DNA of 64,000 nt from Planctomycetota bacterium. Lineage in GTDB: Bacteria > Planctomycetota > Phycisphaerae > FEN-1346. Made by a program: the position numbers and the translations under genes. The notes beneath the pieces are model-generated. The model was not told where the DNA came from. It did not search any database and was given only the letters and a program-made list of their open reading frames with translations. This document shows, piece by piece, positions 1 to 64,000 of the stretch. Numbering within the stretch: position 1 is the first letter of the stretch; each line of letters begins with the position of its first letter. The stretch covers positions 1 to 64,000 of the forward strand of contig JAUVZF010000008.1 of assembly GCA_030602705.1 (NCBI GenBank), in the 5' to 3' direction.

Positions 1-7
1 GCCATCG

Positions 8-160
8 TCATCCGCCACCCGCAGCGCGGGGCGCCGCAGGTGACGCCGGTGCGGGCGCCGCCGGAGCGGCCGGCGCCGTCTCGGCACCCACCGCCTCCGC
101 CGCCGGCGCCAGGAAGAACGCCGCAGCCAAGAGCATCATCAAGCGTCGCATGCCACTCAT
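8..160 (-). CDS. Secreted protein, N-terminal fragment cut at the left edge
   Basis: The reading frame starts at an ATG (160-158) with a GGAGAGGA ribosome site just upstream. The first ~25 residues are a classic signal peptide (MRRLMMLLAAAFFLAPAAEA), followed by an Ala/Pro-rich stretch. The frame closes at 8-10, but that stop lies in the first 39 bases, which copy part of pyrB exactly and are probably not the native continuation. The true protein is therefore probably longer and its function cannot be seen. It is divergent from pyrB. Confidence 0.5.
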   Translation of the reverse strand: MSGMRRLMMLLAAAFFLAPAAEAVGAETAPAAPAAPAPASPAAPRAAGGG

Positions 161-270
161 CGTATCGTCCTCTCCGCAGGTCGGCAACCAGATTACCCAA
201 AACGCCCGGTCTTTGCCAGTGGGGATAGGGTGCGGCGTACGCTGGCCTACAACAACGCGCCGGACAAGTC

Positions 271-334
271 CGGCGGCTAACGCGCTGGCACCTCGCACAG
301 ATCGGCGGCTAACGCGCTGGTACCTCGCACAGAT
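271..334. repeat. Two 32-bp tandem units with GGCGGCTAACGCG
   Basis: Two adjacent 32-bp copies (271-302, 303-334) differ at one base. Each begins with CGGCGGCTAACGCG, the core also found at 1380-1402 (reverse complement), 41091-41101 and 45758-45892, so it belongs to a dispersed repeat family. It lies just upstream of the pyrB promoter. Confidence 0.8.
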
Positions 335-353
335 GCGACTCCTCCGTTTTTCA

Positions 354-382
354 TTGCCGCCGCACGCCTGCGGGCCTATAGT
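354..382 (+). promoter_or_regulatory. Candidate sigma70-type promoter for pyrB
   Basis: TTGCCG (354-359), 17-base spacer, TATAGT (377-382), about 50 bases before the pyrB ATG. The TTGCCG/TTGACN plus TATANT pattern recurs before several genes in this window. Confidence 0.5.
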
Positions 383-431
383 TTCCCGCCGGAGCGAGGC
401 GCCACAGACCTCTCTTGGGCGGGGGCACGTC

Positions 432-1382
432 ATGGCGAAACTGGCAACCGACAGGTGGACGCGCAAGCACCTCCTGGGCCTCGAGGACACCACGGCCGAC
501 GAGATCCTGGCCGTCCTCGATACGGCCAACGAGTTTTTCCCGTGCTGCACCGGCCGCCGGCCCGCGCCGCGCCTGCTCGAAGGCCGGACCATCCTGAACC
601 TCTTCTGCGAAGATTCCACGCGGACGCGGACCTCCTTCACGTTCGCCGGCGAACGCCTCGGCGCCCGCGTCTACCAGTTCCACGCCGCCACCAGCAGCCT
701 GAAGAAGAACGAATCGCTGGCCGACACGGTCCGCAACATCGATGCGATGGGCCTGGACGCCATCGTCATCCGCCACCCGCAGCGCGGGGCGCCGCAGCGG
801 GTGGCCGAATACGTCGGTTGCTCGGTCCTCAGCGCCGGCGACGACGCCTACGAGCACCCCACCCAGGCGCTGCTCGACATGCTCGCCGTCCGCCGCAAGA
901 CCGGAAGGTTCGAGGGCCTGACCCTTGCCCTCGTCGGCGACGTGCAGCACAGCCGCGTCGCACGGTCGAACCTGTTCGGCTGGTCGAAGTTCGGAAACCG
1001 CGTCGTCTTCGTCGGGCCGCAGGTCTTCACCCACGACCTGGACGTGGAGGTGGAGGTGACGGAGGATTTCGACGCCGTCCTGCCCGAGTGCGACGTCATC
1101 ATGATGCTCCGCGTCCAGTTCGAGCGGCACGAGCACCTGGCGTTCGACATCGACGACTACATCCGCGACTACCAGTTGACGCCCGCGCGGCTGGCGAAGG
1201 CCAAACCGGGGGCGCTGGTCCTGCATCCGGGGCCCATCAACCGCGGCATCGAACTCGTCAACGAGGTCGCCGACGGGCCGCAGAGCCTCATCCTGTACCA
1301 GGCGACGTGCGGCGTGGCCGTGCGGATGGCGGCACTGAGCCTGTGCATCGCCGCACTCGACGCCGAACGCCAGTCTGGTTAG
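432..1382 (+). CDS. pyrB: Aspartate carbamoyltransferase catalytic chain
   Basis: Condenses carbamoyl phosphate with aspartate in cytosolic pyrimidine synthesis. The 316-residue length is usual for the catalytic chain. Visible signatures are the carbamoyl-phosphate loop STRT at residues 62-65 (within FCEDSTRTRTSF), HPTQALLDM from about residue 142 and HPGPINRG from about 265. The frame is open upstream to 150, but ATG 432 begins the family-like N terminus. pyrC follows 46 bp downstream on the same strand, so they probably form an operon. No regulatory chain (pyrI) is seen. The TAG stop is the first triplet of a palindromic repeat. Confidence 0.96.
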   Translation: MAKLATDRWTRKHLLGLEDTTADEILAVLDTANEFFPCCTGRRPAPRLLEGRTILNLFCEDSTRTRTSFTFAGERLGARVYQFHAATSSLKKNESLADTVRNIDAMGLDAIVIRHPQRGAPQRVAEYVGCSVLSAGDDAYEHPTQALLDMLAVRRKTGRFEGLTLALVGDVQHSRVARSNLFGWSKFGNRVVFVGPQVFTHDLDVEVEVTEDFDAVLPECDVIMMLRVQFERHEHLAFDIDDYIRDYQLTPARLAKAKPGALVLHPGPINRGIELVNEVADGPQSLILYQATCGVAVRMAALSLCIAALDAERQSG

Positions 1383-1402
1383 CCGCCGCGCTTGCGCGGC
1401 GC
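1380..1402. repeat. GC palindrome of the GCCGCGC-AAGCGCGGCGG family
   Basis: TAGCCGCCGCGCTTGCGCGG is the reverse complement of the core repeated three times at 45758-45892. It supplies the pyrB stop codon and could form a hairpin in the pyrB-pyrC mRNA. Confidence 0.75.
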
Positions 1403-1428
1403 GTGCCGTTTACAGCAGGCAACACCCA

Positions 1429-2730
1429 ATGACCCGCATACTCCTGACCGGCGGCCGCATCATCGACCCCGCCTGCGGACGCGACTCGCCGGGCGACCTG
1501 CTCATCGAAGACGACCGCATCGCCGCCGTCGGCGACGTGGGCGTTGGCGCCGAGGCCGGCACGGTTCTGGACTGCGCGGGCCTGCTCGTCGTCCCCGGGC
1601 TGATCGACCTGCACGTCCATCTGCGGGAGGCCCCGTTTTCTGAAAACCCGGACGATTTCGCCGAGACCGTGGCCGACGGGGCGGCGGCGGCGGTGGCGGG
1701 CGGGTTCACGACCGTCTGCGCCATGCCCAACACCACACCGCCCCTCGACTCGGCCGACGCCGTCGCTTGGTACGTCGCCCGCGCCCGCGAAGCCAACCTC
1801 GCCCGCGTGCTGCCTGTCGGGTGCATGACGTGCGGCCGCCGCGGCCGCATCGTGGCCAACTTTGTTGCCATGCGCGACGCCGGCGCGTGTGCTTTCAGCG
1901 ACGACGGCTCCGACGTGGCCGACGACGAGGTGTTCGAGGAGGCCCTTCGCGAGGCCGCGCGGATCGAGATGCCCGTCTTCTGCCACTGCGAAAACGCAGC
2001 GCTGGCGGCGGGCGGCGTCATTCACGATTCACCCCTCGCGACGGCCCTCGGGCTGCCCGGCCTCTCGCGCGACGCCGAGGACGTGGCCGTCGCGCGGGCC
2101 TGCGAGGCCGCAAGCCGCACAGGCTGCCGCGTCCACATCCAGCACGTCTCGACCGAGGGGGCGGTCCAGGCCGTCCGACGGGCCAAGGCCGACGGGGCGC
2201 CCGTCACGGCCGAGGCCACGCCGCACCATCTGACGCTTACGGTGGACGCCCTCGCCGGCCGCAACACCGTTTTCAAGGTCAACCCGCCGCTTCGCAGCGC
2301 CCACGACACCGGCGCCGTGTTGGCCGCCGTCCGCGACGGCACCATCGATTGCCTGGCGACCGACCACGCTCCCCACACGGCCGAGGCGAAGGCCCGGCGT
2401 CTGGGGGACGCCGCATTCGGCATGATCGGCCTGGAGTCGGCCCTGGGGGTTTGCGCGACCGCACTCGTCGAAACGCCGCTGATGACGTGGCCGGAACTCA
2501 TCCAGCGCATGACGGCGGCCCCGGCGCACGTCCTCGGGCTCGACGCCGGCACGCTGGCCCCCGGCGCGCGCGCCGACGTAACGGTCATCGATCCGGCAGC
2601 GCGGTGGACGATCGACCCCGGGCGGTTCGCATCGAAGGCGCGGAACTGCCCGTTCGCCGGCCGCGAGGTCAAAGGGCGGGTGGTGCGGACGCTTGTCGGC
2701 GGCGGGATTGTTTACGAGGCGGCGGAGTAG
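1429..2730 (+). CDS. pyrC: Dihydroorotase
   Basis: Cyclises carbamoyl aspartate to dihydroorotate, the step after PyrB. The 433-residue amidohydrolase has the metal motif DLHVH (H62, H64), the substrate region AMPNTTPP, HCEN at about residue 185 and ATDHAPH (D312, H313). Length and motifs fit the class I long form. Urease/dihydroorotase-type features continue to the C-terminal cap (GARADVTVIDP). It follows pyrB on the same strand. Confidence 0.95.
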   Translation: MTRILLTGGRIIDPACGRDSPGDLLIEDDRIAAVGDVGVGAEAGTVLDCAGLLVVPGLIDLHVHLREAPFSENPDDFAETVADGAAAAVAGGFTTVCAMPNTTPPLDSADAVAWYVARAREANLARVLPVGCMTCGRRGRIVANFVAMRDAGACAFSDDGSDVADDEVFEEALREAARIEMPVFCHCENAALAAGGVIHDSPLATALGLPGLSRDAEDVAVARACEAASRTGCRVHIQHVSTEGAVQAVRRAKADGAPVTAEATPHHLTLTVDALAGRNTVFKVNPPLRSAHDTGAVLAAVRDGTIDCLATDHAPHTAEAKARRLGDAAFGMIGLESALGVCATALVETPLMTWPELIQRMTAAPAHVLGLDAGTLAPGARADVTVIDPAARWTIDPGRFASKARNCPFAGREVKGRVVRTLVGGGIVYEAAE

Positions 2731-2740
2731 CACCGGCAGG

Positions 2741-2969
2741 CTAAGCAGGGTCAGGTAAGTCTTTTGCCGTCGGGTGCCATGCCCACGCTTGCGTGTGCAT
2801 GCCGTGGCGAGACCTGATTGGGCTCGTAGCCCAGGGGCTTGCGCCGCTTACTTACGTGCGCGGCTAGTTTTCTCACGGGGCTGGTCGGGCGCGAGTGTAA
2901 AATAGCCGCGAGCGTAAGCGAGCGGGTGCCGCTCTCGCCACAGCAAAAGACTTACGTAAGACCGCTTAG
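2741..2969. repeat. MITE-like element with terminal inverted repeats
   Basis: Imperfect inverted repeats of about 26 bp bound this 229-bp stretch. The inner 12 bp match exactly (TAAGTCTTTTGC at 2756-2767 against GCAAAAGACTTA at 2943-2954), and both outer ends begin TAAGC. A related end is at 28134-28160. There is no ORF inside. The right end includes the PilZ gene stop codon. Confidence 0.55.
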
Positions 2970-3292
2970 AACAGATCCAGCGCCAGTTCCTTCGCGAACT
3001 TCAGGGCCACGCCTGTGCCCATCTGCCCCGGCGCGGGACGGTCGCAGCGGATGACCTGGGCGTGGGCGGCGAACTGTTCCAGGAAGAACGTGTTGGCCGT
3101 GTCGCGCGGGACGGTCAACTGAACGTATACTTCGCGTCCGAGTTCCAGCCCCCTGTCCACGACAAAGTACACACCCCCATCGCAGACGTTGACCGTCCGG
3201 GCCCGCACGTCACCCCCACCGGGCGACTCGATGCGCAGCCGACAGGGAAGATCGAAACGGCGATGTTTGCGGCGTTCGGATGAGGTGGCCAT
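2966..3292 (-). CDS. PilZ-domain protein
   Basis: A 108-residue stand-alone PilZ domain. It has the basic N-terminal motif RRKHRRF (residues 7-13) and the second motif region NVCDGGVYF (about 35-43), a variant of the usual [DN]xSxxG. Such domains bind cyclic-di-GMP and act on partner proteins; the partner is not apparent here. ATG 3292 has an AAGGAG site 8 bases upstream. The TAA stop lies within the flanking MITE-like end. Confidence 0.8.
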   Translation of the reverse strand: MATSSERRKHRRFDLPCRLRIESPGGGDVRARTVNVCDGGVYFVVDRGLELGREVYVQLTVPRDTANTFFLEQFAAHAQVIRCDRPAPGQMGTGVALKFAKELALDLF

Positions 3293-3500
3293 GCGAACGC
3301 TCCTTGTGCGCCCAGCCGCACGATATGCAGCCGACGGGGAATACCCTCCATCGGCCGGACTTCCGACTCCTTCAGGGTACACTAACGTCCCAGGCTTTTC
3401 AAGCATAATCTTCTTCCGACGAGTGCCCATTATCACCAACACGGGCCGACCCGCGCCTGCTGCCGCTCGCGGCGATGGACAGCAGCCGCGGGGAACGGGC

Positions 3501-3637
3501 AAAAAGGTTCCAGGAACCTTTTCTGCGTAGCACCCTCCGGGCCCTTCAGGGAAAAGGTTCCTGGAACCTTTTCCCGAAAAAGACCGATACACGGCCAGAA
3601 ACGCCGAAACCGCGAAAAAGGTTCCTGGAACCTTTTT
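3501..3637. repeat. Cluster of three GGTTCC palindromes
   Basis: Three copies (3501-3523, 3551-3573, 3615-3637) of a palindrome GGTTCC-A/T-GGAACC flanked by A-run and T-run. The last two bracket a spacer resembling those at 11176-11264, 12255-12342 and 13046-13131. The 525-bp gap between the PilZ and mnmA genes holds little else. Confidence 0.9.
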
Positions 3638-3782
3638 GCCCTTACGCTCGTGATGCCAGCCGTATTCGCGCCTATGCCCGCCGGCACGGATGCCCGCGTG
3701 CCCCCGACGGGCCGTCCCAAGCGAAAGCATGGCGCCCGGCTAAGACTGGTGGGACGAGGCCGCTGCGGCCGCGTCACTGCCC

Positions 3783-3811
3783 TTCCGTGCAGCGGCGCGA
3801 GCCGGTACAAT
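3783..3811 (+). promoter_or_regulatory. Candidate promoter giving a leaderless mnmA mRNA
   Basis: TTCCGT (3783-3788), 17 bases, TACAAT (3806-3811). The -10 box ends only six bases before the mnmA ATG, so transcription would begin at or next to the start codon. The -35 match is weak. Confidence 0.3.
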
Positions 3812-3817
3812 ACCGCC

Positions 3818-4906
3818 ATGAGCGGCGAGAAGGTGGTGGTGGCGATGTCGGGCGGTGTGGATTCGTCGGTGGCGGCGCATCTGCTGAAGGAACATGGATA
3901 CGAGGTGCTGGGCGTCTTCATGTGCGCGGGGCTGGGTCTGGAAGCGTCGGCCGGCGGTCCGCCGCGATGTTGCTCTCCCGAGGACAGCGCGGGCGCTCGG
4001 GCGGTGGCGGGGCAGTTGGGCTTTCCCTTCGCGGTGCTCGACTTCGCCCCGGACTTCGACCGTCTCATCGACCACTTCTGCACCGAGTACGGTCGCGGCC
4101 GCACGCCCAACCCGTGCATCCTGTGCAACCGCGACCTGAAGTTCGGCCGCCTGTTCGAGTACGCCGACGCCATGGGGGCGCGGTGCGTGGCGACGGGCCA
4201 CTACGCCCGGGTCGAGTGGGAAGCGGGCCAATGGCACCTGAAGCGAGCCCTGGACCGTACGAAGGACCAGTCGTACTTCCTCTTTCCGATTCCGCCGCAG
4301 CGCCTGGAACGGGTGCGGCTGCCGCTCGGCGAGATGACCAAGGATGCGACCCGCCGCCTGGCACGCGACCTGGGCCTGCCGGTCCACGACCGGCCGGAGA
4401 GCCAGGACATCTGTTTCGTGGAGCGCGGCGTCGGCGACCTCATACGAGCGCGTCGACCGGACCTGGTGCGGCCGGGGCCCATCCTCGACCTCGATGGCAA
4501 CGAACTCGGGCGGCACGAGGGCATCGTGCATTTCACGATCGGCCAGCGCCGCGGGCTCGGCATCGCGGTGGGCCGGCCGCGGTACGTCGTGGCGATACGG
4601 GCCGAGGACGCGGCGGTGGTCGTGGGACCGGCCGAGGCGCTGCGGTCGCGTGGCCTGGCGGCCGAGGAGGTGGTCTGGCACGAGACGGTGCCGGCCGAGC
4701 CGATTCGCGCAGACGTGCAGATACGCTATCGGCATCCGGCGGCGCCGGCGTGGATCGCGCGGCCGGATGGGGAGACCGACGGGGGCGGCCGGGCCGAGGT
4801 CACGTTCGACGAGCCGCAGGCCGCCGTCACGCCCGGCCAGGCCGCCGTGTTCTATCGCGACGATCGCGTGCTCGGCGGGGGATGGATAGCCGAGGCGCGG
4901 GGGTGA
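3818..4906 (+). CDS. mnmA: tRNA-specific 2-thiouridylase MnmA
   Basis: Thiolates U34 of Lys, Glu and Gln tRNAs using ATP and relayed sulfur. The 362-residue protein has the PP-loop SGGVDSS (residues 11-17), the cysteine pair NPCILC (C100, C103) and DICFV with C199. C100 and C199 correspond to the catalytic pair of known MnmA enzymes. C-terminal TIGQRRGLGIAVG is also typical. ATG 3818 begins the family N terminus (EKVVVAMSGG). No clear ribosome site precedes it, consistent with a leaderless start. Confidence 0.95.
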   Translation: MSGEKVVVAMSGGVDSSVAAHLLKEHGYEVLGVFMCAGLGLEASAGGPPRCCSPEDSAGARAVAGQLGFPFAVLDFAPDFDRLIDHFCTEYGRGRTPNPCILCNRDLKFGRLFEYADAMGARCVATGHYARVEWEAGQWHLKRALDRTKDQSYFLFPIPPQRLERVRLPLGEMTKDATRRLARDLGLPVHDRPESQDICFVERGVGDLIRARRPDLVRPGPILDLDGNELGRHEGIVHFTIGQRRGLGIAVGRPRYVVAIRAEDAAVVVGPAEALRSRGLAAEEVVWHETVPAEPIRADVQIRYRHPAAPAWIARPDGETDGGGRAEVTFDEPQAAVTPGQAAVFYRDDRVLGGGWIAEARG

Positions 4907-4992
4907 GGGCGCCATGGCGATGGGAGGGGGCGGCGCGTGAGGGCGTGACCGGGAGCTTCCGCTCCCGGCTCGAACGACAAGACGGCCAAAAC

Positions 4993-5021
4993 GCACGGCC
5001 GGGCAAGACCGGCCGTGGCAC
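4993..5021. repeat. GCACGGCC...GGCCGTGGCAC palindromic repeat
   Basis: A palindrome with CCGG arms, also found inside the GT9 gene (5342-5394), inside the radical SAM gene (31891-31919) and in part at 42283-42304. A separate perfect hairpin (CCGGGAGC / GCTCCCGG, 4949-4968) lies just before it. Together they fill the mnmA-GT9 gap. Confidence 0.8.
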
Positions 5022-5040
5022 ATCTCGTTAGCGAACAGGC

Positions 5041-6153
5041 ATGAAGCACATCGTCATCATCCACGCGGGGGCCGTCGGCGACCTGGTGCAGGCGCTGCCG
5101 GCGATGGCGGCCGTGCGGGCGGCGTGGCCGGAGGCGACGGTCACGCTGGTCGGCCGGCCCGAGCGTGCGGCGCTCGCGGTCCTGGCGGGGGCGGCCGAAA
5201 GGATCGTGGACCTGGAGACGTGCGGCCTGTGGCGGCTGATGGGTGAGGCCGCAGACGCCACTGCCCTGCACGTCCTGGACGGTGCGGACCTGGTGGTCGA
5301 TCTGCTGACGAAGGGAGCGCTGGCGGCAGGGTTCAAGAAAAGCACGGCCGGGCAAGCCTGCCCTGAGCCCGCCGAACGGGGCCGGCCGTGGCACACCTAC
5401 ACCTGTCACCCCGAGCGAAGCCGAGGGGTCTCGCCTTTCGACACCGCCAGAAGCACAGACAACGGCGAGATTCCTCCACTCGTCCCGACTGCGCCGGGAC
5501 TCGGTCGGAATGACAGGCTGGTGGTCTCGGTCGATCCTTTGCCGCCGGAGGGATGGCACCGGAGCGCGGCGGCGTGGATCACGGGCCAGGTGTGTGAGGC
5601 CCTGAGTCTGGATGCACCATGCGAGACGCCGTGTATCCGCCTTCCACAAACGGCCGAAGACGCGGCGCGCACGCTGCTGGCGTCGCGCGGCGTGGGGGAG
5701 CGTTTCGTCGCCGTCCATCCCGGAAGCGGCTCGACGACGAAGAACTGGCCGCTGGATCGCTTCGAGGCAGTTGCGCGCCGTGTGCGGCAAGAGACGTCGC
5801 GCGGCGTGGTGTGGCTCATCGGCCCGGCCGAACAGGAACGTGGGACGCTGCCGCACGGGGCGAGCGGCGACACGGTCATGGCAAACCTGGCGCTCGTGGA
5901 CGTCGCGGGCCTCCTGGCACTGGCCGACGCGTATCTCGGAAACGATTCGGGTATCACGCAAATTGCGGCGGCCGTGCGGCGGCGCGACGGCCGTACCACG
6001 CCGACGGTGGCGCTGTTCGGTCCGACGGACCCGCGTGTGTGGGCTCCGTGCGGCGAGCACGTGCGGGTCGTCGCGGCGGCGGCGGACGGGAAGATGGAGA
6101 GTATCGGCGTCGAAGAAGTCGGCGAGGCGGTGGCGGCGATGCTGATACGATAA
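5041..6153 (+). CDS. GT9-family (heptosyltransferase-like) glycosyltransferase with repeat insertion
   Basis: A 370-residue GT-B enzyme of the ADP-heptose:LPS heptosyltransferase family, probably acting on cell-envelope glycans. The N terminus MKHIVIIHAGAVGDLVQALP and the donor-site region (AVHPGSGSTTKNWP, LADAYLGNDSGITQIAA, ALFGPTDP) are diagnostic. Residues ~98-160 do not look like the family: their DNA (5342-5517) is a GCACGGCC palindrome followed by a TGTCA-type repeat like that at 21403-21510. The frame stays open through both. Whether the enzyme tolerates the ~60-residue insert is unknown. Confidence 0.85.
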   Translation: MKHIVIIHAGAVGDLVQALPAMAAVRAAWPEATVTLVGRPERAALAVLAGAAERIVDLETCGLWRLMGEAADATALHVLDGADLVVDLLTKGALAAGFKKSTAGQACPEPAERGRPWHTYTCHPERSRGVSPFDTARSTDNGEIPPLVPTAPGLGRNDRLVVSVDPLPPEGWHRSAAAWITGQVCEALSLDAPCETPCIRLPQTAEDAARTLLASRGVGERFVAVHPGSGSTTKNWPLDRFEAVARRVRQETSRGVVWLIGPAEQERGTLPHGASGDTVMANLALVDVAGLLALADAYLGNDSGITQIAAAVRRRDGRTTPTVALFGPTDPRVWAPCGEHVRVVAAAADGKMESIGVEEVGEAVAAMLIR

Positions 6154-6171
6154 CCAGACGACGACAACAAC

Positions 6172-6193
6172 ACCCCCGATTACCATCGGGGGT
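6172..6193. terminator. Hairpin between convergent genes
   Basis: ACCCCCGAT / ATCGGGGGT with a 4-base loop sits between the GT9 stop and the convergent lipoprotein stop. There is no long T-run, so intrinsic termination is only a possibility. Confidence 0.4.
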
Positions 6194-6209
6194 TAGTCAT
6201 GCTGCTTCT

Positions 6210-8222
6210 TCATGGACCACTGCGTCCGCCCGGCGGCTCACCCCGGGGCACGGCGGGCGGCTGCCACGTTTGCGGTTGGGTCCCCTCGCGCGCCGGGGCG
6301 CCCATAATGCCAGGCGGCGACATCAGCCCCCCGGCCATGGCCGCATGGAACCCATAGAACATCACACGGGCAAGGCCGTGCCGGATAACCGGGATGGTCC
6401 GCGTCAGTTCGGAGGCCGGCACGTCGAAATCGAGACGGACGGTTCGGTCATCGACCCGGACGGCCACGAGCATCGGCTCGCCGATGGCCGGAACGTCGAG
6501 GCGCGGCAGGAGCGCCTCCTCGTAGCCCCGCTTCGCATAGGGCGGAAGCATCATGGGAAACACGCGCTCGAGCATCGTATCGACGAGGTATCCATAGGCG
6601 GGGAGCGAGACGAGCACAACGGCGCCGCTGCCGCTTGGGACGCGTGCCAGGGCGGCGCGAACCGCCTCCTGGTTCGCCAGGTCCGCATCCCCGGCTTGGA
6701 GGTTCTTGATGGCCCGAGCCATGACGTCGGCGCCACCCATGGTCACGACGGCCCGGTCTCCGCAGACGGCGACGCGCATAACCAGCCCCTCCGGACCATA
6801 GATCCCGTCGATCATGCCCTTGAAGCCGGCACGGACCTGGGGCGGCGCGTCCGCGGGCGGCGTCATGTCGAACTTGAAGCGGATCACGTCCACGGAGAGG
6901 CCCTCGATGGTCTCGGCGGCCTCGTGGTACTCGACCCCCATGTCCATCTTGGGTGCGTCGGGCGTCTTGGGAATCATCCCGAGCATGGCCTTGTAGAACC
7001 CGTCGATGGTCTCCATGCTCTTTTTCATCAAGGCGCGATAGGCCGCGCCGTCCTTCAGGGCAACGATCTGGGTCATGCGGTAAACACCCTGATCGGCCTC
7101 GGGAATCTCCATGAGGACGGCAGTCTGGTCGCCGAGCACGTTGCCCTGCTCGTCGATCATGGCCCACATCTGTTTGACGGCTTTGTCCAGCGGCTGCATG
7201 ACGGCGGGCGGCTGGGCGGCGTCCTGGCCGGCCGCCTGCTTTGCCATGGCCTTTTCCATCATCTCGAACACGGCGTCCATGACGGGCTCGAGGAAGGCCT
7301 TGAGCCGGGTTCCCGCCTCGGCCTGGTCGATGCGGCTCCAGGAGGCCAGGAGGAACCGATCGGTGGGCGGCAGCGCCGCCTCATAGGTTTCGATGGGCTT
7401 CAGGGTCTTGGCAATCGCCAGGAGCGATGCGTCCTGCCGCAGCGTCAGGCCGACGCGCAGCGCCCCGTGGCCGCCGTCCGCATCCAGAGCGATTTCGAGA
7501 TCCTCGATCTGCTGGACCAGGTCTTCGAGCCACTCGAACAACTTGACCTGTTTCGACGGGGTCTCGGCGGTGTGCCTTTTCTGTAACCGCTCCTTCGCCC
7601 TCCGGATCTCGGGCAGGACCCTGTCGGCCAGCGGCTTGGCGTTGACGCGCACCCAGGCGAGGTTGGCGGCGATCCGGTCGGCCATCTGTTCGTCGGGGGC
7701 AAAGCGCGGCCCGGCCGCCTGGAACGCCTTCAGGGCCGCCGGCCCGCCGGAGAAGGCGACCCAGTTGTCCATCCGCATCGCAAAGATCGTGGGTGCGCTC
7801 CCCACGGCGGGCTTGATTTTGAGAATGCCGCCCTCAACCGTCTCGCCCTTCAGCCGCTCGCGATCTTTCAGATGCATCAGGAAGACGACGCCGGGGCCGT
7901 CCGGGCCTATCAGGACCGTCCATCCGACCGGTTGTTCCGGGTCGCCGACCCCGGGGGGCAGGAGGCTGAACGGAACGGCAACCAAGGTGGCGAGTTCGGG
8001 ACCCGCAAAGGCGTTCAGATTGTCCACGAGCGCCCGCGGGCTCCGGAACGTGCCGACCAGGACGGCATCGGCCGGCGCCTGCGCTACCATTTCAAGGAGC
8101 GCCTTGCGAAGCGCCGGCGAGACGGCAGGGGCGGGCGGCGGCGGGGCGGGTTCCGATTCGCAACCTGCCACCAGCAGGGCCACGCCCAATACGGCGAACA
8201 GTCCCATTCGTGCCATCTTCAT
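6210..8222 (-). CDS. Large predicted lipoprotein, function unknown
   Basis: A 670-residue protein starting MKMARMGLFAVLGVALLVAGC, a type II signal peptide with lipobox VAGC. The rest is soluble, rich in Ala/Pro and charged helices, without a motif I recognise. It may be envelope-anchored. I chose ATG 8222 because a G-rich site precedes it and the signal peptide begins there; the frame is open to 8282. It lies downstream of the sigma/anti-sigma/YbjQ set on the same strand after a ~180-bp gap. Confidence 0.75.
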   Translation of the reverse strand: MKMARMGLFAVLGVALLVAGCESEPAPPPPAPAVSPALRKALLEMVAQAPADAVLVGTFRSPRALVDNLNAFAGPELATLVAVPFSLLPPGVGDPEQPVGWTVLIGPDGPGVVFLMHLKDRERLKGETVEGGILKIKPAVGSAPTIFAMRMDNWVAFSGGPAALKAFQAAGPRFAPDEQMADRIAANLAWVRVNAKPLADRVLPEIRRAKERLQKRHTAETPSKQVKLFEWLEDLVQQIEDLEIALDADGGHGALRVGLTLRQDASLLAIAKTLKPIETYEAALPPTDRFLLASWSRIDQAEAGTRLKAFLEPVMDAVFEMMEKAMAKQAAGQDAAQPPAVMQPLDKAVKQMWAMIDEQGNVLGDQTAVLMEIPEADQGVYRMTQIVALKDGAAYRALMKKSMETIDGFYKAMLGMIPKTPDAPKMDMGVEYHEAAETIEGLSVDVIRFKFDMTPPADAPPQVRAGFKGMIDGIYGPEGLVMRVAVCGDRAVVTMGGADVMARAIKNLQAGDADLANQEAVRAALARVPSGSGAVVLVSLPAYGYLVDTMLERVFPMMLPPYAKRGYEEALLPRLDVPAIGEPMLVAVRVDDRTVRLDFDVPASELTRTIPVIRHGLARVMFYGFHAAMAGGLMSPPGIMGAPAREGTQPQTWQPPAVPRGEPPGGRSGP

Positions 8223-8404
8223 GACGACCCCCATTCTAGCGTCTGCGCGGGTGCATAGTTCCAGGCATCCTGTCGCGCCCAAGCGGCGCGAACCGACAAG
8301 ACGCCCGTGTGACCATTATCCCACCACCGGCAAGCCGGAACAAGGGCGACGTTCGCTTGGGCGCGGCGGGTCGGGAGACCCACCGCGCCAAAGTCGGCGA
8401 TTCG

Positions 8405-8719
8405 TTATCCGATGACGACGGCCGTGCCGTAGGCCAGCAGTTCGGCCGCGCCGCCCATGATCACCGACGTCGTGAACCGCATGCTGACGATCGCGTTGGC
8501 GCCCAAGCCCTCGGCCGCGGCTACCATGCGGTCGATGGCCTGTTCGCGCGATTCGGCCATCAGTTTGGTGTATTCGACGACCTCGCCGCCTATCAGGTTC
8601 CGATACGCCGCCTTGATGTCGTGGCCGATGTGGCGGGCCCGAATCGTGTTGCCGCGCACCAGGCCCAGCGTCTCCTTGATCGTCTTGCCGGGCACCGTGG
8701 GTGTGGTGACGAGGATCAT
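8405..8719 (-). CDS. YbjQ/UPF0145-family protein
   Basis: 104 residues beginning MILVTTPTVPGKTIKE, with RNLIGGEVVEYTKL, ANAIVSMRF and a closing AYGTAVVI, the conserved pattern of the heavy-metal-binding-like UPF0145 family (biochemical role unsettled). ATG 8719 has GGGAGG just upstream and overlaps the stop of the anti-sigma gene by 4 bases, so the two are translationally coupled. Confidence 0.88.
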   Translation of the reverse strand: MILVTTPTVPGKTIKETLGLVRGNTIRARHIGHDIKAAYRNLIGGEVVEYTKLMAESREQAIDRMVAAAEGLGANAIVSMRFTTSVIMGGAAELLAYGTAVVIG

Positions 8720-9165
8720 CGTTCGACCTCCCTGGAGTACCGGTCCACCTTGCGGACGACGAGCCGCTCCCTGAGGAGCGAGACGAACAGGACGACCAGG
8801 CCGGCGATGAGGGCACAGACGCCGACCTTCAGGATGACCGAGATGGCCGGGTCGCGGATCATCTCTTCGACGATCTTGAACGCACCGTAGCAGAGCGTGA
8901 GGATGGCGCCGGCCGAGAGCAGTATCCACCCGATGCCGCGCTCCAGGCGGTTGTACACTCCGGCCCAGTACCGCTGGAGTTCTTCATCGCCGGGTTCTTT
9001 GAACCGCATCATGTTCAGGTCCTCCGTCAGGCGTTTCAGTTCGGCCAGTTCCGTTCGGCAGGCGTCGCACGAGGCGAGGTGCTCCTCGAAACGTCGCCGC
9101 TCCTCCTCCGGCAGTTCGCCGTCGAGATAGGCGCCGGCCATCCGATTGAACTCGTTACAACTCAT
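8716..9165 (-). CDS. Membrane anti-sigma factor with zinc finger
   Basis: 149 residues. The N-terminal zf-HC2-type anti-sigma zinc finger has C3, H29, C33 and C36 (HLASCDAC). Two hydrophobic segments follow (about 77-100 and 108-132). It probably holds the ECF sigma factor encoded immediately upstream (4-bp overlap) at the membrane. The releasing signal is unknown. Confidence 0.88.
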   Translation of the reverse strand: MSCNEFNRMAGAYLDGELPEEERRRFEEHLASCDACRTELAELKRLTEDLNMMRFKEPGDEELQRYWAGVYNRLERGIGWILLSAGAILTLCYGAFKIVEEMIRDPAISVILKVGVCALIAGLVVLFVSLLRERLVVRKVDRYSREVER

Positions 9166-9707
9166 GAAGATTCTCCTGCCAACGTCTCGCGCAGGGCCCG
9201 GCGCGCGCTGTGCAGCCGCGACATAACCGTGCCGATGGGTATACCGAGCGCGGCGGCGATACCCTTGTATGACATCTCATGGAAATGCTTCATAAGGATG
9301 ATCTCGCGGAAGGGGTCCGAGAGTTTCATGACGCCGCGCCACAGGGCGTCGCGACGCTCGTTTCGCTCGGCCAGGAGGACGGGGTCGCTGTCGCTGGAGG
9401 AGTCGCCGTGGCCGTCGGTCAGGGCGACCGTCCGGCGGCGTGCGCGGCGGCGGAGGCGGCTCCTGCACACGTTCCGCAGAATGGCCGAGTACCACGGATA
9501 GAACGGCGAGGAGGTGTTGAACCGCTTGATGTTCCGCCACGCGCGGACGAAGGCTTCCTGGGAAGCGTCGAGCGCCTCGTGGGGGCAACCGAGCAGCAGG
9601 CATGCAGCGCCGGAGGCGCGGCCGGCGTACTTCTTGACGACGAAACCGAAGGCGTCTCTGTCGCCCGCCCGACACCGCTCCAGCAGCGCCGTTTCGTTTT
9701 CGCTCAT
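9162..9707 (-). CDS. ECF-type RNA polymerase sigma factor
   Basis: 181 residues with region 2 (EAFVRAWRNIKRF, about 50-63) and region 4 (MSYKGIAAALGIPIGTVMSRLHSARRAL, C-terminal). First gene of a three-gene overlapping operon with its anti-sigma factor and a YbjQ protein. It directs RNA polymerase to a stress or envelope regulon that cannot be identified here. Confidence 0.92.
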   Translation of the reverse strand: MSENETALLERCRAGDRDAFGFVVKKYAGRASGAACLLLGCPHEALDASQEAFVRAWRNIKRFNTSSPFYPWYSAILRNVCRSRLRRRARRRTVALTDGHGDSSSDSDPVLLAERNERRDALWRGVMKLSDPFREIILMKHFHEMSYKGIAAALGIPIGTVMSRLHSARRALRETLAGESS

Positions 9708-9811
9708 AGGTCTGCCTGCCGCCCGCTCGCCGCCACACTATACCGACTCGGCGCGGCGCTTATTCGGAAAATTCGGGGGGGGCGGGCATTCCGGCGCTGC
9801 CACGCTTTTGC

Positions 9812-9840
9812 TTGACCTCCGTTTCGGGGCAACCTATACT
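9812..9840 (+). promoter_or_regulatory. Promoter for the phosphodiesterase-PEGA genes
   Basis: TTGACC (9812-9817), 17-base spacer, TATACT (9835-9840), 24 bases before the ATG at 9865. A strong sigma70-like match. Confidence 0.65.
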
Positions 9841-9864
9841 GCGGCCGCGAGAGGTGGGGTAACC

Positions 9865-10356
9865 ATGAAGATCGGCGCGATTGCCGACACGCACGATAAC
9901 CTGGCGGCCATCTCGGCTGCGATGAAGTATTTCGAGGAGCAAGGCGTCGAGGCCATCCTCCACGCGGGCGACTACTGCGCCCCCTTCGCCCTGAAACGGC
10001 TGCTCCAGACGCGCATTCCGTTCGAGGGCGTCTACGGCAACTGCGACGGCGAGCGGGAGGGCCTGGCAAAACTGCTGCCGTCGCTGGCAGCCGGCCCCCG
10101 GCACCTTGAACTGGGCGGCAAGAAGATCTGCCTGACACACGACCGCAGCCGCCTCCAGCACGATGCTCTCGAGGCCTCCGACATCCTCCTGTTCGCCCAC
10201 ACGCACGACCCGTTGGTCGAGCGTCAGGAGGGCCGGTTGGTCATCAATCCGGGCGAATGCGGCGGCTGGATGACCGGCCGGTGCACCGTAGCCGTCATCG
10301 ACACCGGCACCCTGGCGGCCGACATCAAAGAAGTCTACCAGCAGGCAAGGTCCTGA
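9865..10356 (+). CDS. YfcE/MJ0936-type metallophosphodiesterase
   Basis: A 163-residue calcineurin-like phosphoesterase. Metal motifs in order: ADTHDN (DxH, residue ~8), HAGDYC, GNCDGE, LTHDR and AHTHDP, the last replacing the usual GHTH. Probably a small cytosolic phosphodiesterase of unknown physiological substrate. ATG 9865 has AGGTGGGG upstream. The frame is open upstream, but that part does not resemble the family. Confidence 0.9.
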   Translation: MKIGAIADTHDNLAAISAAMKYFEEQGVEAILHAGDYCAPFALKRLLQTRIPFEGVYGNCDGEREGLAKLLPSLAAGPRHLELGGKKICLTHDRSRLQHDALEASDILLFAHTHDPLVERQEGRLVINPGECGGWMTGRCTVAVIDTGTLAADIKEVYQQARS

Positions 10357-10362
10357 CCGGCG

Positions 10363-10776
10363 ATGAAACGTGCAATCCTTATGACGGGGCTCCTGGCAAC
10401 CGCGGCGCTGGGCGGCTGTTACGGACAGGTCCAGCGCACCATCACCATCGACTCCGAACCCAGCGGCGCACTGTGCTGGCTCAACGACAATGAAATCGGC
10501 CGCACACCCGTCACGGTACCCTTCACGTGGTACGGCACGTATGCCGTGCGGCTGGAGCATCCGGGGTACGAGGCGCTGGTGACCGAAGCGAAGGTGCGGG
10601 CGCCCGTCAGCCAGTGGATACCGCTCGACCTGGCCTTCGAGACGGTGGTGCCGGGCGTGCACTACGACACGCACGAGTTCCACTTCGCAATGCAAGAAGC
10701 CAAGCCGATCGATCCCGAGGCCCTGCGCCGCCGGGCCGAGAGCCTGCGCCGCGACGCCACAGTGGGCGGGCCGTAG
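10363..10776 (+). CDS. PEGA-domain lipoprotein
   Basis: 137 residues; the signal peptide ends in lipobox ALGGC. A PEGA-like beta domain follows (ITIDSEPSGALCWLNDNEIGRTP, then YAVRLEHPGYEA). Probably a surface or periplasmic lipoprotein. It starts 7 bp after the phosphodiesterase gene and is likely co-transcribed. Confidence 0.85.
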   Translation: MKRAILMTGLLATAALGGCYGQVQRTITIDSEPSGALCWLNDNEIGRTPVTVPFTWYGTYAVRLEHPGYEALVTEAKVRAPVSQWIPLDLAFETVVPGVHYDTHEFHFAMQEAKPIDPEALRRRAESLRRDATVGGP

Positions 10777-10787
10777 GGGAACGACAG

Positions 10788-10824
10788 TTCAAAGTCCAAA
10801 GTTCAAAGTCCAAAGTCCAAAGTC
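10788..10824. repeat. Short tandem TTCAAAGTCCAAAG tract
   Basis: Alternating TTCAAAGTC / CAAAGTC units. A single reverse-complement trace (TTGAACTTTGAA) lies at 11269-11280 right before endonuclease IV, so the tract brackets the broken peptidase gene. Confidence 0.75.
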
Positions 10825-10904
10825 ATGCACGCCTTCGAGCCGGGACCGGAAGGTCCCGGTCGCCTGACACTGCAGGGCGTTCCGAGACCGGCAGGAGTCT
10901 GCCT

Positions 10905-11175
10905 TTGCGCACCACCGCGCTTCTTGTAGCGCTCGCGATGTTCCTGGCCGGATGCGCCGGCCGCCGGCAACGTTCCGCCGCCGCAGCCGCCGGAGGAGTT
11001 CACGCTCGACAGCGGCCTGACGGTCATGCTGCGGCCGATGCAGGGCACCGAGAAGGTCGCCCTGGTGGTCCTGTACGCCGTGGGCGGGCTGCACGATCCG
11101 AAGGGGCAAAGCGGCCTGGCACACCTCGTCGAGCACTGCTACGTGACGGCTGCGGCCGGCGCGACGCCCCAGCGT
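10905..11175 (+). pseudogene. M16-family peptidase lipoprotein, frameshifted 5' remnant
   Basis: TTG 10905 with GCAGGAG upstream opens a lipoprotein signal (ALLVALAMFLAGC). The frame must then shift around 10960-10968 to enter PPPQPPEEFTLDSGLTVML and GLAHLVEHCYVTAAAG, which contains the inverted zinc motif HxxEH of M16 peptidases. The remainder is missing: the sequence runs straight into a GGTTCC repeat at 11176. So both a frameshift and a truncation are visible. Confidence 0.75.
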
Positions 11176-11264
11176 AAAAAAAGGTTCCAGGAACCTTTTT
11201 CCGAAAAAGGCCCATACGCGGCCAGAAACGCCGAACTGCGAAAAAGGTTCCTGGAACCTTTTTT
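11176..11264. repeat. GGTTCC palindrome pair (REP-like unit)
   Basis: Two palindromes (11176-11200, 11241-11264) flank a ~40-bp spacer. The spacer reads as the reverse complement of those at 12255-12342 and 13046-13131. It ends the M16 remnant and precedes endonuclease IV. Confidence 0.9.
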
Positions 11265-11290
11265 ACGATTGAACTTTGAACTGTGTGACC

Positions 11291-12256
11291 ATGCCTCGCT
11301 TCGGCGCGCATCTCTCGATACAAGGCGGCGTGGACAAGGCGGTGGAGCGTGCGCTCGCTATCCGGGCCGAGTGCCTCCAGATCTTCCTGAAATCGCCGGC
11401 GCAGTGGCGGTTCGGGCCGCTCTCCGATGAGACGGTCGGCCGGTTCCGCGCCGCGGCGCGCGAGGCAGACCTCACGCCGCTCGTCGGCCACGCGTCGTAC
11501 CTCGTGAACCTGGCGAGCCCCGACCGGGCGCTGTATGAACGGTCGCGCCGGTGTATCCTCGAAGAATGGGACCGGTCCGAGCGGCTCGGACTCGACGGCC
11601 TCGTCCTGCATCCCGGAGCCCACACGGGCAGCGGCGAGGCGGCCGGCCTCGCGCGCATCGCGCGGGCCCTCGACTGGCTCCATCGTCGGCGGCCGGACCA
11701 CGCCTGCCGCATCCTGCTCGAAACCACCGCCGGCGCCGGAACAACCCTGTGCGGGCGGTTCGAGCATCTACAGTATCTCGTCGAAACCTGCGACTCTGAG
11801 TGTGCCACGGCCGGGCGGCATGGGCACGCGCCGCGGCGTGGCCATGTTCCGCCTGCGAGAGACGCGCGCAGCGGACAGGACTGTCCACCGCGCGGCGGCG
11901 CGAGAGAACGCCTGGGCATCTGCATCGACACGTGTCACCTGTGGGCCGCCGGATATGACGTGCGGACGCGCGGGGGCTTGGACGAAACGCTCGGGCGGCT
12001 GGATGAGACGGTCGGCCTGGCGCGCGTGGCCGTCGTCCACGCCAACGACGCAAAGGGCGAACGCGGGTCGCACCTCGACCGTCACGAACACATCGGCCGC
12101 GGGCGGATAGGGCGGGAGGGATTCCGGCGACTGGTCAATCATCCGGCGCTTCGCGACCTGCCGTTCATCCTCGAAACGCCCAAAGAAGGCCCCCGCGGCC
12201 GCAAGATGGACCCCGTGAACCTCCGCACCCTCCGTCGCCTTGCCGCCAACGCGTAA
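11291..12256 (+). CDS. nfo: Endonuclease IV (AP endonuclease) with internal insertion
   Basis: A zinc AP endonuclease of base-excision repair, 321 residues. Family motifs are GHASYLVNLA (~66-75), LVLHPGAHTG, ETTAGAG, IDTCHLWAAGYD (~212-223), VVHANDAKGERGSHLDRHEHIG and FILETPKE. Residues ~168-203 are extra, low-complexity and Arg/Pro/Gly-rich, with DNA containing GCCACGGCCGG repeat sequence. No ribosome site precedes ATG 11291 because repeats occupy the 5' side. The stop overlaps the next palindrome. Confidence 0.9.
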   Translation: MPRFGAHLSIQGGVDKAVERALAIRAECLQIFLKSPAQWRFGPLSDETVGRFRAAAREADLTPLVGHASYLVNLASPDRALYERSRRCILEEWDRSERLGLDGLVLHPGAHTGSGEAAGLARIARALDWLHRRRPDHACRILLETTAGAGTTLCGRFEHLQYLVETCDSECATAGRHGHAPRRGHVPPARDARSGQDCPPRGGARERLGICIDTCHLWAAGYDVRTRGGLDETLGRLDETVGLARVAVVHANDAKGERGSHLDRHEHIGRGRIGREGFRRLVNHPALRDLPFILETPKEGPRGRKMDPVNLRTLRRLAANA

Positions 12257-12342
12257 AAAAGGTTCCAGGAACCTTTTTCGCAGTTCGGCGTTTCTGGCCG
12301 CGTATCGGCCTTTTTCAGGAAAAGGTTCCTGGAACCTTTTTT
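12255..12342. repeat. GGTTCC palindrome pair between convergent stops
   Basis: Palindromes at 12255-12278 and about 12320-12342 surround the spacer CAGTTCGGCGTTTCTGGCCG... The left A-run overlaps the endonuclease IV stop, and the right T-run meets the RAYT stop. The form A-run/GC stem/T-run reads as an intrinsic terminator on both strands. Confidence 0.92.
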
Positions 12343-13009
12343 ACAATCGCGGTCGGCCACGGGGACGGAGGGTGTTCTCAAGGCCGAGGCGTGCTGCGGC
12401 GTGCAAGACCCAGTCAGCCGAACCATAGGGCCGTCCGCGTCTTGCGCACAACCTGAGGGCCGCCAGTTCGTCCTGGTTCAAAGGCTGATTGACGAAATCC
12501 AACCAACCATCAGGCCGCGGCACGGGCCATTCACTGAGCAGGGCTGTTGCCTCCACCGTGCCGCGTTCGCGACACCAGAGACTACCCCATCGCCAGTGCT
12601 CTGCTCTGGTCACCAGGCCGGCTCGCAGGGGGTTACGTTCGACGTAGCGACACACCGTCAGGAAATACCGGTCGCTCTGAACCGGGAAAGACTTGAATCT
12701 GCCCTGATACAGATGGCCGCAACCGCGCATCCCTTGAAAGACATGCCAGCGAAGCGAATGCGTTCGCGTAAGCCAAGCGAGGTGCCGCGAAAGGTGCCCG
12801 TCCCCCTCGGGATGAAGCACCATGTGCCAGTGGTTTGGCATCAGGCAATAAGCAAGGACGCGCATCGGAACACGATCCTGGGCTTCCGCTATTACCTTCT
12901 CGAAGGCAGCGTAATCTCCGGGCCGTTTGAAAATCTGCGCACGCCCATTGGCCCGGTTCAGGACATGATACACGACTCCACCGACGGCAATACGCGGGGC
13001 TCTTGGCAT
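12341..13009 (-). CDS. REP-associated tyrosine transposase (RAYT, Y1_Tnp family)
   Basis: 222 residues. HUH-type single-strand nuclease motif H60-W-H62 in MPNHWHMVL, then YFLTVCRYVERNPLRAGLV with candidate catalytic Tyr (Y115 or Y122), and the C-terminal GRPYGSADWV typical of RAYTs. These enzymes process palindromic REP hairpins. The gene sits between two GGTTCC units (12255-12342 and 13046-13131), the arrangement of a REPtron. It appears intact. Confidence 0.93.
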   Translation of the reverse strand: MPRAPRIAVGGVVYHVLNRANGRAQIFKRPGDYAAFEKVIAEAQDRVPMRVLAYCLMPNHWHMVLHPEGDGHLSRHLAWLTRTHSLRWHVFQGMRGCGHLYQGRFKSFPVQSDRYFLTVCRYVERNPLRAGLVTRAEHWRWGSLWCRERGTVEATALLSEWPVPRPDGWLDFVNQPLNQDELAALRLCARRGRPYGSADWVLHAAARLGLENTLRPRGRPRL

Positions 13010-13045
13010 ATCCAGCTAATAGCGTCAGAAACCCACCGCGTCAAG

Positions 13046-13131
13046 AAAAAAGGTTCCAGGAACCTTTTTCGCGATTCGGCGTTTCTGGCCGCGTATCGGC
13101 CTTTTTCAGGAAAAGGTTCCTGGAACCTTTT
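13046..13131. repeat. GGTTCC palindrome pair upstream of RAYT
   Basis: Same organisation and orientation as 12255-12342, with spacer CGATTCGGCGTTTCTGGCCG... It ends two bases before the stop of the gene at 13134-14021. Confidence 0.92.
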
Positions 13132-13133
13132 AT

Positions 13134-14021
13134 TTACGTCCTGCCCTTGTCGGCGGGAGGGTACTTCGAGCCGGGAACGCCCTTGGCGCGGACGGGCTTG
13201 GCGGGAACCGTGAACTCGACCTTGACGGGCTCTTTAAGGTCCTCGGAGATGACAAGCCCGCCGAGGCGCGGCTCAAACTGCCAGCCCCACGTCTGCCACT
13301 CGGCCTTCGAGACGCGGAACCGGTACAGGCACCGCGTCTTGAACGCCGTCCACGCGTCGTACTTCTTCTCATAGGTCCACTGTTCGATTCGCCAGGTGAT
13401 CTCGTCGCCCTTGCGGCTGTGGAACGCCTTGTCCATCATCAGTTCCACCAGCGCGACCGCCATGTCGGTCGAGCCCGAGATAAGCACGTCGGTGATCTTG
13501 TTCTCGTACCGCTTGACCTCGTGGATGATGCGGCGGATGGCCGCCCGGTCCTTCTCGGTGAACTCGCCCTCCGGCCGCAGCCCCATGTCCGGCGTCCGGT
13601 ACTGGGGCGGGATCAGGATGTCGTACGGCGAGACCTTCGGCTCCATGTCGATGCCTTCGAGCCTGCCCCACGGCGTCCGGATGATAAAGTCGTACGTGCC
13701 GAACCGCAGGCCCTTGACCTCGAAGGCGCCCGTGCTCTTATCCACCCGCACGGGGATCTTCAGATCCATCGACCGCTCGATGAGGTGCGCTTCGAGCACC
13801 CGCTCCGGCGGCGTGAAGCGTCCGCGGATGGCCCGGACCTCCGGCGGCTGCTCCTTCTTCCCGGCAGCCGGCGCCGCTTGCTCACCGGCCGCCGATGCCT
13901 CCGATTTCGGTTTCGACGGCGCAAACGGGTTCCCCTGGGCCATGACCGAACCCTGCACCAGCCCGATAACCAAAAGGGCGACACAAGCAGCCACAAGGAC
14001 GCCAAGCGGCAACCGTCTCAT
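13134..14021 (-). CDS. Secreted protein of unknown function
   Basis: 295 residues. An N-terminal hydrophobic signal (LGVLVAACVALLVIGLVQGSVMA) is followed by a Pro/Ala/Lys linker and a mature region with a possible small beta domain (GAFEVKGLRFGTYDFII). No catalytic motif is recognised. ATG 14021 has GGAGGTT 8 bases upstream. A GGTTCC unit lies directly after its stop. Confidence 0.75.
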   Translation of the reverse strand: MRRLPLGVLVAACVALLVIGLVQGSVMAQGNPFAPSKPKSEASAAGEQAAPAAGKKEQPPEVRAIRGRFTPPERVLEAHLIERSMDLKIPVRVDKSTGAFEVKGLRFGTYDFIIRTPWGRLEGIDMEPKVSPYDILIPPQYRTPDMGLRPEGEFTEKDRAAIRRIIHEVKRYENKITDVLISGSTDMAVALVELMMDKAFHSRKGDEITWRIEQWTYEKKYDAWTAFKTRCLYRFRVSKAEWQTWGWQFEPRLGGLVISEDLKEPVKVEFTVPAKPVRAKGVPGSKYPPADKGRT

Positions 14022-14109
14022 CAAGACAACCTCCATTCCCGTCCATCGCCCATTTGACAGTGCCGAGGGACCTCTGGCAAGTCGAAACGCCGCTTGCGGG
14101 GGTATCTCC

Positions 14110-14138
14110 TTGACACCCGACCCATAAACCTTTATCGT
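14110..14138 (+). promoter_or_regulatory. Candidate promoter for the 14182 gene
   Basis: A perfect TTGACA (14110-14115), 17 bases, TATCGT (14133-14138), 44 bases before ATG 14182 in the divergent gap. Confidence 0.45.
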
Positions 14139-14181
14139 GATTCCATTGCCCGGCCGCACGCCGACGTCCGGGGAGATGCAA

Positions 14182-14967
14182 ATGGCCAAACGCAAAGCAC
14201 AACGGGCGTTGTTCGAACTCCTGGCCAAGGAGCGCGGCCAGGCCAAGGCCAAACTGGATGCCGGCAGGGCAACGCGGCCGGTCGGCGGCGGCAAGATGCA
14301 GGCGCCGCCCCAACCGGCGGCCGAGGTGCCTCGACGCGAGGAGCCCATGCCGATCACGCGGCGGCCCAAGCCCACCATCGTGACGCGAAAGGCCGCCATC
14401 ATCGTCGGCGGCGTCAGGCTCACGTGGCCGTACCTGGCGGTCGCAGGCGTCGTCCTGCTTTGCCTCTGCTACCTGTTCTACGCGTTGGGCGCCCGGTCCC
14501 GCGGCGACGGCCTCCCGGTGACCGAGAAGCACCCGACGATGAACGAGATTCAGGCCACCGGGCCGGCGCTGGGTCTCGTGGAGCCCGGCGCCAAGCCGCC
14601 CAAACTCGGCGCGAAGGTCCCGCCGAAACCCGCCCCGCCAAAACCGAAGCCCGGCGCCGAGGGCACGCAGCCGCCCACGCCGCCCGCCCCCGCCGGCCCG
14701 CAGTACCGGGTCCGCATCGCCCGGCTCAACGTCTCGAAGCCCGACGCCGTGGACGACCTGAGAGCGTTTCTCGCCAAGAGCGGCATCCAGACCGACCTGG
14801 TTACGCGCAGCGGCTTCCACATCCTGTACAGCCGCCGGCACTTTACGGACAAGACGGCGTCGGACACGCTGGCGCTCCAGATCAACAAGAGTTTAGGGGC
14901 GTTCGAGAAGGAGACCCGCCGGCCGACGTCGAAAGACGCCTATACAGTTCAGATGAAGAAGGAGTAA
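14182..14967 (+). CDS. Single-pass membrane protein with SPOR-like C-terminal domain
   Basis: 261 residues: basic cytoplasmic N terminus (~1-80), one transmembrane helix (~81-102), Pro/Lys-rich linker (~130-185), then a ~70-residue domain (YRVRIARLN...LVTRSGFHILYSRRHF) whose pattern recalls SPOR-type repeats. The similarity is weak. ATG 14182 has GGGGAG 6 bases upstream. It is 4 bp from the small basic protein gene. Confidence 0.7.
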   Translation: MAKRKAQRALFELLAKERGQAKAKLDAGRATRPVGGGKMQAPPQPAAEVPRREEPMPITRRPKPTIVTRKAAIIVGGVRLTWPYLAVAGVVLLCLCYLFYALGARSRGDGLPVTEKHPTMNEIQATGPALGLVEPGAKPPKLGAKVPPKPAPPKPKPGAEGTQPPTPPAPAGPQYRVRIARLNVSKPDAVDDLRAFLAKSGIQTDLVTRSGFHILYSRRHFTDKTASDTLALQINKSLGAFEKETRRPTSKDAYTVQMKKE

Positions 14968-14971
14968 GCGG

Positions 14972-15280
14972 ATGTCGTTGGACAAGAGTCTGAAATCCGG
15001 CGGCGCCTTGACCAGGCATCGCAACGTGCTGTCGCGGGCCGAGCGCGTCGAGCAGTTGGCCGACGAGGAGAAGTGGCAGGACGGTGACAGCGTGTTCGGC
15101 CTTCCGAAAGTGGTCCATCGCAAGGTCCAGGCCCGGAAGGCGAAACCGGCTGCGGCGACGGCTGAGACCGAGGCGCTCGCCGAAGGCGCCGAAGCGCCCG
15201 CCGAAGGCGCCGAGGCTGCCCCTGCGGCCCAAGCCGCCACCGCCGAAGACACGCCGCAGACCAAACAATCGAAACCATAG
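14972..15280 (+). CDS. Small basic protein, TIGR04137 type
   Basis: 102 residues. The first ~55 (MSLDKSLKSGGALTRHRNVL, then LSRAERVEQL and DSVFGLPKVVHRKV) match the small basic protein family known from Chlamydiae, Verrucomicrobia and Planctomycetes; role unknown, possibly ribosome-linked. The Ala/Glu-rich tail is extra. It is a useful lineage marker. Confidence 0.85.
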   Translation: MSLDKSLKSGGALTRHRNVLSRAERVEQLADEEKWQDGDSVFGLPKVVHRKVQARKAKPAAATAETEALAEGAEAPAEGAEAAPAAQAATAEDTPQTKQSKP

Positions 15281-15324
15281 GCCCGATCCCAAGCGGTCCG
15301 ACACGAGTTCTGTGCGGTCCGTAC

Positions 15325-15345
15325 CCGGTACGGGTCCGTATGGAC
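15325..15345. repeat. CCGTACGGGTCCGTATGG-type palindrome
   Basis: CCGGTACGGGTCCGTATGG. Related copies are at 17961-17983, 20299-20336 (inside a ketosynthase gene) and 41052-41082. It lies in the 190-bp gap before the aminotransferase. Confidence 0.7.
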
Positions 15346-15470
15346 GGATCGCGCATCAAGGGCATGTCCGCGGCGGGTTCGGACTTCGGACGGGGCGTGT
15401 CTTTGACCCATCCCGCCGCTCGTGCGACCCCCGTGCAGGCTGGCTCAGACGCCGATGAAAGGAGCGAGGC

Positions 15471-16586
<1,116 letters not shown>

Positions 16587-16596
16587 GGCGGAGCAA

Positions 16597-16620
16597 GAAA
16601 AGGTTCCAGGAACCTTTTTT
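16597..16620 (+). terminator. Single GGTTCC palindrome, likely terminator
   Basis: A lone copy of the palindrome with A-run and T-run arms directly after the aminotransferase stop. Shape fits an intrinsic terminator. Confidence 0.6.
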
Positions 16621-16628
16621 GCCTCGCC

Positions 16629-16707
16629 GGGTGGCACGGCAGCCCGAAGGGCGGCCGTGTTGGACACTGGGGCGCACACGGCCGCCCTTCGGGCTGCCGT
16701 GCCACCC
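16629..16707. repeat. 32-bp perfect inverted repeat
   Basis: Arms 16629-16660 and 16676-16707 are exact reverse complements with a 15-base centre. Both outer ends are GGGTGGCACGGC / GCCGTGCCACCC, shared with 61016-61098. It fills much of the 390-bp gap before the fatty-acid-like operon. Confidence 0.9.
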
Positions 16708-16932
16708 TCGCGTAACTGAGGCGTTACACGGCCCGTGTTTTTGGCTTGCATGGGACGACAGGCTCTGCTAGATTTCGCTCCCTTCCGGCGGCCGGCGAAC
16801 CCCGTCTCGTGTGTCTGTCGGCCACGGTACACGTGTCGGAAGTCCGGCCCCGTAGAGGCCGGCCGCAACGGGGTGGAAAGGCGGCCCCCGCAGCAAGGTG
16901 AGGCGCCGGCACAGGGCCGGCGCAAAAAGGTT

Positions 16933-16962
16933 TTGCAACCGCCGGACGGCCGGCGATACAAT
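16933..16962 (+). promoter_or_regulatory. Candidate promoter of the dehydratase-ACP-ketosynthase operon
   Basis: TTGCAA (16933-16938), 18 bases, TACAAT (16957-16962), 19 bases before ATG 16981. An alternative (TTGCAT at 16746, N17, TAGATT at 16769) lies further upstream. Confidence 0.5.
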
Positions 16963-16980
16963 GCCGCACTGCAAAGAACC

Positions 16981-17478
16981 ATGAGATTCTTTCTGGTCGA
17001 TCGCATCCTGGAATTGGAACCGCCCAAGCGGATCGTTGGGGTCAAGAACCTCAGCCTGGCGGAGGAGTATCTGGCGGACCACTTTCCGGCATACCCGGTG
17101 CTGCCCGGTGTCCTGATGCTCGAGGCGCTGGTGCAGACGGCCGCCTGGCTGGTCCGCGTGAGCACGGACTTCGCCAAGAGCCTGATCCTGCTGCGCGAGG
17201 CCCGCAACGTGCGTTACGGCAGTTTTGTCCGTCCGGGCGGGCAGCTCCGGATGGATGTCTCGGCGCTGGAGATCGCCGAGACCCGGAGCCGCTTCAAGGC
17301 CGTCGGCCGGTGCGAAGGCGAGGTGGCGGTGCAGGCCAGGCTCGTACTCGAACATCTGAACGTGGCCGACGAAGACGCCGACCTCGCGGAGATCGACACG
17401 GCCCTTCGGCCGTTCTGGCGCCAGCGGTTTCAACTTGTCGGGGGGCCTCAGGCGCTGGAGGCGGCCGGGAACGCATGA
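16981..17478 (+). CDS. FabZ-like 3-hydroxyacyl-ACP dehydratase, copy 1
   Basis: 165-residue hotdog-fold protein. The motif DHFPAYPVLPGVLMLEAL carries the expected catalytic H34 and E48. Probably dehydrates 3-hydroxyacyl-ACP. First gene of a five-gene set: dehydratase, ACP, dehydratase, KS-like, KS. Confidence 0.88.
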   Translation: MRFFLVDRILELEPPKRIVGVKNLSLAEEYLADHFPAYPVLPGVLMLEALVQTAAWLVRVSTDFAKSLILLREARNVRYGSFVRPGGQLRMDVSALEIAETRSRFKAVGRCEGEVAVQARLVLEHLNVADEDADLAEIDTALRPFWRQRFQLVGGPQALEAAGNA

Positions 17479-17515
17479 CTGCCGAGAACCCCTCATTTCA
17501 GGGAGGTCAGACGAG

Positions 17516-17914
17516 ATGGCTTTGAGTCGCGACGAGATCACAGAGAAGGTCCGTGAGGCCATGGTCGATGCCCTGGGCGTTGACGAGGACGAAGTGACGC
17601 CGGAAGCCCGGATCGGGGGCGACCTGGGCGCCGAGAGCATCGACTTCCTCGACATCGTCTTCCGACTCGAGAAGGCGTTCAACATCAAGATCCCCAGGGG
17701 CGACCTCTTCCCCGACAACATCCTGACGAGCGACGAGTACGTCCAGGACGGCAAACTCACCGCCAAGGGGATCGAAGAACTCAAGGCCCGCATGCCGTAT
17801 GCCGACCTCCAGGAGTTTGAGAAAAACCCGACGGTCCAGGACATCGTCGACCTGTTCACGGTCGATATGATCGTCGGCTACGTTGAGGCGAAACTGGGCG
17901 GCGAGGGCGACTGA
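17516..17914 (+). CDS. Acyl carrier protein
   Basis: 132 residues. Phosphopantetheine site GAESIDFLD with S41. Start ATG 17516 is chosen because GGGAGG ends 9 bases before it; the open frame begins at 17435. It is longer than typical AcpP (~78), owing to an extra stretch between helices (about residues 66-100, DEYVQDGKLTAKGIEELKAR), suggesting a specialised carrier. Flanked on both sides by dehydratases. Confidence 0.9.
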   Translation: MALSRDEITEKVREAMVDALGVDEDEVTPEARIGGDLGAESIDFLDIVFRLEKAFNIKIPRGDLFPDNILTSDEYVQDGKLTAKGIEELKARMPYADLQEFEKNPTVQDIVDLFTVDMIVGYVEAKLGGEGD

Positions 17915-17960
17915 CCCTTCAGCCCTATGATCCGCGGAGCCCCGCTCGTCCGAAAGCCCT

Positions 17961-17983
17961 GGCCATACGGACCCGTACCGGGG
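17961..17983. repeat. CCATACGGACCCGTACCGG palindrome
   Basis: Same family as 15325-15345, in the ACP-dehydratase 2 gap of 140 bp. Confidence 0.7.
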
Positions 17984-18054
17984 CCGTAAAGACCGACGGG
18001 CTGGCTGGATCCGTAACGGGCTTCGCTTTCCCAAACACACAAAGCGGTGACGCG

Positions 18055-18558
18055 ATGCGCTGGATCTGGATCGACAAGTTCGTCGCATTCGAGAGCGGCC
18101 GGCGCGCCGTTGCCGTCAAGAACGTGACGCTCGCCGAGGAACACCTCCACGACCACGTGCCGGGGTACCCCGTTCACCCGCCGACGCTCATGATCGAGGG
18201 GTTCGCCCAGACGGCCGGCGTCCTGGTGGGCGAGGTCTTCGACTTCAAGGAGAAAGTCATCCTGGCCAAGGTTACGCGGGCCACGTTCCACCGTCACGTG
18301 GTGCCGGGCGATCAAATCCGCTTCGAGGCCAACGTCCTGGGCGAGGTCCGTCCCGAGGGCGCCTCCATCGAGGGGCGCATCACCTGCGGCGGCGACCTCG
18401 TGGCGGAGATCGAACTCATGTTCGCCCACCTCGACCAGGCGCGCACGCCGGCGGAAATCGGCGAAGACAACTTCGTCTTCAGCGAAGACTTCATCCGCCT
18501 GCTCCGCATGCGCCACCTGGGCGGCCTGACGGAAAACGCGGCACCCGACGACGCCTGA
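18055..18558 (+). CDS. FabZ-like 3-hydroxyacyl-ACP dehydratase, copy 2
   Basis: 167 residues, paralog of the first copy. DHVPGYPVHPPTLMIEGF keeps H34 and E48 in the same positions, but the glycine of the usual PGV motif is replaced by Pro (HPPT), so the active site may differ. Fifteen bases before the next gene. Confidence 0.86.
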   Translation: MRWIWIDKFVAFESGRRAVAVKNVTLAEEHLHDHVPGYPVHPPTLMIEGFAQTAGVLVGEVFDFKEKVILAKVTRATFHRHVVPGDQIRFEANVLGEVRPEGASIEGRITCGGDLVAEIELMFAHLDQARTPAEIGEDNFVFSEDFIRLLRMRHLGGLTENAAPDDA

Positions 18559-18573
18559 CGCGCGGAGGAGGCT

Positions 18574-19908
18574 TTGGACCGTCGCATTGTCATCACGGGG
18601 ATGGGCCTGCTCAGCCCGGCGGGTGACGGCCCCGAAGCGCTGGCCGAAGCGGTGCGCAATGGCCGCTCGGCCGTCGGCCCCATCACACGGTTCGACCCGG
18701 CGGGGTTCCCAAGCCGCATCGCGGGCGAGGTGCCGGAGTTCGACCCCGTCGAGGGGCTCCGCAAAGACCAGGGCCGCTACGTCAAGAAGAACGCCAAGGT
18801 GATGGCCCGCGACATCCAGTTGGCCATCGCCGCCGCCGCCCGGGCCATCCTCGACACCGGCCTGCCGCTCGGCGACGCGAAGGCCGGGGAGCCGGTCCTT
18901 CCGACGATAGACCACGCCCGGTTCGGCATGATCTTCGGCACGAGTTTCCTCCCGACGGAACTCGACGATCTGGCCGTCCCCGTCCAGGCCGCCCGTGCCG
19001 GCGGGGAGTTCTCGCTCGCCGGATGGGGCGAGCACGGTATCCCCCAAATGTTCCCCCTGTGGCTGCTGAAGTACCTGCCGAACATGCACGCCTGCCACGC
19101 GGGCATCCTCTGGGACGCCCAGGGGCCCAGCAACTCGCTGACGTGCAGCGACGCGGGCGGTCTGATCGCCCTGGACGAAGCCTGCCGCATCCTCGCCCGC
19201 GGCGACGCCGACACCATGCTCGCCTGCGGCGGCGAATGCCGCGTCAGCCCCGTCGTCGTCTTGCGGTGCTGCCTGCTGGACCGGGTGACCACGAGCAACG
19301 ACGAGGCGGCGTCGGCGTGCCGGCCCTTCGACGAGGCCCGGCAAGGCTGGGTGGTTGCCGAAGGCGCCGCCGCCCTCATGCTCGAACCGCTGGATGCCGC
19401 CCAGGCACGCGGCGCGACCGTTTACGGTGAAGTCCTCGGCACGGGCGTCGGCACGACCACCGCCGGCGTCAACACCTGCGACGAAGACGGCCGCAGCGTG
19501 GCCGCCGCCGTCGGCCGTGCACTCCAGGCCGCCGGCGTGGACCCGTCGGACCTCGGCGCTGTTCTCGCCCACGGGCCCGCCCTCGACGTGCAGGACCGCA
19601 GCGAGACGGCCGGCCTGGCCTCGGCTCTCGGCCCGGCCGCACGCCAGGTCCCGGTCACGGCCACGAAGGGCGTTACCGGCAACATGGGTGCGGCCAGCGG
19701 CCTGGCGGACCTGGCGGCCATGTTGGTTCTGGCCGAAGACGGCCAAGTGCCGCCCATCCTCAACTGCGACCGGCCGGACACCGAAGCGGGCGTCAACCTC
19801 GTGACGGGCGGTCCGCAGCCGCTTGCGAGCGACCACATCCTCGCGACCACAAACGCCATCGGCGGCCAGACCGCCGCCGCCGTGATTCGAGTAAATCGGC
19901 AACGGTGA
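18574..19908 (+). CDS. Ketosynthase-like protein lacking catalytic Cys (chain-length-factor-like)
   Basis: 444 residues, FabF fold. It starts MDRRIVITGMGLLSPAGDG from TTG 18574 with GGAGGAGG upstream. At the nucleophile position the sequence is GPSNSLTCSDAGG: aligned to FabF without gaps, D193 replaces the catalytic Cys (a Cys lies two residues earlier at 191). AHG with H333 is kept, but the second His is N370 (TGNMGAASG). It cannot be a normal condensing enzyme and is probably the partner of the next, complete ketosynthase, like the chain-length factor of type II PKS systems. Confidence 0.85.
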   Translation: MDRRIVITGMGLLSPAGDGPEALAEAVRNGRSAVGPITRFDPAGFPSRIAGEVPEFDPVEGLRKDQGRYVKKNAKVMARDIQLAIAAAARAILDTGLPLGDAKAGEPVLPTIDHARFGMIFGTSFLPTELDDLAVPVQAARAGGEFSLAGWGEHGIPQMFPLWLLKYLPNMHACHAGILWDAQGPSNSLTCSDAGGLIALDEACRILARGDADTMLACGGECRVSPVVVLRCCLLDRVTTSNDEAASACRPFDEARQGWVVAEGAAALMLEPLDAAQARGATVYGEVLGTGVGTTTAGVNTCDEDGRSVAAAVGRALQAAGVDPSDLGAVLAHGPALDVQDRSETAGLASALGPAARQVPVTATKGVTGNMGAASGLADLAAMLVLAEDGQVPPILNCDRPDTEAGVNLVTGGPQPLASDHILATTNAIGGQTAAAVIRVNRQR

Positions 19909-19939
19909 CGCGGCGCGAGGGGTAAAATGTCGTATCGAG

Positions 19940-19959
19940 CCCGCTGCGGAAGCAGCGGG
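19940..19959. repeat. CCCGCTGCGG-AAGCAGCGGG hairpin
   Basis: A 20-base hairpin sequence, also present exactly at 34516-34535. It is in the 110-bp gap between the two ketosynthase genes. Confidence 0.75.
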
Positions 19960-20020
19960 GCATCACCGAATAACAGCGCGACCTCAACACCGCGCACGAG
20001 CGCAAAGCGATGAAACGGCC

Positions 20021-21349
20021 ATGACACGACGCATCGTGATAACCGGAATGGGGTCCGTGAACCCGCTCGGCCCGACGGTGGAGGAGTCGTGGCAGAACCT
20101 GCTGGCCGGCAAGAGCGGCATCCGGCCGATCTTTATCTTCGAGGCTTCAACGTTCCCGACGACCTTCGCGGCCCAGGTTCCCGATTTCGACCTGTCGCCG
20201 TACGTCCGCGACGCTGCGGCATTTGAGCAGGCCGGGCGGAACGTGCGGTTCGCCATGGCCGCCGCACGAATGGCGATTGAAGACGCCGGTTTTGCCGCCC
20301 ATACGGGTCCATACGGAGGCGTACTGCCCCGTATGGCCGGCGGCTTTGACCCCGCGCGATTCGGCATCTATCTGGGCAGCGGCGAGGGCATCGTTGACTT
20401 CATCACCCTCGTCACCGCCATCGCCAACGGCACACGCGCGGACAACACCGTCAGCACCGTCGGCTTTGCCGAAACGGCCCTCCGGCAATGCAACGCGATG
20501 CGCGAACTCGAGCAGGAACCCAACATGCCGGCCAACCACCTGGCCTGCGAATACGGGCTCGAGGGGCCCGCCTATTCCTGCCTGACCGCCTGCGCCGCCA
20601 GCACGCAGGCCATCGGAGAGGCTGCGGATCTGATCCGCCTCGGCCGGGCCGACCTGATGTTGGCCGGCGGCACGCATTCGATGATTCATCCGCTCGGCGT
20701 CACGGGATTCAACCTGCTGACGGCCATCTCGACCGAACCGAAGGCCGAGCCGTGGCGGGCCAGCCGCCCCTTCGACCGCGGCCGCGCCGGGTTCGTCCTG
20801 GGCGAGGGCTCAACGATGCTCGTCCTGGAAGAACTCGAGCACGCTCGCGCACGCGGCGCGAAGATCTGGGGCGAGATCGCCGGCTACGGCTCCAGCGCCG
20901 ACGCGTACCGCATGACCGACATCCATCCGGAAGGCCGCGGGCCGGCCGCCTCGATGCAGATGGCGCTCGAGAAGGCCGGCCTCCGGCCCGAAGAGATCGA
21001 CTACATCAGCGCACACGGAACCGGCACCACCGAGAACGACAAGGTCGAGACGCTCGCCGTCAAACTCGTCTTTGGCGAGTACGCCTGCAAGGTCCCCATC
21101 TCGAGCGTCAAGAGCCAACTGGGCCATCTGATAGCCGCTGCCGGCGCCACCGAACTGATGACCTGCATCCTGGCGATCCGCGACCAGATCGTGCCGGCCA
21201 CGATGAACCTCGACGACCCCGACCCCCTGTGCGACCTCGACTATGTACCGAACACACCGCGCAAGACACCGGTCGAGGTCTGCATGTCAAACTCGTTCGG
21301 ATTCGGCGGTCAGAACGATTCTCTGGTAGTTCGCCGATTCGTCCCGTAG
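20021..21349 (+). CDS. Beta-ketoacyl-ACP synthase (FabF type), complete triad
   Basis: 442 residues. Catalytic C191 (SCLTACAAS), H332 (SAHGTGT) and H369 (KSQLGHLIAAAG) are all present, one or two positions offset from D193/H333/N370 of the preceding paralog. It condenses acyl-ACP with malonyl-ACP, probably as a heterodimer with that paralog. Residues ~93-106 (HTGPYGG...) come from a CATACGGG-type repeat within the gene (20299-20336), in frame. Last gene of the set. Confidence 0.92.
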   Translation: MTRRIVITGMGSVNPLGPTVEESWQNLLAGKSGIRPIFIFEASTFPTTFAAQVPDFDLSPYVRDAAAFEQAGRNVRFAMAAARMAIEDAGFAAHTGPYGGVLPRMAGGFDPARFGIYLGSGEGIVDFITLVTAIANGTRADNTVSTVGFAETALRQCNAMRELEQEPNMPANHLACEYGLEGPAYSCLTACAASTQAIGEAADLIRLGRADLMLAGGTHSMIHPLGVTGFNLLTAISTEPKAEPWRASRPFDRGRAGFVLGEGSTMLVLEELEHARARGAKIWGEIAGYGSSADAYRMTDIHPEGRGPAASMQMALEKAGLRPEEIDYISAHGTGTTENDKVETLAVKLVFGEYACKVPISSVKSQLGHLIAAAGATELMTCILAIRDQIVPATMNLDDPDPLCDLDYVPNTPRKTPVEVCMSNSFGFGGQNDSLVVRRFVP

Positions 21350-21402
21350 AATGACTGCTCCACGGAAGATGGCGTCTTTGGCGCGGAGGGACGTGTTTAG
21401 CG

Positions 21403-21510
21403 TGTCATTCCGAGCGAGCGAAGCGAGTCGAGGAATCTCGCCGTTATCCGTGTCCGGACGACGAGATTTCTCCGCTCGGTCGCCAAGGCGCCCTCGGTCG
21501 AAATGACAGG
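21403..21510. repeat. TGTCATTCCGAGCG...AATGACAGG repeat element
   Basis: Opens TGTCATTCCGAGCGAGCGAA and closes GGTCGAAATGACAGG, forming a long imperfect inverted repeat. A diverged copy lies inside the GT9 gene (5404-5517). It occupies part of the 527-bp region 21350-21877, which has no convincing gene. Confidence 0.8.
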
Positions 21511-21676
21511 CCCGCCCAGCCCTGGGCACAACGGCCCTGCCTGAAATCGTTGCCACAACCGCTTCCCGGTTTTGCGACCATTAGGACTTGCCGGGGACTC
21601 GCAGATTGGTATAATGCCGCGCATGTCTGTGTTATGCGGCACGGATTAGTACTACAAGGCAAGTTGTCTGTTTGTG

Positions 21677-21750
21677 CCCTCCTGGCGGCCTTCCCGGGCC
21701 GCCAGGAGGGTATGGCAGCAGAGTTTGACGGCGGCCTCGGAAGGCCGCCG
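21677..21750. other. Two strong hairpins upstream of the ArsR gene
   Basis: A perfect 14-bp stem (21677-21690 / 21697-21710) and a perfect 9-bp stem (21729-21737 / 21742-21750). Neither is followed by a T-run. They may be repeats rather than terminators. Confidence 0.6.
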
Positions 21751-21805
21751 CGCGGGAAGTTGGATAGTAGGATTACTCAAGTTTGTCCAATCGGGTGTTT
21801 TTTGC

Positions 21806-21834
21806 TTGTATTGATGGCGCTTACGATTTATTAT
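21806..21834 (+). promoter_or_regulatory. Candidate promoter of the ArsR-type regulator
   Basis: TTGTAT (21806-21811), 17 bases, TATTAT (21829-21834), 44 bases before the ATG. An operator for self-repression would be expected nearby but is not evident. A second TATAAT lies at 21610-21615. Confidence 0.5.
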
Positions 21835-21877
21835 CGTCGTCTCTCTCGGGGGGCAAGAAAAGGAAAGGGCAGGACCT

Positions 21878-22183
21878 ATGGCTAAGAAGATTAGTGCAGC
21901 AGCGAAAGCAGAGTTGTCGGAGTGGGCGCGCGGTTTTGCATTGCTCTCAGACCCCACCAGGCTGGGCGTTCTGAAGTTGCTGGCCGCCGGGCCGAGGAAC
22001 GTGACCGCACTGTGCACCGCGCTGGGGCTGAAGCAGCCGACCATCAGCCACCACCTCGGACTGTTGCGGATGGGGCGTCTGGTCATTGGGACGCGCCAGG
22101 GCAAGTCGGTGGTCTACACGACCAACAAGAAGAACCTGAAAGAACTGACCTCCGCGATTGCCAAACTCACGCCCTCCAAGTAG
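21878..22183 (+). CDS. ArsR-family winged-helix regulator
   Basis: 101 residues. HTH region ALLSDPTRLGVLKLLAAGPRNV and LKQPTISHHLGLLRMGRL, wing VIGTRQGKSVVYT. The metal-binding ELCVCDL motif of metal sensors is absent (the matching segment is VTALCTAL), so its signal is unclear. Ferredoxin and permease genes follow on the same strand. Confidence 0.88.
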   Translation: MAKKISAAAKAELSEWARGFALLSDPTRLGVLKLLAAGPRNVTALCTALGLKQPTISHHLGLLRMGRLVIGTRQGKSVVYTTNKKNLKELTSAIAKLTPSK

Positions 22184-22465
22184 GGCGTTGTAGGCGAGAA
22201 GATGTGCCTCGACGCGGCAGCGTTTGGTCGGGAAGGCGGGCGAGATATGCGCCGCCAGTGGGGGTGCAGGTTCTGGCTGCGCGCCGGGTGCCATGCCCGG
22301 TCGGCGGAACCGTCCGCGCCGAAGCGTTTGGATCACGGCGGGCCTAGGGGCGGGCGCAGCGCGTCAAGCGACACCGTAACATGAGGGGACGGGGAAACCC
22401 GTCCTCTCGTCTTTCGTTACGGTTCGAAACGGGTGGAGGGCGACCGGCATGGGAGGAGGTGGCAG

Positions 22466-22657
22466 ATGAAAGTTCGCGTCGATGCCGATCTGTGCACGGG
22501 TTGCGGCCTCTGTGCGGACATCTGTCCGGAGGTGTTGGAGATTCAGGACGACATCTCAGTCGTCCTGGTGGACGAGGTGCCGGAGGAACAGGCGGATGCG
22601 GTCCGCGAGGCCGCCGAGGTTTGTCCCGTGGAAGCCATCATCGTTGAGGACGATTGA
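22466..22657 (+). CDS. 4Fe-4S ferredoxin
   Basis: 63 residues, MKVRVDADLCTGCGLCADIC then PEVLEI; a distal Cys occurs in EVCPVEAI. This is the single-cluster bacterial ferredoxin pattern, an electron carrier in the cytosol. ATG 22466 follows GGGAGGAGG. The 280 bp before it holds a hairpin at about 22383-22408 but no gene. Confidence 0.88.
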   Translation: MKVRVDADLCTGCGLCADICPEVLEIQDDISVVLVDEVPEEQADAVREAAEVCPVEAIIVEDD

Positions 22658-22732
22658 GACCGCCGGCGGCCCGGAAGGATGGGCTTGGCGCACGGACCAT
22701 TGCCCGAAACATCCGCGTGGAGGGCGCAGCCC

Positions 22733-24265
22733 ATGTTCCATCTTCGTGAGCATCGCACGACCGTCGGGTCGGAGGTGCGCGGCGGTCTCGTGACGTTCCT
22801 GACGCTTTCGTATATTATCTTCGTTCAGCCGGCGGTTCTCGCGGCGACGGGCATGCCGCCGGCCGACGTCTTCTTTGCCACTTGCGTGTGCTCGGCGCTG
22901 GCGTGTTTCCTGATGGGGCTGCTGGCGAACTACCCGTTTGCGCTGGCGCCGGCGATGGGCCACAACTTTTTCTTTGCCTATACCGTGTGCCTGGGGATGG
23001 GGTTCGCGTGGCAGGAGGCGTTGCTGGCCAACCTGATCGCCGGGGGGGTGTTTCTGGCCCTGAGTTTCCTCGGCCTGCGTGAGGCGGTGATGCACGCGGT
23101 GCCGGAGGGGCTGAAGTATGCGATTGCCGTGGGCATCGGTCTGCTGATCGCGTTTTCGGGCCTTCAGTGGGGCGGTCTCGTCCAGAACAGCGATGCGACG
23201 CTGGTGCAGTTGGGCCCGCTGACCAGCCCGGTGGTACTGGTGTCGCTGGCGGGGGTGGCGTTGACGGCGGTACTGCTGGCGCTGCGGCTGCGGGCGGCGA
23301 TTCTGGTCGGGATTGTGTGCACGGCGATTCTCGCCCTCGTCGTCACCGGTGATGGGCTTCGCTATCAGCCGGCGAACGGTCTGGAAGTTATCCCGGCCGC
23401 TCGCGTCGGCGAGCGGGCCGATGCGCTCGTCCTGGGCCGGGCCGACCCGGTTGAGCCGGTTCCGCTGGAGAAGGTGAAGATGACCCTTGCCAAGTGGCCG
23501 GGGACGTGGCACCTGCCGAAGTGGCCCGGCGAAACCTTCGGCGCCGCCGTGACCAGCGGATGGGACCTCTTCCGCAACCGGGATTGGACCAGCATTCTGC
23601 TCGTGATCTTTATCTTCTTCTTTCTCGACATGTTTGACACCGTCGGAACGCTTATCGGCGTGGGTGAACGGGCGGGCTTTCTGGACGCACAGGGGCGCCT
23701 GCCGCGGGCCCGGTGGGCGCTGTTCTCCGACGCCGCCGGCACCGTCGCGGGGTCGCTCGTCGGGACGAGCACCGTGACGACGTACATCGAAAGCGCAGCG
23801 GGCGTCGAGTCCGGCGCCAGAACGGGCTTGGCGGCTATCGTGACGGGAATCTGCCTGCTGCTGGCCCTGTTCCTCTCGCCGCTCGTTCACGTGGTGGGAG
23901 CGGGGGTGGAGTTCGTCCGCGCCGAGACGGCCGAGCCGCTCGTCCAGGTGGCCGCCGGGACGGTTACGGTGGTTCCTCTGCGGCCGGTCATCGCGCCGGT
24001 GCTCGTCCTCATCGGCGTAATGATGGTGGGCAGCGTGGCCAAGATCAGGTGGAGTGACTACAGCGAGGCGATTCCGGCGTTCCTGGCGATTATCGTCATG
24101 CAGTTCAGTTTCTCGATTACCGACGGTATCGCGTGGGGATTCATATCGTACGCCCTTTTGAAGACCGTGACGGGGCGCGCTAGGGAACTGCACTGGCTGG
24201 TCGCGCTGTTTGCCGTGCTGTTTATCGGACAGTACGTGGCCCGGGCGGTGCTCATCGGATCCTGA
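22733..24265 (+). CDS. AzgA/PbuG-type purine permease (NCS2 family)
   Basis: 510-residue multi-pass transporter. The N terminus FHLREHRTTVGSEVRGGLVT and the segments PALAPAMGHNFFF-like (FALAPAMGHNFFFAYTVCLG), FLDMFDTVGTLIGVGERAG and ESAAGVESGARTGLAA are diagnostic of adenine/guanine/hypoxanthine permeases. ATG 22733 is preferred over 22679 for homology and the GGAGG upstream. Its last ~24 codons are duplicated 2.3 kb downstream. Confidence 0.92.
   Translation: MFHLREHRTTVGSEVRGGLVTFLTLSYIIFVQPAVLAATGMPPADVFFATCVCSALACFLMGLLANYPFALAPAMGHNFFFAYTVCLGMGFAWQEALLANLIAGGVFLALSFLGLREAVMHAVPEGLKYAIAVGIGLLIAFSGLQWGGLVQNSDATLVQLGPLTSPVVLVSLAGVALTAVLLALRLRAAILVGIVCTAILALVVTGDGLRYQPANGLEVIPAARVGERADALVLGRADPVEPVPLEKVKMTLAKWPGTWHLPKWPGETFGAAVTSGWDLFRNRDWTSILLVIFIFFFLDMFDTVGTLIGVGERAGFLDAQGRLPRARWALFSDAAGTVAGSLVGTSTVTTYIESAAGVESGARTGLAAIVTGICLLLALFLSPLVHVVGAGVEFVRAETAEPLVQVAAGTVTVVPLRPVIAPVLVLIGVMMVGSVAKIRWSDYSEAIPAFLAIIVMQFSFSITDGIAWGFISYALLKTVTGRARELHWLVALFAVLFIGQYVARAVLIGS
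24186..24258 (+). repeat. Direct repeat, copy 1 (permease 3' end)
   Basis: 73 bp identical to 26507-26579. Less exact similarity continues ~15 bp to the left. It encodes the C-terminal LHWLVALFAVLFIGQYVARA of the permease. Confidence 0.95.
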
Positions 24266-24617
24266 TCCTACAACGCTGCGTGAACCTGTGCGCGGTGGGT
24301 CGGAGCCTGCCCTGAGCCTGTCGAACGGGGACTCACCGCGCTGCTGTTAAAGCGCCGTTCTCGGCGCGGCGGGTCCGCCGGCCCACGGCGGCGCGCTCCG
24401 GACGCCCCGTCCGAATGCGCCCCTACAGTGGGCGCGGGAGGCGATTTTGCCTGGCCGAAAACTGAAATCGTTACACCGATAGACCCTGCAACTGTCTCTG
24501 GCTACCCAAGGCCGGTTCAAGGCCGGCGATTCGATATTAGAATGAATAAACCGCGCCCTCAGAAGGCAGGCGCGGCCTGCCGGGGCAACCCACAAAGGTC
24601 CGCGGCCGAAAAACCGT

Positions 24618-24645
24618 TTGACTTTCGCGATTCTTGTGGTATATT
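24618..24645 (+). promoter_or_regulatory. Candidate promoter inside the 2.3-kb insert
   Basis: TTGACT (24618-24623), 16 bases, TATATT (24640-24645). It reads toward the caspase-like gene 400 bp downstream. The stretch 24266-24765 has no gene I can support; it includes GCCTGCCCTGAGCCTGTCGA-type repeat sequence at ~24307, also seen in the GT9 insertion. Confidence 0.4.
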
Positions 24646-24765
24646 GCCACTGAGTAAGGGAACGAGCGCACCCGGTGTCAGATCGGGTTTCTCTTTCGCC
24701 ATGGCTAACGCGTCGTGGAGGACCAGGACTACCTGGCGCGGGAAGTGCACCGCGCTGCGGGTCAT

Positions 24766-24966
24766 CTTCCTGTCGCGTGAGAAGGGCGTGGCTTGGCGTT
24801 TGCCGCGGCGGAGTTCGGCTTCCAGCGCCTTGATGCGTTGCTTGGCGGCGTCGAGTTCGCTCTTCGCGATGGCGAGTTCGCTCTTCGCGGTGGTGAGGTC
24901 GCGTCGGAGCGTTCGGATCTCGCCGAGGAGTCTTCTGCAGTTGCGACATTCGGTGTGGCTACCCAT
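24766..24966 (-). pseudogene. IS66-type transposase N-terminal remnant
   Basis: Reads MGSHTECRNCRRLLGEI, a Leu/Ala/Glu coiled coil (KSELAIAKSELDAAKQRIKA) and GKRQATPFSRDRK, the zinc-ribbon, coiled-coil and basic segment that open IS66-family transposases. The frame then runs into unrelated sequence. Only ~67 residues of an expected ~450-550 remain, with no catalytic part. Confidence 0.65.
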
Positions 24967-25041
24967 ATACAGGGTGTCGCTGCAAGCCCACGGCGCTCCA
25001 GACAAAATGGAAAAAAGACGGGGGGAAAACGGGAGGGGCCA

Positions 25042-26496
25042 ATGAGAAAGCAGTGTATTCACCCAGGGTTGGTCGCAATAATACTACTAGATGCGATTGT
25101 AATGTCCTTAATAACGCTTCTGCCGGCTGTTCAGCTCCGCGGCGAAGAACTTGAGGTTTGGGCAAGCTCATTACATGGTAGCGTGTATGAACTATGGGGC
25201 GGTCTCGGGCCCTGCCCGACAATGCAGAGGCCCTGGGGCCCAGTACCAGGATACTATAGGGCGCCCGAATACGGGTACGTTCAGCTGGACACGGCTACTG
25301 GGCACAAGGTTTTTGACATCACGGAATCCTATCCGTACTACGTCATCGGGACGCGGCGCGAGATGGCACTCGATGCTGTGCGTCTACCCAACGGGGAGTA
25401 CCTAACGGGAGAGTCGCACGACCCATTAGCCGAGTGGGGCAATTCCCACCTCCCATTCGTTTTCGATGACGACGGACAGCTCGTGGGGAACCCGTTGGAC
25501 TATGCCAGCGATACGTACCTGTGGGGTCCGCCAGATGGGATGACGAACAACCTTGGGCATCCCCCCTGCATGGGGACGACAAATGAGATATTTGAGGGCT
25601 TCCTCACCTTCGAATGCCGCCCCAACCTGTATGGATTGTTCGTCGGGTCGGACGACCCGTCCATCGGCATGAAGGGACAAACGGACGCCAAGAAGTCGTA
25701 TCAGAAGTTTGCCGCGTTTGACATGTGGCAGGGTGGCGCGCGCCTTGATTTCATGTTCAACGCGTCGACGCCAACAGCAAAAAAAGACATTTTCAACAAA
25801 TTAAAGACCGGAGAGCAGGACTTGCTTGCCGGTGACGTCGTTGTGTTCTTTTATTCTGGCCACGGTGTAGGCTGCCTGGGGCCTGAGAAGATGGCTTATA
25901 CGTCAAACAGCAACGAGTGGCTAACGGACGATTCGCTAGCGGCATGGTTTGAGGGAACGGCCGGCGTTGACGGGCAACGACTTGATCCCCAGATTTGGAA
26001 TGCCGTCAATAAACTCTTTGTTTTTGACTGTTGCAGCGCCGATGGTTTCTGGGGACCGGGAGATGACGGCGATGACATCGCACGGTTGCCCAAAGCCGCC
26101 TTGCTGGCCGCCTGCTGCGAATGTTGTGGCACGGGTTTTGACGCAAACGGAGAGGGGTTCCTAGCGAAAGCGGTGCAGGCGGGCACCACCTTAGTCCCCT
26201 ATGGGGATGGCAAGTTCGCCGCAGCTGATCTGGACCATGACGGGCTTTCTTTCCCTGAGTTGGAAGCGTTCGTGCAACAGTACGGACAACAGTTTTATTC
26301 CCATCTCGAGGGGCTCGAAATGTACCTTAAGGATGCTGAAACCGCTCCATTCCATTGGGATTGCGTGGGCCAGGCATCTGGCGACTTTAACCTCGGAGTG
26401 ATGGGCGAGCCGATGACCATGCCGGAGCCCGCCACGCTCGCGCTGCTGGCCCTTGGTGGCCTGAGCCTGTTCGCGCGCCGGAAGAAAGGGGCCTGA
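25042..26496 (+). CDS. Secreted caspase-like (C14) protein with PEP-CTERM anchor
   Basis: 484 residues. A hydrophobic signal (LVAIILLDAIVMSLITLLPA) precedes ~170 residues of unknown type, then a caspase-hemoglobinase fold: NLYGLFVGSDD, VVVFFYSGHGVG with H274, and LFVFDCCSADGF with catalytic candidate C331. The tail MPEPATLALLALGGLSLFARRK is a PEP-CTERM sorting signal. ATG 25042 follows GGGAGGGG. Base use is visibly richer in A+T than in neighbouring genes. The whole gene lies between the two direct repeats. Substrate and activity are unknown. Confidence 0.82.
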   Translation: MRKQCIHPGLVAIILLDAIVMSLITLLPAVQLRGEELEVWASSLHGSVYELWGGLGPCPTMQRPWGPVPGYYRAPEYGYVQLDTATGHKVFDITESYPYYVIGTRREMALDAVRLPNGEYLTGESHDPLAEWGNSHLPFVFDDDGQLVGNPLDYASDTYLWGPPDGMTNNLGHPPCMGTTNEIFEGFLTFECRPNLYGLFVGSDDPSIGMKGQTDAKKSYQKFAAFDMWQGGARLDFMFNASTPTAKKDIFNKLKTGEQDLLAGDVVVFFYSGHGVGCLGPEKMAYTSNSNEWLTDDSLAAWFEGTAGVDGQRLDPQIWNAVNKLFVFDCCSADGFWGPGDDGDDIARLPKAALLAACCECCGTGFDANGEGFLAKAVQAGTTLVPYGDGKFAAADLDHDGLSFPELEAFVQQYGQQFYSHLEGLEMYLKDAETAPFHWDCVGQASGDFNLGVMGEPMTMPEPATLALLALGGLSLFARRKKGA

Positions 26497-26506
26497 CGCG
26501 CGAGGC

Positions 26507-26579
26507 AACTGCACTGGCTGGTCGCGCTGTTTGCCGTGCTGTTTATCGGACAGTACGTGGCCCGGGCGGTGCTCATCGG
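26507..26579 (+). repeat. Direct repeat, copy 2 (orphan permease 3' end)
   Basis: Exact copy of 24186-24258, 2,321 bp away, beginning 11 bases after the caspase-like gene stop. The frame LHWLVALFAV...VLIGR followed by TAG would be a natural permease ending, but no permease body precedes it. Confidence 0.95.
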
Positions 26580-26673
26580 GCGGTAGGGCCGGGCGGCCGT
26601 TCCGCCGCAGGCGCGACGTGGTGCGCGCAGCGGCCAGACACGTCGCCGCACTCCAGGCGGCGAGCCCCACCGA

Positions 26674-27288
26674 TCATTTCAACCGGCCGGCGATCTCGTC
26701 GGCGAACTTGTCGACCTTTGCCTTGACCTCGTCGGCGCCGTCGCTTACCAGAACGATCGTGCTGGGCCCCGGCGTGCCGTTACAGGCCTTGACAATGCCC
26801 GCCACGGCCTCGACGGATTTCGCGCACTTCGGTTCGGACTTGCCCATGATGAGGGCGGCAAAAGGTTTCTTTGCGAGCCGCTCGCCCCCCGCGACGAAGA
26901 TCTCGAAAAACCGCTCGTCGAACATCTTGTGCATCTTCCAACTGACATCGCCGAAATAGGACGGGCTGGCGAGCACGACCAGGCGCGCGCTGAGAATCTC
27001 GTCGCGGCTCTTGACCTCGCCGGCCGCTACGGCTCCGGCGCTGAGGCCTTTGCCGCGAAGGGCCGCGGCCGTCTGCTCGGCCAGGGTCTTACAGTTGACG
27101 GCCGCCGGGGTCGGGCACGAGACGGCATCCACGTTTGCCGGCGTGACCTTCTCGGTCACGGGGGTGCCGCCGGCGTGGATAATGAGGACGTCGGGCGGCT
27201 TCTCCTGAGCCGGCGCCAGGGGCGAACGCGTCGCACAGCCGGCAATCAGTGCCGCCACAAGCAATCCGGGAATCATCGGTCGTTTCAT
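26674..27288 (-). CDS. Flavodoxin-fold lipoprotein
   Basis: 204 residues. Type II signal peptide with lipobox LIAGC. The body resembles the FMN-binding flavodoxin/NADPH-FMN reductase fold (VLIIHAGGTPVTEK, LVVLASPSYFGDVSWKMHKMF, KPFAALIMG). An exported flavodoxin-like protein is unusual; FMN binding is inferred. AAAGGA precedes ATG 27288. It lies 36 bp downstream of dapB. Confidence 0.75.
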   Translation of the reverse strand: MKRPMIPGLLVAALIAGCATRSPLAPAQEKPPDVLIIHAGGTPVTEKVTPANVDAVSCPTPAAVNCKTLAEQTAAALRGKGLSAGAVAAGEVKSRDEILSARLVVLASPSYFGDVSWKMHKMFDERFFEIFVAGGERLAKKPFAALIMGKSEPKCAKSVEAVAGIVKACNGTPGPSTIVLVSDGADEVKAKVDKFADEIAGRLK

Positions 27289-27324
27289 CGTTTTTGTCCT
27301 TTCGTGTTGGGTGGTCCGCAATTC

Positions 27325-28116
27325 TCAGAGCCCCAGGACGTCGGCCATGCTGTAGAGGCCCGGCCCGCGGTCGGCGACCCAGCGGAGGGCCCGCAGGGCG
27401 CCGCGGCCGAACGTCTCGCGGCTGTGGGCGACGTGCTTCAGTTCCAGCCGCTCGCCCAGCGCGGTGTAGTAGATGATGTGCTCGCCGACGATGTCGCCGC
27501 CGCGGATGGCGTGCAGTCCGATCTCGCCGGGCCGGCGCGGTTGATGGCCCGGCCCGCGACCGTGAACGGCCGCCTCGGCGAGGTTGCGGCCCGTGGCCTT
27601 GGCGATCTCCTCGGCGATCTTGATGGCGGTGCCCGAAGGGGCGTCTTTCTTGAACCGGTGGTGGGCCTCGACGATCTCGATGTCGTAATCATCGCCAAGC
27701 GCGCGGGCCAGTTCGGCCGCCGTGTGGAACAGAATGTTGACGCCCACGCTCATGTTCGGGGCGAGGACGACGGCGGTCTCCTTGGCGGCCGCCTCGATAC
27801 GCTCATGCTGCTCCTGCGAGAAGCCCGTCGTCCCGACGACGCACGGCACGCAGGCCGCAGCGCACGTCTCGATGCGCTGGATCGATCCGTCGGGAAGCGA
27901 GAAGTCGACCAGCACGTCCGGTGCTTCCGAGAGGTCCTCGGTTACCTTCAGGTCCAGGTCCGCGGCGCCGCCGAGCACGCCGGCGCTCGTGCCAAGATAC
28001 GGATGGCCGGGCGCCTCGAGGGCGGCCACGAGTTGAAGGTCCTCGGCTTCGGCGATGAGGCGGATGAGTGTGCGGCCCATGCGGCCGGCGGCGCCGGAGA
28101 CGGCAACGTGAATCAT
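27325..28116 (-). CDS. dapB: 4-hydroxy-tetrahydrodipicolinate reductase
   Basis: Reduces HTPA to tetrahydrodipicolinate in lysine/meso-DAP synthesis. 263 residues: NAD(P) site VAVSGAAGRMGRTL, VDFSLPDG, CVVGTTGFS, ANMSVGVN-type segment (APNMSVGVNIL), catalytic EAHHRFKKDAPSGTA and the domain RGGDIVGEHIIYY. AAGGAG precedes ATG 28116. Confidence 0.95.
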   Translation of the reverse strand: MIHVAVSGAAGRMGRTLIRLIAEAEDLQLVAALEAPGHPYLGTSAGVLGGAADLDLKVTEDLSEAPDVLVDFSLPDGSIQRIETCAAACVPCVVGTTGFSQEQHERIEAAAKETAVVLAPNMSVGVNILFHTAAELARALGDDYDIEIVEAHHRFKKDAPSGTAIKIAEEIAKATGRNLAEAAVHGRGPGHQPRRPGEIGLHAIRGGDIVGEHIIYYTALGERLELKHVAHSRETFGRGALRALRWVADRGPGLYSMADVLGL

Positions 28117-28133
28117 GGCTCACTCCTTGCGCG

Positions 28134-28160
28134 GCTGAGCGGTATCAGGTAAGTCTTGTC
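28134..28160. repeat. Isolated MITE-end-like sequence
   Basis: TGAGCGGTATCAGGTAAGTC closely resembles the left end of the element at 2741-2969 (TAAGCAGGGTCAGGTAAGTC). No matching second end is seen nearby. Confidence 0.5.
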
Positions 28161-28261
28161 CACCTCCCGCGCGGCGGGTGTCCTCACCCACCGCGCAAAA
28201 CTGGAGCCCGCCGGCATGATGTGTGCCGGCGGCCTGCCCGCGCGATGTGGCACGGGGCCGG

Positions 28262-29593
28262 TCACGCCTGGATGGCCGCAATGATCTCATCGAGGTTGTC
28301 CTCAACCAGGATGGGGCGGTTTCCGAACGTGGCGCCGCGCACGCCGTATCCGGCGTACGTGTCGGCCAGTTCTTCGTCGGTCCGGGTGTGATAGGCGACG
28401 GTGATGTTCGGGTCCTTGAGCGGGTGGCCGGTCAGGACACAGACGACTCGCTCGTCGGGGCCGATGGTGCCGGCCTGGCGGAGTTTCCGCACGCCGGCGA
28501 CGCTGGCGGCCGATGCGGGCTCGCATCCGAACCCGCCCCGGCTGACCTGCGCCTTGGCGTCGAGGATCTCCTGGTCGCCCACCTTCTCGACGATGCCGTC
28601 GGTCCAGGCGAGGGCCCGGAGGCATTTCTTGAGGTTCACCGGCCGGTTGATCTCGATGGCCGAGGCCACCGTCCGGGCCCGCCGGTGCTCGGACTCCATC
28701 TGCCGGTAGAAGGCGGCGATGCGGGCGTCGTCCACGCGGCCGTCGTTCCAGGTTATCTTCTCCTGGTTGACGATCCGGTAGAGCGTGTCGGCACCGGCGG
28801 CGTTGATGACGGCCATCCGCGGGATTCGCGAAATGAGGCCGAGACTTTTGAGTTCGCGAAACGCCTTGCCGAAGGCCGACGAGTTGCCCAGGTTGCCGCC
28901 CGGCACGACGACCCAGTCGGGCACGTCCCACAGCAGCCCCTCGATGATGCGGTACATGATGGTTTTCTGGCCTTCGAGGCGGAACGGGTTCAGGCTGTTC
29001 ATCAGGTAGAGCCGGAGTTCCTTCGCCACTTCCTTGACCCGTTTCATGCAGGTATCGAAATCGCCCTGTACCTGGACGACCCGCACGCCGTAGTCAAGGG
29101 CCTGGGCCAGTTTGCCGTAGGCGATCTTGCCGCTGCCCACCAGCACCACCGCCGGAATCTGCCCGTCCACGGCGGAGTACATGGCCACCGACGCGCTGGT
29201 GTTGCCGGTCGAGGCGCAGATGGCTCGCGTGGCGCCCACGAGGTGGGCGTGCGTGAAGGCCGCCGTCATGCCGTTGTCTTTGAAACTGCCCGACGGGTTC
29301 ATGCCCTCGTACTGGAGGAACAGGCGGCCACGGTTCATCCGCGCGTAGGGCGCCACCCGGTCGGCCTGCTGAAAGACGGTCTTGCCTTCTCCGACCGTGA
29401 TGATGTGGTCGGGGGCGGCAAACGGCAGGAGTTCGTGGTACTGCCATACCCCGGAGAAGGCCAGCGGGTCGCCCACCACCGACCATTTCTCCTCGAACCC
29501 TTCAAGCCGCTCGGGCAGCACGGCCCGCGACCAGTCGTAGCCGACGTCGAGCAGGTCGCCGCACGTCGGGCACTCAAAGAGCGGTTCGTCCAC
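28262..29593 (-). CDS. thrC: Threonine synthase
   Basis: Converts O-phosphohomoserine to threonine with PLP. The PLP lysine is K105 in NPSGSFKDNG; CASTGNTSAS and VPGGNLGNSSAFGKA bind phosphate. The first canonical start is GTG 29593, used here. However, the same frame upstream encodes YQECINADCRARFG, the first half of a zinc ribbon whose second half (FECPTC) is inside. That segment has no ATG/GTG/TTG; only ATC or ATT codons (29653-29668) follow a GGAAGG site before an in-frame stop. The true start is therefore uncertain. Confidence 0.9.
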   Translation of the reverse strand: MDEPLFECPTCGDLLDVGYDWSRAVLPERLEGFEEKWSVVGDPLAFSGVWQYHELLPFAAPDHIITVGEGKTVFQQADRVAPYARMNRGRLFLQYEGMNPSGSFKDNGMTAAFTHAHLVGATRAICASTGNTSASVAMYSAVDGQIPAVVLVGSGKIAYGKLAQALDYGVRVVQVQGDFDTCMKRVKEVAKELRLYLMNSLNPFRLEGQKTIMYRIIEGLLWDVPDWVVVPGGNLGNSSAFGKAFRELKSLGLISRIPRMAVINAAGADTLYRIVNQEKITWNDGRVDDARIAAFYRQMESEHRRARTVASAIEINRPVNLKKCLRALAWTDGIVEKVGDQEILDAKAQVSRGGFGCEPASAASVAGVRKLRQAGTIGPDERVVCVLTGHPLKDPNITVAYHTRTDEELADTYAGYGVRGATFGNRPILVEDNLDEIIAAIQA

Positions 29594-29669
29594 GCCGAAG
29601 CGTGCGCGGCAATCGGCGTTGATGCACTCCTGGTACGCGATGTCGGTCCGGATGGCGATGGCTCGAATC

Positions 29670-29706
29670 CTTCCCTATTCCCTGTTCCCCATTCCCTGTT
29701 CCCTGC
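29670..29706. repeat. TTCCCTATTCCCTGTTCCCC low-complexity tract
   Basis: Repeated CCCTRTTCCC units just upstream of thrC. Related short stretches lie at 45893-45904 (cimA stop), ~62960 and 63215-63240. It may have replaced the original thrC 5' region. Confidence 0.7.
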
Positions 29707-29709
29707 CTC

Positions 29710-31098
29710 TCACAGCGCCCACGGCGCCCACGGTTTGCCGGCACGGGTCATCGGCGGGGGTGCCTTCTTGACCCGCTCTGCGATAGCCTTTTCCTCGGCG
29801 TTGTCGAACCCGAAGAGCCAGGCGGCCCCCAGGTTGCCGAGCAGGACGGCGGCGCCACGCCGCGCGACGGGCCGCCGCTCGTATGCCGCGACGAACTCGT
29901 CGCGGTCCGCGGGCGTGTCCCAGAGGGTGAACCAGACGCCGCGGAGGTCCTTGAGCGTCTTGTCGGCCGCCACTCTCGACAGGCGAGTCGCCTCGGCGCT
30001 CGGACCGGAGGCGAGCAGATAGAACCGGTCGCCGCCCCAGCCGGTCGCCGCCGGGTTCGTCCAGGCATCGGCCATCTGCATCGTCATAAGGCTGCGCTGC
30101 CTTCCCGGCGGCGTGGTCAGGATCGCGCAGAGCATCTCGCCGACCGTGTTGGTGTGGACCACCCATCGTCCCGGCCGATGGAGTATCTTGCGGGCGGCCG
30201 CGTCGTGCACCTCCACCGGCTCGTCTCGGGCTGCGGGGTTCCAGTACTTTTCCGGGTGGAGGATCTGTTCGGTGGACCGTGGCGGGTCTTTGGCGGCGGC
30301 CAGAAGGTTGCGGCCGATGGCCCGGTTATCGCCCAGCATGGCCGCCAGCAGGTTGCCCTTGGCCAGGAACTGCATCCCGCAGATGTAGGTTGCCAGGATG
30401 GTTGAGAAGTACCGCGGTGCGCTGGTGAAGACTTTGCTCCGCTCGATTTCGCCGGCGGCGTAGCCCTGGAGTTCGGCCAGGTTGAAACGGCCCGACAGTT
30501 GCGCCCGGGTCATGTACTGCATCATCAGCGACGTGGCCGACCCTTCGGCGACCGACGCGGCTACCAGGTCCAGGTCCTCGCTCTTGCCGATGAGCGATTT
30601 GAGGAACTTATCGAGCCCGATGTGCTGGTCGTCCAGGGCGTGGGTCAGTTCGTGGGCGAGCATGATCCGCACGACGAGTTCCGGCAGTTTCTCGTCCCGC
30701 GCAACGAGGTACAGCGCCTTGGTATCGGCGTCGTAGTAACCGCCCACTTGCTCTTCGAGAAGGCCGAGGAGCGTCTTCTTGAGGTCGCAGTCCGGCGGCA
30801 GCAGGCCGATGGTCCGAAGGAACGCCTGAATCTTGCGGATGCGCTCGGGCGGCACCTGCTCCTGGATCTGTTTCTTGACGTACGCCATGGCGTCCTGCGG
30901 CGTGCAGAACCGTTTCTCGACCACCTGCTTGAACGTCCACCCGCGAAGGGCCTCCACCTCCTTGGCGACCTCGTCGGCCACGCCCGCCAGTTCGTCGGAC
31001 GCCGTCGCCGCAGCCGCCGTCGCGCCGGCGGCCGTTGGCACGCTCGCATAGAGCACCAGGGGGATGATGAGCAGATGCGGCAGGCGGAAACGCTTCAT
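29710..31098 (-). CDS. Secreted zinc metallopeptidase-like protein
   Basis: 462 residues with signal peptide (LPHLLIIPLVLYASVPTAAGA). HExxH motif H149-E150-L-T-H153 in IMLAHELTHALDDQH, and a downstream acidic stretch (AASVAEGSA) that could supply the third ligand. No named family is evident. Probably envelope or extracellular. AAAGGACC precedes ATG 31098. Confidence 0.8.
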   Translation of the reverse strand: MKRFRLPHLLIIPLVLYASVPTAAGATAAAATASDELAGVADEVAKEVEALRGWTFKQVVEKRFCTPQDAMAYVKKQIQEQVPPERIRKIQAFLRTIGLLPPDCDLKKTLLGLLEEQVGGYYDADTKALYLVARDEKLPELVVRIMLAHELTHALDDQHIGLDKFLKSLIGKSEDLDLVAASVAEGSATSLMMQYMTRAQLSGRFNLAELQGYAAGEIERSKVFTSAPRYFSTILATYICGMQFLAKGNLLAAMLGDNRAIGRNLLAAAKDPPRSTEQILHPEKYWNPAARDEPVEVHDAAARKILHRPGRWVVHTNTVGEMLCAILTTPPGRQRSLMTMQMADAWTNPAATGWGGDRFYLLASGPSAEATRLSRVAADKTLKDLRGVWFTLWDTPADRDEFVAAYERRPVARRGAAVLLGNLGAAWLFGFDNAEEKAIAERVKKAPPPMTRAGKPWAPWAL

Positions 31099-31363
31099 GG
31101 GTCTTGCGGTCCTTTCGCCACCAGGTCCGAAACGTCCGACCGCACGATTCTAAGGCCGTGCGGCGCCAGGTTTCCAGCGTATTCCGCCTCACGCCACGAG
31201 TGGTTCGGGAAGGCCAGGATGTGGCAAGCGGATGACGATGTGGGAAGAACCGATTGGGCAGGATGACCGCGCCGAGGAGGCGACTCCTCGGGCATCGGCC
31301 CGTGAGGGTTGCGCCCTGGTGCCCGTATAGCCACCGGGGTAGAAGGAATGTGAGCCTTCTCCG

Positions 31364-31392
31364 TTGCCGCCCTTTCCCCCGCCTCTTATAAT
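31364..31392 (+). promoter_or_regulatory. Candidate promoter for a leaderless radical SAM mRNA
   Basis: TTGCCG (31364-31369), 17 bases, perfect TATAAT (31387-31392). The -10 box ends six bases before ATG 31399, so transcription should start at about the A of the start codon. Confidence 0.6.
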
Positions 31393-31398
31393 GCTCCC

Positions 31399-32925
31399 AT
31401 GACGTGGAAACGGCCACTGCTCGTCTACCCGTACTCGCCCGACAAGAAGAGCGAGCAACTGTACGGTGGACTGGCGATCATCAATCCGATCGGCCTCGAG
31501 ATCGTCGCGACGGCCTTGAAGCCTGCTGTCGAGGACCTCAGGCTCGTTGACATGCGGTTGGAGAAGCGGCCGCTCGAGGACCTGGTCCGCGAGTTCCGGC
31601 CCGACATGATCGCCGTGTCGCTCATGTGGGGCCGCGACGACTACTCCGACGCGCTGATTCACAACCTGCCGCGCGACACAACGCTCGTGGTCGGCGGCCT
31701 GTACGCCACACGCCACGCCGACGAGATGGTCGAGGCGCTGCCCGAGATGGACATCCTCGCCATCGGCTACGGCGACGAGACGCTGCCTCGCCTCATCGAG
31801 CACGGCTCGCCGGAAGGCGTCGCAGGATTCTGGTATCGCGACCGCGCCACGGCGTACCCGCCCGACCGGCGCAAGCCGCGCGCATCCAAGGCACGGCCGG
31901 ACGAGACCGGCCGTGGCACGCGCCTATCCGAAACCGCCGCACACCTCATCAAGAACCCACTCTACCCCGGCCGCACCATCGACCACCTGCACATCGACCG
32001 CTCGATACGCCGGTACGATTACCCGTGGCTGACGCTCAAGGGCGACAACGTCATCACGAGCGTGGGCTGCCCCATGGTCTGCGCCTTCTGCAAGTGGCGT
32101 GAGAACATCTTCGGCGAGGCCCAGCCCTGGATCGGACGCGAGGCCGAGGACGTCGTCGCCGAACTCGAAGAGACCGACGCAGACATCGTCCACATCGTCG
32201 ATGCCAACTTCGCCGCCGATGCCGAACGTGTCGAGAGAATCTGCGACCTTCTGATCCAGCGCGACGTGCGGCACCTGTACGCCTGTGAGATCCGCGTCAA
32301 CCCGCTCTACAAGAACGCCCGTCTCGTCCGCAAGATGGAGCAGGCGGGGTTCTTCATGTTTATGGTGGGCCTGGAATCCTACCAGCCGCACCTGCTTAAG
32401 GCCATGCGCAAGGGCTACACCGTCAAGATGGCACGAAAGGCCTTCGAGCACCTGCGCGAGACCAAGATCCTGACGCTCGGCAACTTCCTCATCGGCAACC
32501 CCGGCGAGACCGAGGACCAGATGCTCGGCATCGCCGACTACGCCGCCGAACTGGGCGTCGATTTCATCAGCCCCAACAAGATCTACGCCTACGAGGACAC
32601 CGACTTCGAGCGGTGGGTCCTCTCTCAACCCGGCATGAAAGTGGCCGGCCGCCGCCGATACGTCGTCAGCGACTCGTGCAGCCTCGAGGACCTCCGGCGC
32701 ATCCAGGCCGGGATCATGCTGCGGTTCCTTCGCAAACACCCGCCGACTATCCCGTACCGAAAGGCCCTGGCCCATCCGATGGTGCGGAAGATCGGCCGCG
32801 AGAAGGTCCGACGGGCAATGCTCCGCAGCCTCTGGAACCACGTGTCCGACGTGACCTTCCGCCGGCGGGCCGTCAAGAAACTGGTGAAATACTTCCGTCG
32901 CCCTTCCCGCGCGGCCGCCGTGTAA
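31399..32925 (+). CDS. B12-binding radical SAM protein
   Basis: 508 residues. The N terminus resembles a cobalamin-binding Rossmann domain (PDMIAVSLMWGRDD, LVVGGLYATRHADE, ILAIGYGDETL). The SAM cluster is CPMVCAFC (C224, C228, C231). A long C-terminal part ends in a basic tail. Similar proteins act on hopanoids, chlorins or phosphonates; the substrate here is unknown. Residues ~163-175 (KARPDETGRGTR) are encoded by a GCACGGCC palindrome (31891-31919) inserted in frame. Confidence 0.88.
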   Translation: MTWKRPLLVYPYSPDKKSEQLYGGLAIINPIGLEIVATALKPAVEDLRLVDMRLEKRPLEDLVREFRPDMIAVSLMWGRDDYSDALIHNLPRDTTLVVGGLYATRHADEMVEALPEMDILAIGYGDETLPRLIEHGSPEGVAGFWYRDRATAYPPDRRKPRASKARPDETGRGTRLSETAAHLIKNPLYPGRTIDHLHIDRSIRRYDYPWLTLKGDNVITSVGCPMVCAFCKWRENIFGEAQPWIGREAEDVVAELEETDADIVHIVDANFAADAERVERICDLLIQRDVRHLYACEIRVNPLYKNARLVRKMEQAGFFMFMVGLESYQPHLLKAMRKGYTVKMARKAFEHLRETKILTLGNFLIGNPGETEDQMLGIADYAAELGVDFISPNKIYAYEDTDFERWVLSQPGMKVAGRRRYVVSDSCSLEDLRRIQAGIMLRFLRKHPPTIPYRKALAHPMVRKIGREKVRRAMLRSLWNHVSDVTFRRRAVKKLVKYFRRPSRAAAV

Positions 32926-33002
32926 AGCCGCCCGAGGGGCGCCGTGCCTCGGCCCGACCCGGGACTCGCCCCGGACACGAAGTGGCGGTTATGGCTTTTT
33001 GC

Positions 33003-33031
33003 TTGACTGTGCCGGCCGGCCTGCCTCTAAT
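33003..33031 (+). promoter_or_regulatory. Promoter for the TPR protein gene
   Basis: TTGACT (33003-33008), 17 bases, TCTAAT (33026-33031), 72 bases before the ATG at 33103. Confidence 0.5.
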
Positions 33032-33102
33032 AATCGGTGTGGGTCATTGCAATCACGGAGTCTCGATAGACTAGGACCGCTCATCTGACGGAGGGCTCGC
33101 CC

Positions 33103-34356
33103 ATGTATCGGCTCGTGCTTATTCTAACCACCGCGGCCGCTTGCGCCGTCTGGGTCGGCGCCGACGCCTTCGCCCAGACAAACGAGTTCCAGTTGCCGCC
33201 GGTCAAACTCAAACCCGACCGGCCGACGAAGGTGAAACCGATTCCGCCGACGCCCGACGACCGAGAAACGCCCAAGGAAACCCCGCCGGCCGAAAAGCCG
33301 CTCAAGGCGCCGAAGAAAGCCCCACCGGTCCTCGCCAAACCGGCCAAGACGCCCAGAAAGGTGCCGCCGACCGGCGCCCCCGCCGAGCCCCCGGCCAAAC
33401 TGCCCGGCCCCGCCAAGAGCCCCCCCAAAACGCCGCCAAAGAGCCGCGCACAGGCCGTCAAGGAAGCCGAGGAGTTCTTCGGCATCTCCAAGGAGAAACC
33501 GGTCACCCCGCCCAAGGACTCTACCGTGACGCCGGCCGATCTGCCGATGCCCAAGCTGGCAGTCGAACCGAAACCTAAACAGCCCGCCGTCCTGGCCGTC
33601 CCCGGCAAACCCAAACAGCCGACCCTGCCGGCCCCGCCCGGCGAGGCCAAACAGCCGCCGCGCCCCACCGATCTCCAGGCCGAGACGATCGAGGCCCAGA
33701 TCGGACCCACCGTCAAGATGGACGTCGCGGGGCTCGGCGAAGTTGGTCTCGTCGAGGAAGTCGCCCGTATACGCAAAACGTACGGCCGGGCCCTCAAGGC
33801 GCTGAGGGACTTCTACACGGAACGCGGCACGGTCCACAAACTCGAGTGGATCACGTCGGAGGTGACCGCCTTCGAGAAAGTGCCGAAGATCCAGTACCTG
33901 ATCGTGCCGGAACTGGCCGGGCCGGACCTCAGGCCCACCCGCAGCATCGAGGCCGCCGACCAACTCTACGCCGAAGGCGTGCACTACAAGGACTATCCGG
34001 CCTTCCCGCCGGGCAAGAAGGGCTATCTGAAGATCGCCCTCGAGAAGTTCCGGACGGTCATCGAGAAGTACCCCGAGAGCGAAAAGATCGACGACGCCGC
34101 ATTCCGCATGGGCGAGATCTACGGCGGATGGTACTTCCAGGACTTCGGGCGGGCCGTCCAGTCGTACGAGCGGTGTTGGCAGTGGAACCCCAAGAGCGAG
34201 CACCCCGCCCTCTTCAACGCCGCCAAGATCTATGATGAGAAACTCAAGAACCGCGTCAAGGCGGTCGAACTCTACAACCGCGTCATCGCCGAAACCGCCG
34301 ACGAGGGCAGGATCAACGAGGCCCAGAACCGTCTCAGGGCGCTGACGGGCAGATAA
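33103..34356 (+). CDS. Exported Pro/Lys-rich protein with C-terminal TPR repeats
   Basis: 417 residues: signal peptide (~1-25, ending ADAFA), a long Pro/Lys-rich disordered segment (~30-200), then TPR-like helices (AADQLYAEGVHYKD, ALEKFRTVIEKYPES, AVQSYERCWQWNP, AVELYNRVIAE) resembling the YbgF/BamD-type repeats of envelope proteins. Partner unknown. Confidence 0.8.
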   Translation: MYRLVLILTTAAACAVWVGADAFAQTNEFQLPPVKLKPDRPTKVKPIPPTPDDRETPKETPPAEKPLKAPKKAPPVLAKPAKTPRKVPPTGAPAEPPAKLPGPAKSPPKTPPKSRAQAVKEAEEFFGISKEKPVTPPKDSTVTPADLPMPKLAVEPKPKQPAVLAVPGKPKQPTLPAPPGEAKQPPRPTDLQAETIEAQIGPTVKMDVAGLGEVGLVEEVARIRKTYGRALKALRDFYTERGTVHKLEWITSEVTAFEKVPKIQYLIVPELAGPDLRPTRSIEAADQLYAEGVHYKDYPAFPPGKKGYLKIALEKFRTVIEKYPESEKIDDAAFRMGEIYGGWYFQDFGRAVQSYERCWQWNPKSEHPALFNAAKIYDEKLKNRVKAVELYNRVIAETADEGRINEAQNRLRALTGR

Positions 34357-34515
34357 ACGTCACGCGGTGCTGCTTGCATCGAAAGGCACGGGCTGTGTCG
34401 GACGTCCTGGGGGCGGTCGGCGCAGCCCTTTCTGTTTGCTCGCACCGGGCTTTAGACATTGAAAACGCCGCACGCCGCGGATAAACTTCGCTTGAACTAA
34501 ACCGAATGATCCGAG

Positions 34516-34535
34516 CCCGCTGCGGAAGCAGCGGG
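34516..34535. repeat. CCCGCTGCGG-AAGCAGCGGG hairpin, second copy
   Basis: Identical to 19940-19959 including the preceding GAG. Lies in the gap before ispF. Confidence 0.75.
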
Positions 34536-34595
34536 ACACCGGGTGCCGCGCATGAACGTTGCCGGGGGGCCGTTCGCTGAAATCCGGGGGCTGGG

Positions 34596-35081
34596 TTGAC
34601 TCCACCCATTCGCGTCGGAATCGGCTTCGACGTTCACCGCCTCGTCGAGGGGCGCCGCCTGGTCCTGGCGGGCGTGGAGGTGCCTTCCGACGTCGGCCCG
34701 GCGGCACACAGCGACGGCGACGCCGTCCTGCACGCCGTGGCCGACGCGATTCTCGGCGCCGCAGGCCTGGGTGACCTGGGCGAGCATTTTCCGGATACCG
34801 ACCCGGCCTTCAAGGATGCAGCGAGCAGCGATATCCTCGGCCGCGTCGTCGAGATGGCCCGCGACGCCGGATGGGCCGTCGCCGGCGCCGACGTGAACGT
34901 TCTGTTGGAGCGGCCGAATCTCGCGCCGCACAAAGACGCCATGCGTCAGCGGCTGACCGAACTGCTGGCCCTTGAGCCGGGCGCCGTAGGCCTCAAGGCC
35001 CGAACGCTCGAAGGGCTCGGCCCCATCGGCGCCGGCGAGGCCGTCGCCGCCCAGGCCGTCGTCGTTCTCAGCAGGATTTAG
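34596..35081 (+). CDS. ispF: 2-C-methyl-D-erythritol 2,4-cyclodiphosphate synthase
   Basis: Non-mevalonate isoprenoid enzyme, 161 residues. GFDVHRL (D12, H14) and HSDGDAVLHAVADAILGA are the metal and substrate sites; FPDTDP and DVNVLLERP follow. TTG 34596 with a GGGGG site upstream is the likely start. Confidence 0.94.
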   Translation: MTPPIRVGIGFDVHRLVEGRRLVLAGVEVPSDVGPAAHSDGDAVLHAVADAILGAAGLGDLGEHFPDTDPAFKDAASSDILGRVVEMARDAGWAVAGADVNVLLERPNLAPHKDAMRQRLTELLALEPGAVGLKARTLEGLGPIGAGEAVAAQAVVVLSRI

Positions 35082-35145
35082 CCCGCCGCCCATACGGGCC
35101 GTGTGGCCAGCACACGGCGGGTCGCGCGCCGCAAAAGGTTACATT

Positions 35146-36879
35146 ATGACGCTTCGCAAAAACAACCTGCACGTGACCAACACGCTCACGCGCAAGCGCG
35201 AGCCGTTCGAGCCGCTCAGGTCCCCGCACGTCGGCATGTACGTCTGCGGGCCCACCGTCTACGGCGACGCCCACATCGGACACGCCAAGAGTTACGTCGC
35301 CTTCGACGTCATCCTCCGCTACCTCCGGTACCTGGGCTACCAGGTCACCTACGTCCAGAACATCACCGACGTGGGCCACCTCACGGACGATGCCGACGAG
35401 GGCGAAGACAAGGTGGAGAAGGCGGCCAAGGCGAAGAAGATCCACCCGATGGCCGTCGCCGAGACTTTCGCACGCCGCTACTTCGAGGACATGGACGCCT
35501 TGAACGTCGTGCGGCCGGACATCTCGCCGCGTGCAAGCGGACACATCGTCGAACAGATCGAGCACGTCAAACGACTTCTCGAAACCGGTCACGCCTACGA
35601 AGTGGGCGGCAACGTCTACTTCGACGTATCGAGTTTCTCGAACTACGGGCGCCTCTCCGGCCGCAACGTCGAGGACATGCAGGCGGGTGCACGCGTGGAG
35701 GCAAAGAGCGAGAAACGCTCGCCCGCCGACTTCGCACTCTGGAAACGGGCCGAGCCGGGCCACATCATGCAGTGGCCCAGCCCGTGGGGCATGGGGTACC
35801 CCGGGTGGCACCTCGAATGCACCGTCATGAGCACCAAATACCTCGGCGAGACGCTCGACATCCACGGCGGCGGCATTGAGAACCAGTTCCCCCACCACGA
35901 GAACGAGATCGCCCAGGCCGAGGCCGCGAGCGGGGTGCCCTTTGTCAAATACTGGCTCCACAACAACATGGTCACCGTCGGCGGTCAGAAGATGGGCAAG
36001 AGCCTCGGCAACTTCATCACGCTGCGCGACGCCTTCGAGAAATGGGACCCCATGGTCCTCCGCCTCTTTCTCCTCCAGAGCCATTACCGCAGCCAGACGG
36101 ACATCTCCGACGAGGCGCTTGACGGGGCCAAGGAAGGGTATGAAAAACTTCGCAAGGCACTATCGAGCATCGAACGCGGCATGGTTCTTCCGGTTGCAGG
36201 CCAGGCCGATCTCCCATTGCGGTACGCGGCCCGAGAGGCGCGGCAACGGTTCGCCGAAGCGATGGACGACGATTTCAACACGCCTGCGGCGATTGGCGTG
36301 CTTTTCGACTTGGCACGTGAAACCAACCGGCTAATTGCCGAAGGACAGGCTTCGCACATTGGCTTAGGCATGGTTTGGTCTACCGTTATGGACCTTGCCG
36401 GCAGCGTCCTTGGGCTTGGTGATTTCGAACCCATGACCTTTGAGCGCTACCTCGAAATCCAGAAGGAATTCGAGTCAGAGGGATGGACAGGCGACACGGT
36501 GATCAGACCTGGCGACCATCCCCAGTTCAAAGACGCCCTGAACGCCATCGCTGAGGTCGTGGGTGCGAATCCGGAAGATGGATTCACGCAGAGGTCGCTA
36601 TCCGTCGGCCAGCGTGTCATACTTGGTCTCTTCCTGAAGGACCAAAAGGCCCCCGAACTTGCGCGGGCAGCACTGGCGGAACTGCAAGACGGCTCTCCTT
36701 CGGCAACTCGCGGCCGAAAGGGGATAACAAGCGACCTTATCTATATTCTGGCCGACTTACGCAATGAGGCACGCAAGGCGAAGAACTTCGCCCAAGCCGA
36801 TGGCATTCGCAAACGCTTGGCCCAAATGGGCATCGTCCTCGAAGATTCGCCCGACGGCACGACCTGGCGGTTCAAGTAG
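35146..36879 (+). CDS. cysS: Cysteinyl-tRNA synthetase
   Basis: Charges tRNA-Cys. 577 residues. Zinc/active-site CGPTVY, HIGH-type AHIGHAKS, WHLECTVMS, HGGGIENQFPHHENE and KMSKS-type KMGKSLGN are present. The C-terminal part after about residue 330 (36130-36879) is visibly richer in A+T than the front and carries an extra segment (~residues 425-500) compared with compact CysRS enzymes. ATG 35146 begins the family N terminus. Confidence 0.93.
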   Translation: MTLRKNNLHVTNTLTRKREPFEPLRSPHVGMYVCGPTVYGDAHIGHAKSYVAFDVILRYLRYLGYQVTYVQNITDVGHLTDDADEGEDKVEKAAKAKKIHPMAVAETFARRYFEDMDALNVVRPDISPRASGHIVEQIEHVKRLLETGHAYEVGGNVYFDVSSFSNYGRLSGRNVEDMQAGARVEAKSEKRSPADFALWKRAEPGHIMQWPSPWGMGYPGWHLECTVMSTKYLGETLDIHGGGIENQFPHHENEIAQAEAASGVPFVKYWLHNNMVTVGGQKMGKSLGNFITLRDAFEKWDPMVLRLFLLQSHYRSQTDISDEALDGAKEGYEKLRKALSSIERGMVLPVAGQADLPLRYAAREARQRFAEAMDDDFNTPAAIGVLFDLARETNRLIAEGQASHIGLGMVWSTVMDLAGSVLGLGDFEPMTFERYLEIQKEFESEGWTGDTVIRPGDHPQFKDALNAIAEVVGANPEDGFTQRSLSVGQRVILGLFLKDQKAPELARAALAELQDGSPSATRGRKGITSDLIYILADLRNEARKAKNFAQADGIRKRLAQMGIVLEDSPDGTTWRFK

Positions 36880-36900
36880 CCCACGTCGTTGGCCGTTGGC

Positions 36901-37260
36901 CGTAAGCCCCGCAGGGGCCACTGATCTGTAGCCCCGGGCGCGAGCCCGGGGTACGATGACGCCAACACGAACCGTGGAGCCCCGGCAGGGGCGACTGCAT
37001 CGTCAACCGAAACGCGTCAATCGCCCCGATGGGGCTCAATGCAACGGCGTGGCCCCTCTTACCACGGGCTCGCGCCCGTGGCTAGAGGCCAACCGTGCCT
37101 CCGGCACGTGACGAGGCGCTAATGCGAATCCTAGGTAAGCCCCGCAGGGGCAACTGATCTGTAGCCCCGGGCGCGAGTCCGGGGTAGGATGCAACAAACG
37201 AGAATACCAAGAGCCCCGGAGGGGCGAATGAAGCGCCCTTCTCAATCGCCCCTCCAGGGC
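36901..37260. repeat. GCCCCG(C/G)AGGGGC repeat cluster, two long units
   Basis: Two ~95-bp units begin GTAAGCCCCGCAGGGGC (36902, 37135) and share GCCCCGGGCGCGAG. Between and after them are further short palindromes (AGCCCCGGCAGGGGCG; TCGCCCCGATGGGGCT; ACGGGCTCGCGCCCGT). The 450 bp between cysS and the Pmp3-like gene contains only these repeats. Confidence 0.9.
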
Positions 37261-37330
37261 TCAACATAGCCGGGGTGGTCCCGTTCTGCACCGGCACCAA
37301 TGTAGAGGAACTTCGAGAAAGGGGGACGCG

Positions 37331-37534
37331 ATGCGATACCTGCTTGCCATTCTATTGCCGCCGTTGGCCGTACTCCTTTGCGGGCGCCCGCTCACGGCGC
37401 TGCTTAACCTACTGCTAACACTGCTGCTCTGGATCCCAGGAGTGATCCACGCAATGGTGATTGTCGCCGACTATAATGCGAATAAGCGCACCGACAAGGT
37501 TGTTGCGGCAGTGCGGCAACAGCAACAACGCTAG
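37331..37534 (+). CDS. Pmp3/YqaE-type small membrane protein
   Basis: 67 residues, two hydrophobic helices: LLAILLPPLAVLLCGRPLTA and LLNLLLTLLLWIPGVIHAMV. The LPPLAV and NLLLTLL-IPGxIHA patterns match the Pmp3/UPF0057 proteolipid family, which affects membrane potential in yeast. Surrounded by repeats on both sides. Confidence 0.88.
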   Translation: MRYLLAILLPPLAVLLCGRPLTALLNLLLTLLLWIPGVIHAMVIVADYNANKRTDKVVAAVRQQQQR

Positions 37535-37610
37535 CGCACAGACGCAGGCGGGTGTTCCGTACCTACGCGGTTGCTAGGCGATTCAGTAGTCCGCCCCATC
37601 GGCCGAAGGC

Positions 37611-37703
37611 CGTAAGCCCCGCAGGGGCCACTGATCTGTAGCCCCGGGCGCGAGTCCGGGGTAGGATGCGACAAACGAGAATACCAAGAGCCCCGAAGGG
37701 GCG
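37611..37703. repeat. Third ~95-bp GCCCCG repeat unit
   Basis: Nearly identical to the unit starting at 37135, through GATGCRACAAACGAGAATAC to AGCCCCGAAGGGGCG. Ends ~50 bp before the toxin-antitoxin pair. Confidence 0.9.
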
Positions 37704-37751
37704 GCCGGTCTGTCACAACGGGTGTCAGCATGGGTTGTGAGGCAAGCGGCC

Positions 37752-38033
37752 ATGACCGATGAGATCAGGCAAGTCGTTGAGCAGGCGGCCGCGGCTCTTA
37801 AGGAGGCCGGGGCACGCGAAGTGTATATCTTCGGATCGGCTGCGACAGGACCGCTTCGCGAAGGCTCGGATATCGACCTGGCCGTCGAAGGCCTTCCGCC
37901 CGAGCGGTTCTGGGACGCCATGAGCCGCGCTGCGGATGTCCTCCGCCGGCCGCTTGACTTGATCGATCTCGACGAAGACACGCCCTTCACCCGGTACCTG
38001 AAAGAGGCAGGGGAATTGGTCCGTGTGGGATAG
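37752..38033 (+). CDS. MNT-type nucleotidyltransferase (antitoxin)
   Basis: 93-residue minimal nucleotidyltransferase with IFGSAATGPLREGSDIDLAV, the GSx10DxD signature. Paired with the HEPN gene overlapping by 11 bases, it fits the MntA antitoxin, which AMPylates the HEPN toxin. ATG 37752 is preferred to the upstream start for family length. Confidence 0.88.
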   Translation: MTDEIRQVVEQAAAALKEAGAREVYIFGSAATGPLREGSDIDLAVEGLPPERFWDAMSRAADVLRRPLDLIDLDEDTPFTRYLKEAGELVRVG

Positions 38034-38487
38034 ACTCAACGCACAGATCGCGGTCGAGCGAGAACAACTTGGCCGGTTGCTCCAACACCATTCTTCCCTG
38101 CTGCAGAAATGCACCCAGCAAGCGCCTGACGCCATCGAGCGATCGGCTCTGGCGGCCATGCTCCACTCGTTCTACACCGGAGTTGAGAACATCTTCAAAC
38201 GCGTCGCGATTGAGTGCGACGGCGAGGCGCCCGCCGGTGATACCTGGCATCGCGACCTTCTCGACGCCATGACCCTGCCGACGCCGCAACGGCCTGCGGT
38301 CATCTCGGAAGACCTCCGCAATGCATTGCGGAAATACCTCAACTTCCGGCACGTGTTCCGCCAGGCGTACTCGTTTGAACTGCAGTGGGAGAAGATGTCT
38401 CCCCTCGTCCTCGAGTGCGAACCAACCTGGCAGCGCCTCGACGCCGAACTTCAGGCCTTCACAAAGCGCCTGCAAGAGGGAGGATGA
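38023..38487 (+). CDS. HEPN (HepT-like) toxin
   Basis: 154 residues, all helical. The R-x4-6-H nuclease signature is visible as R103...H110 (RKYLNFRHVFRQAYSFEL). GTG 38023 overlaps the antitoxin end by 11 bases. The stop overlaps the base before the ruvC ATG, so the module is transcriptionally joined to ruvC. Probably an RNA-cleaving toxin. Confidence 0.85.
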   Translation: MWDRLNAQIAVEREQLGRLLQHHSSLLQKCTQQAPDAIERSALAAMLHSFYTGVENIFKRVAIECDGEAPAGDTWHRDLLDAMTLPTPQRPAVISEDLRNALRKYLNFRHVFRQAYSFELQWEKMSPLVLECEPTWQRLDAELQAFTKRLQEGG

Positions 38488-39012
38488 ATGAGAATCCTCG
38501 GCATCGATCCCGGCCTTCAGCGAACCGGCTACGGCGTCATCGAACTGGCGTCGCCGGGGGGAGACACCGCCCCCGGAATCGCCGTCGGCGCACCGCGGCT
38601 CCTGGAGGCCGGCGTCATAAGCACCAACCGCGCCGACGACCTCGCGGACCGGCTCGTCGAGATCCGCTCCGGCCTTGTAGCCGTCCTGGACGAGTTCAAG
38701 CCCGACGTGGTCGCCGTCGAGACGCTGTACTCGCACTACAAGCATCCGCGGACGGCCATCCTGATGGGCCACGCGCGAGGCATCGTGCTGGCGGCGGCGG
38801 CGGAGGCCGGCGCCGGCGTCGTCAGTTACGCGGCCACGAAGATCAAGAAGGCGCTCGTGGGCAGCGGTCACGCATCGAAGCAGCAGATGCAGCGGGCGAT
38901 TCAGAGCGCCTTTCGCCTCCAGGAAACGCCTCACCCGCCGGACGTGGCCGACGCACTGGCCGTAGCCCTCTGCCACGCTCACCACGCCCCGCGGGCGGCA
39001 CACATACGATGA
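38488..39012 (+). CDS. ruvC: Holliday junction resolvase RuvC
   Basis: 174-residue RNase H-fold endonuclease. D7 in GIDPGLQRTGYG, E in VAVETLY, and DVADALAVALCHA provide the acidic site. ATG 38488 is directly after the HEPN stop; overlaps ruvA by 4 bases (ATGA). Confidence 0.95.
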   Translation: MRILGIDPGLQRTGYGVIELASPGGDTAPGIAVGAPRLLEAGVISTNRADDLADRLVEIRSGLVAVLDEFKPDVVAVETLYSHYKHPRTAILMGHARGIVLAAAAEAGAGVVSYAATKIKKALVGSGHASKQQMQRAIQSAFRLQETPHPPDVADALAVALCHAHHAPRAAHIR

Positions 39013-39638
39013 TCGCACGGATTTCCGGACAACTCGAATCGCTCGCCGACGACCGGGTGACCGTCGCCGCAGGGCCGGTCGCCTATGAGGTTCTGGTCGC
39101 GCCCGTCACGGCCGACGAACTGCGGCCGCTCCTCGGCCGGCAGGTCACGCTCCACACGCTCGAGTACTTCGACGGCAACCCGGCGTACGGTCAGATGGTG
39201 CCGCGGCTGATCGGTTTCCTCTCGGAAACCGAGCGCCGGTTCTTCGTCCGGTACGTCAGCGTCCAGGGGATCGGCATCGCCAAGGGCCTGCGGAGTTTGG
39301 TGATGCCTGTCGGCCGCATCGCCGAGTACATTGAATCGCGCGATGCGGCAGCACTGTCGCAACTGCCCGGCATCGGCCGCCGCACCGCCGACAAGATCAT
39401 CGCGGAACTGTGCGGCAAACTCGACGAGTTCGCCGTGGCGGTGGGCGGAGGGCGGGCCCTGCGCGAAGAACCCGAATCGAAACGCGAGGCCATCGCCGTG
39501 CTGATGAGTCTGGGTCTTGCGCGGCCGGAGGCCGTCGAACGCATCGATGCCGCCTATGAGCGCCTCGGCGAGGATGCAGGAGTCGAGCAACTCGTGCGCG
39601 AAGCGTTTCACCAGGGCCCGACCAGCGCCGAAGGATAA
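39009..39638 (+). CDS. ruvA: Holliday junction branch migration protein RuvA
   Basis: 209 residues. N-terminal OB fold (MIARISGQL), two helix-hairpin-helix motifs (VSVQGIGIAKGL and LSQLPGIGRRTADKIIAEL), and a C-terminal RuvB-binding domain (REAIAVLMSLGLARPEA). Binds four-way DNA junctions with RuvB. Confidence 0.95.
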   Translation: MIARISGQLESLADDRVTVAAGPVAYEVLVAPVTADELRPLLGRQVTLHTLEYFDGNPAYGQMVPRLIGFLSETERRFFVRYVSVQGIGIAKGLRSLVMPVGRIAEYIESRDAAALSQLPGIGRRTADKIIAELCGKLDEFAVAVGGGRALREEPESKREAIAVLMSLGLARPEAVERIDAAYERLGEDAGVEQLVREAFHQGPTSAEG

Positions 39639-39753
39639 TCCAAGCAATACTTAGCCCCGGTGAACACACCGGGGGCAGTGAGAAAGTACGAACGCATCGC
39701 CGGCGCCGACTCCGGAAATCGAAGCACACGCGGGGGAGAAGGAGGCTGTTACC

Positions 39754-39951
39754 ATGCGAAGCGACCTGATGCGCCGTATGGGCATGTCCGTGGGCCTTGG
39801 AGTGCTGGCCGCCTCCATCGCCATGGCGATTAGCCAGAGCAACGAGACGATCGGGTTTTTCGCCTTCGTGGGCGCCGCCCTGTTGGGCATCTCGATTCCC
39901 CCGATCGTCGAGCCGGGCAGAAAGGAGATGCGAGACCCCGATGCCGCGTGA
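39754..39951 (+). CDS. Small membrane protein of unknown function
   Basis: 65 residues with two hydrophobic segments ([36 protein letters not shown]). A strong AAGGAGG site precedes ATG 39754. It overlaps the ruvB start by 11 bases, so ruvB translation may depend on it. Confidence 0.65.
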
Positions 39952-41005
39952 ACGCATCGTCAGCCCGGAATCCGCCGGCCCGGACGAAGAGGGATTCAGC
40001 CTGAGCCTGCGCCCCCGCCGCCTGGCAGAGGTCATCGGCCAGCGCGACCTCAAGGAGAAACTCTCCATCGCGATTCAGGCGGCCAAGGCGCGCGGCGAGC
40101 CGCTGGAGCACATCCTCTTTCACGGGCCGCCAGGCCTCGGCAAGACCACCCTCGCCCACGTCGTTGCGGCCGAGATGGGCGCGGGTATCAAGACCACGAG
40201 CGGCCCGGCCCTGACGCGGCCGGCCGACCTGGTGGGCATCCTGACGAATCTTCAGGAGGGCGACGTCCTGTTCATCGACGAGGCCCACCGCCTGGGCCCC
40301 GTGGTCGAGGAGTTCCTCTACCCGGCGATGGAGGAGTTCCGCATCGACATCACGGTTGACCGCGGCTCGTTCGCGCGGACGATCAACGTGCCGCTTCAGC
40401 GGTTCACGCTCATCGGCGCAACGACGCGCGCCGGATTCTTGAGCGCGCCGCTGCGGGAACGCTTCGGCATCTTCCACCACTTCGAGTTCTACCCCGAGCA
40501 GGACCTGCTCGAGATTGCCGCGCGCAGCGCCCACCTCCTCGCCGTTGAGGCCGACGCCGAATCGCTCGCCGAGATCGCCCGCCGCAGCCGCGGCACCCCG
40601 CGCATCTGTATCCGTCTCGTGCGCCGTGTCCGCGACTACGCCCAGGTCAGGGGCGACGGCCGCATCACCTCCCCCATCGCCGCCGAGGCCCTCAAGATGG
40701 AGACCGTCGATACCAGCGGCCTCGACGAACTCGACCGCAAGTTCCTCCGAGTCATCCTGGAGACGTACGGCGGCGGGCCCGCCGGCATCGAGACCATCGC
40801 CGCTACACTCAACGAGGAAGTCGATACGCTGGTCGATATGGTGGAGCCGTACCTCTTGAAGATCGGCTACGTCGCCCGCACCCGCCAGGGCCGCACGGTT
40901 ACGCCTGCGGCGTACGAACACCTGGGCGTTAGCGGCCCCCCGACGTCCCGAGGCAAATCGAAGAAGAAGCAGGCGACGGAAGCCGACCTGTTCGGCGAGG
41001 CCTGA
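39941..41005 (+). CDS. ruvB: Holliday junction branch migration helicase RuvB
   Basis: 354-residue AAA+ motor. Walker [10 protein letters not shown], Walker [10 protein letters not shown], sensor [18 protein letters not shown] and arginine finger region, C-terminal winged helix ([15 protein letters not shown]). The last ~30 residues are a Lys-rich tail. Completes ruvC-ruvA-ruvB, with a small ORF inserted. Confidence 0.95.
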
Positions 41006-41051
41006 CCGTTAGCCGGCGACCTTGGTCGCCGCGCACCAAGCGGCGCGCCGG

Positions 41052-41082
41052 GCCCATACGGGCCCATACGGGTCCGTACTGG
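41052..41082. repeat. Tandem CCCATACGGG palindromes
   Basis: GGCCCATACG repeated twice, then GGTCCGTACTGG. Same family as 15325-15345. Immediately right is CGGCGGCTAACG, which gives the next gene its stop codon. Confidence 0.75.
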
Positions 41083-41096
41083 GACGAGCCCGGCGG

Positions 41097-42239
41097 CTAA
41101 CGCTGCCGCCGGCCGAACGGCCGATACAGCGGGTCGCCGACGAAGCACATCTGCCACGAGACCTGGGCCTGCGACATGTAGGTCGCCTCGCCCCACGAGT
41201 ACCCGCGAAGGAGCCGGTCGATGAGGATATCGACCCGCGGCGTACCGGTCAGGAACGGCTCGTACACCGCCCCGGCCGTCACGCAGGCGCCGGCCACCAG
41301 CAGCGGGCCCACCCAGTGGGCCTTCGGGTCGCGGATGTTGGCCCCGCTGAAACTCTGGAGGTGGTACGCCACGGCGCCGCGGTTGAACCGGAAGTCGCGC
41401 TTCGTCATCGGCCCGACCGCCCTGTCGGTATACCAGCCGAGATAGACCGCCGGGTCGGGCATCGGATGGTTCAGGGGAAAGACCTCCGGCCGCTTATCGA
41501 CTTCGGCCGGAAACCCGGCGCGATCGAGCAGTCGGGCCGCATGGCGCAGGGCCTTGTCGCCGGAGGCGTAATTCCCCTTCGTCAGACCCCTGGTGTCGAT
41601 GTAGGCGCGGCCTTTGAGACCGTTGGCCTCGGCCCAGACGGCATCGTCAACGAGGCGCCGGGCGATGGCCGGTGTCGGCCCGTCCAGGCGCGAGACCAGG
41701 ATCATCTGCGTGTCGAACGGCGGGCCGAACGGCACGGCGGCGCCGAAATACGGGTTCGGCAGGCTGCCCACCAGTTTGTGCTTGCGCCCGGGCAACAGCG
41801 CCAGTTCCGAGTCTACCGCCGCCGCACGAGACATGTACATCGTCTTCACGTCCTCGTAACCGGTCACCTTGACGGGAACGCCGTAGACGGGCACGAGGTA
41901 CTTGGGCCGGCGCCGGTCGAGTTCCAGTTGCACCGTGCCGTCGGGCAGGGCCACCTCCAGCCGCCCTCCCCAGTGGGCCAGGAACTCCAGCAGCGGCCGC
42001 CACAGCGTCGCGTCGAACTGCTCGCGTGTGATCGCCTCGGCGGCCGGCGCCTTGACCACGCACAGGTTCTGCCGCGGGATGCCGCGCGCCGCCATGTAAT
42101 GACGCGCCACGTCCAGACCCTCGGGAACCGTCTCGGACGCCACGACGACCGTCCGGGCCGCATCGGGATGAGCCGCCCGAAGAACCTGTGCCGTCCCGAG
42201 CAGCAAGGCTGCCAGGGCGATCAAGGCGGCTCTAGGCAT
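41097..42239 (-). CDS. TIGR03790-family secreted protein
   Basis: 380 residues with signal peptide (LIALAALLLGTAQVLRA). TVVVASETVPEGLDVARHYM and AARGIPRQNLCVV match the TIGR03790 family found mostly in planctomycetes and related groups; function unknown. GGGAGC precedes ATG 42239. The TAG stop lies in a GGCGGCTAACG repeat. Confidence 0.82.
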   Translation of the reverse strand: MPRAALIALAALLLGTAQVLRAAHPDAARTVVVASETVPEGLDVARHYMAARGIPRQNLCVVKAPAAEAITREQFDATLWRPLLEFLAHWGGRLEVALPDGTVQLELDRRRPKYLVPVYGVPVKVTGYEDVKTMYMSRAAAVDSELALLPGRKHKLVGSLPNPYFGAAVPFGPPFDTQMILVSRLDGPTPAIARRLVDDAVWAEANGLKGRAYIDTRGLTKGNYASGDKALRHAARLLDRAGFPAEVDKRPEVFPLNHPMPDPAVYLGWYTDRAVGPMTKRDFRFNRGAVAYHLQSFSGANIRDPKAHWVGPLLVAGACVTAGAVYEPFLTGTPRVDILIDRLLRGYSWGEATYMSQAQVSWQMCFVGDPLYRPFGRRQR

Positions 42240-42282
42240 AGGTGCTCCCACGAGACACTGCCGGCCAATCGGGGCAAGAACG

Positions 42283-42304
42283 CGGCCCGTACGGGCCGTG
42301 GCAC
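42283..42304. repeat. CGGCCCGTACGGGCCG palindrome with GTGGCAC
   Basis: Perfect 16-bp palindrome followed by TGGCAC, resembling the end of the GCACGGCC family and the 22-bp palindrome at 51225-51246. Confidence 0.7.
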
Positions 42305-42327
42305 ATGCACGTCTCGACGGCACGCCT

Positions 42328-42753
42328 TCAGACGGTAAAGCCGAAGCCGGCCGTGCCCGGTCCGGCCACCTGGTCCAGCACGTGGTCCTCGACGAAGATG
42401 GGCGTGTCGTTCGCCACCGCCAGTGCAATGGCGTCGGACGGCCGCGAATCGATCAGGATCTCGTCGCCGTTGCGCTCGACGACCAGGCTGGCGTAGAACG
42501 TGTGGTCCTTCAGGTCGGTCACGATGATCCTGGCCAGGCGCCCGCCCATCTGCTCGATGACCGACGCCAGCAGGTCGTGCGTCATCGGCCGGGGCAGCAT
42601 GTGGCCCTTGATGCGCCGGTCGATGGCGGCGGCCTCGAAGAAGCCGATGACGATCGGGAACACCCGCTCGCCGTCCGTCTCCTTGAGGACAATGACCTGG
42701 CCGTCCTCGGTTTCGCTGATCATAATCCGAATCAGTTGGCAGCGAATCTGCAT
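42328..42753 (-). CDS. Bifunctional-nuclease-domain protein (DUF151)
   Basis: 141 residues. ERVFPIVIGFFEAAAIDRRI, RPMTHDLLASVIEQMGG, and DSRPSDAIALAVANDTPIFV are the BFN domain hallmarks. Members have been reported with DNase/RNase activity; cellular role unclear. AAGGAA precedes ATG 42753. Confidence 0.9.
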   Translation of the reverse strand: MQIRCQLIRIMISETEDGQVIVLKETDGERVFPIVIGFFEAAAIDRRIKGHMLPRPMTHDLLASVIEQMGGRLARIIVTDLKDHTFYASLVVERNGDEILIDSRPSDAIALAVANDTPIFVEDHVLDQVAGPGTAGFGFTV

Positions 42754-42895
42754 CGGACGTTCCTTGCCATGATACTCCAACCATTCTACCGCGCCGCGGC
42801 GGCAGGGCAAGTCGCGAAAACGCGGGTACGTGCCGCGCGCCCAAGCGCTCAGGCCGGGAGAAGATGTCCCCGACCTCCCGGTCGGGGCTCGGCAA

Positions 42896-45730
42896 CTAGC
42901 CCAACTCGGCGGCGCGCTTCTGGAGCGCGTCGATGGCGGCGCGGGTCTCCTCGGCCAGGGCGCGCTGGTGCTCGACCACCTCGGCCGGCGCCCGCTCGGT
43001 GAACTTCGTGTTCGCGAGTTTCTTCTCGGCGCCGGCGAGCAGACGTTTCTTGTCCGCGATCTCCCTGGCAACGCGCTGCCGTTCCTGCTCGACCTTTTCC
43101 TGGGGCATCGGCACGTACACGCTGCCTCCGAGCGACGCCACGTAATGCGACGCGCACACCTGCCCGTCGGCCGGCGCCTCGCCGATGTGCACCTCGGTCA
43201 CGCCCGCCAGTTGGCCGTAATCGGCAAATGTGGCGGCGATCAACTCTTCCTGGCCGCCGGGCTCGGGGAAATACGCCGGCGCCGCCGAGGCCGACTGGCC
43301 GCTTTCGGCCTTGGCCCGCCGCACGCCGTCGATGAGGTCACGCCGCAACTCGAACGCCTGCTCGGCCTCTTCATCGAGTAGCGCGTCGCAGGCGTCAGGC
43401 CACGCGGCGGCAATCAATCGCTCGGAGGGCGGCGCTTCGGCCAAGCGGGCCAGGCTCCGGTCCGCCACGGTCGCGTTCAGCCCTTCCCATGCGGCCTCGG
43501 TGATGAACGGCATGAACGGGTGCAACATCCGCAGCGCCCGGTCGAGTACGAACGCCAGGACCCGCTGCGCCGTGCCGCGCTGGTGCGCGTCGGCCATGCG
43601 CGGCTTGACGGCCTCGAGGTACCAGTCGCACAAATCGTGCCAGAAGTAATCGTACAGGGCCATGACCGACGCCTGAAAGTGGAACGCTTCGAGTTCCACC
43701 TGGACCTTGCGTCCGATGTACTCGGTCCGCGAGAGGATCCAGCGGTCTTCCAGGCGCATCGCCGCAGCGTCGAACTCGGCCTCGGCCGCGCCGTCCAGAT
43801 TCATCAGGGCGAAGCGGACGGCGTTCCAGAGTTTGTTGCAGAAGTTGCGGCCCATGTCGAACTTCGGCGACGTGTTGCGGCCGGTCTCCGGGTCCATCTC
43901 GACGGGCATGCGCACGTCCTGCGTCTCGGTCGTCATGTATGCCAGCGTGAACCGCAGGGCATCGGCCCCGTGCGTTGCGATGACCTTGAGCGGGTCCACG
44001 CCGTTGCCGAGGCTCTTCTGCATCCGCCGGCCCTGCCCGTCCTGGATCATCGCATGGATGTAGACATCGCGGAACGGGACCTTCCGCTTGGGGTCGTCCG
44101 AATCGACCGGGTTGATGTACAGGCCCATCATCACCATCCTGGCGACCCACAGGGTGACGATCTCGCGGGCCGTTATGAGAACGTCGGTCGGGTAAAACAC
44201 CTTCAGGTCGTCCGTCGGCTCCGGCCAGCCGAGGGTCGAGAACGGCCAGAGGGCGGAGGAGAACCAGGTGTCGAGCACGTCGGGGTCGCGCTCCAGCGTA
44301 TGGCCGCGCACGGCGTCGGGCGCGAGGTCTGCCGGCGAGCAGATCAACCAGCCGCCCCGCGACTCGTCCTCGCGCCACGCCACGTCGTCGCGGTCGGCAA
44401 ACGCCTCCTTCAAGTCCTGCTCGGAGCACGTCGCGCAACTCCAGATCGGAATCTGGTGGCCCCACCACAGTTGCCGGCTTATGCACCAGTCGCGTTTCTG
44501 GCTGAGCCAGTCGAGGTACGTCCGGGCGTACCGTTCGGGGTGGAAGCGCAGGTGGCCGTCGCGCACGGCCTCCATCGCCCGCTCCGCGAGGAGCGCCATC
44601 CGGACAAACCACTGCTCCGACAGGTACGGCTCGATGGGCGTCTTGGAGCGGTCGGAGTGGCCGATCTCGGTCTCGTACGGCTCGATGCTTTCCATGAGGC
44701 CCTGGGCCTCGAGGTCCTCGACGACTTTCACCCGGGCCTCGAACCGGTCGAGCCCCTCGTACGGTCCGCCGTTTTCATTGATGCGGCCGTCGGGCGTCAG
44801 GATGTTGATCATCTCCAGGTCGTGCCGCAGGCCTACCTCGTAGTCGTTCGGGTCGTGGGCGGGCGTGACCTTGACGCACCCCGAGCCGAACTCCGGGTCC
44901 ACCAGTTGCCCGTCGGCGATGACCGGCAGTTGGCGGTCAAGCAGCGGCAGGATGACGGTCTTGCCGATGAGTCCCGAGTACCGCTCGTCGTTCGGATGGA
45001 CGGCCACGGCGGTGTCGCCGAGCATCGTTTCGGGCCGCGTGGTCGCGACGGTGACGAACTCGCCCGGCTGATCCTTAATGGGGTACTTGATGTGCCACAT
45101 GTGCCCCGCCACCGTCTCGTGGTACACCTCGTCGTCGGCGACGGCGGTCTGAAGGTGAGTGTCCCAGTTCACCAGGCGGAGGCCGCGATAGATGAGTCCG
45201 TCGCAGAACATCTTGTAGAAGGCCGTGCGGACGGCGCGGGCGCACGTCTCATCGAGTGTGAACCGGGTGCGTGTCCAGTCGCAGGAGCATCCGATTCGCC
45301 GCAGTTGATTCAGGATGATGTCGCCGCTGCGCTCGCGCCAGGCCCATATTCGCCGCACGAGTTCGTCGCGGCCGACGTCGCGGCGGGTCTTGCCTTCCTC
45401 CTCAAACATCCGCCGCTCGACCACCGCCTGCGTGGCGATGCCGGCGTGGTCGGTGCCGGGAAGCCAGAGCGTCTTGCGGCCCTGCATGCGGCGCCAGCGG
45501 ATGAGGATGTCCTGGAGGGCGTTGTTCAGCGCGTGACCCAGGTGCAGCCGGTCCGTAACGTTCGGCGGCGGAATGACGATGGTGAAGGGTTCTTTCGGCG
45601 CCTTGGCGTCGGGCTCGAAGAACCCGCCCTCTTCCCACGCGCGGTAGATGCGGTCCTCGACCGACGCGGGGTCGTAGACTTTCGGCAGCGCGCCGGCGCC
45701 GGCCCTCTCGTCACTGGTCCCTGCTGACAC
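42896..45730 (-). CDS. valS: Valyl-tRNA synthetase
   Basis: 944 residues. HIGH-type HLGHALNN, WLPGTDHAGIATQ, editing domain TTRPETMLGDTAVAV, and the C-terminal coiled coil (REIADKKRLLAGAEKKLANT) typical of ValRS. The KMSKS loop reads RMQKS (GRRMQKSLGN), a variant at two positions. GTG 45730 is chosen because GGAGGGAG lies 7 bases upstream and the upstream extension is repeat-derived. Confidence 0.94.
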   Translation of the reverse strand: MSAGTSDERAGAGALPKVYDPASVEDRIYRAWEEGGFFEPDAKAPKEPFTIVIPPPNVTDRLHLGHALNNALQDILIRWRRMQGRKTLWLPGTDHAGIATQAVVERRMFEEEGKTRRDVGRDELVRRIWAWRERSGDIILNQLRRIGCSCDWTRTRFTLDETCARAVRTAFYKMFCDGLIYRGLRLVNWDTHLQTAVADDEVYHETVAGHMWHIKYPIKDQPGEFVTVATTRPETMLGDTAVAVHPNDERYSGLIGKTVILPLLDRQLPVIADGQLVDPEFGSGCVKVTPAHDPNDYEVGLRHDLEMINILTPDGRINENGGPYEGLDRFEARVKVVEDLEAQGLMESIEPYETEIGHSDRSKTPIEPYLSEQWFVRMALLAERAMEAVRDGHLRFHPERYARTYLDWLSQKRDWCISRQLWWGHQIPIWSCATCSEQDLKEAFADRDDVAWREDESRGGWLICSPADLAPDAVRGHTLERDPDVLDTWFSSALWPFSTLGWPEPTDDLKVFYPTDVLITAREIVTLWVARMVMMGLYINPVDSDDPKRKVPFRDVYIHAMIQDGQGRRMQKSLGNGVDPLKVIATHGADALRFTLAYMTTETQDVRMPVEMDPETGRNTSPKFDMGRNFCNKLWNAVRFALMNLDGAAEAEFDAAAMRLEDRWILSRTEYIGRKVQVELEAFHFQASVMALYDYFWHDLCDWYLEAVKPRMADAHQRGTAQRVLAFVLDRALRMLHPFMPFITEAAWEGLNATVADRSLARLAEAPPSERLIAAAWPDACDALLDEEAEQAFELRRDLIDGVRRAKAESGQSASAAPAYFPEPGGQEELIAATFADYGQLAGVTEVHIGEAPADGQVCASHYVASLGGSVYVPMPQEKVEQERQRVAREIADKKRLLAGAEKKLANTKFTERAPAEVVEHQRALAEETRAAIDALQKRAAELG

Positions 45731-45757
45731 GCTGTGCTCCCTCCGCGTTTTTGCATG

Positions 45758-45892
45758 ACGCGCCGCGCAAGCGCGGCGGCTAACACGTCGGTAGTGATGC
45801 ACTCATTACGCGCCGCGCAAGCGCGGCGGCTAACACGTCGGTGGTGATGCACTCATTACGCGCCGCGCAAGCGCGGCGGCTAACACGTCGGT
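45758..45892. repeat. Tandem 50-bp repeat, about 2.7 copies
   Basis: Copies at 45758-45807, 45808-45857 and 45858-45892. Each holds the GC palindrome CGCCGCGCAAGCGCGGCGGC and TAACACGTCGG, plus TGATGCACTCATT in the first two. Single base change at one site. Lies between cimA stop and valS start (both minus strand). Confidence 0.95.
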
Positions 45893-45897
45893 GTTCC

Positions 45898-47457
45898 CTA
45901 TTCCCGATCTTTCGTGAGTTTGTAAGCGATGCTGTCGACAAGCGCTTGCCAGGAGGCATCGATAATGTTCTCCGAGACGCCGACCGTGCCCCAGTGCTCG
46001 TCGCGGTCTCTGGACTCGATAACGACGCGCACGCTGGCGGCCGTGCCGGCGCCCGAGTTGATGACCCGGACCTTGTAGTCCGTGAGGTTCATCTCGGCAA
46101 GGTTCGGGAAGGCCGGATGCAGGGCCTTGCGCAGTGCGGCGTCGAGGGCGTTGACGGGGCCGTCGCCCTCTGCCACGGTGTGCTGCCACTCACCGGCCAC
46201 CTTGAGTTTGACGGTCGCCTCGGTGACGGCCTCGCGGTGCTCGTCCTTCTTGATAACGACGTTGTAGTGGTCGAGTTCAAAGAACGGTTCGGCGAGCCCG
46301 GCCAGCCGCCGCACGAGCAGGGCAAAGGAGGCCTCGGCCGACTCGAACTGGTAGCCGGCGTTCTCGAGGCGCTGGACCTCGTCGAGGACCTTCTTCTGAA
46401 GTTCGGCGTCCTCTTCGAACCGCGTGCCGGCGACCTTTGCGAGGATCGTTCCGCGGCCCGAAAGTTCGCTCACAAGGATCCTCCGCGTGTTCCCCACCAG
46501 CGCCGGGTCCACGTGCTCGTAGGAGCCCCGCTGCCGCGCGACGGCCGCCACGTGCATCCCGCCCTTGTGCGCGAACGCTCCGGGGCCGACGTACGGCTGT
46601 CCGGGCACCATCAGCATGTTCGCCAAGTCGTAGACGAAGCGCGAGGCATCGGTCAGTTTCGCCAGGCCCGTGGGGCCGAGGCACTCGGCGCCCATCTTCA
46701 GTTCCAGGTCGGGCGCCACCGCACACAGGTCCGCGTTGCCGCAACGTTCGCCTAAACCGTTGATGGTGCCCTGGACCTGGGTGCACCCTGCGCGCACGGC
46801 CGCGAGCGTGTTGGCCACCGCCAGCCCGGAGTCGTTGTGGCAGTGGATGGCGAGCGACCCGCCGACCTCGCGGACGACCGCCGCCACGGTTGCCTCGATC
46901 TCCTCCGGCAGGCACCCGCCGTTCGTATCGCACAGGACGAGCCAGTCGGCCCCCGCTTCCAGTGCCGCACGCAGCACGCGCATGGCGTACTCGCCGTCGG
47001 CCTTGTATCCGTCGAAGAAATGCTCTGCGTCGAAGAAGACGGTGCGGCCGGTGGCTTTGAGAAACGCGACCGAATCGCGGACCATCGCCAGGTTCTCCGC
47101 GAGGTTGGTCCGCAGAACCTTCGTCACGTGGAAGTCCCACGCCTTGCCGACAACGGCCACCGCCTCGGTCTTGGTGGCAAGGAGGCCCTGAAGTGTGGCG
47201 TCTTCGCCCGGCTCGACGCCGACGCGCCGCGTCATGCCGAAGGCGACCGGCACGGCACGGGCGAGCGGTTCACTTGCCAGGGCGTCGAAGACCGCCTCGT
47301 CCTTGGGGTTCGAGACAGGGTACCCCGCTTCGATATAATCGACGCCGAGATCGTCGAGACGGCGGGCGATGTCGATCTTGTCGTGGAGGCTGAAACTGAT
47401 GCCCTCGCCCTGTGTGCCGTCGCGCAACGTCGTGTCGTAAACGGTTATTGTTTTCAT
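45898..47457 (-). CDS. cimA: (R)-citramalate synthase
   Basis: Condenses pyruvate and acetyl-CoA for isoleucine synthesis by the threonine-independent route. 519 residues: [52 protein letters not shown] and a C-terminal LeuA-type allosteric domain. [11 protein letters not shown] with [12 protein letters not shown] and the GERCGN motif separate CimA from homocitrate or isopropylmalate synthases. ATG 47457 is family-like. A promoter, leader peptide and terminator lie upstream. Confidence 0.92.
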
Positions 47458-47533
47458 GGCTTGCGCCTCGTCTGCTGTGTGCATCCTCGGGCCGAGGACG
47501 CCAGATTGCCGTGTCCGACCCGTCTGACGCCAC

Positions 47534-47562
47534 AAAAAAACCCGGAGCCGTCGGCCCCGGGT
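47534..47562 (-). terminator. Attenuator hairpin of cimA
   Basis: Minus strand: ACCCGG-G-GCC, loop GAC, GGC-T-CCGGGT, then seven T. A 10-bp stem with one G-U pair and a U-run: a textbook intrinsic terminator placed between the leader peptide stop and the cimA start. Its 5' arm can instead pair with GGCCCCGGG at 47589-47597. Confidence 0.85.
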
Positions 47563-47583
47563 CCGTCACTGGCTTGGCCGCGT

Positions 47584-47694
47584 CTAGCCCCGGGGCCCTC
47601 CTGCCGCTACGACGACCACGACAATACCGGCGCGTGCGGCACCCGGAGCCCCGGCGAGGCGTGTTTCGCTGCCTCGATGTCCGTGTGCCGACAC
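47584..47694 (-). CDS. cimA leader peptide (Ile/Val-rich)
   Basis: A 36-residue ORF from GTG (47694-47692), with AAGGAGGA (47708-47701) seven bases upstream. Near its end it reads AGIVVVVVAAGG: one Ile and five consecutive Val codons (47625-47608), followed by TAG at 47586. The bases just before the stop (47597-47589) are the reverse complement of the terminator 5' arm. Stalling at Val/Ile codons would leave that segment free to form an antiterminator; a ribosome at the stop would cover it. Inferred role: attenuation of cimA in response to Val/Ile charging. Confidence 0.8.
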   Translation of the reverse strand: MSAHGHRGSETRLAGAPGAARAGIVVVVVAAGGPRG

Positions 47695-47759
47695 GCAACG
47701 TCCTCCTTGCGGCGGGTCGCCCGGCCGCACTGGCCGACCGGACGCAGATGACGCGTCAA

Positions 47760-47787
47760 AGTATACCATCGGCTCGGAGCAGGTCAA
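47760..47787 (-). promoter_or_regulatory. cimA promoter
   Basis: Minus strand TTGACC (47787-47782), 16 bases, TATACT (47765-47760). Start expected near 47753, ~45 bases before the leader ribosome site. Confidence 0.75.
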
Positions 47788-47822
47788 ACGTTTATTGAAT
47801 CCCCCCGCCGCCCGGCGGTCCG

Positions 47823-48506
47823 TCAGCGGTTCTTCGCGTACTTGACGCTGCAACCGTACGGCCTTGTCTCGGGCTGCGAGACGGGCTTGCCGGTCAGGAT
47901 CTCTTCCAGCGCCTGGGCGGCGTAGTTGAGGGGCTCTTCCTTGTTGCCCCCGGGGTCGTTGTCGATGGCCCCCTGGTAGGCGAGCGTGCCGTCGGGCGCC
48001 TTGATGAAGATGTGCGGCGTGGTCTTGGCGCCGTAGATTCTGCCGACCTTCCCCTCATGGTCATCGAGGATCGGATACGGCACTTTGTACTTCTCGGCCG
48101 CCTGCTTGTTGCGTTCGACGGTCCAATAATTGGTGCTGTTGATGGCGAGCCAGACGACCTTCTGTTTCTTTCCGCGTTTCCTTCTGCTCGGCGGTTGCGG
48201 CTGTGTCTGAGCGGGTTTCGCGCCTGGGACACCGTACTTGTACTTCTTGCAGAGTTCCCTGAAGGTGCCCTTTTCGTAGTGCCGCCGCGAGAACGGGCAG
48301 TCGAAGTTCACCCACTCGAGCACGACGACCTGGCCGCGGAACTGCGACATCATCACCTTGTTCCCGTCCTGGTCGAGGAGTGTGAAGGCGAACGCCTTCT
48401 TGACCTCCTCCTTCTCGGTCGGTTTCTCCGCCGCCGGCGACCATCTGGCAACGATCGCCGCCACGCCAACAGCCGCAACGAGAACGATCAGCAGGGATTT
48501 CCGCAT
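47823..48506 (-). CDS. Exported redoxin (AhpC/TSA, thioredoxin-like)
   Basis: 227 residues with N-terminal signal (LLIVLVAAVGVAAIVARW). FTLLDQDGNKVMMSQFRGQ, VVVLEWVNFDCPFSRRHY with a single active Cys, and TTPHIFIKAPDG. Similar periplasmic redoxins are common in planctomycetes. Contains a Lys/Arg/Gln-rich loop (QPPSRRKRGKKQK) before the second half of the fold. Confidence 0.85.
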   Translation of the reverse strand: MRKSLLIVLVAAVGVAAIVARWSPAAEKPTEKEEVKKAFAFTLLDQDGNKVMMSQFRGQVVVLEWVNFDCPFSRRHYEKGTFRELCKKYKYGVPGAKPAQTQPQPPSRRKRGKKQKVVWLAINSTNYWTVERNKQAAEKYKVPYPILDDHEGKVGRIYGAKTTPHIFIKAPDGTLAYQGAIDNDPGGNKEEPLNYAAQALEEILTGKPVSQPETRPYGCSVKYAKNR

Positions 48507-48620
48507 GGCTCATCTCCTTACCCGACGCCGAGGAACGGTGCGCCTCCATTATACGAAACCCGGCCGGTCAGCGGGGGTTCCGTTTTCGTCGGCAGAGGGT
48601 GCGCAGGCGGCGGTAAAGAA

Positions 48621-48694
48621 TGGCTGCCCCCCAGGGATTCGAACCCCGACTAAGCGGTCCAGAGCCGCGCGTGCTACCATTACACCAGGGGGCA
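48621..48694 (-). tRNA. tRNA-Gln (CUG), CCA encoded
   Basis: Minus strand begins TGCCCCCTGGTGTAATGGTA, has anticodon loop CTCTGGA (anticodon CTG), T-arm GGGGTTCGAATCCC and closing GGGGGCA-G-CCA. The acceptor stem pairs seven of seven. The 3' CCA is at 48621-48623. Confidence 0.95.
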
Positions 48695-48796
48695 GCCCGA
48701 ATGCAAAAGGGCCCCAACCCCGCCCTTGGCCTCCGGACCGACATGCCGTAGTATACGCACACACGCCCCGGAATCAAGGCATTAGTGAGGGCGCCA

Positions 48797-48824
48797 TTGC
48801 CGGAACCGCTCATGCTGGTACAAT
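48797..48824 (+). promoter_or_regulatory. Candidate promoter for the Tat protein gene
   Basis: TTGCCG (48797-48802), 16 bases, TACAAT (48819-48824), 95 bases before ATG 48920. Confidence 0.4.
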
Positions 48825-48919
48825 ACGCGAGAACCGCCCCCTGCGGTCGAAACCGGCCATGGCGCAGGCTGCCCTGAACGCGTCCACAGGAGGCAAGCAG
48901 GGAAGGGCAGGTGACGGGA

Positions 48920-49879
48920 ATGAACAGAGCAGTCAATCGCCGGGATTTTCTCAAAGGGACGCTCGCGGCTGCGGGGGCGGGCGCCATGGCGCTGAGTCTG
49001 GAAGAGCAGGCGCTGTTGGCCGGGACTGCCTCCATGCCGTCCGGGCCGGCGTCGCAGAAATCGGCCGACCTGCTGCCCACGGGCAAGATCGGTAACCGGA
49101 AGGTCACGCGGTTGATCTGCGGCGGGAACCTCATCAGCGGTTTCGCCCACAGCAGGGACCTCATCTACGTCTCGTCCATGCTCCGGCACTACTTCACCGA
49201 TGAGAAGATCTGGGAGACGCTTCACCTGTGCGAGGAGTTCGGCATCAACACCGCTCTGCTCCGGACCGACGACCACGTGATGAAGATTCTGGACACCTAC
49301 TGGAACAAGCGAGGCGGCAAGATCCAGTGGTTGGCCCAGGTGTATCCGAAGGAAGGCGACACCCGCACCAACATCAAGAAGGCCGTCGACGCCGGGGCAA
49401 TCGCCTGTTACATCCAAGGGAACATCGGCGACCGGTGGGTGAAGGACGGCCGCGTTGACCTCATCGAAAAGGCGCTCGGGACCATCAAGGACGCCGGCGT
49501 GCCGGCCGGGGTGGGCGGCCATTCGCTCAGCGTGCCGATGGCGATCGAAGCGGCGGGGCTGGAACCCGATTTCTACATGAAGACGCTCCACCGGTCGGAC
49601 TACTGGTCGTATAGCAAAGAAGGCAAGCACGACAACAGTTGGTGCGAAGCGCCGCAGGAGACCATCAAGTTCATGGCCGAGGTGAAGCGGCCGTGGATCG
49701 CCTTCAAGGTTCTGGCCGCCGGCGCGATTCACCCGCGAGTCGGTTTCCGGTACGTCTTTGAGAACGGCGCGGATTTCGCCTGCGCGGGGATGTTCGATTT
49801 CCAAATCCGCGAAGACGCCGCCATCGCAAAAAAGATCCTGTCCGGCAACCTGAAACGGGAGCGGCCGTGGCAGGCGTAG
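48920..49879 (+). CDS. Tat-exported aldo/keto-reductase-like TIM-barrel protein
   Basis: 319 residues. Twin-arginine signal NRRDFLKGTLAAAGAGAMAL. The mature part starts IGNRKVTRLICGGN and has a TIM-barrel pattern with VSSMLRHYFTDEKIW, similar to aldo/keto reductase-type planctomycete proteins; the catalytic Tyr/Lys pair is not clear. GTG 48911 is an alternative start. Confidence 0.8.
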   Translation: MNRAVNRRDFLKGTLAAAGAGAMALSLEEQALLAGTASMPSGPASQKSADLLPTGKIGNRKVTRLICGGNLISGFAHSRDLIYVSSMLRHYFTDEKIWETLHLCEEFGINTALLRTDDHVMKILDTYWNKRGGKIQWLAQVYPKEGDTRTNIKKAVDAGAIACYIQGNIGDRWVKDGRVDLIEKALGTIKDAGVPAGVGGHSLSVPMAIEAAGLEPDFYMKTLHRSDYWSYSKEGKHDNSWCEAPQETIKFMAEVKRPWIAFKVLAAGAIHPRVGFRYVFENGADFACAGMFDFQIREDAAIAKKILSGNLKRERPWQA

Positions 49880-50028
49880 CGGCCCGAAACGCCGGCGCCG
49901 ATGAATCCGACGCCCAGCCGCTCGGCCGCGCCACGGCCGACGCGGCTGACGCTGAAGGCGGCTGCGGCTGCGGCGCCCTGGATGAACCGGCGACGCGTCG
50001 CGCGGAATGAACGCTGGTCACTCGACAT
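49880..50028 (-). pseudogene. Gfo/Idh/MocA oxidoreductase, N-terminal remnant
   Basis: MSSDQRSFRATRRRFIQGAA is a Tat signal, then ERLGVGFIGAGVSG, the Rossmann glycine loop that opens Gfo/Idh/MocA oxidoreductases. The homology stops after ~45 residues, where it meets the end of the convergent Tat gene; the rest (~350 residues) is gone. ATG 50028 has a ribosome-site-like AAGGAG just upstream. Confidence 0.7.
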
Positions 50029-50076
50029 GGCCTGAACTCCTTTCTGACCTTTCTGGACGAACCCGTCTCGTGGCGG

Positions 50077-51024
50077 CTACGGCTTCGCCGCCAGAGCGAC
50101 CCACCGGCGGTAGATCTTCTCGATCTCCTCGGCGCTCGTCTTGCCGTCCCACAGGGCCACGCCGTAGGTCAGGCTGAGGGTCTGGCCGGCCCGGAGGGTC
50201 ATCGGCTGGCGGTGGAGGTTCAACGTGGCCGACAGGTACGCGAACGGGGCGGTCATGGTGAACCACGTCGCCGGGTGCCGCGGGTTATCGGGATGGTCGA
50301 ACATGGCCACCGTGACCTGCTTGCCGTCGATCGCCGCATGGTAGGCGCACCAGTCGGCGCGGACGAGTTTCTCGGTGCCGCGGACGGTCTCGCCACCCTT
50401 GCCGGTGGGGTTGACGAACGTGCCCTTGTCCATAGCCCGCACCGGCCGCAGACCCAGGCCGAAGTAATGCCGCGAGGGGGCAAGTTTCACCGCATCCTTA
50501 CCTTCGGCAGGGCGAAGGCGGCTCGACCACGTCAGCAGCGTCGCCTGGACGCCCTTTGGGTCATCGAGGGCGATCCGGCGGCGTTCCTCGAGGACCGGCT
50601 TGCCGTCGGAGCCGGTCCAGTCGAGCACGTGCTCGATGGTCGCTCGCCGGCGGCCGCCGTCTTCGGTCACGCTCACGGCGGCATCGGAGCGCGGCACCTG
50701 CTTGCCCACTTTGTTCTTTGGCGCGTCGGCCCAGAAGTCCACGCCGTCGGCGGCGATGGCGTACATCAGGGCGTGATGGTGGATGTGGTCGTGCGGCGAA
50801 TCGAGCAGCACCTGGAGGCCGCCCGGCGTGTAGAGTTCCTTCACGTACACCTTAAACGGTCCCGGCGTGCGGCGATAGACCAGCAGCGTCCGGTCGCCGA
50901 CCTTGATGGAGATGGTGTCCTTGTCTTCGGCGCACCGCATCTCCTGGGCCGGAGCGACCGCCGACGTGGCCAACACGGCTACCGCGATCGCGCCAAGCGT
51001 TAAGGCACGGGGCTTGCTCTGCAT
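50077..51024 (-). CDS. DUF6807/PmoA-like secreted protein
   Basis: 315 residues with signal peptide (LTLGAIAVAVLATSAVAPA). LLDSPHDHIHHHALMYAIAA, RHYFGLGLRPV and MFDHPDNPRHPATWF match the DUF6807 family (annotated PmoA, role unproven), which often sits beside Gfo/Idh/MocA genes, as here. Confidence 0.85.
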   Translation of the reverse strand: MQSKPRALTLGAIAVAVLATSAVAPAQEMRCAEDKDTISIKVGDRTLLVYRRTPGPFKVYVKELYTPGGLQVLLDSPHDHIHHHALMYAIAADGVDFWADAPKNKVGKQVPRSDAAVSVTEDGGRRRATIEHVLDWTGSDGKPVLEERRRIALDDPKGVQATLLTWSSRLRPAEGKDAVKLAPSRHYFGLGLRPVRAMDKGTFVNPTGKGGETVRGTEKLVRADWCAYHAAIDGKQVTVAMFDHPDNPRHPATWFTMTAPFAYLSATLNLHRQPMTLRAGQTLSLTYGVALWDGKTSAEEIEKIYRRWVALAAKP

Positions 51025-51188
51025 GACGGTTCCTTTCTCTGCCGTTCACCACACTGGCCCGCGCGGGTGCTTGATTCTGCTCTCGGTCCGCGCCGCCGCG
51101 CTCAGATTCGCCGCCGCGACCTTTGCCGGCCGGCCCGCATGAGTATACCACCGAGAGCAGCGCCGGCAAGCCAACGTTGCAGGTGGGT

Positions 51189-51297
51189 GCGTTAGCGTTT
51201 TGGATGTCGGCGTCAAGGCGGCTTGCGCGGCCCGTACGGGCCGCGCGAAGTGGCGGCTGACCATGCCGGCCAACTTTACCACCAAAACGTTAATGCG
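51189..51297. repeat. Inverted-repeat element with central palindrome
   Basis: TTAGCGTTTTGG (from 51192) and CCAAAACGTTAA (ending ~51293) are near-perfect inverted ends; in between is a perfect 22-bp palindrome GCGCGGCCCGTACGGGCCGC (51225-51246). The 343-bp gap between divergent genes holds nothing else clear. Confidence 0.5.
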
Positions 51298-51367
51298 GCG
51301 CTCTGGCCGGTTCTTGTTGCAAAACCTGCCTCGTGCGCGTAGGCTGTACCCCGACCGTGGAGACAGC

Positions 51368-52267
51368 ATGACCCTCTTGCGGCGTCACCTCGTAGCCATC
51401 ATCCTCTTCCCGCTGAGTATCATCCTGGTCTCGCTGCCGCTTCTGGTGGCGTTCGTCTTGTATGCGGAATCGCCGTCCATCCCGCCGGCCGCCGTCCTGG
51501 TGCTGCCGTTTGTGACGTCAGCAGCGCTGGCGCTGCTCCTGGGTCTGTGCCTGTACCGCCGCGACGCCCGCGCCTGGTCCGAGTGGTCGGCGCTGGCGCC
51601 GGTTCTCGGAGCGGCCTTCGTCCTGACGATGTACTGGAACTGTATCGTCGGCAACCTCTGCTGGGGACCGCGAGGGGTCCTTGCCTCGCCGGTCACGACG
51701 GGGCCCGCCGTCCTGGCGGGCGTCTGGGCGGTCACCATCGCGCTGGTGTGCGGAGCGGCGGCGTGCATCTGGATGAGCCGGGCCGAGAGCGGCGGCCGGG
51801 CCGCCGGCATCGGGCGCGAGGTGGCCACGGTGGCGCTGCTGACGGCCCTGTGCCCCTGGCCGCGCCTGCTCGGCGTGGAGGTCGCCGAGTCGATGGGCTG
51901 GGGCTTCGGCCCGACCTTCAAGGCCACTCTGGCCGACACGCATCTGCGCCTTGCGGCCGAGGGCGCCTTCGCCATCGGCGGGATCCTGGTCCCCTGCCTT
52001 CTCGTCCTGCTGCTGTTCTGGCACGGAACAGACCTGGGCGGCCGCGCGAGGGCCCTCGCTCTCGTGAGCGTGTGGATCCTCGTCAACGACTGGCTGGGCC
52101 ATCTCTATCGTTACATGGTGGAGTTCGAGCGTTACAACTGGGTGCAGGCCCTCGTGTTCGGCACGATTGCGGGCATGGCCGCGCTTGGCTACGTGCGACT
52201 TGTGGTCGTGCCACTTTGGCGCCGCGCCCGCCGCGCAGCCCCGACGGAGGCGGCTACCGGGCCGTAA
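51368..52267 (+). CDS. Multi-pass membrane protein, function unknown
   Basis: 299 residues with about seven hydrophobic helices (for example VAIILFPLSIILVSLPLLV, VLVLPFVTSAALALLLGLCL, ALVFGTIAGMAALGYVRLVV) and a basic C-terminal tail. No motif recognised. GGAG precedes ATG 51368. Confidence 0.75.
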   Translation: MTLLRRHLVAIILFPLSIILVSLPLLVAFVLYAESPSIPPAAVLVLPFVTSAALALLLGLCLYRRDARAWSEWSALAPVLGAAFVLTMYWNCIVGNLCWGPRGVLASPVTTGPAVLAGVWAVTIALVCGAAACIWMSRAESGGRAAGIGREVATVALLTALCPWPRLLGVEVAESMGWGFGPTFKATLADTHLRLAAEGAFAIGGILVPCLLVLLLFWHGTDLGGRARALALVSVWILVNDWLGHLYRYMVEFERYNWVQALVFGTIAGMAALGYVRLVVVPLWRRARRAAPTEAATGP

Positions 52268-52339
52268 CCGCGACCCAGTCCACGGGTTTGAAGGAGTGTC
52301 GCCACATCCGACAGACGGCGACAGGGAAAGGAGACTCTC

Positions 52340-54061
52340 ATGCACAGGATCACCCTTACGCTGGCACTGGTAGCACTGATCGCAGCAGGCTGTACCGTGG
52401 GCACACACGGCCGGCAGGAGGTCCGGCGCCTGCCCGTCACCGAATACGTCAGCAAGATGAAGGCGGGCTGGATCGGCCAGATGGCCGGCGTCGGATGGGG
52501 CGCACCGACGGAGTTCAAGTTCAAGGGCAAGATCATCCCGGAAGACCGCATGCCGAAGTGGAAGCCCGGCACGATCAACCAGTTTCGCCAGGACGACATC
52601 TACGTTGAGATGACGTTCCTGCGGACGCTGGAGGTGTACGGTCTGGACTGCTCCATCCGCCAGGCGGGCATCGACTTCGCCAAGTCCGGCTACCGATTGT
52701 GGCACGCCAACAACGCCGGGCGAACCAACCTGCGAAAAGGCATCGCACCCCCCGACTCGGGCCACCCCCAGTTCAACAAGCACGCCGACGACATCGATTA
52801 CCAGATCGAGGCCGATTACGCCGGCCTCATCGCGCCCGGCATGCCGAACCTCGTCATCCGGTTGGGCGAAAAGTTCGGCCGCCTCATGAACTACGGCGAC
52901 GGCGTCTATGCCGGCCAGTTCGTCGGCGGCATGTACGCCGAGGCGTTCTTCGAGAACGACATGGTCAAGATCGTCGAGGCGGGCCTGAGGTGCATCCCCC
53001 CCCAAAGCCAGTACGCCGAGTGCATCCGCGACGTCCTGAAATGGTACCAGGCCAATCCCGATGACTGGCCCAAGACCTGGAACCTCATCGAGGAGAAGTA
53101 CCACAAGAACCCGGCGTACACGCACGGCCTGTGCTCGAAGCCCGGCGGCGAGGGAGCCTTCAGCATCGACGCCAAACTCAACGGCGCCTACATCATCATG
53201 GGACTGCTCTACGGCAAGGGCGACCCCGACCAGACCATCATCATCTCGACCCGTTGCGGCCAGGACTCCGACTGCAACCCCTCCAACGCCGGCGGCGTTC
53301 TCTTCACCACGATGGGGTTCGAGAAGATACCCGACCGGTTCAAGTCGGCCCTGGACCCGGAGGGCAAGTTCAGCCACACGCCGTACAACTTCCCCGCGCT
53401 CATCGAGGTCTCGAAGAAACTCGTCCGCCAGGCCGTCGAGAAGGCCGGCGGCAAGATCGAGATCGACAACACGGGCCAAGAGGTCTTCGTCATCCCCGTC
53501 ACCGAACCCAAGCCCACCAAACTGGAGCACGTCGGCAAGCCCGGCCCAATCGCCAACTCGAAGTTCACCGACGAGGAGATGGAGCGGATCAAGGCGCCTG
53601 CCCCTAGCGGCGGCAAGAGCGCGGCGAAGATCGACATCTCGAAGGCCGTGGCGACGGTCGCACCCGGATGGAAGGTCGCCAACTGCGGCGCCGACATGGA
53701 CCCCGGCCTGCGGCGGGAATGGGGCGGCAGAAAGAACGTCCTCGTCACACACCCCCTCAGCCGGACCACCGGATGCACACTCTCAAAGAAGGTCGAGGTC
53801 CCCGCCGGCAAAAAGACGCACCTGCGTCTGGTCGTCGCCCACGACCCGCGCGGCGACTGGACACTCATCGTCAAGGCCGGCGGGGTGCAACTCGCCAGGC
53901 AGAAGATCAGCAAGAGCACCGCCAAGGACGGCTGGACCGACGTGACGGTAAACCTCTCGCCCATGGCCGGCAAGACCGTCAACCTCGAACTCCTGAACCA
54001 GGCCGACGGCTGGTTGTGGGAGGCCGGCTTCTGGGCCGAGATCCGGATCGCCAGCGAATAA
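52340..54061 (+). CDS. ADP-ribosylglycohydrolase-family lipoprotein with C-terminal beta module
   Basis: 573 residues. Lipobox IAAGC after the signal. The ADP-ribosylglycohydrolase/DraG-like domain (~30-420) has acidic motifs QDDIYVEM, HADDIDYQIEAD and GQDSDCNPSNAGG, like the metal-binding sites of ARH enzymes. A ~100-residue C-terminal module (TTGCTLSKKVEVPAGKKTHL, WTLIVKAGGVQLARQKI) resembles a carbohydrate-binding beta domain. An exported form is common in planctomycetes; the substrate is unknown, perhaps nucleoside or sugar compounds. A paralog follows. Confidence 0.85.
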   Translation: MHRITLTLALVALIAAGCTVGTHGRQEVRRLPVTEYVSKMKAGWIGQMAGVGWGAPTEFKFKGKIIPEDRMPKWKPGTINQFRQDDIYVEMTFLRTLEVYGLDCSIRQAGIDFAKSGYRLWHANNAGRTNLRKGIAPPDSGHPQFNKHADDIDYQIEADYAGLIAPGMPNLVIRLGEKFGRLMNYGDGVYAGQFVGGMYAEAFFENDMVKIVEAGLRCIPPQSQYAECIRDVLKWYQANPDDWPKTWNLIEEKYHKNPAYTHGLCSKPGGEGAFSIDAKLNGAYIIMGLLYGKGDPDQTIIISTRCGQDSDCNPSNAGGVLFTTMGFEKIPDRFKSALDPEGKFSHTPYNFPALIEVSKKLVRQAVEKAGGKIEIDNTGQEVFVIPVTEPKPTKLEHVGKPGPIANSKFTDEEMERIKAPAPSGGKSAAKIDISKAVATVAPGWKVANCGADMDPGLRREWGGRKNVLVTHPLSRTTGCTLSKKVEVPAGKKTHLRLVVAHDPRGDWTLIVKAGGVQLARQKISKSTAKDGWTDVTVNLSPMAGKTVNLELLNQADGWLWEAGFWAEIRIASE

Positions 54062-54099
54062 CGCTCCGAACACACCCAACCGGCAAGAGGATGGTGGTG

Positions 54100-54354
54100 A
54101 TGCGACTCAGCCTGGCCGTGGTGCTCGCACTCCTTGCGGCCGCCGCTTCCGTGTCGTGGTGCGCGGAAGAAGCAGGCGGGGCCAAGTCAAAACCCCGGGG
54201 CGGCCCGCTTGACACGCGAGGCCCTCCGCTTGAATGTTCTGGAAAACATGCTTGCTACAACAGCAGCGAGGGCGGTATGTTGCACCCTAAAATTAAGTTT
54301 GGATGTTCCGCGCTGGGCACGCCCGCCCGGCTTGCAGAGCATCCGAGGCCCTAA
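54100..54354 (+). pseudogene. 5' remnant of a secreted-protein gene
   Basis: ATG 54100 follows an AGAGGATGG ribosome-site-like stretch and opens a good signal peptide (MRLSLAVVLALLAAAASVSW). After ~35 residues the frame enters sequence with no protein character. Between two ADP-ribosylglycohydrolase genes; it may be the stub of a lost gene. The start could alternatively be 54091. Confidence 0.45.
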
Positions 54355-54393
54355 AAGGGCCTGAACGGTTACCTTTTATGAAAGGACGATCCG

Positions 54394-55662
54394 GTGCGCC
54401 GAATCACAAAGATGCTTCTTGCGGTGACCTTCTTCGTGTTACTCCTGGGGTCCACGGCCGAGGCCGACCCAAAGGTCCGGCGCCTGCCCGTCACCGAATA
54501 CGTCAGCAAGATGAAGGCGGGCTGGATCGGCCAGATGGCCGGCGTCGGATGGGGCGGCCCCACGGAGTGGAAGAAGCGCGGGGAGATCTTCCCCGAGAAC
54601 CAGGTGCCCGTGTGGAAGCCCGGCTTGATCAACCAGTTCGAGCAGGACGACATCTACGTGGAGATGACGTTCCTGCGGACGCTTGAGGTTCACGGCCTGG
54701 ACGTTTCGATCCGCCAGGCGGGAATCGACTTCGCCAATTCCGGGTACCGCCTCCACTGTGCGAACAACGCCGGCCGGATGAACCTCCGCCGCGGCATCGC
54801 GCCGCCCGATTCGAGCCACCCCCGGTTCAACAAGCACGCCGACGACATCGATTACCAGATCGAGGCCGACTATTCGGGTCTCATCGCGCCGGGCATGCCC
54901 AACCTCCCGATCGAACTGGGCGAGAAGTTCGGGCGGCTGATGAACTACGGCGACGCCATGTACGCCGGGCAGTTCGTCGGCGGCATGTACGCCGAGGCGT
55001 TCTTCACCGACGACATGGTGAAGATCGTCGAGGCGGGCCTGCGGTGCATCCCCAAAGAAAGCCAATACGCCGAGATGGTCCGCGACATGCTTCGCTGGCA
55101 GGAGAAGAACCCCGACGACTGGCAAAAGACCTGGCAGTGGATCGAGGAGAAGTATCACAAGAACCCGAAGTACCAGCACGGCCTGTGCCACCTTACGAAG
55201 CCCGGCGGCAAGGGCGGCCAAAAGAACATCGACGCCAAACTCAACGGGGCCTACATCCTCATGGGCCTCTTCTACGGCAAGGGCGACCCCGACCGGACCA
55301 TCGTCATCTCGATCCGTTGCGGGCAGGACTCCGACTGCAACCCGTCCAACGCCGGCGGCATTCTATTCACCACCATGGGGTTCGAGAAGATACCCGACCG
55401 ATTCAAGTCGGCCCTGGACCCGAAGGGCAAGTTCAGCCACTCGCCGTACGACTTTCCCACGTTGATCGAGGTCTCGAAGAAACTCGTCCGCCAGGCCGTT
55501 GAGAAGATGGGCGGCAAGGTCGAGACGGCGGGCGGCCGAGAGGTCTTCGTCATCCCGGTCAAGAAGCCGAAGCCAAGCGCCGTCATGAAGAGCTACGACC
55601 CCGGTCCGATCGCGAACTCGAAGTTCACTGACGAGGAGATGGAGCGGATCAAGGCACCTTGA
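54394..55662 (+). CDS. ADP-ribosylglycohydrolase-family protein, paralog 2, truncated
   Basis: 422 residues, highly similar to the catalytic part of the first paralog (EYVSKMKAGWIGQMAGVGWG, HADDIDYQIEADYSGL, GQDSDCNPSNAGG). The signal lacks a lipobox Cys. It stops right after EEMERIKAP, where paralog 1 continues through a linker to its C-terminal module. A module copy remains downstream (55787-56087). GTG 54394 with AAAGGA upstream. Confidence 0.85.
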   Translation: MRRITKMLLAVTFFVLLLGSTAEADPKVRRLPVTEYVSKMKAGWIGQMAGVGWGGPTEWKKRGEIFPENQVPVWKPGLINQFEQDDIYVEMTFLRTLEVHGLDVSIRQAGIDFANSGYRLHCANNAGRMNLRRGIAPPDSSHPRFNKHADDIDYQIEADYSGLIAPGMPNLPIELGEKFGRLMNYGDAMYAGQFVGGMYAEAFFTDDMVKIVEAGLRCIPKESQYAEMVRDMLRWQEKNPDDWQKTWQWIEEKYHKNPKYQHGLCHLTKPGGKGGQKNIDAKLNGAYILMGLFYGKGDPDRTIVISIRCGQDSDCNPSNAGGILFTTMGFEKIPDRFKSALDPKGKFSHSPYDFPTLIEVSKKLVRQAVEKMGGKVETAGGREVFVIPVKKPKPSAVMKSYDPGPIANSKFTDEEMERIKAP

Positions 55663-55786
55663 CCTTGTACCCATTGACTGAACAGTTGAAGCGGTGCGTT
55701 AAGGTGTAACCGTCTCCAACAGGCCCAGCGTTGCTGCTGCGGAGGGAGCCCGAAGGGCGACCGGAGCGGCAGCAACGCTCACGGCG
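55663..55786. other. Replacement segment splitting paralog 2
   Basis: About 125 bp unlike the linker of paralog 1. It carries an inverted repeat AGCGTTGCTGC (55727-55737) / GCAGCAACGCT (55769-55779) with AGCCCGAAGGGCG in between, a string also seen in the inverted repeat at 16629-16707. Confidence 0.65.
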
Positions 55787-56087
55787 CCGGACCACCGGAT
55801 GCACCCTTTCCAGGAAGGCCGAGGTCCCCGCCGGCAAAAAGACGCACCTGCGTCTGGTCGTCGCCCACGACCCGCGCGGCGACTGGACACTCATCGTCAA
55901 GGCCGGCGGGGTGCAACTCGCCAGGCAGAAGATCAGCAAAAGCACCGCCAAGGACGGCTGGCTCAACGTGGACGTCGACCTCTCGTCCCTGGCCGGCAAG
56001 ACGGTAAACCTCGAACTCATCAACCAGGCGGACGCTTGGTCGTGGGAGGCCGGCTACTGGGCTGAAATCGCCGTCGAGAGCAAGTAG
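55787..56087 (+). pseudogene. Detached C-terminal module of paralog 2
   Basis: Encodes TTGCTLSRKAEVPAGKKTHL ... SWEAGYWAEIAVESK, matching the end of paralog 1 (53761-54061). The upstream frame (open from 55731) lacks any catalytic domain, so this is either a stranded module or part of a split gene. Confidence 0.75.
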
Positions 56088-56141
56088 CCGCCCGCTGGAC
56101 AGCACACAAACGGCCTGTCACAAAGCGGAAAGGAGAACACC

Positions 56142-58598
56142 GTGCGATACGTATGCGTCCTGCTGGCTCTAAGCCTCGGAGCGGCAGCCGTCTGCTCAGC
56201 CGCCCTTGCCGGGGCATCCGCGCTCGCCGGCGAGGCCCCCGCCGAGGCGGGGTTCAAGGAAGGGCCGATCATGCTGGCCCCGTCCGACCCCGCCCGCCGG
56301 CCCGTCTGGCGCGGGTGGCTCGCCGAGTGGCGCGAGCGCACGCGCCACGGACTCGCCTATGACGATTCGCTTTACGAGAAGGAGGCCTTCCGCTGGGCCG
56401 CCTCCTGCTATACCTGCTGCTTCGCCATGATGGGCGACCTCGAGTTCTACGACCCGGAGGCCGGCCGGTACACGCCGGAGGAGTTCGTGGCGTCGGGCGA
56501 GCGCGGCTTCGGCGGCTACGACGCCCTCGTCCTCTGGCACGCCTACCCGCGCATCGGCTTCGACGACCGGAACCAGTTCGACTTCTACCGCGACATGCCG
56601 GGCGGCCTGGACGGGCTTCGCGACCTCGGCCGGCGCCTCCGGGAGCGCGGCGTCCGCGTCTTCATCGACTACAACCCGTGGGATACCGGCACCCGCCGCG
56701 AGGGCACGAGCGACGTCGACGCCCTGGCCGCCTTGGTCGCCGCCATCGAGGCCGACGGCATCTTCCTCGACACGCTGCACCACGGCAGCAAGGACCTGAG
56801 GCCGCGGCTCGACGCCGTCCGCCGGGGCGTGGTCCTGGAGTCGGAACTCGACATGCCCGTCCGCGAGATCGCACGCCATCACATGTCGTGGGCCCAGGGG
56901 TTCAAGGACAGCCCCGTCCCGGGCGTCCTGCGGAACAAGTGGTTCGAACGCCGCCACATGCAGCACCAGACTCGCCGATGGCAGCACGACCACACGGGCG
57001 AACTCCACTCGGCCTGGATGAACGGCAGCGGCATGATGGTGTGGGAGAACGTCTTCGGCACGTGGGTCGGCTGGAACGGGCGCGACCGCTCCATCCTCCG
57101 AACGATGGTGCCCATCCAGCGGCACTACGCCCGCGTCTTCGTCGGCGAGAAGTGGACGCCCCTCGTCCCCACCGAGGCTGAGGACGTCTACGCCAGCCGG
57201 TGGGAGCGCGAGGCCTTGAGGCTCTGGACCCTCGTCAACCGCGCCGGCGAGCCGCGCGACGGCACCCTGCTGGAGGTGAGGCACGAGCCGGGCACGCGCT
57301 ACGCCGACCTGGTCCGCGGCGTGGAGATTGAGCCGGAGTCGCGGGACGGCCGCGCGAGGCTCGCGGGTACCATCGCTCCGCGCGGCATCGGCTGCTTCCT
57401 AGCCGCGCGGCCGGATGCGCTTGATGAGGACTTCGCCGGCTTCCTCCGCGAGCAGCGCCGGACCCACGCCCGCCGCCACTTCTCCACCACGTTCCCGAAG
57501 CGGCAGGAGAGGCTCCGGCCCGTCCGGCCCACCAAGCCCTACGCCCCTGCCGACCTGCCTGAGGGCATGATCGCCATCTCCGGCGGCGAGGTCCGCATCG
57601 AGGTCACGTTCCGCAAGCGCGAGTGCGGCACGTACGCGGCGCCGCTCAAGCGCACGGTCACCCTCTCGCCGTACGCCATCGACGCGGTGCCCGTCACGAA
57701 CCGGCAGTTCGCCGCCTTCCTGGAGGCCGCCGGCTACGAGCCGCGGCACAAGAAGAACTTCCTGAAGCACTGGGTCGACGGCCGGCCGCCGCCCGGCCGG
57801 GAGGACCACCCCGTGGTTTACGTCGACTTGGCCGACGCCCGGGCCTACGCACGCTGGGCCGGCAAGCGGCTGCCCACTGAGGACGAGTGGCAGCACGCCG
57901 CCCAGGGGCCTGAGCGATGGAAGTATCCGTGGGGCGACGAACTCGACCCCCAGCGGTGCAACCACGGCCAGACGGACGGGACTACGCCGGTCCGGGCCTT
58001 CCCGAAGGGCCGCTCTCCATTCGGCTGCTGGGATATGTGCGGCAACACGTGGGAATGGACCGAGAGCGAACGCTCCGACGGCCGGACGCGGTTCTGCATT
58101 CTCAGGGGCGGCTCTTGGTACAAGGCGAAAGGCTCGCGCTGGTACGCCGACGGCGGCCCGCAGCCGACACACCGCGCGGCCAAGTTCCTGATGATGTGGC
58201 CGGGCCTGGACCGCTGCGCGACGATCGGCTTCCGCTGCACCTTGGATATGGCGGCGGCGCCGGATCACCGGATGCACCCTTTCCAGAAAGGCCGAGGTCC
58301 CCGCCGGCAAAAAGACGCACCTGCACCTGGTCGTCGCCCACGACCCGCGCGGCGACTGGACGCTCATCGTCAAGGCCGACGGGGTGCAGCTCGCAGTCAG
58401 TCAGTGGGCAGCGTGGGGCGATTCAAATCGCTATCAGTCTTACGAATTTCGCGACTCTCGCGGCAGGTCCTTGACAGTCTCTACGGCCTCACGGTAAGAT
58501 CATGGGCAGCGTGGGGCGATTCAAATCGCTATCAGTTACCCCGGGCTTCGCAGTGGAACGCCTTCGGCGTAGCGCACGGCGTGGTAGGTCGAAAATGA
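56142..58598 (+). CDS. TIM-barrel + formylglycine-generating-enzyme-like protein with abnormal tail
   Basis: 818-residue frame from GTG 56142, signal peptide first (LLALSLGAAAVCSAALA). Residues ~30-440 look like a glycosidase-type TIM barrel (GYDALVLWHAYPRIGF, GVRVFIDYNPWDTG, DGIFLDTLHHGS). Residues ~475-700 are an FGE-sulfatase-modifying-type domain (VTNRQFAAFLEAAGY, RLPTEDEWQHAAQ, GCWDMCGNTWEWTES, LRGGSWY, IGFRC). From ~58258 the frame enters a misplaced module fragment read out of phase, then repeats, so the last ~110 residues are not native and the original stop is missing. Confidence 0.75.
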   Translation: MRYVCVLLALSLGAAAVCSAALAGASALAGEAPAEAGFKEGPIMLAPSDPARRPVWRGWLAEWRERTRHGLAYDDSLYEKEAFRWAASCYTCCFAMMGDLEFYDPEAGRYTPEEFVASGERGFGGYDALVLWHAYPRIGFDDRNQFDFYRDMPGGLDGLRDLGRRLRERGVRVFIDYNPWDTGTRREGTSDVDALAALVAAIEADGIFLDTLHHGSKDLRPRLDAVRRGVVLESELDMPVREIARHHMSWAQGFKDSPVPGVLRNKWFERRHMQHQTRRWQHDHTGELHSAWMNGSGMMVWENVFGTWVGWNGRDRSILRTMVPIQRHYARVFVGEKWTPLVPTEAEDVYASRWEREALRLWTLVNRAGEPRDGTLLEVRHEPGTRYADLVRGVEIEPESRDGRARLAGTIAPRGIGCFLAARPDALDEDFAGFLREQRRTHARRHFSTTFPKRQERLRPVRPTKPYAPADLPEGMIAISGGEVRIEVTFRKRECGTYAAPLKRTVTLSPYAIDAVPVTNRQFAAFLEAAGYEPRHKKNFLKHWVDGRPPPGREDHPVVYVDLADARAYARWAGKRLPTEDEWQHAAQGPERWKYPWGDELDPQRCNHGQTDGTTPVRAFPKGRSPFGCWDMCGNTWEWTESERSDGRTRFCILRGGSWYKAKGSRWYADGGPQPTHRAAKFLMMWPGLDRCATIGFRCTLDMAAAPDHRMHPFQKGRGPRRQKDAPAPGRRPRPARRLDAHRQGRRGAARSQSVGSVGRFKSLSVLRISRLSRQVLDSLYGLTVRSWAAWGDSNRYQLPRASQWNAFGVAHGVVGRK
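58260..58394. repeat. Third copy of the C-terminal module DNA, out of frame
   Basis: 135 bp nearly identical to the start of 55787-56087 (shared GGATGCACCCTTTCCAG) and less so to 53761-53898. In the host ORF it is read in a different frame, so it encodes no module protein there. Confidence 0.9.
58406..58536. repeat. 33-bp direct repeat, 98 bp apart
   Basis: Copies at 58406-58438 and 58504-58536, containing GGGCGATTCAAATCGCTATC with a near-palindromic core. The gap to the next gene (58599-58831) shows no further gene. Confidence 0.85.
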
Positions 58599-58831
58599 GA
58601 CTCCCCGAGGTGAACTCAGGCGCTTCCGCTCGATGGATAGGCCAGCCTGGCGCCTGTCCTTTCGTCCTATTCGCCATTCATCATTGCCCCCCCGAACTCC
58701 AGTCAATCCGGGAATTTCCGACTTGGGGGTTTGACACGGTTGTACCGAATGACTATGAATGAACGTGTGCTGCGGCACCTGGATTTGCGATGACGAGCAG
58801 AACCATGTCATGTTCTCCTGACCGTGCGAAG

Positions 58832-60889
58832 ATGAGCCACCCAAGTCCGTCCCGCGTCGCATTGATCGCGGTGGTCCTCGTCGGCGGCGCGGCGGCAGCC
58901 CGCGCCGCGGAAATTCAGTCGCGTCCGGAAGGCGTCGAGGAAATCGTCTTCGCTGTCCGCGCCTTTGGGACCGACGGACACTACTACGCCAACTTCGGCT
59001 ACTTCGACAACAATCCGCAGAGGTGGGCCTATGGGCCGGGAGGCGGACAGCTCTGCAAACTCGACCTTCGCACCGGCAAGGTCAGCGTCCTGCTCGACGA
59101 CCCGCAAGGCGGCGTTCGCGACCCTTGCGTGCATTATGATGGCCGCAAGATTCTCTTCTCCTATCGAAAGGGCGGACAGAATCACTATCATCTTTACGAA
59201 ATCGACGCCGACGGCACGAAACTGCGGCAACTGACCGACGGACCTTACGACGACATCGAGCCGATCTATCGGCCCGACGATCACATCGTTTTTTGCTCGT
59301 CGCGCTGCAACCGCTTTGTTGCTTGTTGGTACACTCAGGTGGCCATCCTCTATCGCTGCGACGGCGACGGACGAAACATCCGCCCGTTGTCGAGCAGCAT
59401 CGTCCACGACAACACGCCCTGGATGCTGCCCGACGGCCGCATTCTCTACACGCGCTGGGAATACGTCGATCGCAGCCGCGTGCGCTACCATCACCTTTGG
59501 ACCATCGGCCCCGACGGTACGGGCCAGATGGTCTATTTCGGAAACATGCATGGTGGCACCGTGATGATCGACGCCAAGCCGATTCCCGGCACGAACAAGG
59601 TCGCCTGCATCTTTTCTCCCGGCCACGGGCGCAAAGAGCATTCCGGCCGGATGACGATCGTCGATCCCAGCGAGGGCCCCGACAGCCAAGCCCGCGTGCA
59701 GCGACTTGGGACCGGCAGCGACTATCGTGACCCGTATCCGCTCAGCGAGGACTCGTTTCTGCTCGCCGAAGGCAACCGTATTCTCTGGATGAACGGCCGG
59801 GGCGAAACGCACGTTCTGCATGCGTTTGATGGCGGCAAGACGATGCGCGTCCACGAGCCGCGCCCCTTGCGCCCCCGCGATCGCGAGCCGTTACTTCCCT
59901 CGACCGTCGACCTTAGCCGAGCCATCGGCCAACTGGTCCTGGCCGACGTCCGCCATGGCCGCCGGATGCAAGGCGTGGCAGCGGGCGAAATCAAACGGCT
60001 CCTGGTGCTGGAGCAACTGCCCAAGCCGGTGAATCTCAACGGCACCATCAGTCACAACACGAGCATCGGCGGCACGTTCACCCTCAAGCGCATCCTCGGC
60101 ACGGTGCCCGTGGAGGCCGACGGCTCGGCGAACTTCGAAGTGCCGGCGCTGCGGAACATTTTCTTCGTCGCCCTCGACGAGAACGACCTAGCCGTCAAGC
60201 GTATGCAGAGCTTTGTGACTGTGCAGCCGGGTGAGATGTTCTCGTGCGCCGGCTGCCACGAACATCGCACCGATGCGCCGCATTCGCGTGCCTCGCCGAC
60301 GCTGGCCGCGCTCCGCCGGCCGCCCAGTCACATCGAGCCGATCGCCGACGTGCCAGACGTGATCGATTTTCCCCGCGACGTGCAGCCGATTCTCGATCGC
60401 CATTGCGTTTCCTGCCATGGCGGTGAACGGCTCGACGGCAAGATCGACCTGAGTTCCGCGCCCAGCGGCCACCGCGTCTTCTCGCGCAGCTACCACACCC
60501 TGATGACGGTCAAGGGGCTGGTTTCGCACGGGAACGACGCCGACGGCAATCGCCCGCCGCGAAGCATCGGCAGCGCCGCGAGCCGCCTCATGGCGACGCT
60601 TGTGCCCTCGCATTTCGACGTGAAGCTTTCCGAACGCGATCGCCGACTGGTGCGGCTGTGGATCGAGACCGGAGCGGCCTATCCGGGCACCTGCGCGGCG
60701 ATGGAAGTCAAAGCCGCGGCCTATCATCTGACCGGCTTCCGCCCTAATGAGCATTACGTTCGCGAGATGAAGCGCTTCGGTATCCTGCCGGCCGAGTTCG
60801 ATTCGACGCGGGATCCCATCGACGTGTACGCCACCGATCAGGCCTATTGGCAATCTTTTTGGCACTGGCCGAGAGAACAAAAGCCATGA
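58832..60889 (+). CDS. Hydrazine-synthase-alpha-like / PD40 diheme secreted protein
   Basis: 685 residues. Signal peptide (SRVALIAVVLVGGAAAARA). Beta-propeller-like PD40 repeats (KILFSYRKGGQNHYHLYEID, HIVFCSSRCN, RILYTRWEYVDRS) precede a central domain similar to the middle domain of HzsA-type proteins. Two heme sites occur: CAGCH (~residue 472) and CVSCH (~525). Such proteins are widespread in planctomycetes without anammox, so hydrazine synthesis is not implied. Codon use is less GC-biased than in neighbours. The start is uncertain (58790 and 58805 are alternatives). Confidence 0.78.
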   Translation: MSHPSPSRVALIAVVLVGGAAAARAAEIQSRPEGVEEIVFAVRAFGTDGHYYANFGYFDNNPQRWAYGPGGGQLCKLDLRTGKVSVLLDDPQGGVRDPCVHYDGRKILFSYRKGGQNHYHLYEIDADGTKLRQLTDGPYDDIEPIYRPDDHIVFCSSRCNRFVACWYTQVAILYRCDGDGRNIRPLSSSIVHDNTPWMLPDGRILYTRWEYVDRSRVRYHHLWTIGPDGTGQMVYFGNMHGGTVMIDAKPIPGTNKVACIFSPGHGRKEHSGRMTIVDPSEGPDSQARVQRLGTGSDYRDPYPLSEDSFLLAEGNRILWMNGRGETHVLHAFDGGKTMRVHEPRPLRPRDREPLLPSTVDLSRAIGQLVLADVRHGRRMQGVAAGEIKRLLVLEQLPKPVNLNGTISHNTSIGGTFTLKRILGTVPVEADGSANFEVPALRNIFFVALDENDLAVKRMQSFVTVQPGEMFSCAGCHEHRTDAPHSRASPTLAALRRPPSHIEPIADVPDVIDFPRDVQPILDRHCVSCHGGERLDGKIDLSSAPSGHRVFSRSYHTLMTVKGLVSHGNDADGNRPPRSIGSAASRLMATLVPSHFDVKLSERDRRLVRLWIETGAAYPGTCAAMEVKAAAYHLTGFRPNEHYVREMKRFGILPAEFDSTRDPIDVYATDQAYWQSFWHWPREQKP

Positions 60890-61015
60890 ATCCGTCGGCA
60901 CATAACCACACAACACCCGAGGCCTGCAGCCGAGGCTGGGGTTCTGGTGTCCTGAGTTCAAGGCGTGGTGTAAGCGGAAAGGCATCCGTCCACGGGTCGG
61001 GGTATGTGTTTAGCA

Positions 61016-61098
61016 GGGTGGCACGGCCACGCGCAGCGTGACCGTGTGCTCCTCGGTGCGGCGTGACACACGGCCTCCGTACGGATGCCGTGCCACCC
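61016..61098. repeat. GGGTGGCACGGC...GCCGTGCCACCC inverted repeat
   Basis: Ends identical to those of 16629-16707, with a diverged interior (CACGCGCAGCGTGACCGTGT). Lies between convergent genes in the 255-bp gap 60890-61144. Confidence 0.8.
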
Positions 61099-61144
61099 GC
61101 CTATCAGGGGCGAGGCGCAGTTGACAAAGTAGCGCTTGCCGGCC

Positions 61145-62953
61145 TCACCCCTTCGCCTTTTCGAGACGGGCCGACCACTTCTCGGCCTCGGCCGCCCGCC
61201 CGGCCGCCGTCAGGGCCGCCGCATACTTACTGACGACGTGTTTGTAGGTGGGGTTGGTCAGTTTGAACCGCTCGTTGAAGGCCGACTGAAACTCGGGCAC
61301 CTTCTCGGCCACCATGTTCATGTACTTGAGCATGAGGTCGGTCTTGCCGTCTTCCTTCAGCAGTCGGATGGCCCGGTCGTAGAGGCGGACGAAACCGAAA
61401 TGCTCGGTGGCGTACTGCTCGGAGGCCATGACGTAGAGTTTCACGGCCTGTTCCCTTCGTCCGTTGGCCTCGAGATACCGGCCCTGGAGGTATCGGAGGT
61501 TAACGGCCAGATCGGGCCGCTGTGACCGGGCGTACAGGCCGTGGGCGCCGTCCAGGATTCGCAGGTTGGCGGTGATCTCCCTTTCGGTCGGCTTCTTGTC
61601 CGGGCTGAAGCGTGGTTCCAGGATCATCGCCAGCACGCGGAACGTCAGGTCCGGGTACGCCGCGAAGGATTTCATCATCTTGGCGTACATGGCCTCGCCC
61701 CGCTTGGCGGGGATGACGCCCTTGGCGCAGTCGGCCGCCATCATGCGCCACGAGACACTGCAATACGGGTTCTGCCGGATGGCTCCGTCCAGCAGGCCCG
61801 TCGCCTTGGCCCGCTTCTGGTCGTCGAGCATGGCGTAGGTGCGGCAGGCGGCGATGGCGTTGAGGTACCCGGGATAGGACCGGAGCATGGCGGCCACGTC
61901 GAGTTGCACGTCGCGGTCCAGGACGTACTTGCGCGTCACCGGATCGAACACGGTACCCGTGTAGTACTTGTCGTAGTCGAAGCGTCCCGTGAACAGCAGG
62001 TCGGCCGTCTTCCCCTGTCGTCCGACCCAGGCCACCCAGGCGTGCCCGCCGCGCGCCCCGGAGCCGCAGTCGTACAGACTCGGCACGCCGAGCGACTTGA
62101 AGACACGACTGGCGTAGTAGCTTCGATGGGCACACACGCCGCCGCACGACAGAATGTTCGCAAGCGTTCGAGGCTTATCCCCCAGTTTCCCCTTCTTCTC
62201 CTTTCCGACGGCCGAATTGTCGTACGGCACGTCGTAGTACAGGCTGCCGTACGTCATAGGCGGCCTCGCGCCGTACCGGGCCACGGCCCACTTGCGTTCG
62301 GCGAGCGGCAGGTCGTTGTCGGCCACGAAGATGAGCACCGGCCAGGGCGTCGTCTTCAACGACATCTTCATCGTCTTCTCGTTCTTCAGATAGTACTCGA
62401 ACGACTCCATCATGGAGGGGACCTCGCGGCCCTTCTCGACGTAGTTAAGCCGGCCCTCACGGATCGACTTCGTTCCCGCATAGCCGTACACGATGGCAAA
62501 CGCCATGGCCAGGTGAGGATAGTTCCGGAGCCTGTCGCCGAACTTTTCGCGCAGCGCGCCCAGGCGGCCGAGCACGGCCAGGTCCCTCTCGTTCTCGGGG
62601 TGAAGGCCCACCAGGACGGCCTCACGGAGGTCCTGGTTCGCGAGGATCCAGTCCCACAGGTCCTTCGAGATGGCCTTCGGCACGTACCGCTCGCGGACGC
62701 GGGCGACGGCGTAATCGCGGAACAGTTTCAGCAGGGCGCCAGTCAGTTTGCCCTCGGCTGCGGCGGCCAGCAATTCGGCCTTCAGGTCTGCCGCCGCCTT
62801 CACGACGACCGGCGCCGCCGGCTCCGTTGCGCCCGCTCCGCTCTTCGGCGCCACGCGGCTGGGACCGAGAGCGACCGCCCCATCCAGGCTGCCGGCGAGC
62901 ACCGCCGCAACGAGGATCATTCCAACGAACGTTCTAAAGAGATGGCTCATCAT
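61145..62953 (-). CDS. Secreted transglutaminase-like protein
   Basis: 602 residues with signal peptide (TFVGMILVAAVLAGSLDG). A transglutaminase-like core is suggested by SCGGVCAHRSYYASRVFKSL (Cys), GARGGHAWVAWVG (His) and GRFDYDKYY (Asp). The C-terminal third is helical and TPR-like (AVKLYVMASEQYATEHFG). Probably a periplasmic peptidase or crosslinker; unproven. ATG 62953 follows AGGGGA. Confidence 0.78.
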   Translation of the reverse strand: MMSHLFRTFVGMILVAAVLAGSLDGAVALGPSRVAPKSGAGATEPAAPVVVKAAADLKAELLAAAAEGKLTGALLKLFRDYAVARVRERYVPKAISKDLWDWILANQDLREAVLVGLHPENERDLAVLGRLGALREKFGDRLRNYPHLAMAFAIVYGYAGTKSIREGRLNYVEKGREVPSMMESFEYYLKNEKTMKMSLKTTPWPVLIFVADNDLPLAERKWAVARYGARPPMTYGSLYYDVPYDNSAVGKEKKGKLGDKPRTLANILSCGGVCAHRSYYASRVFKSLGVPSLYDCGSGARGGHAWVAWVGRQGKTADLLFTGRFDYDKYYTGTVFDPVTRKYVLDRDVQLDVAAMLRSYPGYLNAIAACRTYAMLDDQKRAKATGLLDGAIRQNPYCSVSWRMMAADCAKGVIPAKRGEAMYAKMMKSFAAYPDLTFRVLAMILEPRFSPDKKPTEREITANLRILDGAHGLYARSQRPDLAVNLRYLQGRYLEANGRREQAVKLYVMASEQYATEHFGFVRLYDRAIRLLKEDGKTDLMLKYMNMVAEKVPEFQSAFNERFKLTNPTYKHVVSKYAAALTAAGRAAEAEKWSARLEKAKG

Positions 62954-63094
62954 CGTCGGTTCCCCTGTTCCCGGCCTGTTATACGACCGTACTGTAAGAA
63001 ACGCCGGCGCCGTCGGTGTTTCCCGTCCGGCCCTTCGCTCCAATCGTACCCCGGCCCCCGGCACCGGTCAATGGGCACCTGTCGTTCGGCCGGA

Positions 63095-63123
63095 TTGACG
63101 ACGCCCCGTTGTGCCGATATACT
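63095..63123 (+). promoter_or_regulatory. Promoter upstream of secA
   Basis: TTGACG (63095-63100), 17 bases, TATACT (63118-63123), 125 bases before ATG 63248. Confidence 0.55.
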
Positions 63124-63247
63124 CTGGGAGCGCCCGCACAGCGAGGAGGAGTGTCGGGGAAGGAACCGGCTGGTTGGCGCCGGAGGGGATGGTGCGTGCC
63201 GTGCTTTCGCGTGTCCGGTCCCTGTTCCCTAATCCCTGTCGATTACC

Positions 63248-64000
<753 letters not shown>

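Follow-up and report, generated by a model that had tools for sequence, protein, structure and literature searches.

The 3' end of a purine permease gene in the planctomycete genome studied here is present on both sides of a segment of about 2.3 kb that carries a gene for a caspase-like protein, and insertion with duplication of a gene end is strongly supported as the architecture of this locus. The window (the whole 64,000-nt stretch that was analyzed) holds one of several such insertions in this genome and its family. Single-crossover integration of cargo DNA carrying the end of its target gene is the best explanation, with a probability of roughly 0.5. The features of the locus are listed in Table 1, together with the other cases found in the same genome.

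Table 1. Features of the permease locus (window coordinates) and further gene-end duplications in the same genome (contig handles; target / cargo).
Feature	Position	Strand	Basis or remarks
Purine (xanthine/uracil family) permease, intact, 510 aa, insertion target	22733..24265	+	Pfam Xan_ur_permease 8.9e-32; orthologs
Left, gene-attached copy of permease 3' end, stop TGA	24176..24265	+	exact core 24186-24258
Non-coding left part of insert, without supported gene	24266..25041	+	profile searches; 776 bp
REP-like dispersed element	24289..24375		also on contigs C13, C40 and C159 of the same genome
Dispersed sequence, including the segment originally called IS66/promoter-like	24887..25016		also upstream of secreted-protein genes (C100, C135, C38)
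Orphan caspase-like PEP-CTERM protein gene, 484 aa, cargo	25042..26496	+	PEP-CTERM, sub-threshold C14, PADLOC
SGHG motif, presumed catalytic His274	25855..25866	+	sequence motif
DCCS motif, presumed catalytic Cys331	26026..26037	+	sequence motif
EF-hand-like loop DLDHDGLSFPEL	26227..26262	+	similar segment in C14 protein of G332
PEP-CTERM sorting signal	26419..26493	+	Pfam match
Right, orphan copy of permease 3' end, stop TAG	26497..26586	+	exact core 26507-26579; read as original end
Flavodoxin-like gene, original right neighbor	26674..27288	-	domain search and relatives
NtrC-type regulator / MOT1 molybdate transporter	C66		194 bp, 97%
fabH / HicB-like + DUF4926	C99		68 bp, 97%
Sulfatase / MNT nucleotidyltransferase + HepT	C55		126 bp, 94%
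LamG-domain protein / small gene of unknown family	C75		57 bp, 93%
Mirror case, gene 5' end duplicated	C6		96 bp, 98%

The two copies share an exact direct repeat of 73 bp at a spacing of 2321 bp, with precisely the boundaries given in the original prediction, and its origin by chance is excluded. To the left, the similarity extends for 10 bp more with two mismatches (83 bp in total, 97.6% identity), such that the extended left edge of the right copy is the base that immediately follows the stop codon of the caspase gene (TGA, 26494-26496). To the right of the core, both copies are diverged but homologous as far as their own stop codons. The gene-attached copy, which includes GGATCCTGA, ends GGA TCC TGA and reads RARELHW...LIGS before its stop, while the orphan ends GGG CGG TAG and reads RARQLHW...LIGR, bearing out the TAG stop predicted for the right copy. 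The repeat had been described as the last 73 bp of the permease; it does lie exactly repeated in the gene end, but the core stops 7 nt before the end of each stop codon, and the duplicated unit is better given as the end of the permease gene, codon 482 through the stop (codons 482-510, about 90 bp), identical in the middle and different at both ends. A genome-wide search found no further copies of the repeat in this genome. The orphan was also considered as a gene for a small membrane peptide, a candidate that was dropped, as its head has no ATG, GTG or TTG and an in-frame TGA lies directly upstream. Since the genome is a metagenome-assembled one of 162 contigs, a false join of short reads at the 73-bp repeat must be weighed; it is extremely improbable, given that the copies differ at both ends, that a wrong join would need a separate circular or tandem form of the insert, and that the same architecture occurs in an independently assembled relative (G003).

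Comparison of the permease locus among relatives, which had been proposed as a search for the empty site, revealed a single full permease without repeat or orphan tail in four genomes of other genera in the same family (G001, G002, G003 and G005), the orthologs being full-length and 66-71% identical. A congeneric empty site was sought among the GTDB genomes, and the genomes compared belong to other genera only, placing these unduplicated sites at genus distance. In a further genome, G004, a permease tail stands alone in the order arsR, ferredoxin, permease tail, flavodoxin, dapB, with a left breakpoint within about 3 bp of that of the orphan in the window. By our own estimate, such an agreement would arise by chance in about 0.5% of cases for a random breakpoint in a 1.5-kb gene. 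Among 13 genomes searched, the flavodoxin gene beside the tail is common only to this genome (G000) and G004, with weak partial matches in G011. As the tail-only copy in G004 has the same breakpoint and lies beside the same flavodoxin neighbor, the orphan is taken to be the original permease end; the right copy is thus best read as the old 3' end and the left copy as the new one. Between the tails of G004 and the window, 14 of 23 changes fall at third codon positions, so until recently the G004 tail was either constrained as coding sequence or being converted by a coding copy.

The same layout recurs elsewhere in this genome. A survey of 1.50 Mb for repeats in either orientation, 50-800 bp long and no more than 8 kb apart, with genes called by codon usage, gave five pairs (the permease locus included) that combine the 3' end of an intact gene with an orphan copy lying outside any called gene. 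Each of these orphans is in direct orientation downstream of its gene, with one or more other genes between, and no inverted pair of tail and orphan was found in the surveyed 1.50 Mb. A tail and orphan pair on contig C79, of lower identity and within an array of paralogs, was left out of the count. In 0.75 Mb of assorted control contigs, there were no cases with a downstream orphan, against 2.5 expected at the rate of this genome, and two pairs with an upstream orphan, both in L143; this contrast is no more than suggestive of enrichment here, as 0.75 Mb is too small for proof. The duplicated ends are unrelated in sequence between loci, and at three loci the two copies differ in their stop contexts (GS-stop against GR-stop, TAG against TGA, and QPRKKGK-stop against DPAAGKKKRK-stop). 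The cargo at the other loci in this genome and its relative consists mostly of toxin-antitoxin pairs.

Taken with the single permeases of the relatives and the G004 tail beside its flavodoxin gene, the recurrent layout fits the proposal that the segment entered at the 3' end of the permease gene and produced a long target duplication. The orphan might instead descend from a tandem duplication of the permease, in which a complete second gene at the right lost all but its tail when the caspase segment arrived, and the orphan does run in frame to its own stop with normal codons. This is unlikely, however: two permeases occur in none of the relatives, a tail-only remnant set apart by cargo is seen at five unrelated genes, and it would take a coincidence for a deletion in G004 to end at the same codon.

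A second locus with comparative evidence is that of fabH and fabD, which are separated by 23-87 bp in G001, G002 and G005; in G004 the gap is about 220 bp and no tail is evident. In the genome studied here, the order is fabH, a HicB-like gene, DUF4926, an orphan fabH tail, 20 bp and fabD. Because the orphan keeps the short operon spacing, it is the old end, and the gene-attached end, with TAG instead of TGA, is new. A homolog of DUF4926 with 78% identity also occurs in G003, together with an orphan fabH tail whose breakpoint is almost the same; alongside lies a second insertion, DUF433-DUF5615, flanked by an orphan 5' end of fabD. Identity between the two fabH tails is 0.94 within G000 and 0.83 within G003, against 0.68-0.84 for tails of different genomes. 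This likeness within genomes would be expected from gene conversion following a single shared insertion; alternatively, related cargo was inserted independently at the same spot.

In the single-crossover model, a segment of about 2.3 kb with the caspase gene would have entered the 3' end of the permease gene, supplying its own permease 3' end so that the left gene stays intact and stranding the original end as an orphan by the flavodoxin gene. The enzymology may be pictured as a Campbell-type crossover in which RecA, presumably, recombines a circular or circularized DNA carrying permease tail and cargo; a crossover in the tail would yield the order permease, tail, cargo, tail, with the joint of cargo and tail as the circularization joint. 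The same process, with other target genes and other cargo, could account for the other loci in this genome and in G003. Selection would explain why gene ends are hit, as insertion elsewhere would break the target gene. A later crossover between the tails would be expected to excise the cargo and restore the empty site. In Escherichia coli, a single crossover integrated incoming DNA that had circularized, leaving duplications of 109-950 bp (PMC3240628); that insert is likewise flanked by a direct duplication of the homologous segment, but is a product of laboratory conjugation, whereas the cases here are natural and span 57-194 bp.

The different stop contexts at three loci favor two diverged homologous ends. 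At two loci the orphan keeps its old neighbor (flavodoxin and fabD). Uniform divergence between donor and recipient ends alone would not leave an identical center of 73 bp, so heteroduplex repair or later gene conversion is needed; conversion between the tails may have kept their centers identical as their ends drifted. Counted against the single-crossover reading, neither a circular form nor a donor allele nor an empty allele from the same species was observed, and a strict target duplication yields the same layout. In the latter, a break-repair or replicative event would have put in linear cargo while duplicating 60-200 bp of target sequence, with differences between the copies arising later. 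Such a duplication is possible, though on the unlikely side: the duplicated sequence, derived from the target, varies from locus to locus, and its length is variable, as in the accounts for Helicobacter pylori given in PMC1643837 and PMC3031569, but copies exact at birth should diverge evenly, whereas here most differences lie near the ends of the copies and three loci have unlike stop contexts. Homology-facilitated illegitimate recombination with a linear donor, by homologous exchange inside the permease on the left and an illegitimate joint in the recipient's permease end on the right, would give the same product with diverged tails and is a known reaction in competent bacteria (PMC3240628). 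It is nonetheless highly unlikely, as the reported products mostly delete recipient DNA rather than duplicate it, and no donor is known.

Some integrative elements have their att sites in the 3' ends of genes; their insert restores the gene end and leaves the original end at the far side. The loci described here resemble them in both respects, but show no integrase and no common att sequence between loci. A site-specific element that used the permease 3' end in this way and has since lost its integrase would produce attL and attR at the gene 3' end and fits the breakpoint common to G000 and G004; it is very unlikely, given that no recombinase is found among the insert ORFs, target sequences at the other loci are unrelated, and the permease tail is absent from plasmid and viral collections. 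No two loci have the same duplicated end, so this end is part of the target and not of a common element. This speaks against a single integrase, and likewise leaves one mobile element with a target site of its own unsupported. There are no Rfam matches around the insert, and the sole tRNA in the window lies 22 kb away, ruling out integration linked to an RNA gene.

The segment was originally thought to hold an IS66 remnant, which found no support: the ORF at 24559-25062 on the minus strand has no transposase match in Pfam or NCBIfam, and no IS66 DDE domain was detected across the whole genome. An IS66-driven insertion was rejected accordingly, transposase support being absent. The N-terminal peptide of this ORF (26 aa) has one further occurrence in this genome and was not found in ten relatives. 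Acquisition from outside, also suggested for the segment, was not borne out, as two parts of its left half (24289-24375 and 24887-25016) are repeats dispersed in the same genome. Because these repeats belong to the same genome, the segment bears no foreign mark other than the lower GC content of the caspase gene.

Insertion with long target duplication was described by Nobusato et al. (2000, Gene 259:99-108), as cited in PMC1643837 and PMC3031569, where it is proposed for the restriction-modification genes of H. pylori. As presented in those two articles, it shares with the loci here one or two cargo genes between long direct target duplications of variable length, with no transposase and with the target gene preserved. 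Its founding cargo consists of restriction-modification genes, typical rather than definitional, whereas a caspase, toxin-antitoxin genes and a transporter are found here; in addition, what is duplicated here is the end of a gene, which brings a stop context of its own that often differs. It was described from comparison of strains, and the present cases from relatives at the genus level. Long direct target repeats surround the inserted gene or genes at the loci here, and unduplicated empty sites, at genus distance only, are present in four family genomes at the permease and in three at fabH.

Such insertions bear on the question of how chromosomes acquire single genes and toxin-antitoxin pairs when no mobile element is visible. 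Their presence at several core genes with a gene-preserving end duplication, and at one site with related cargo in two genera, offers a signature that can be scanned for and a model that can be tested. More tentatively, small cargo genes (toxin-antitoxin pairs, a caspase, a transporter) might move within this planctomycete family as integrase-free cassettes, each capped with a copied housekeeping-gene end. The cap would supply homology that travels with the cargo and allows insertion and excision, and would also patch the target gene so that it stays intact; conversion of the caps would keep the cassette recombination-competent over genus-level time.

The cargo in the window had been described as an A+T-richer caspase-like gene with PEP-CTERM. 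The lower GC content is confirmed (0.566 vs. 0.66), and the PEP-CTERM match is above the Pfam cut-off (PF07589, 3.8e-5); the protein has a His-Cys dyad in SGHG ... DxCxS context, judged from sequence motifs only, and a PADLOC caspase match (E=5e-4), but its Pfam C14 match is below the cut-off (E=0.002, 18.3 bits vs. 21.4). Among 392 genomes of the phylum, the protein has no close relatives and two weak ones, both with caspase-type motifs and one with a similar EF-hand-like segment. No relative was found in the PDB by sequence, nor any match to the gene in plasmid and viral collections, and an AlphaFold2 model run without relatives has a pLDDT of 34. Compared with the C14 caspase-like proteins of bacteria (Pfam PF00656), it has the SGHG and D-C-C-S motifs in the same order and shares the EF-hand-like segment with the G332 C14 protein, but differs in its sub-threshold score and in a PEP-CTERM anchor and hydrophobic N-terminus that imply export. 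The product is thus predicted to be an exported, exosortase-anchored protease, and two exosortase genes are present in this genome.

A promoter-plus-leader element, TTGAC...TAGAATA...GGCGTCRCGTGACGCCGGGGACGCTAAACACGTA, is dispersed in the window's genome, occurring on contigs C135, C38, C64, C44, C100, C109 and C81 (pieces L168-L174). The genes located 3' of this element mostly encode secreted proteins, sialidase-, esterase- and rhamnosidase-like, and no match for the element was found in Rfam. Possibly, it represents a regulon or an RNA motif. Only the upstream part of the element precedes the PEP-CTERM caspase-like gene.

In G004, a relative from another genus, the purine permease on contig C592 (pieces L163 / L032) is reduced to its last 27-30 codons, flanked by a hairpin, which follows the ferredoxin, and by a flavodoxin gene. 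A search of the G004 genome for a further permease found none. In G003, from another genus of the same family as the window's genome, the single operon gap between fabH and fabD carries two adjacent insertions, each with a spare gene end (an orphan end). Within the window's genome, the direct repeat on contig C84 takes in the 5' end of each of two consecutive genes together with the region upstream of it, and may be a further end duplication or a common promoter region.

Coordinates of the insertions and repeats (L-numbers, local to each piece)
Feature	Location	Content
G003 fabH-fabD insertion	L285:2455-3950	DUF4926 + orphan fabH 3' end
G003 fabH-fabD other insertion	L285:2455-3950	DUF433-DUF5615 pair + orphan fabD 5' end
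C84 direct repeat	L276:3432-3643 / 8007-8218	212 bp, 95%
Palindrome family	window 3494-16619	AAAAAGGTTCC[AT]GGAACCTTTTT, 10 copies
Tandem duplication	window 52419-58394	~2.05 kb, identity 84-91%

Within the tandem duplication, one 140-bp portion has a third copy. Some of the palindromes are arranged as ~90-bp inverted pairs, and contig C50 likewise carries members of this family.
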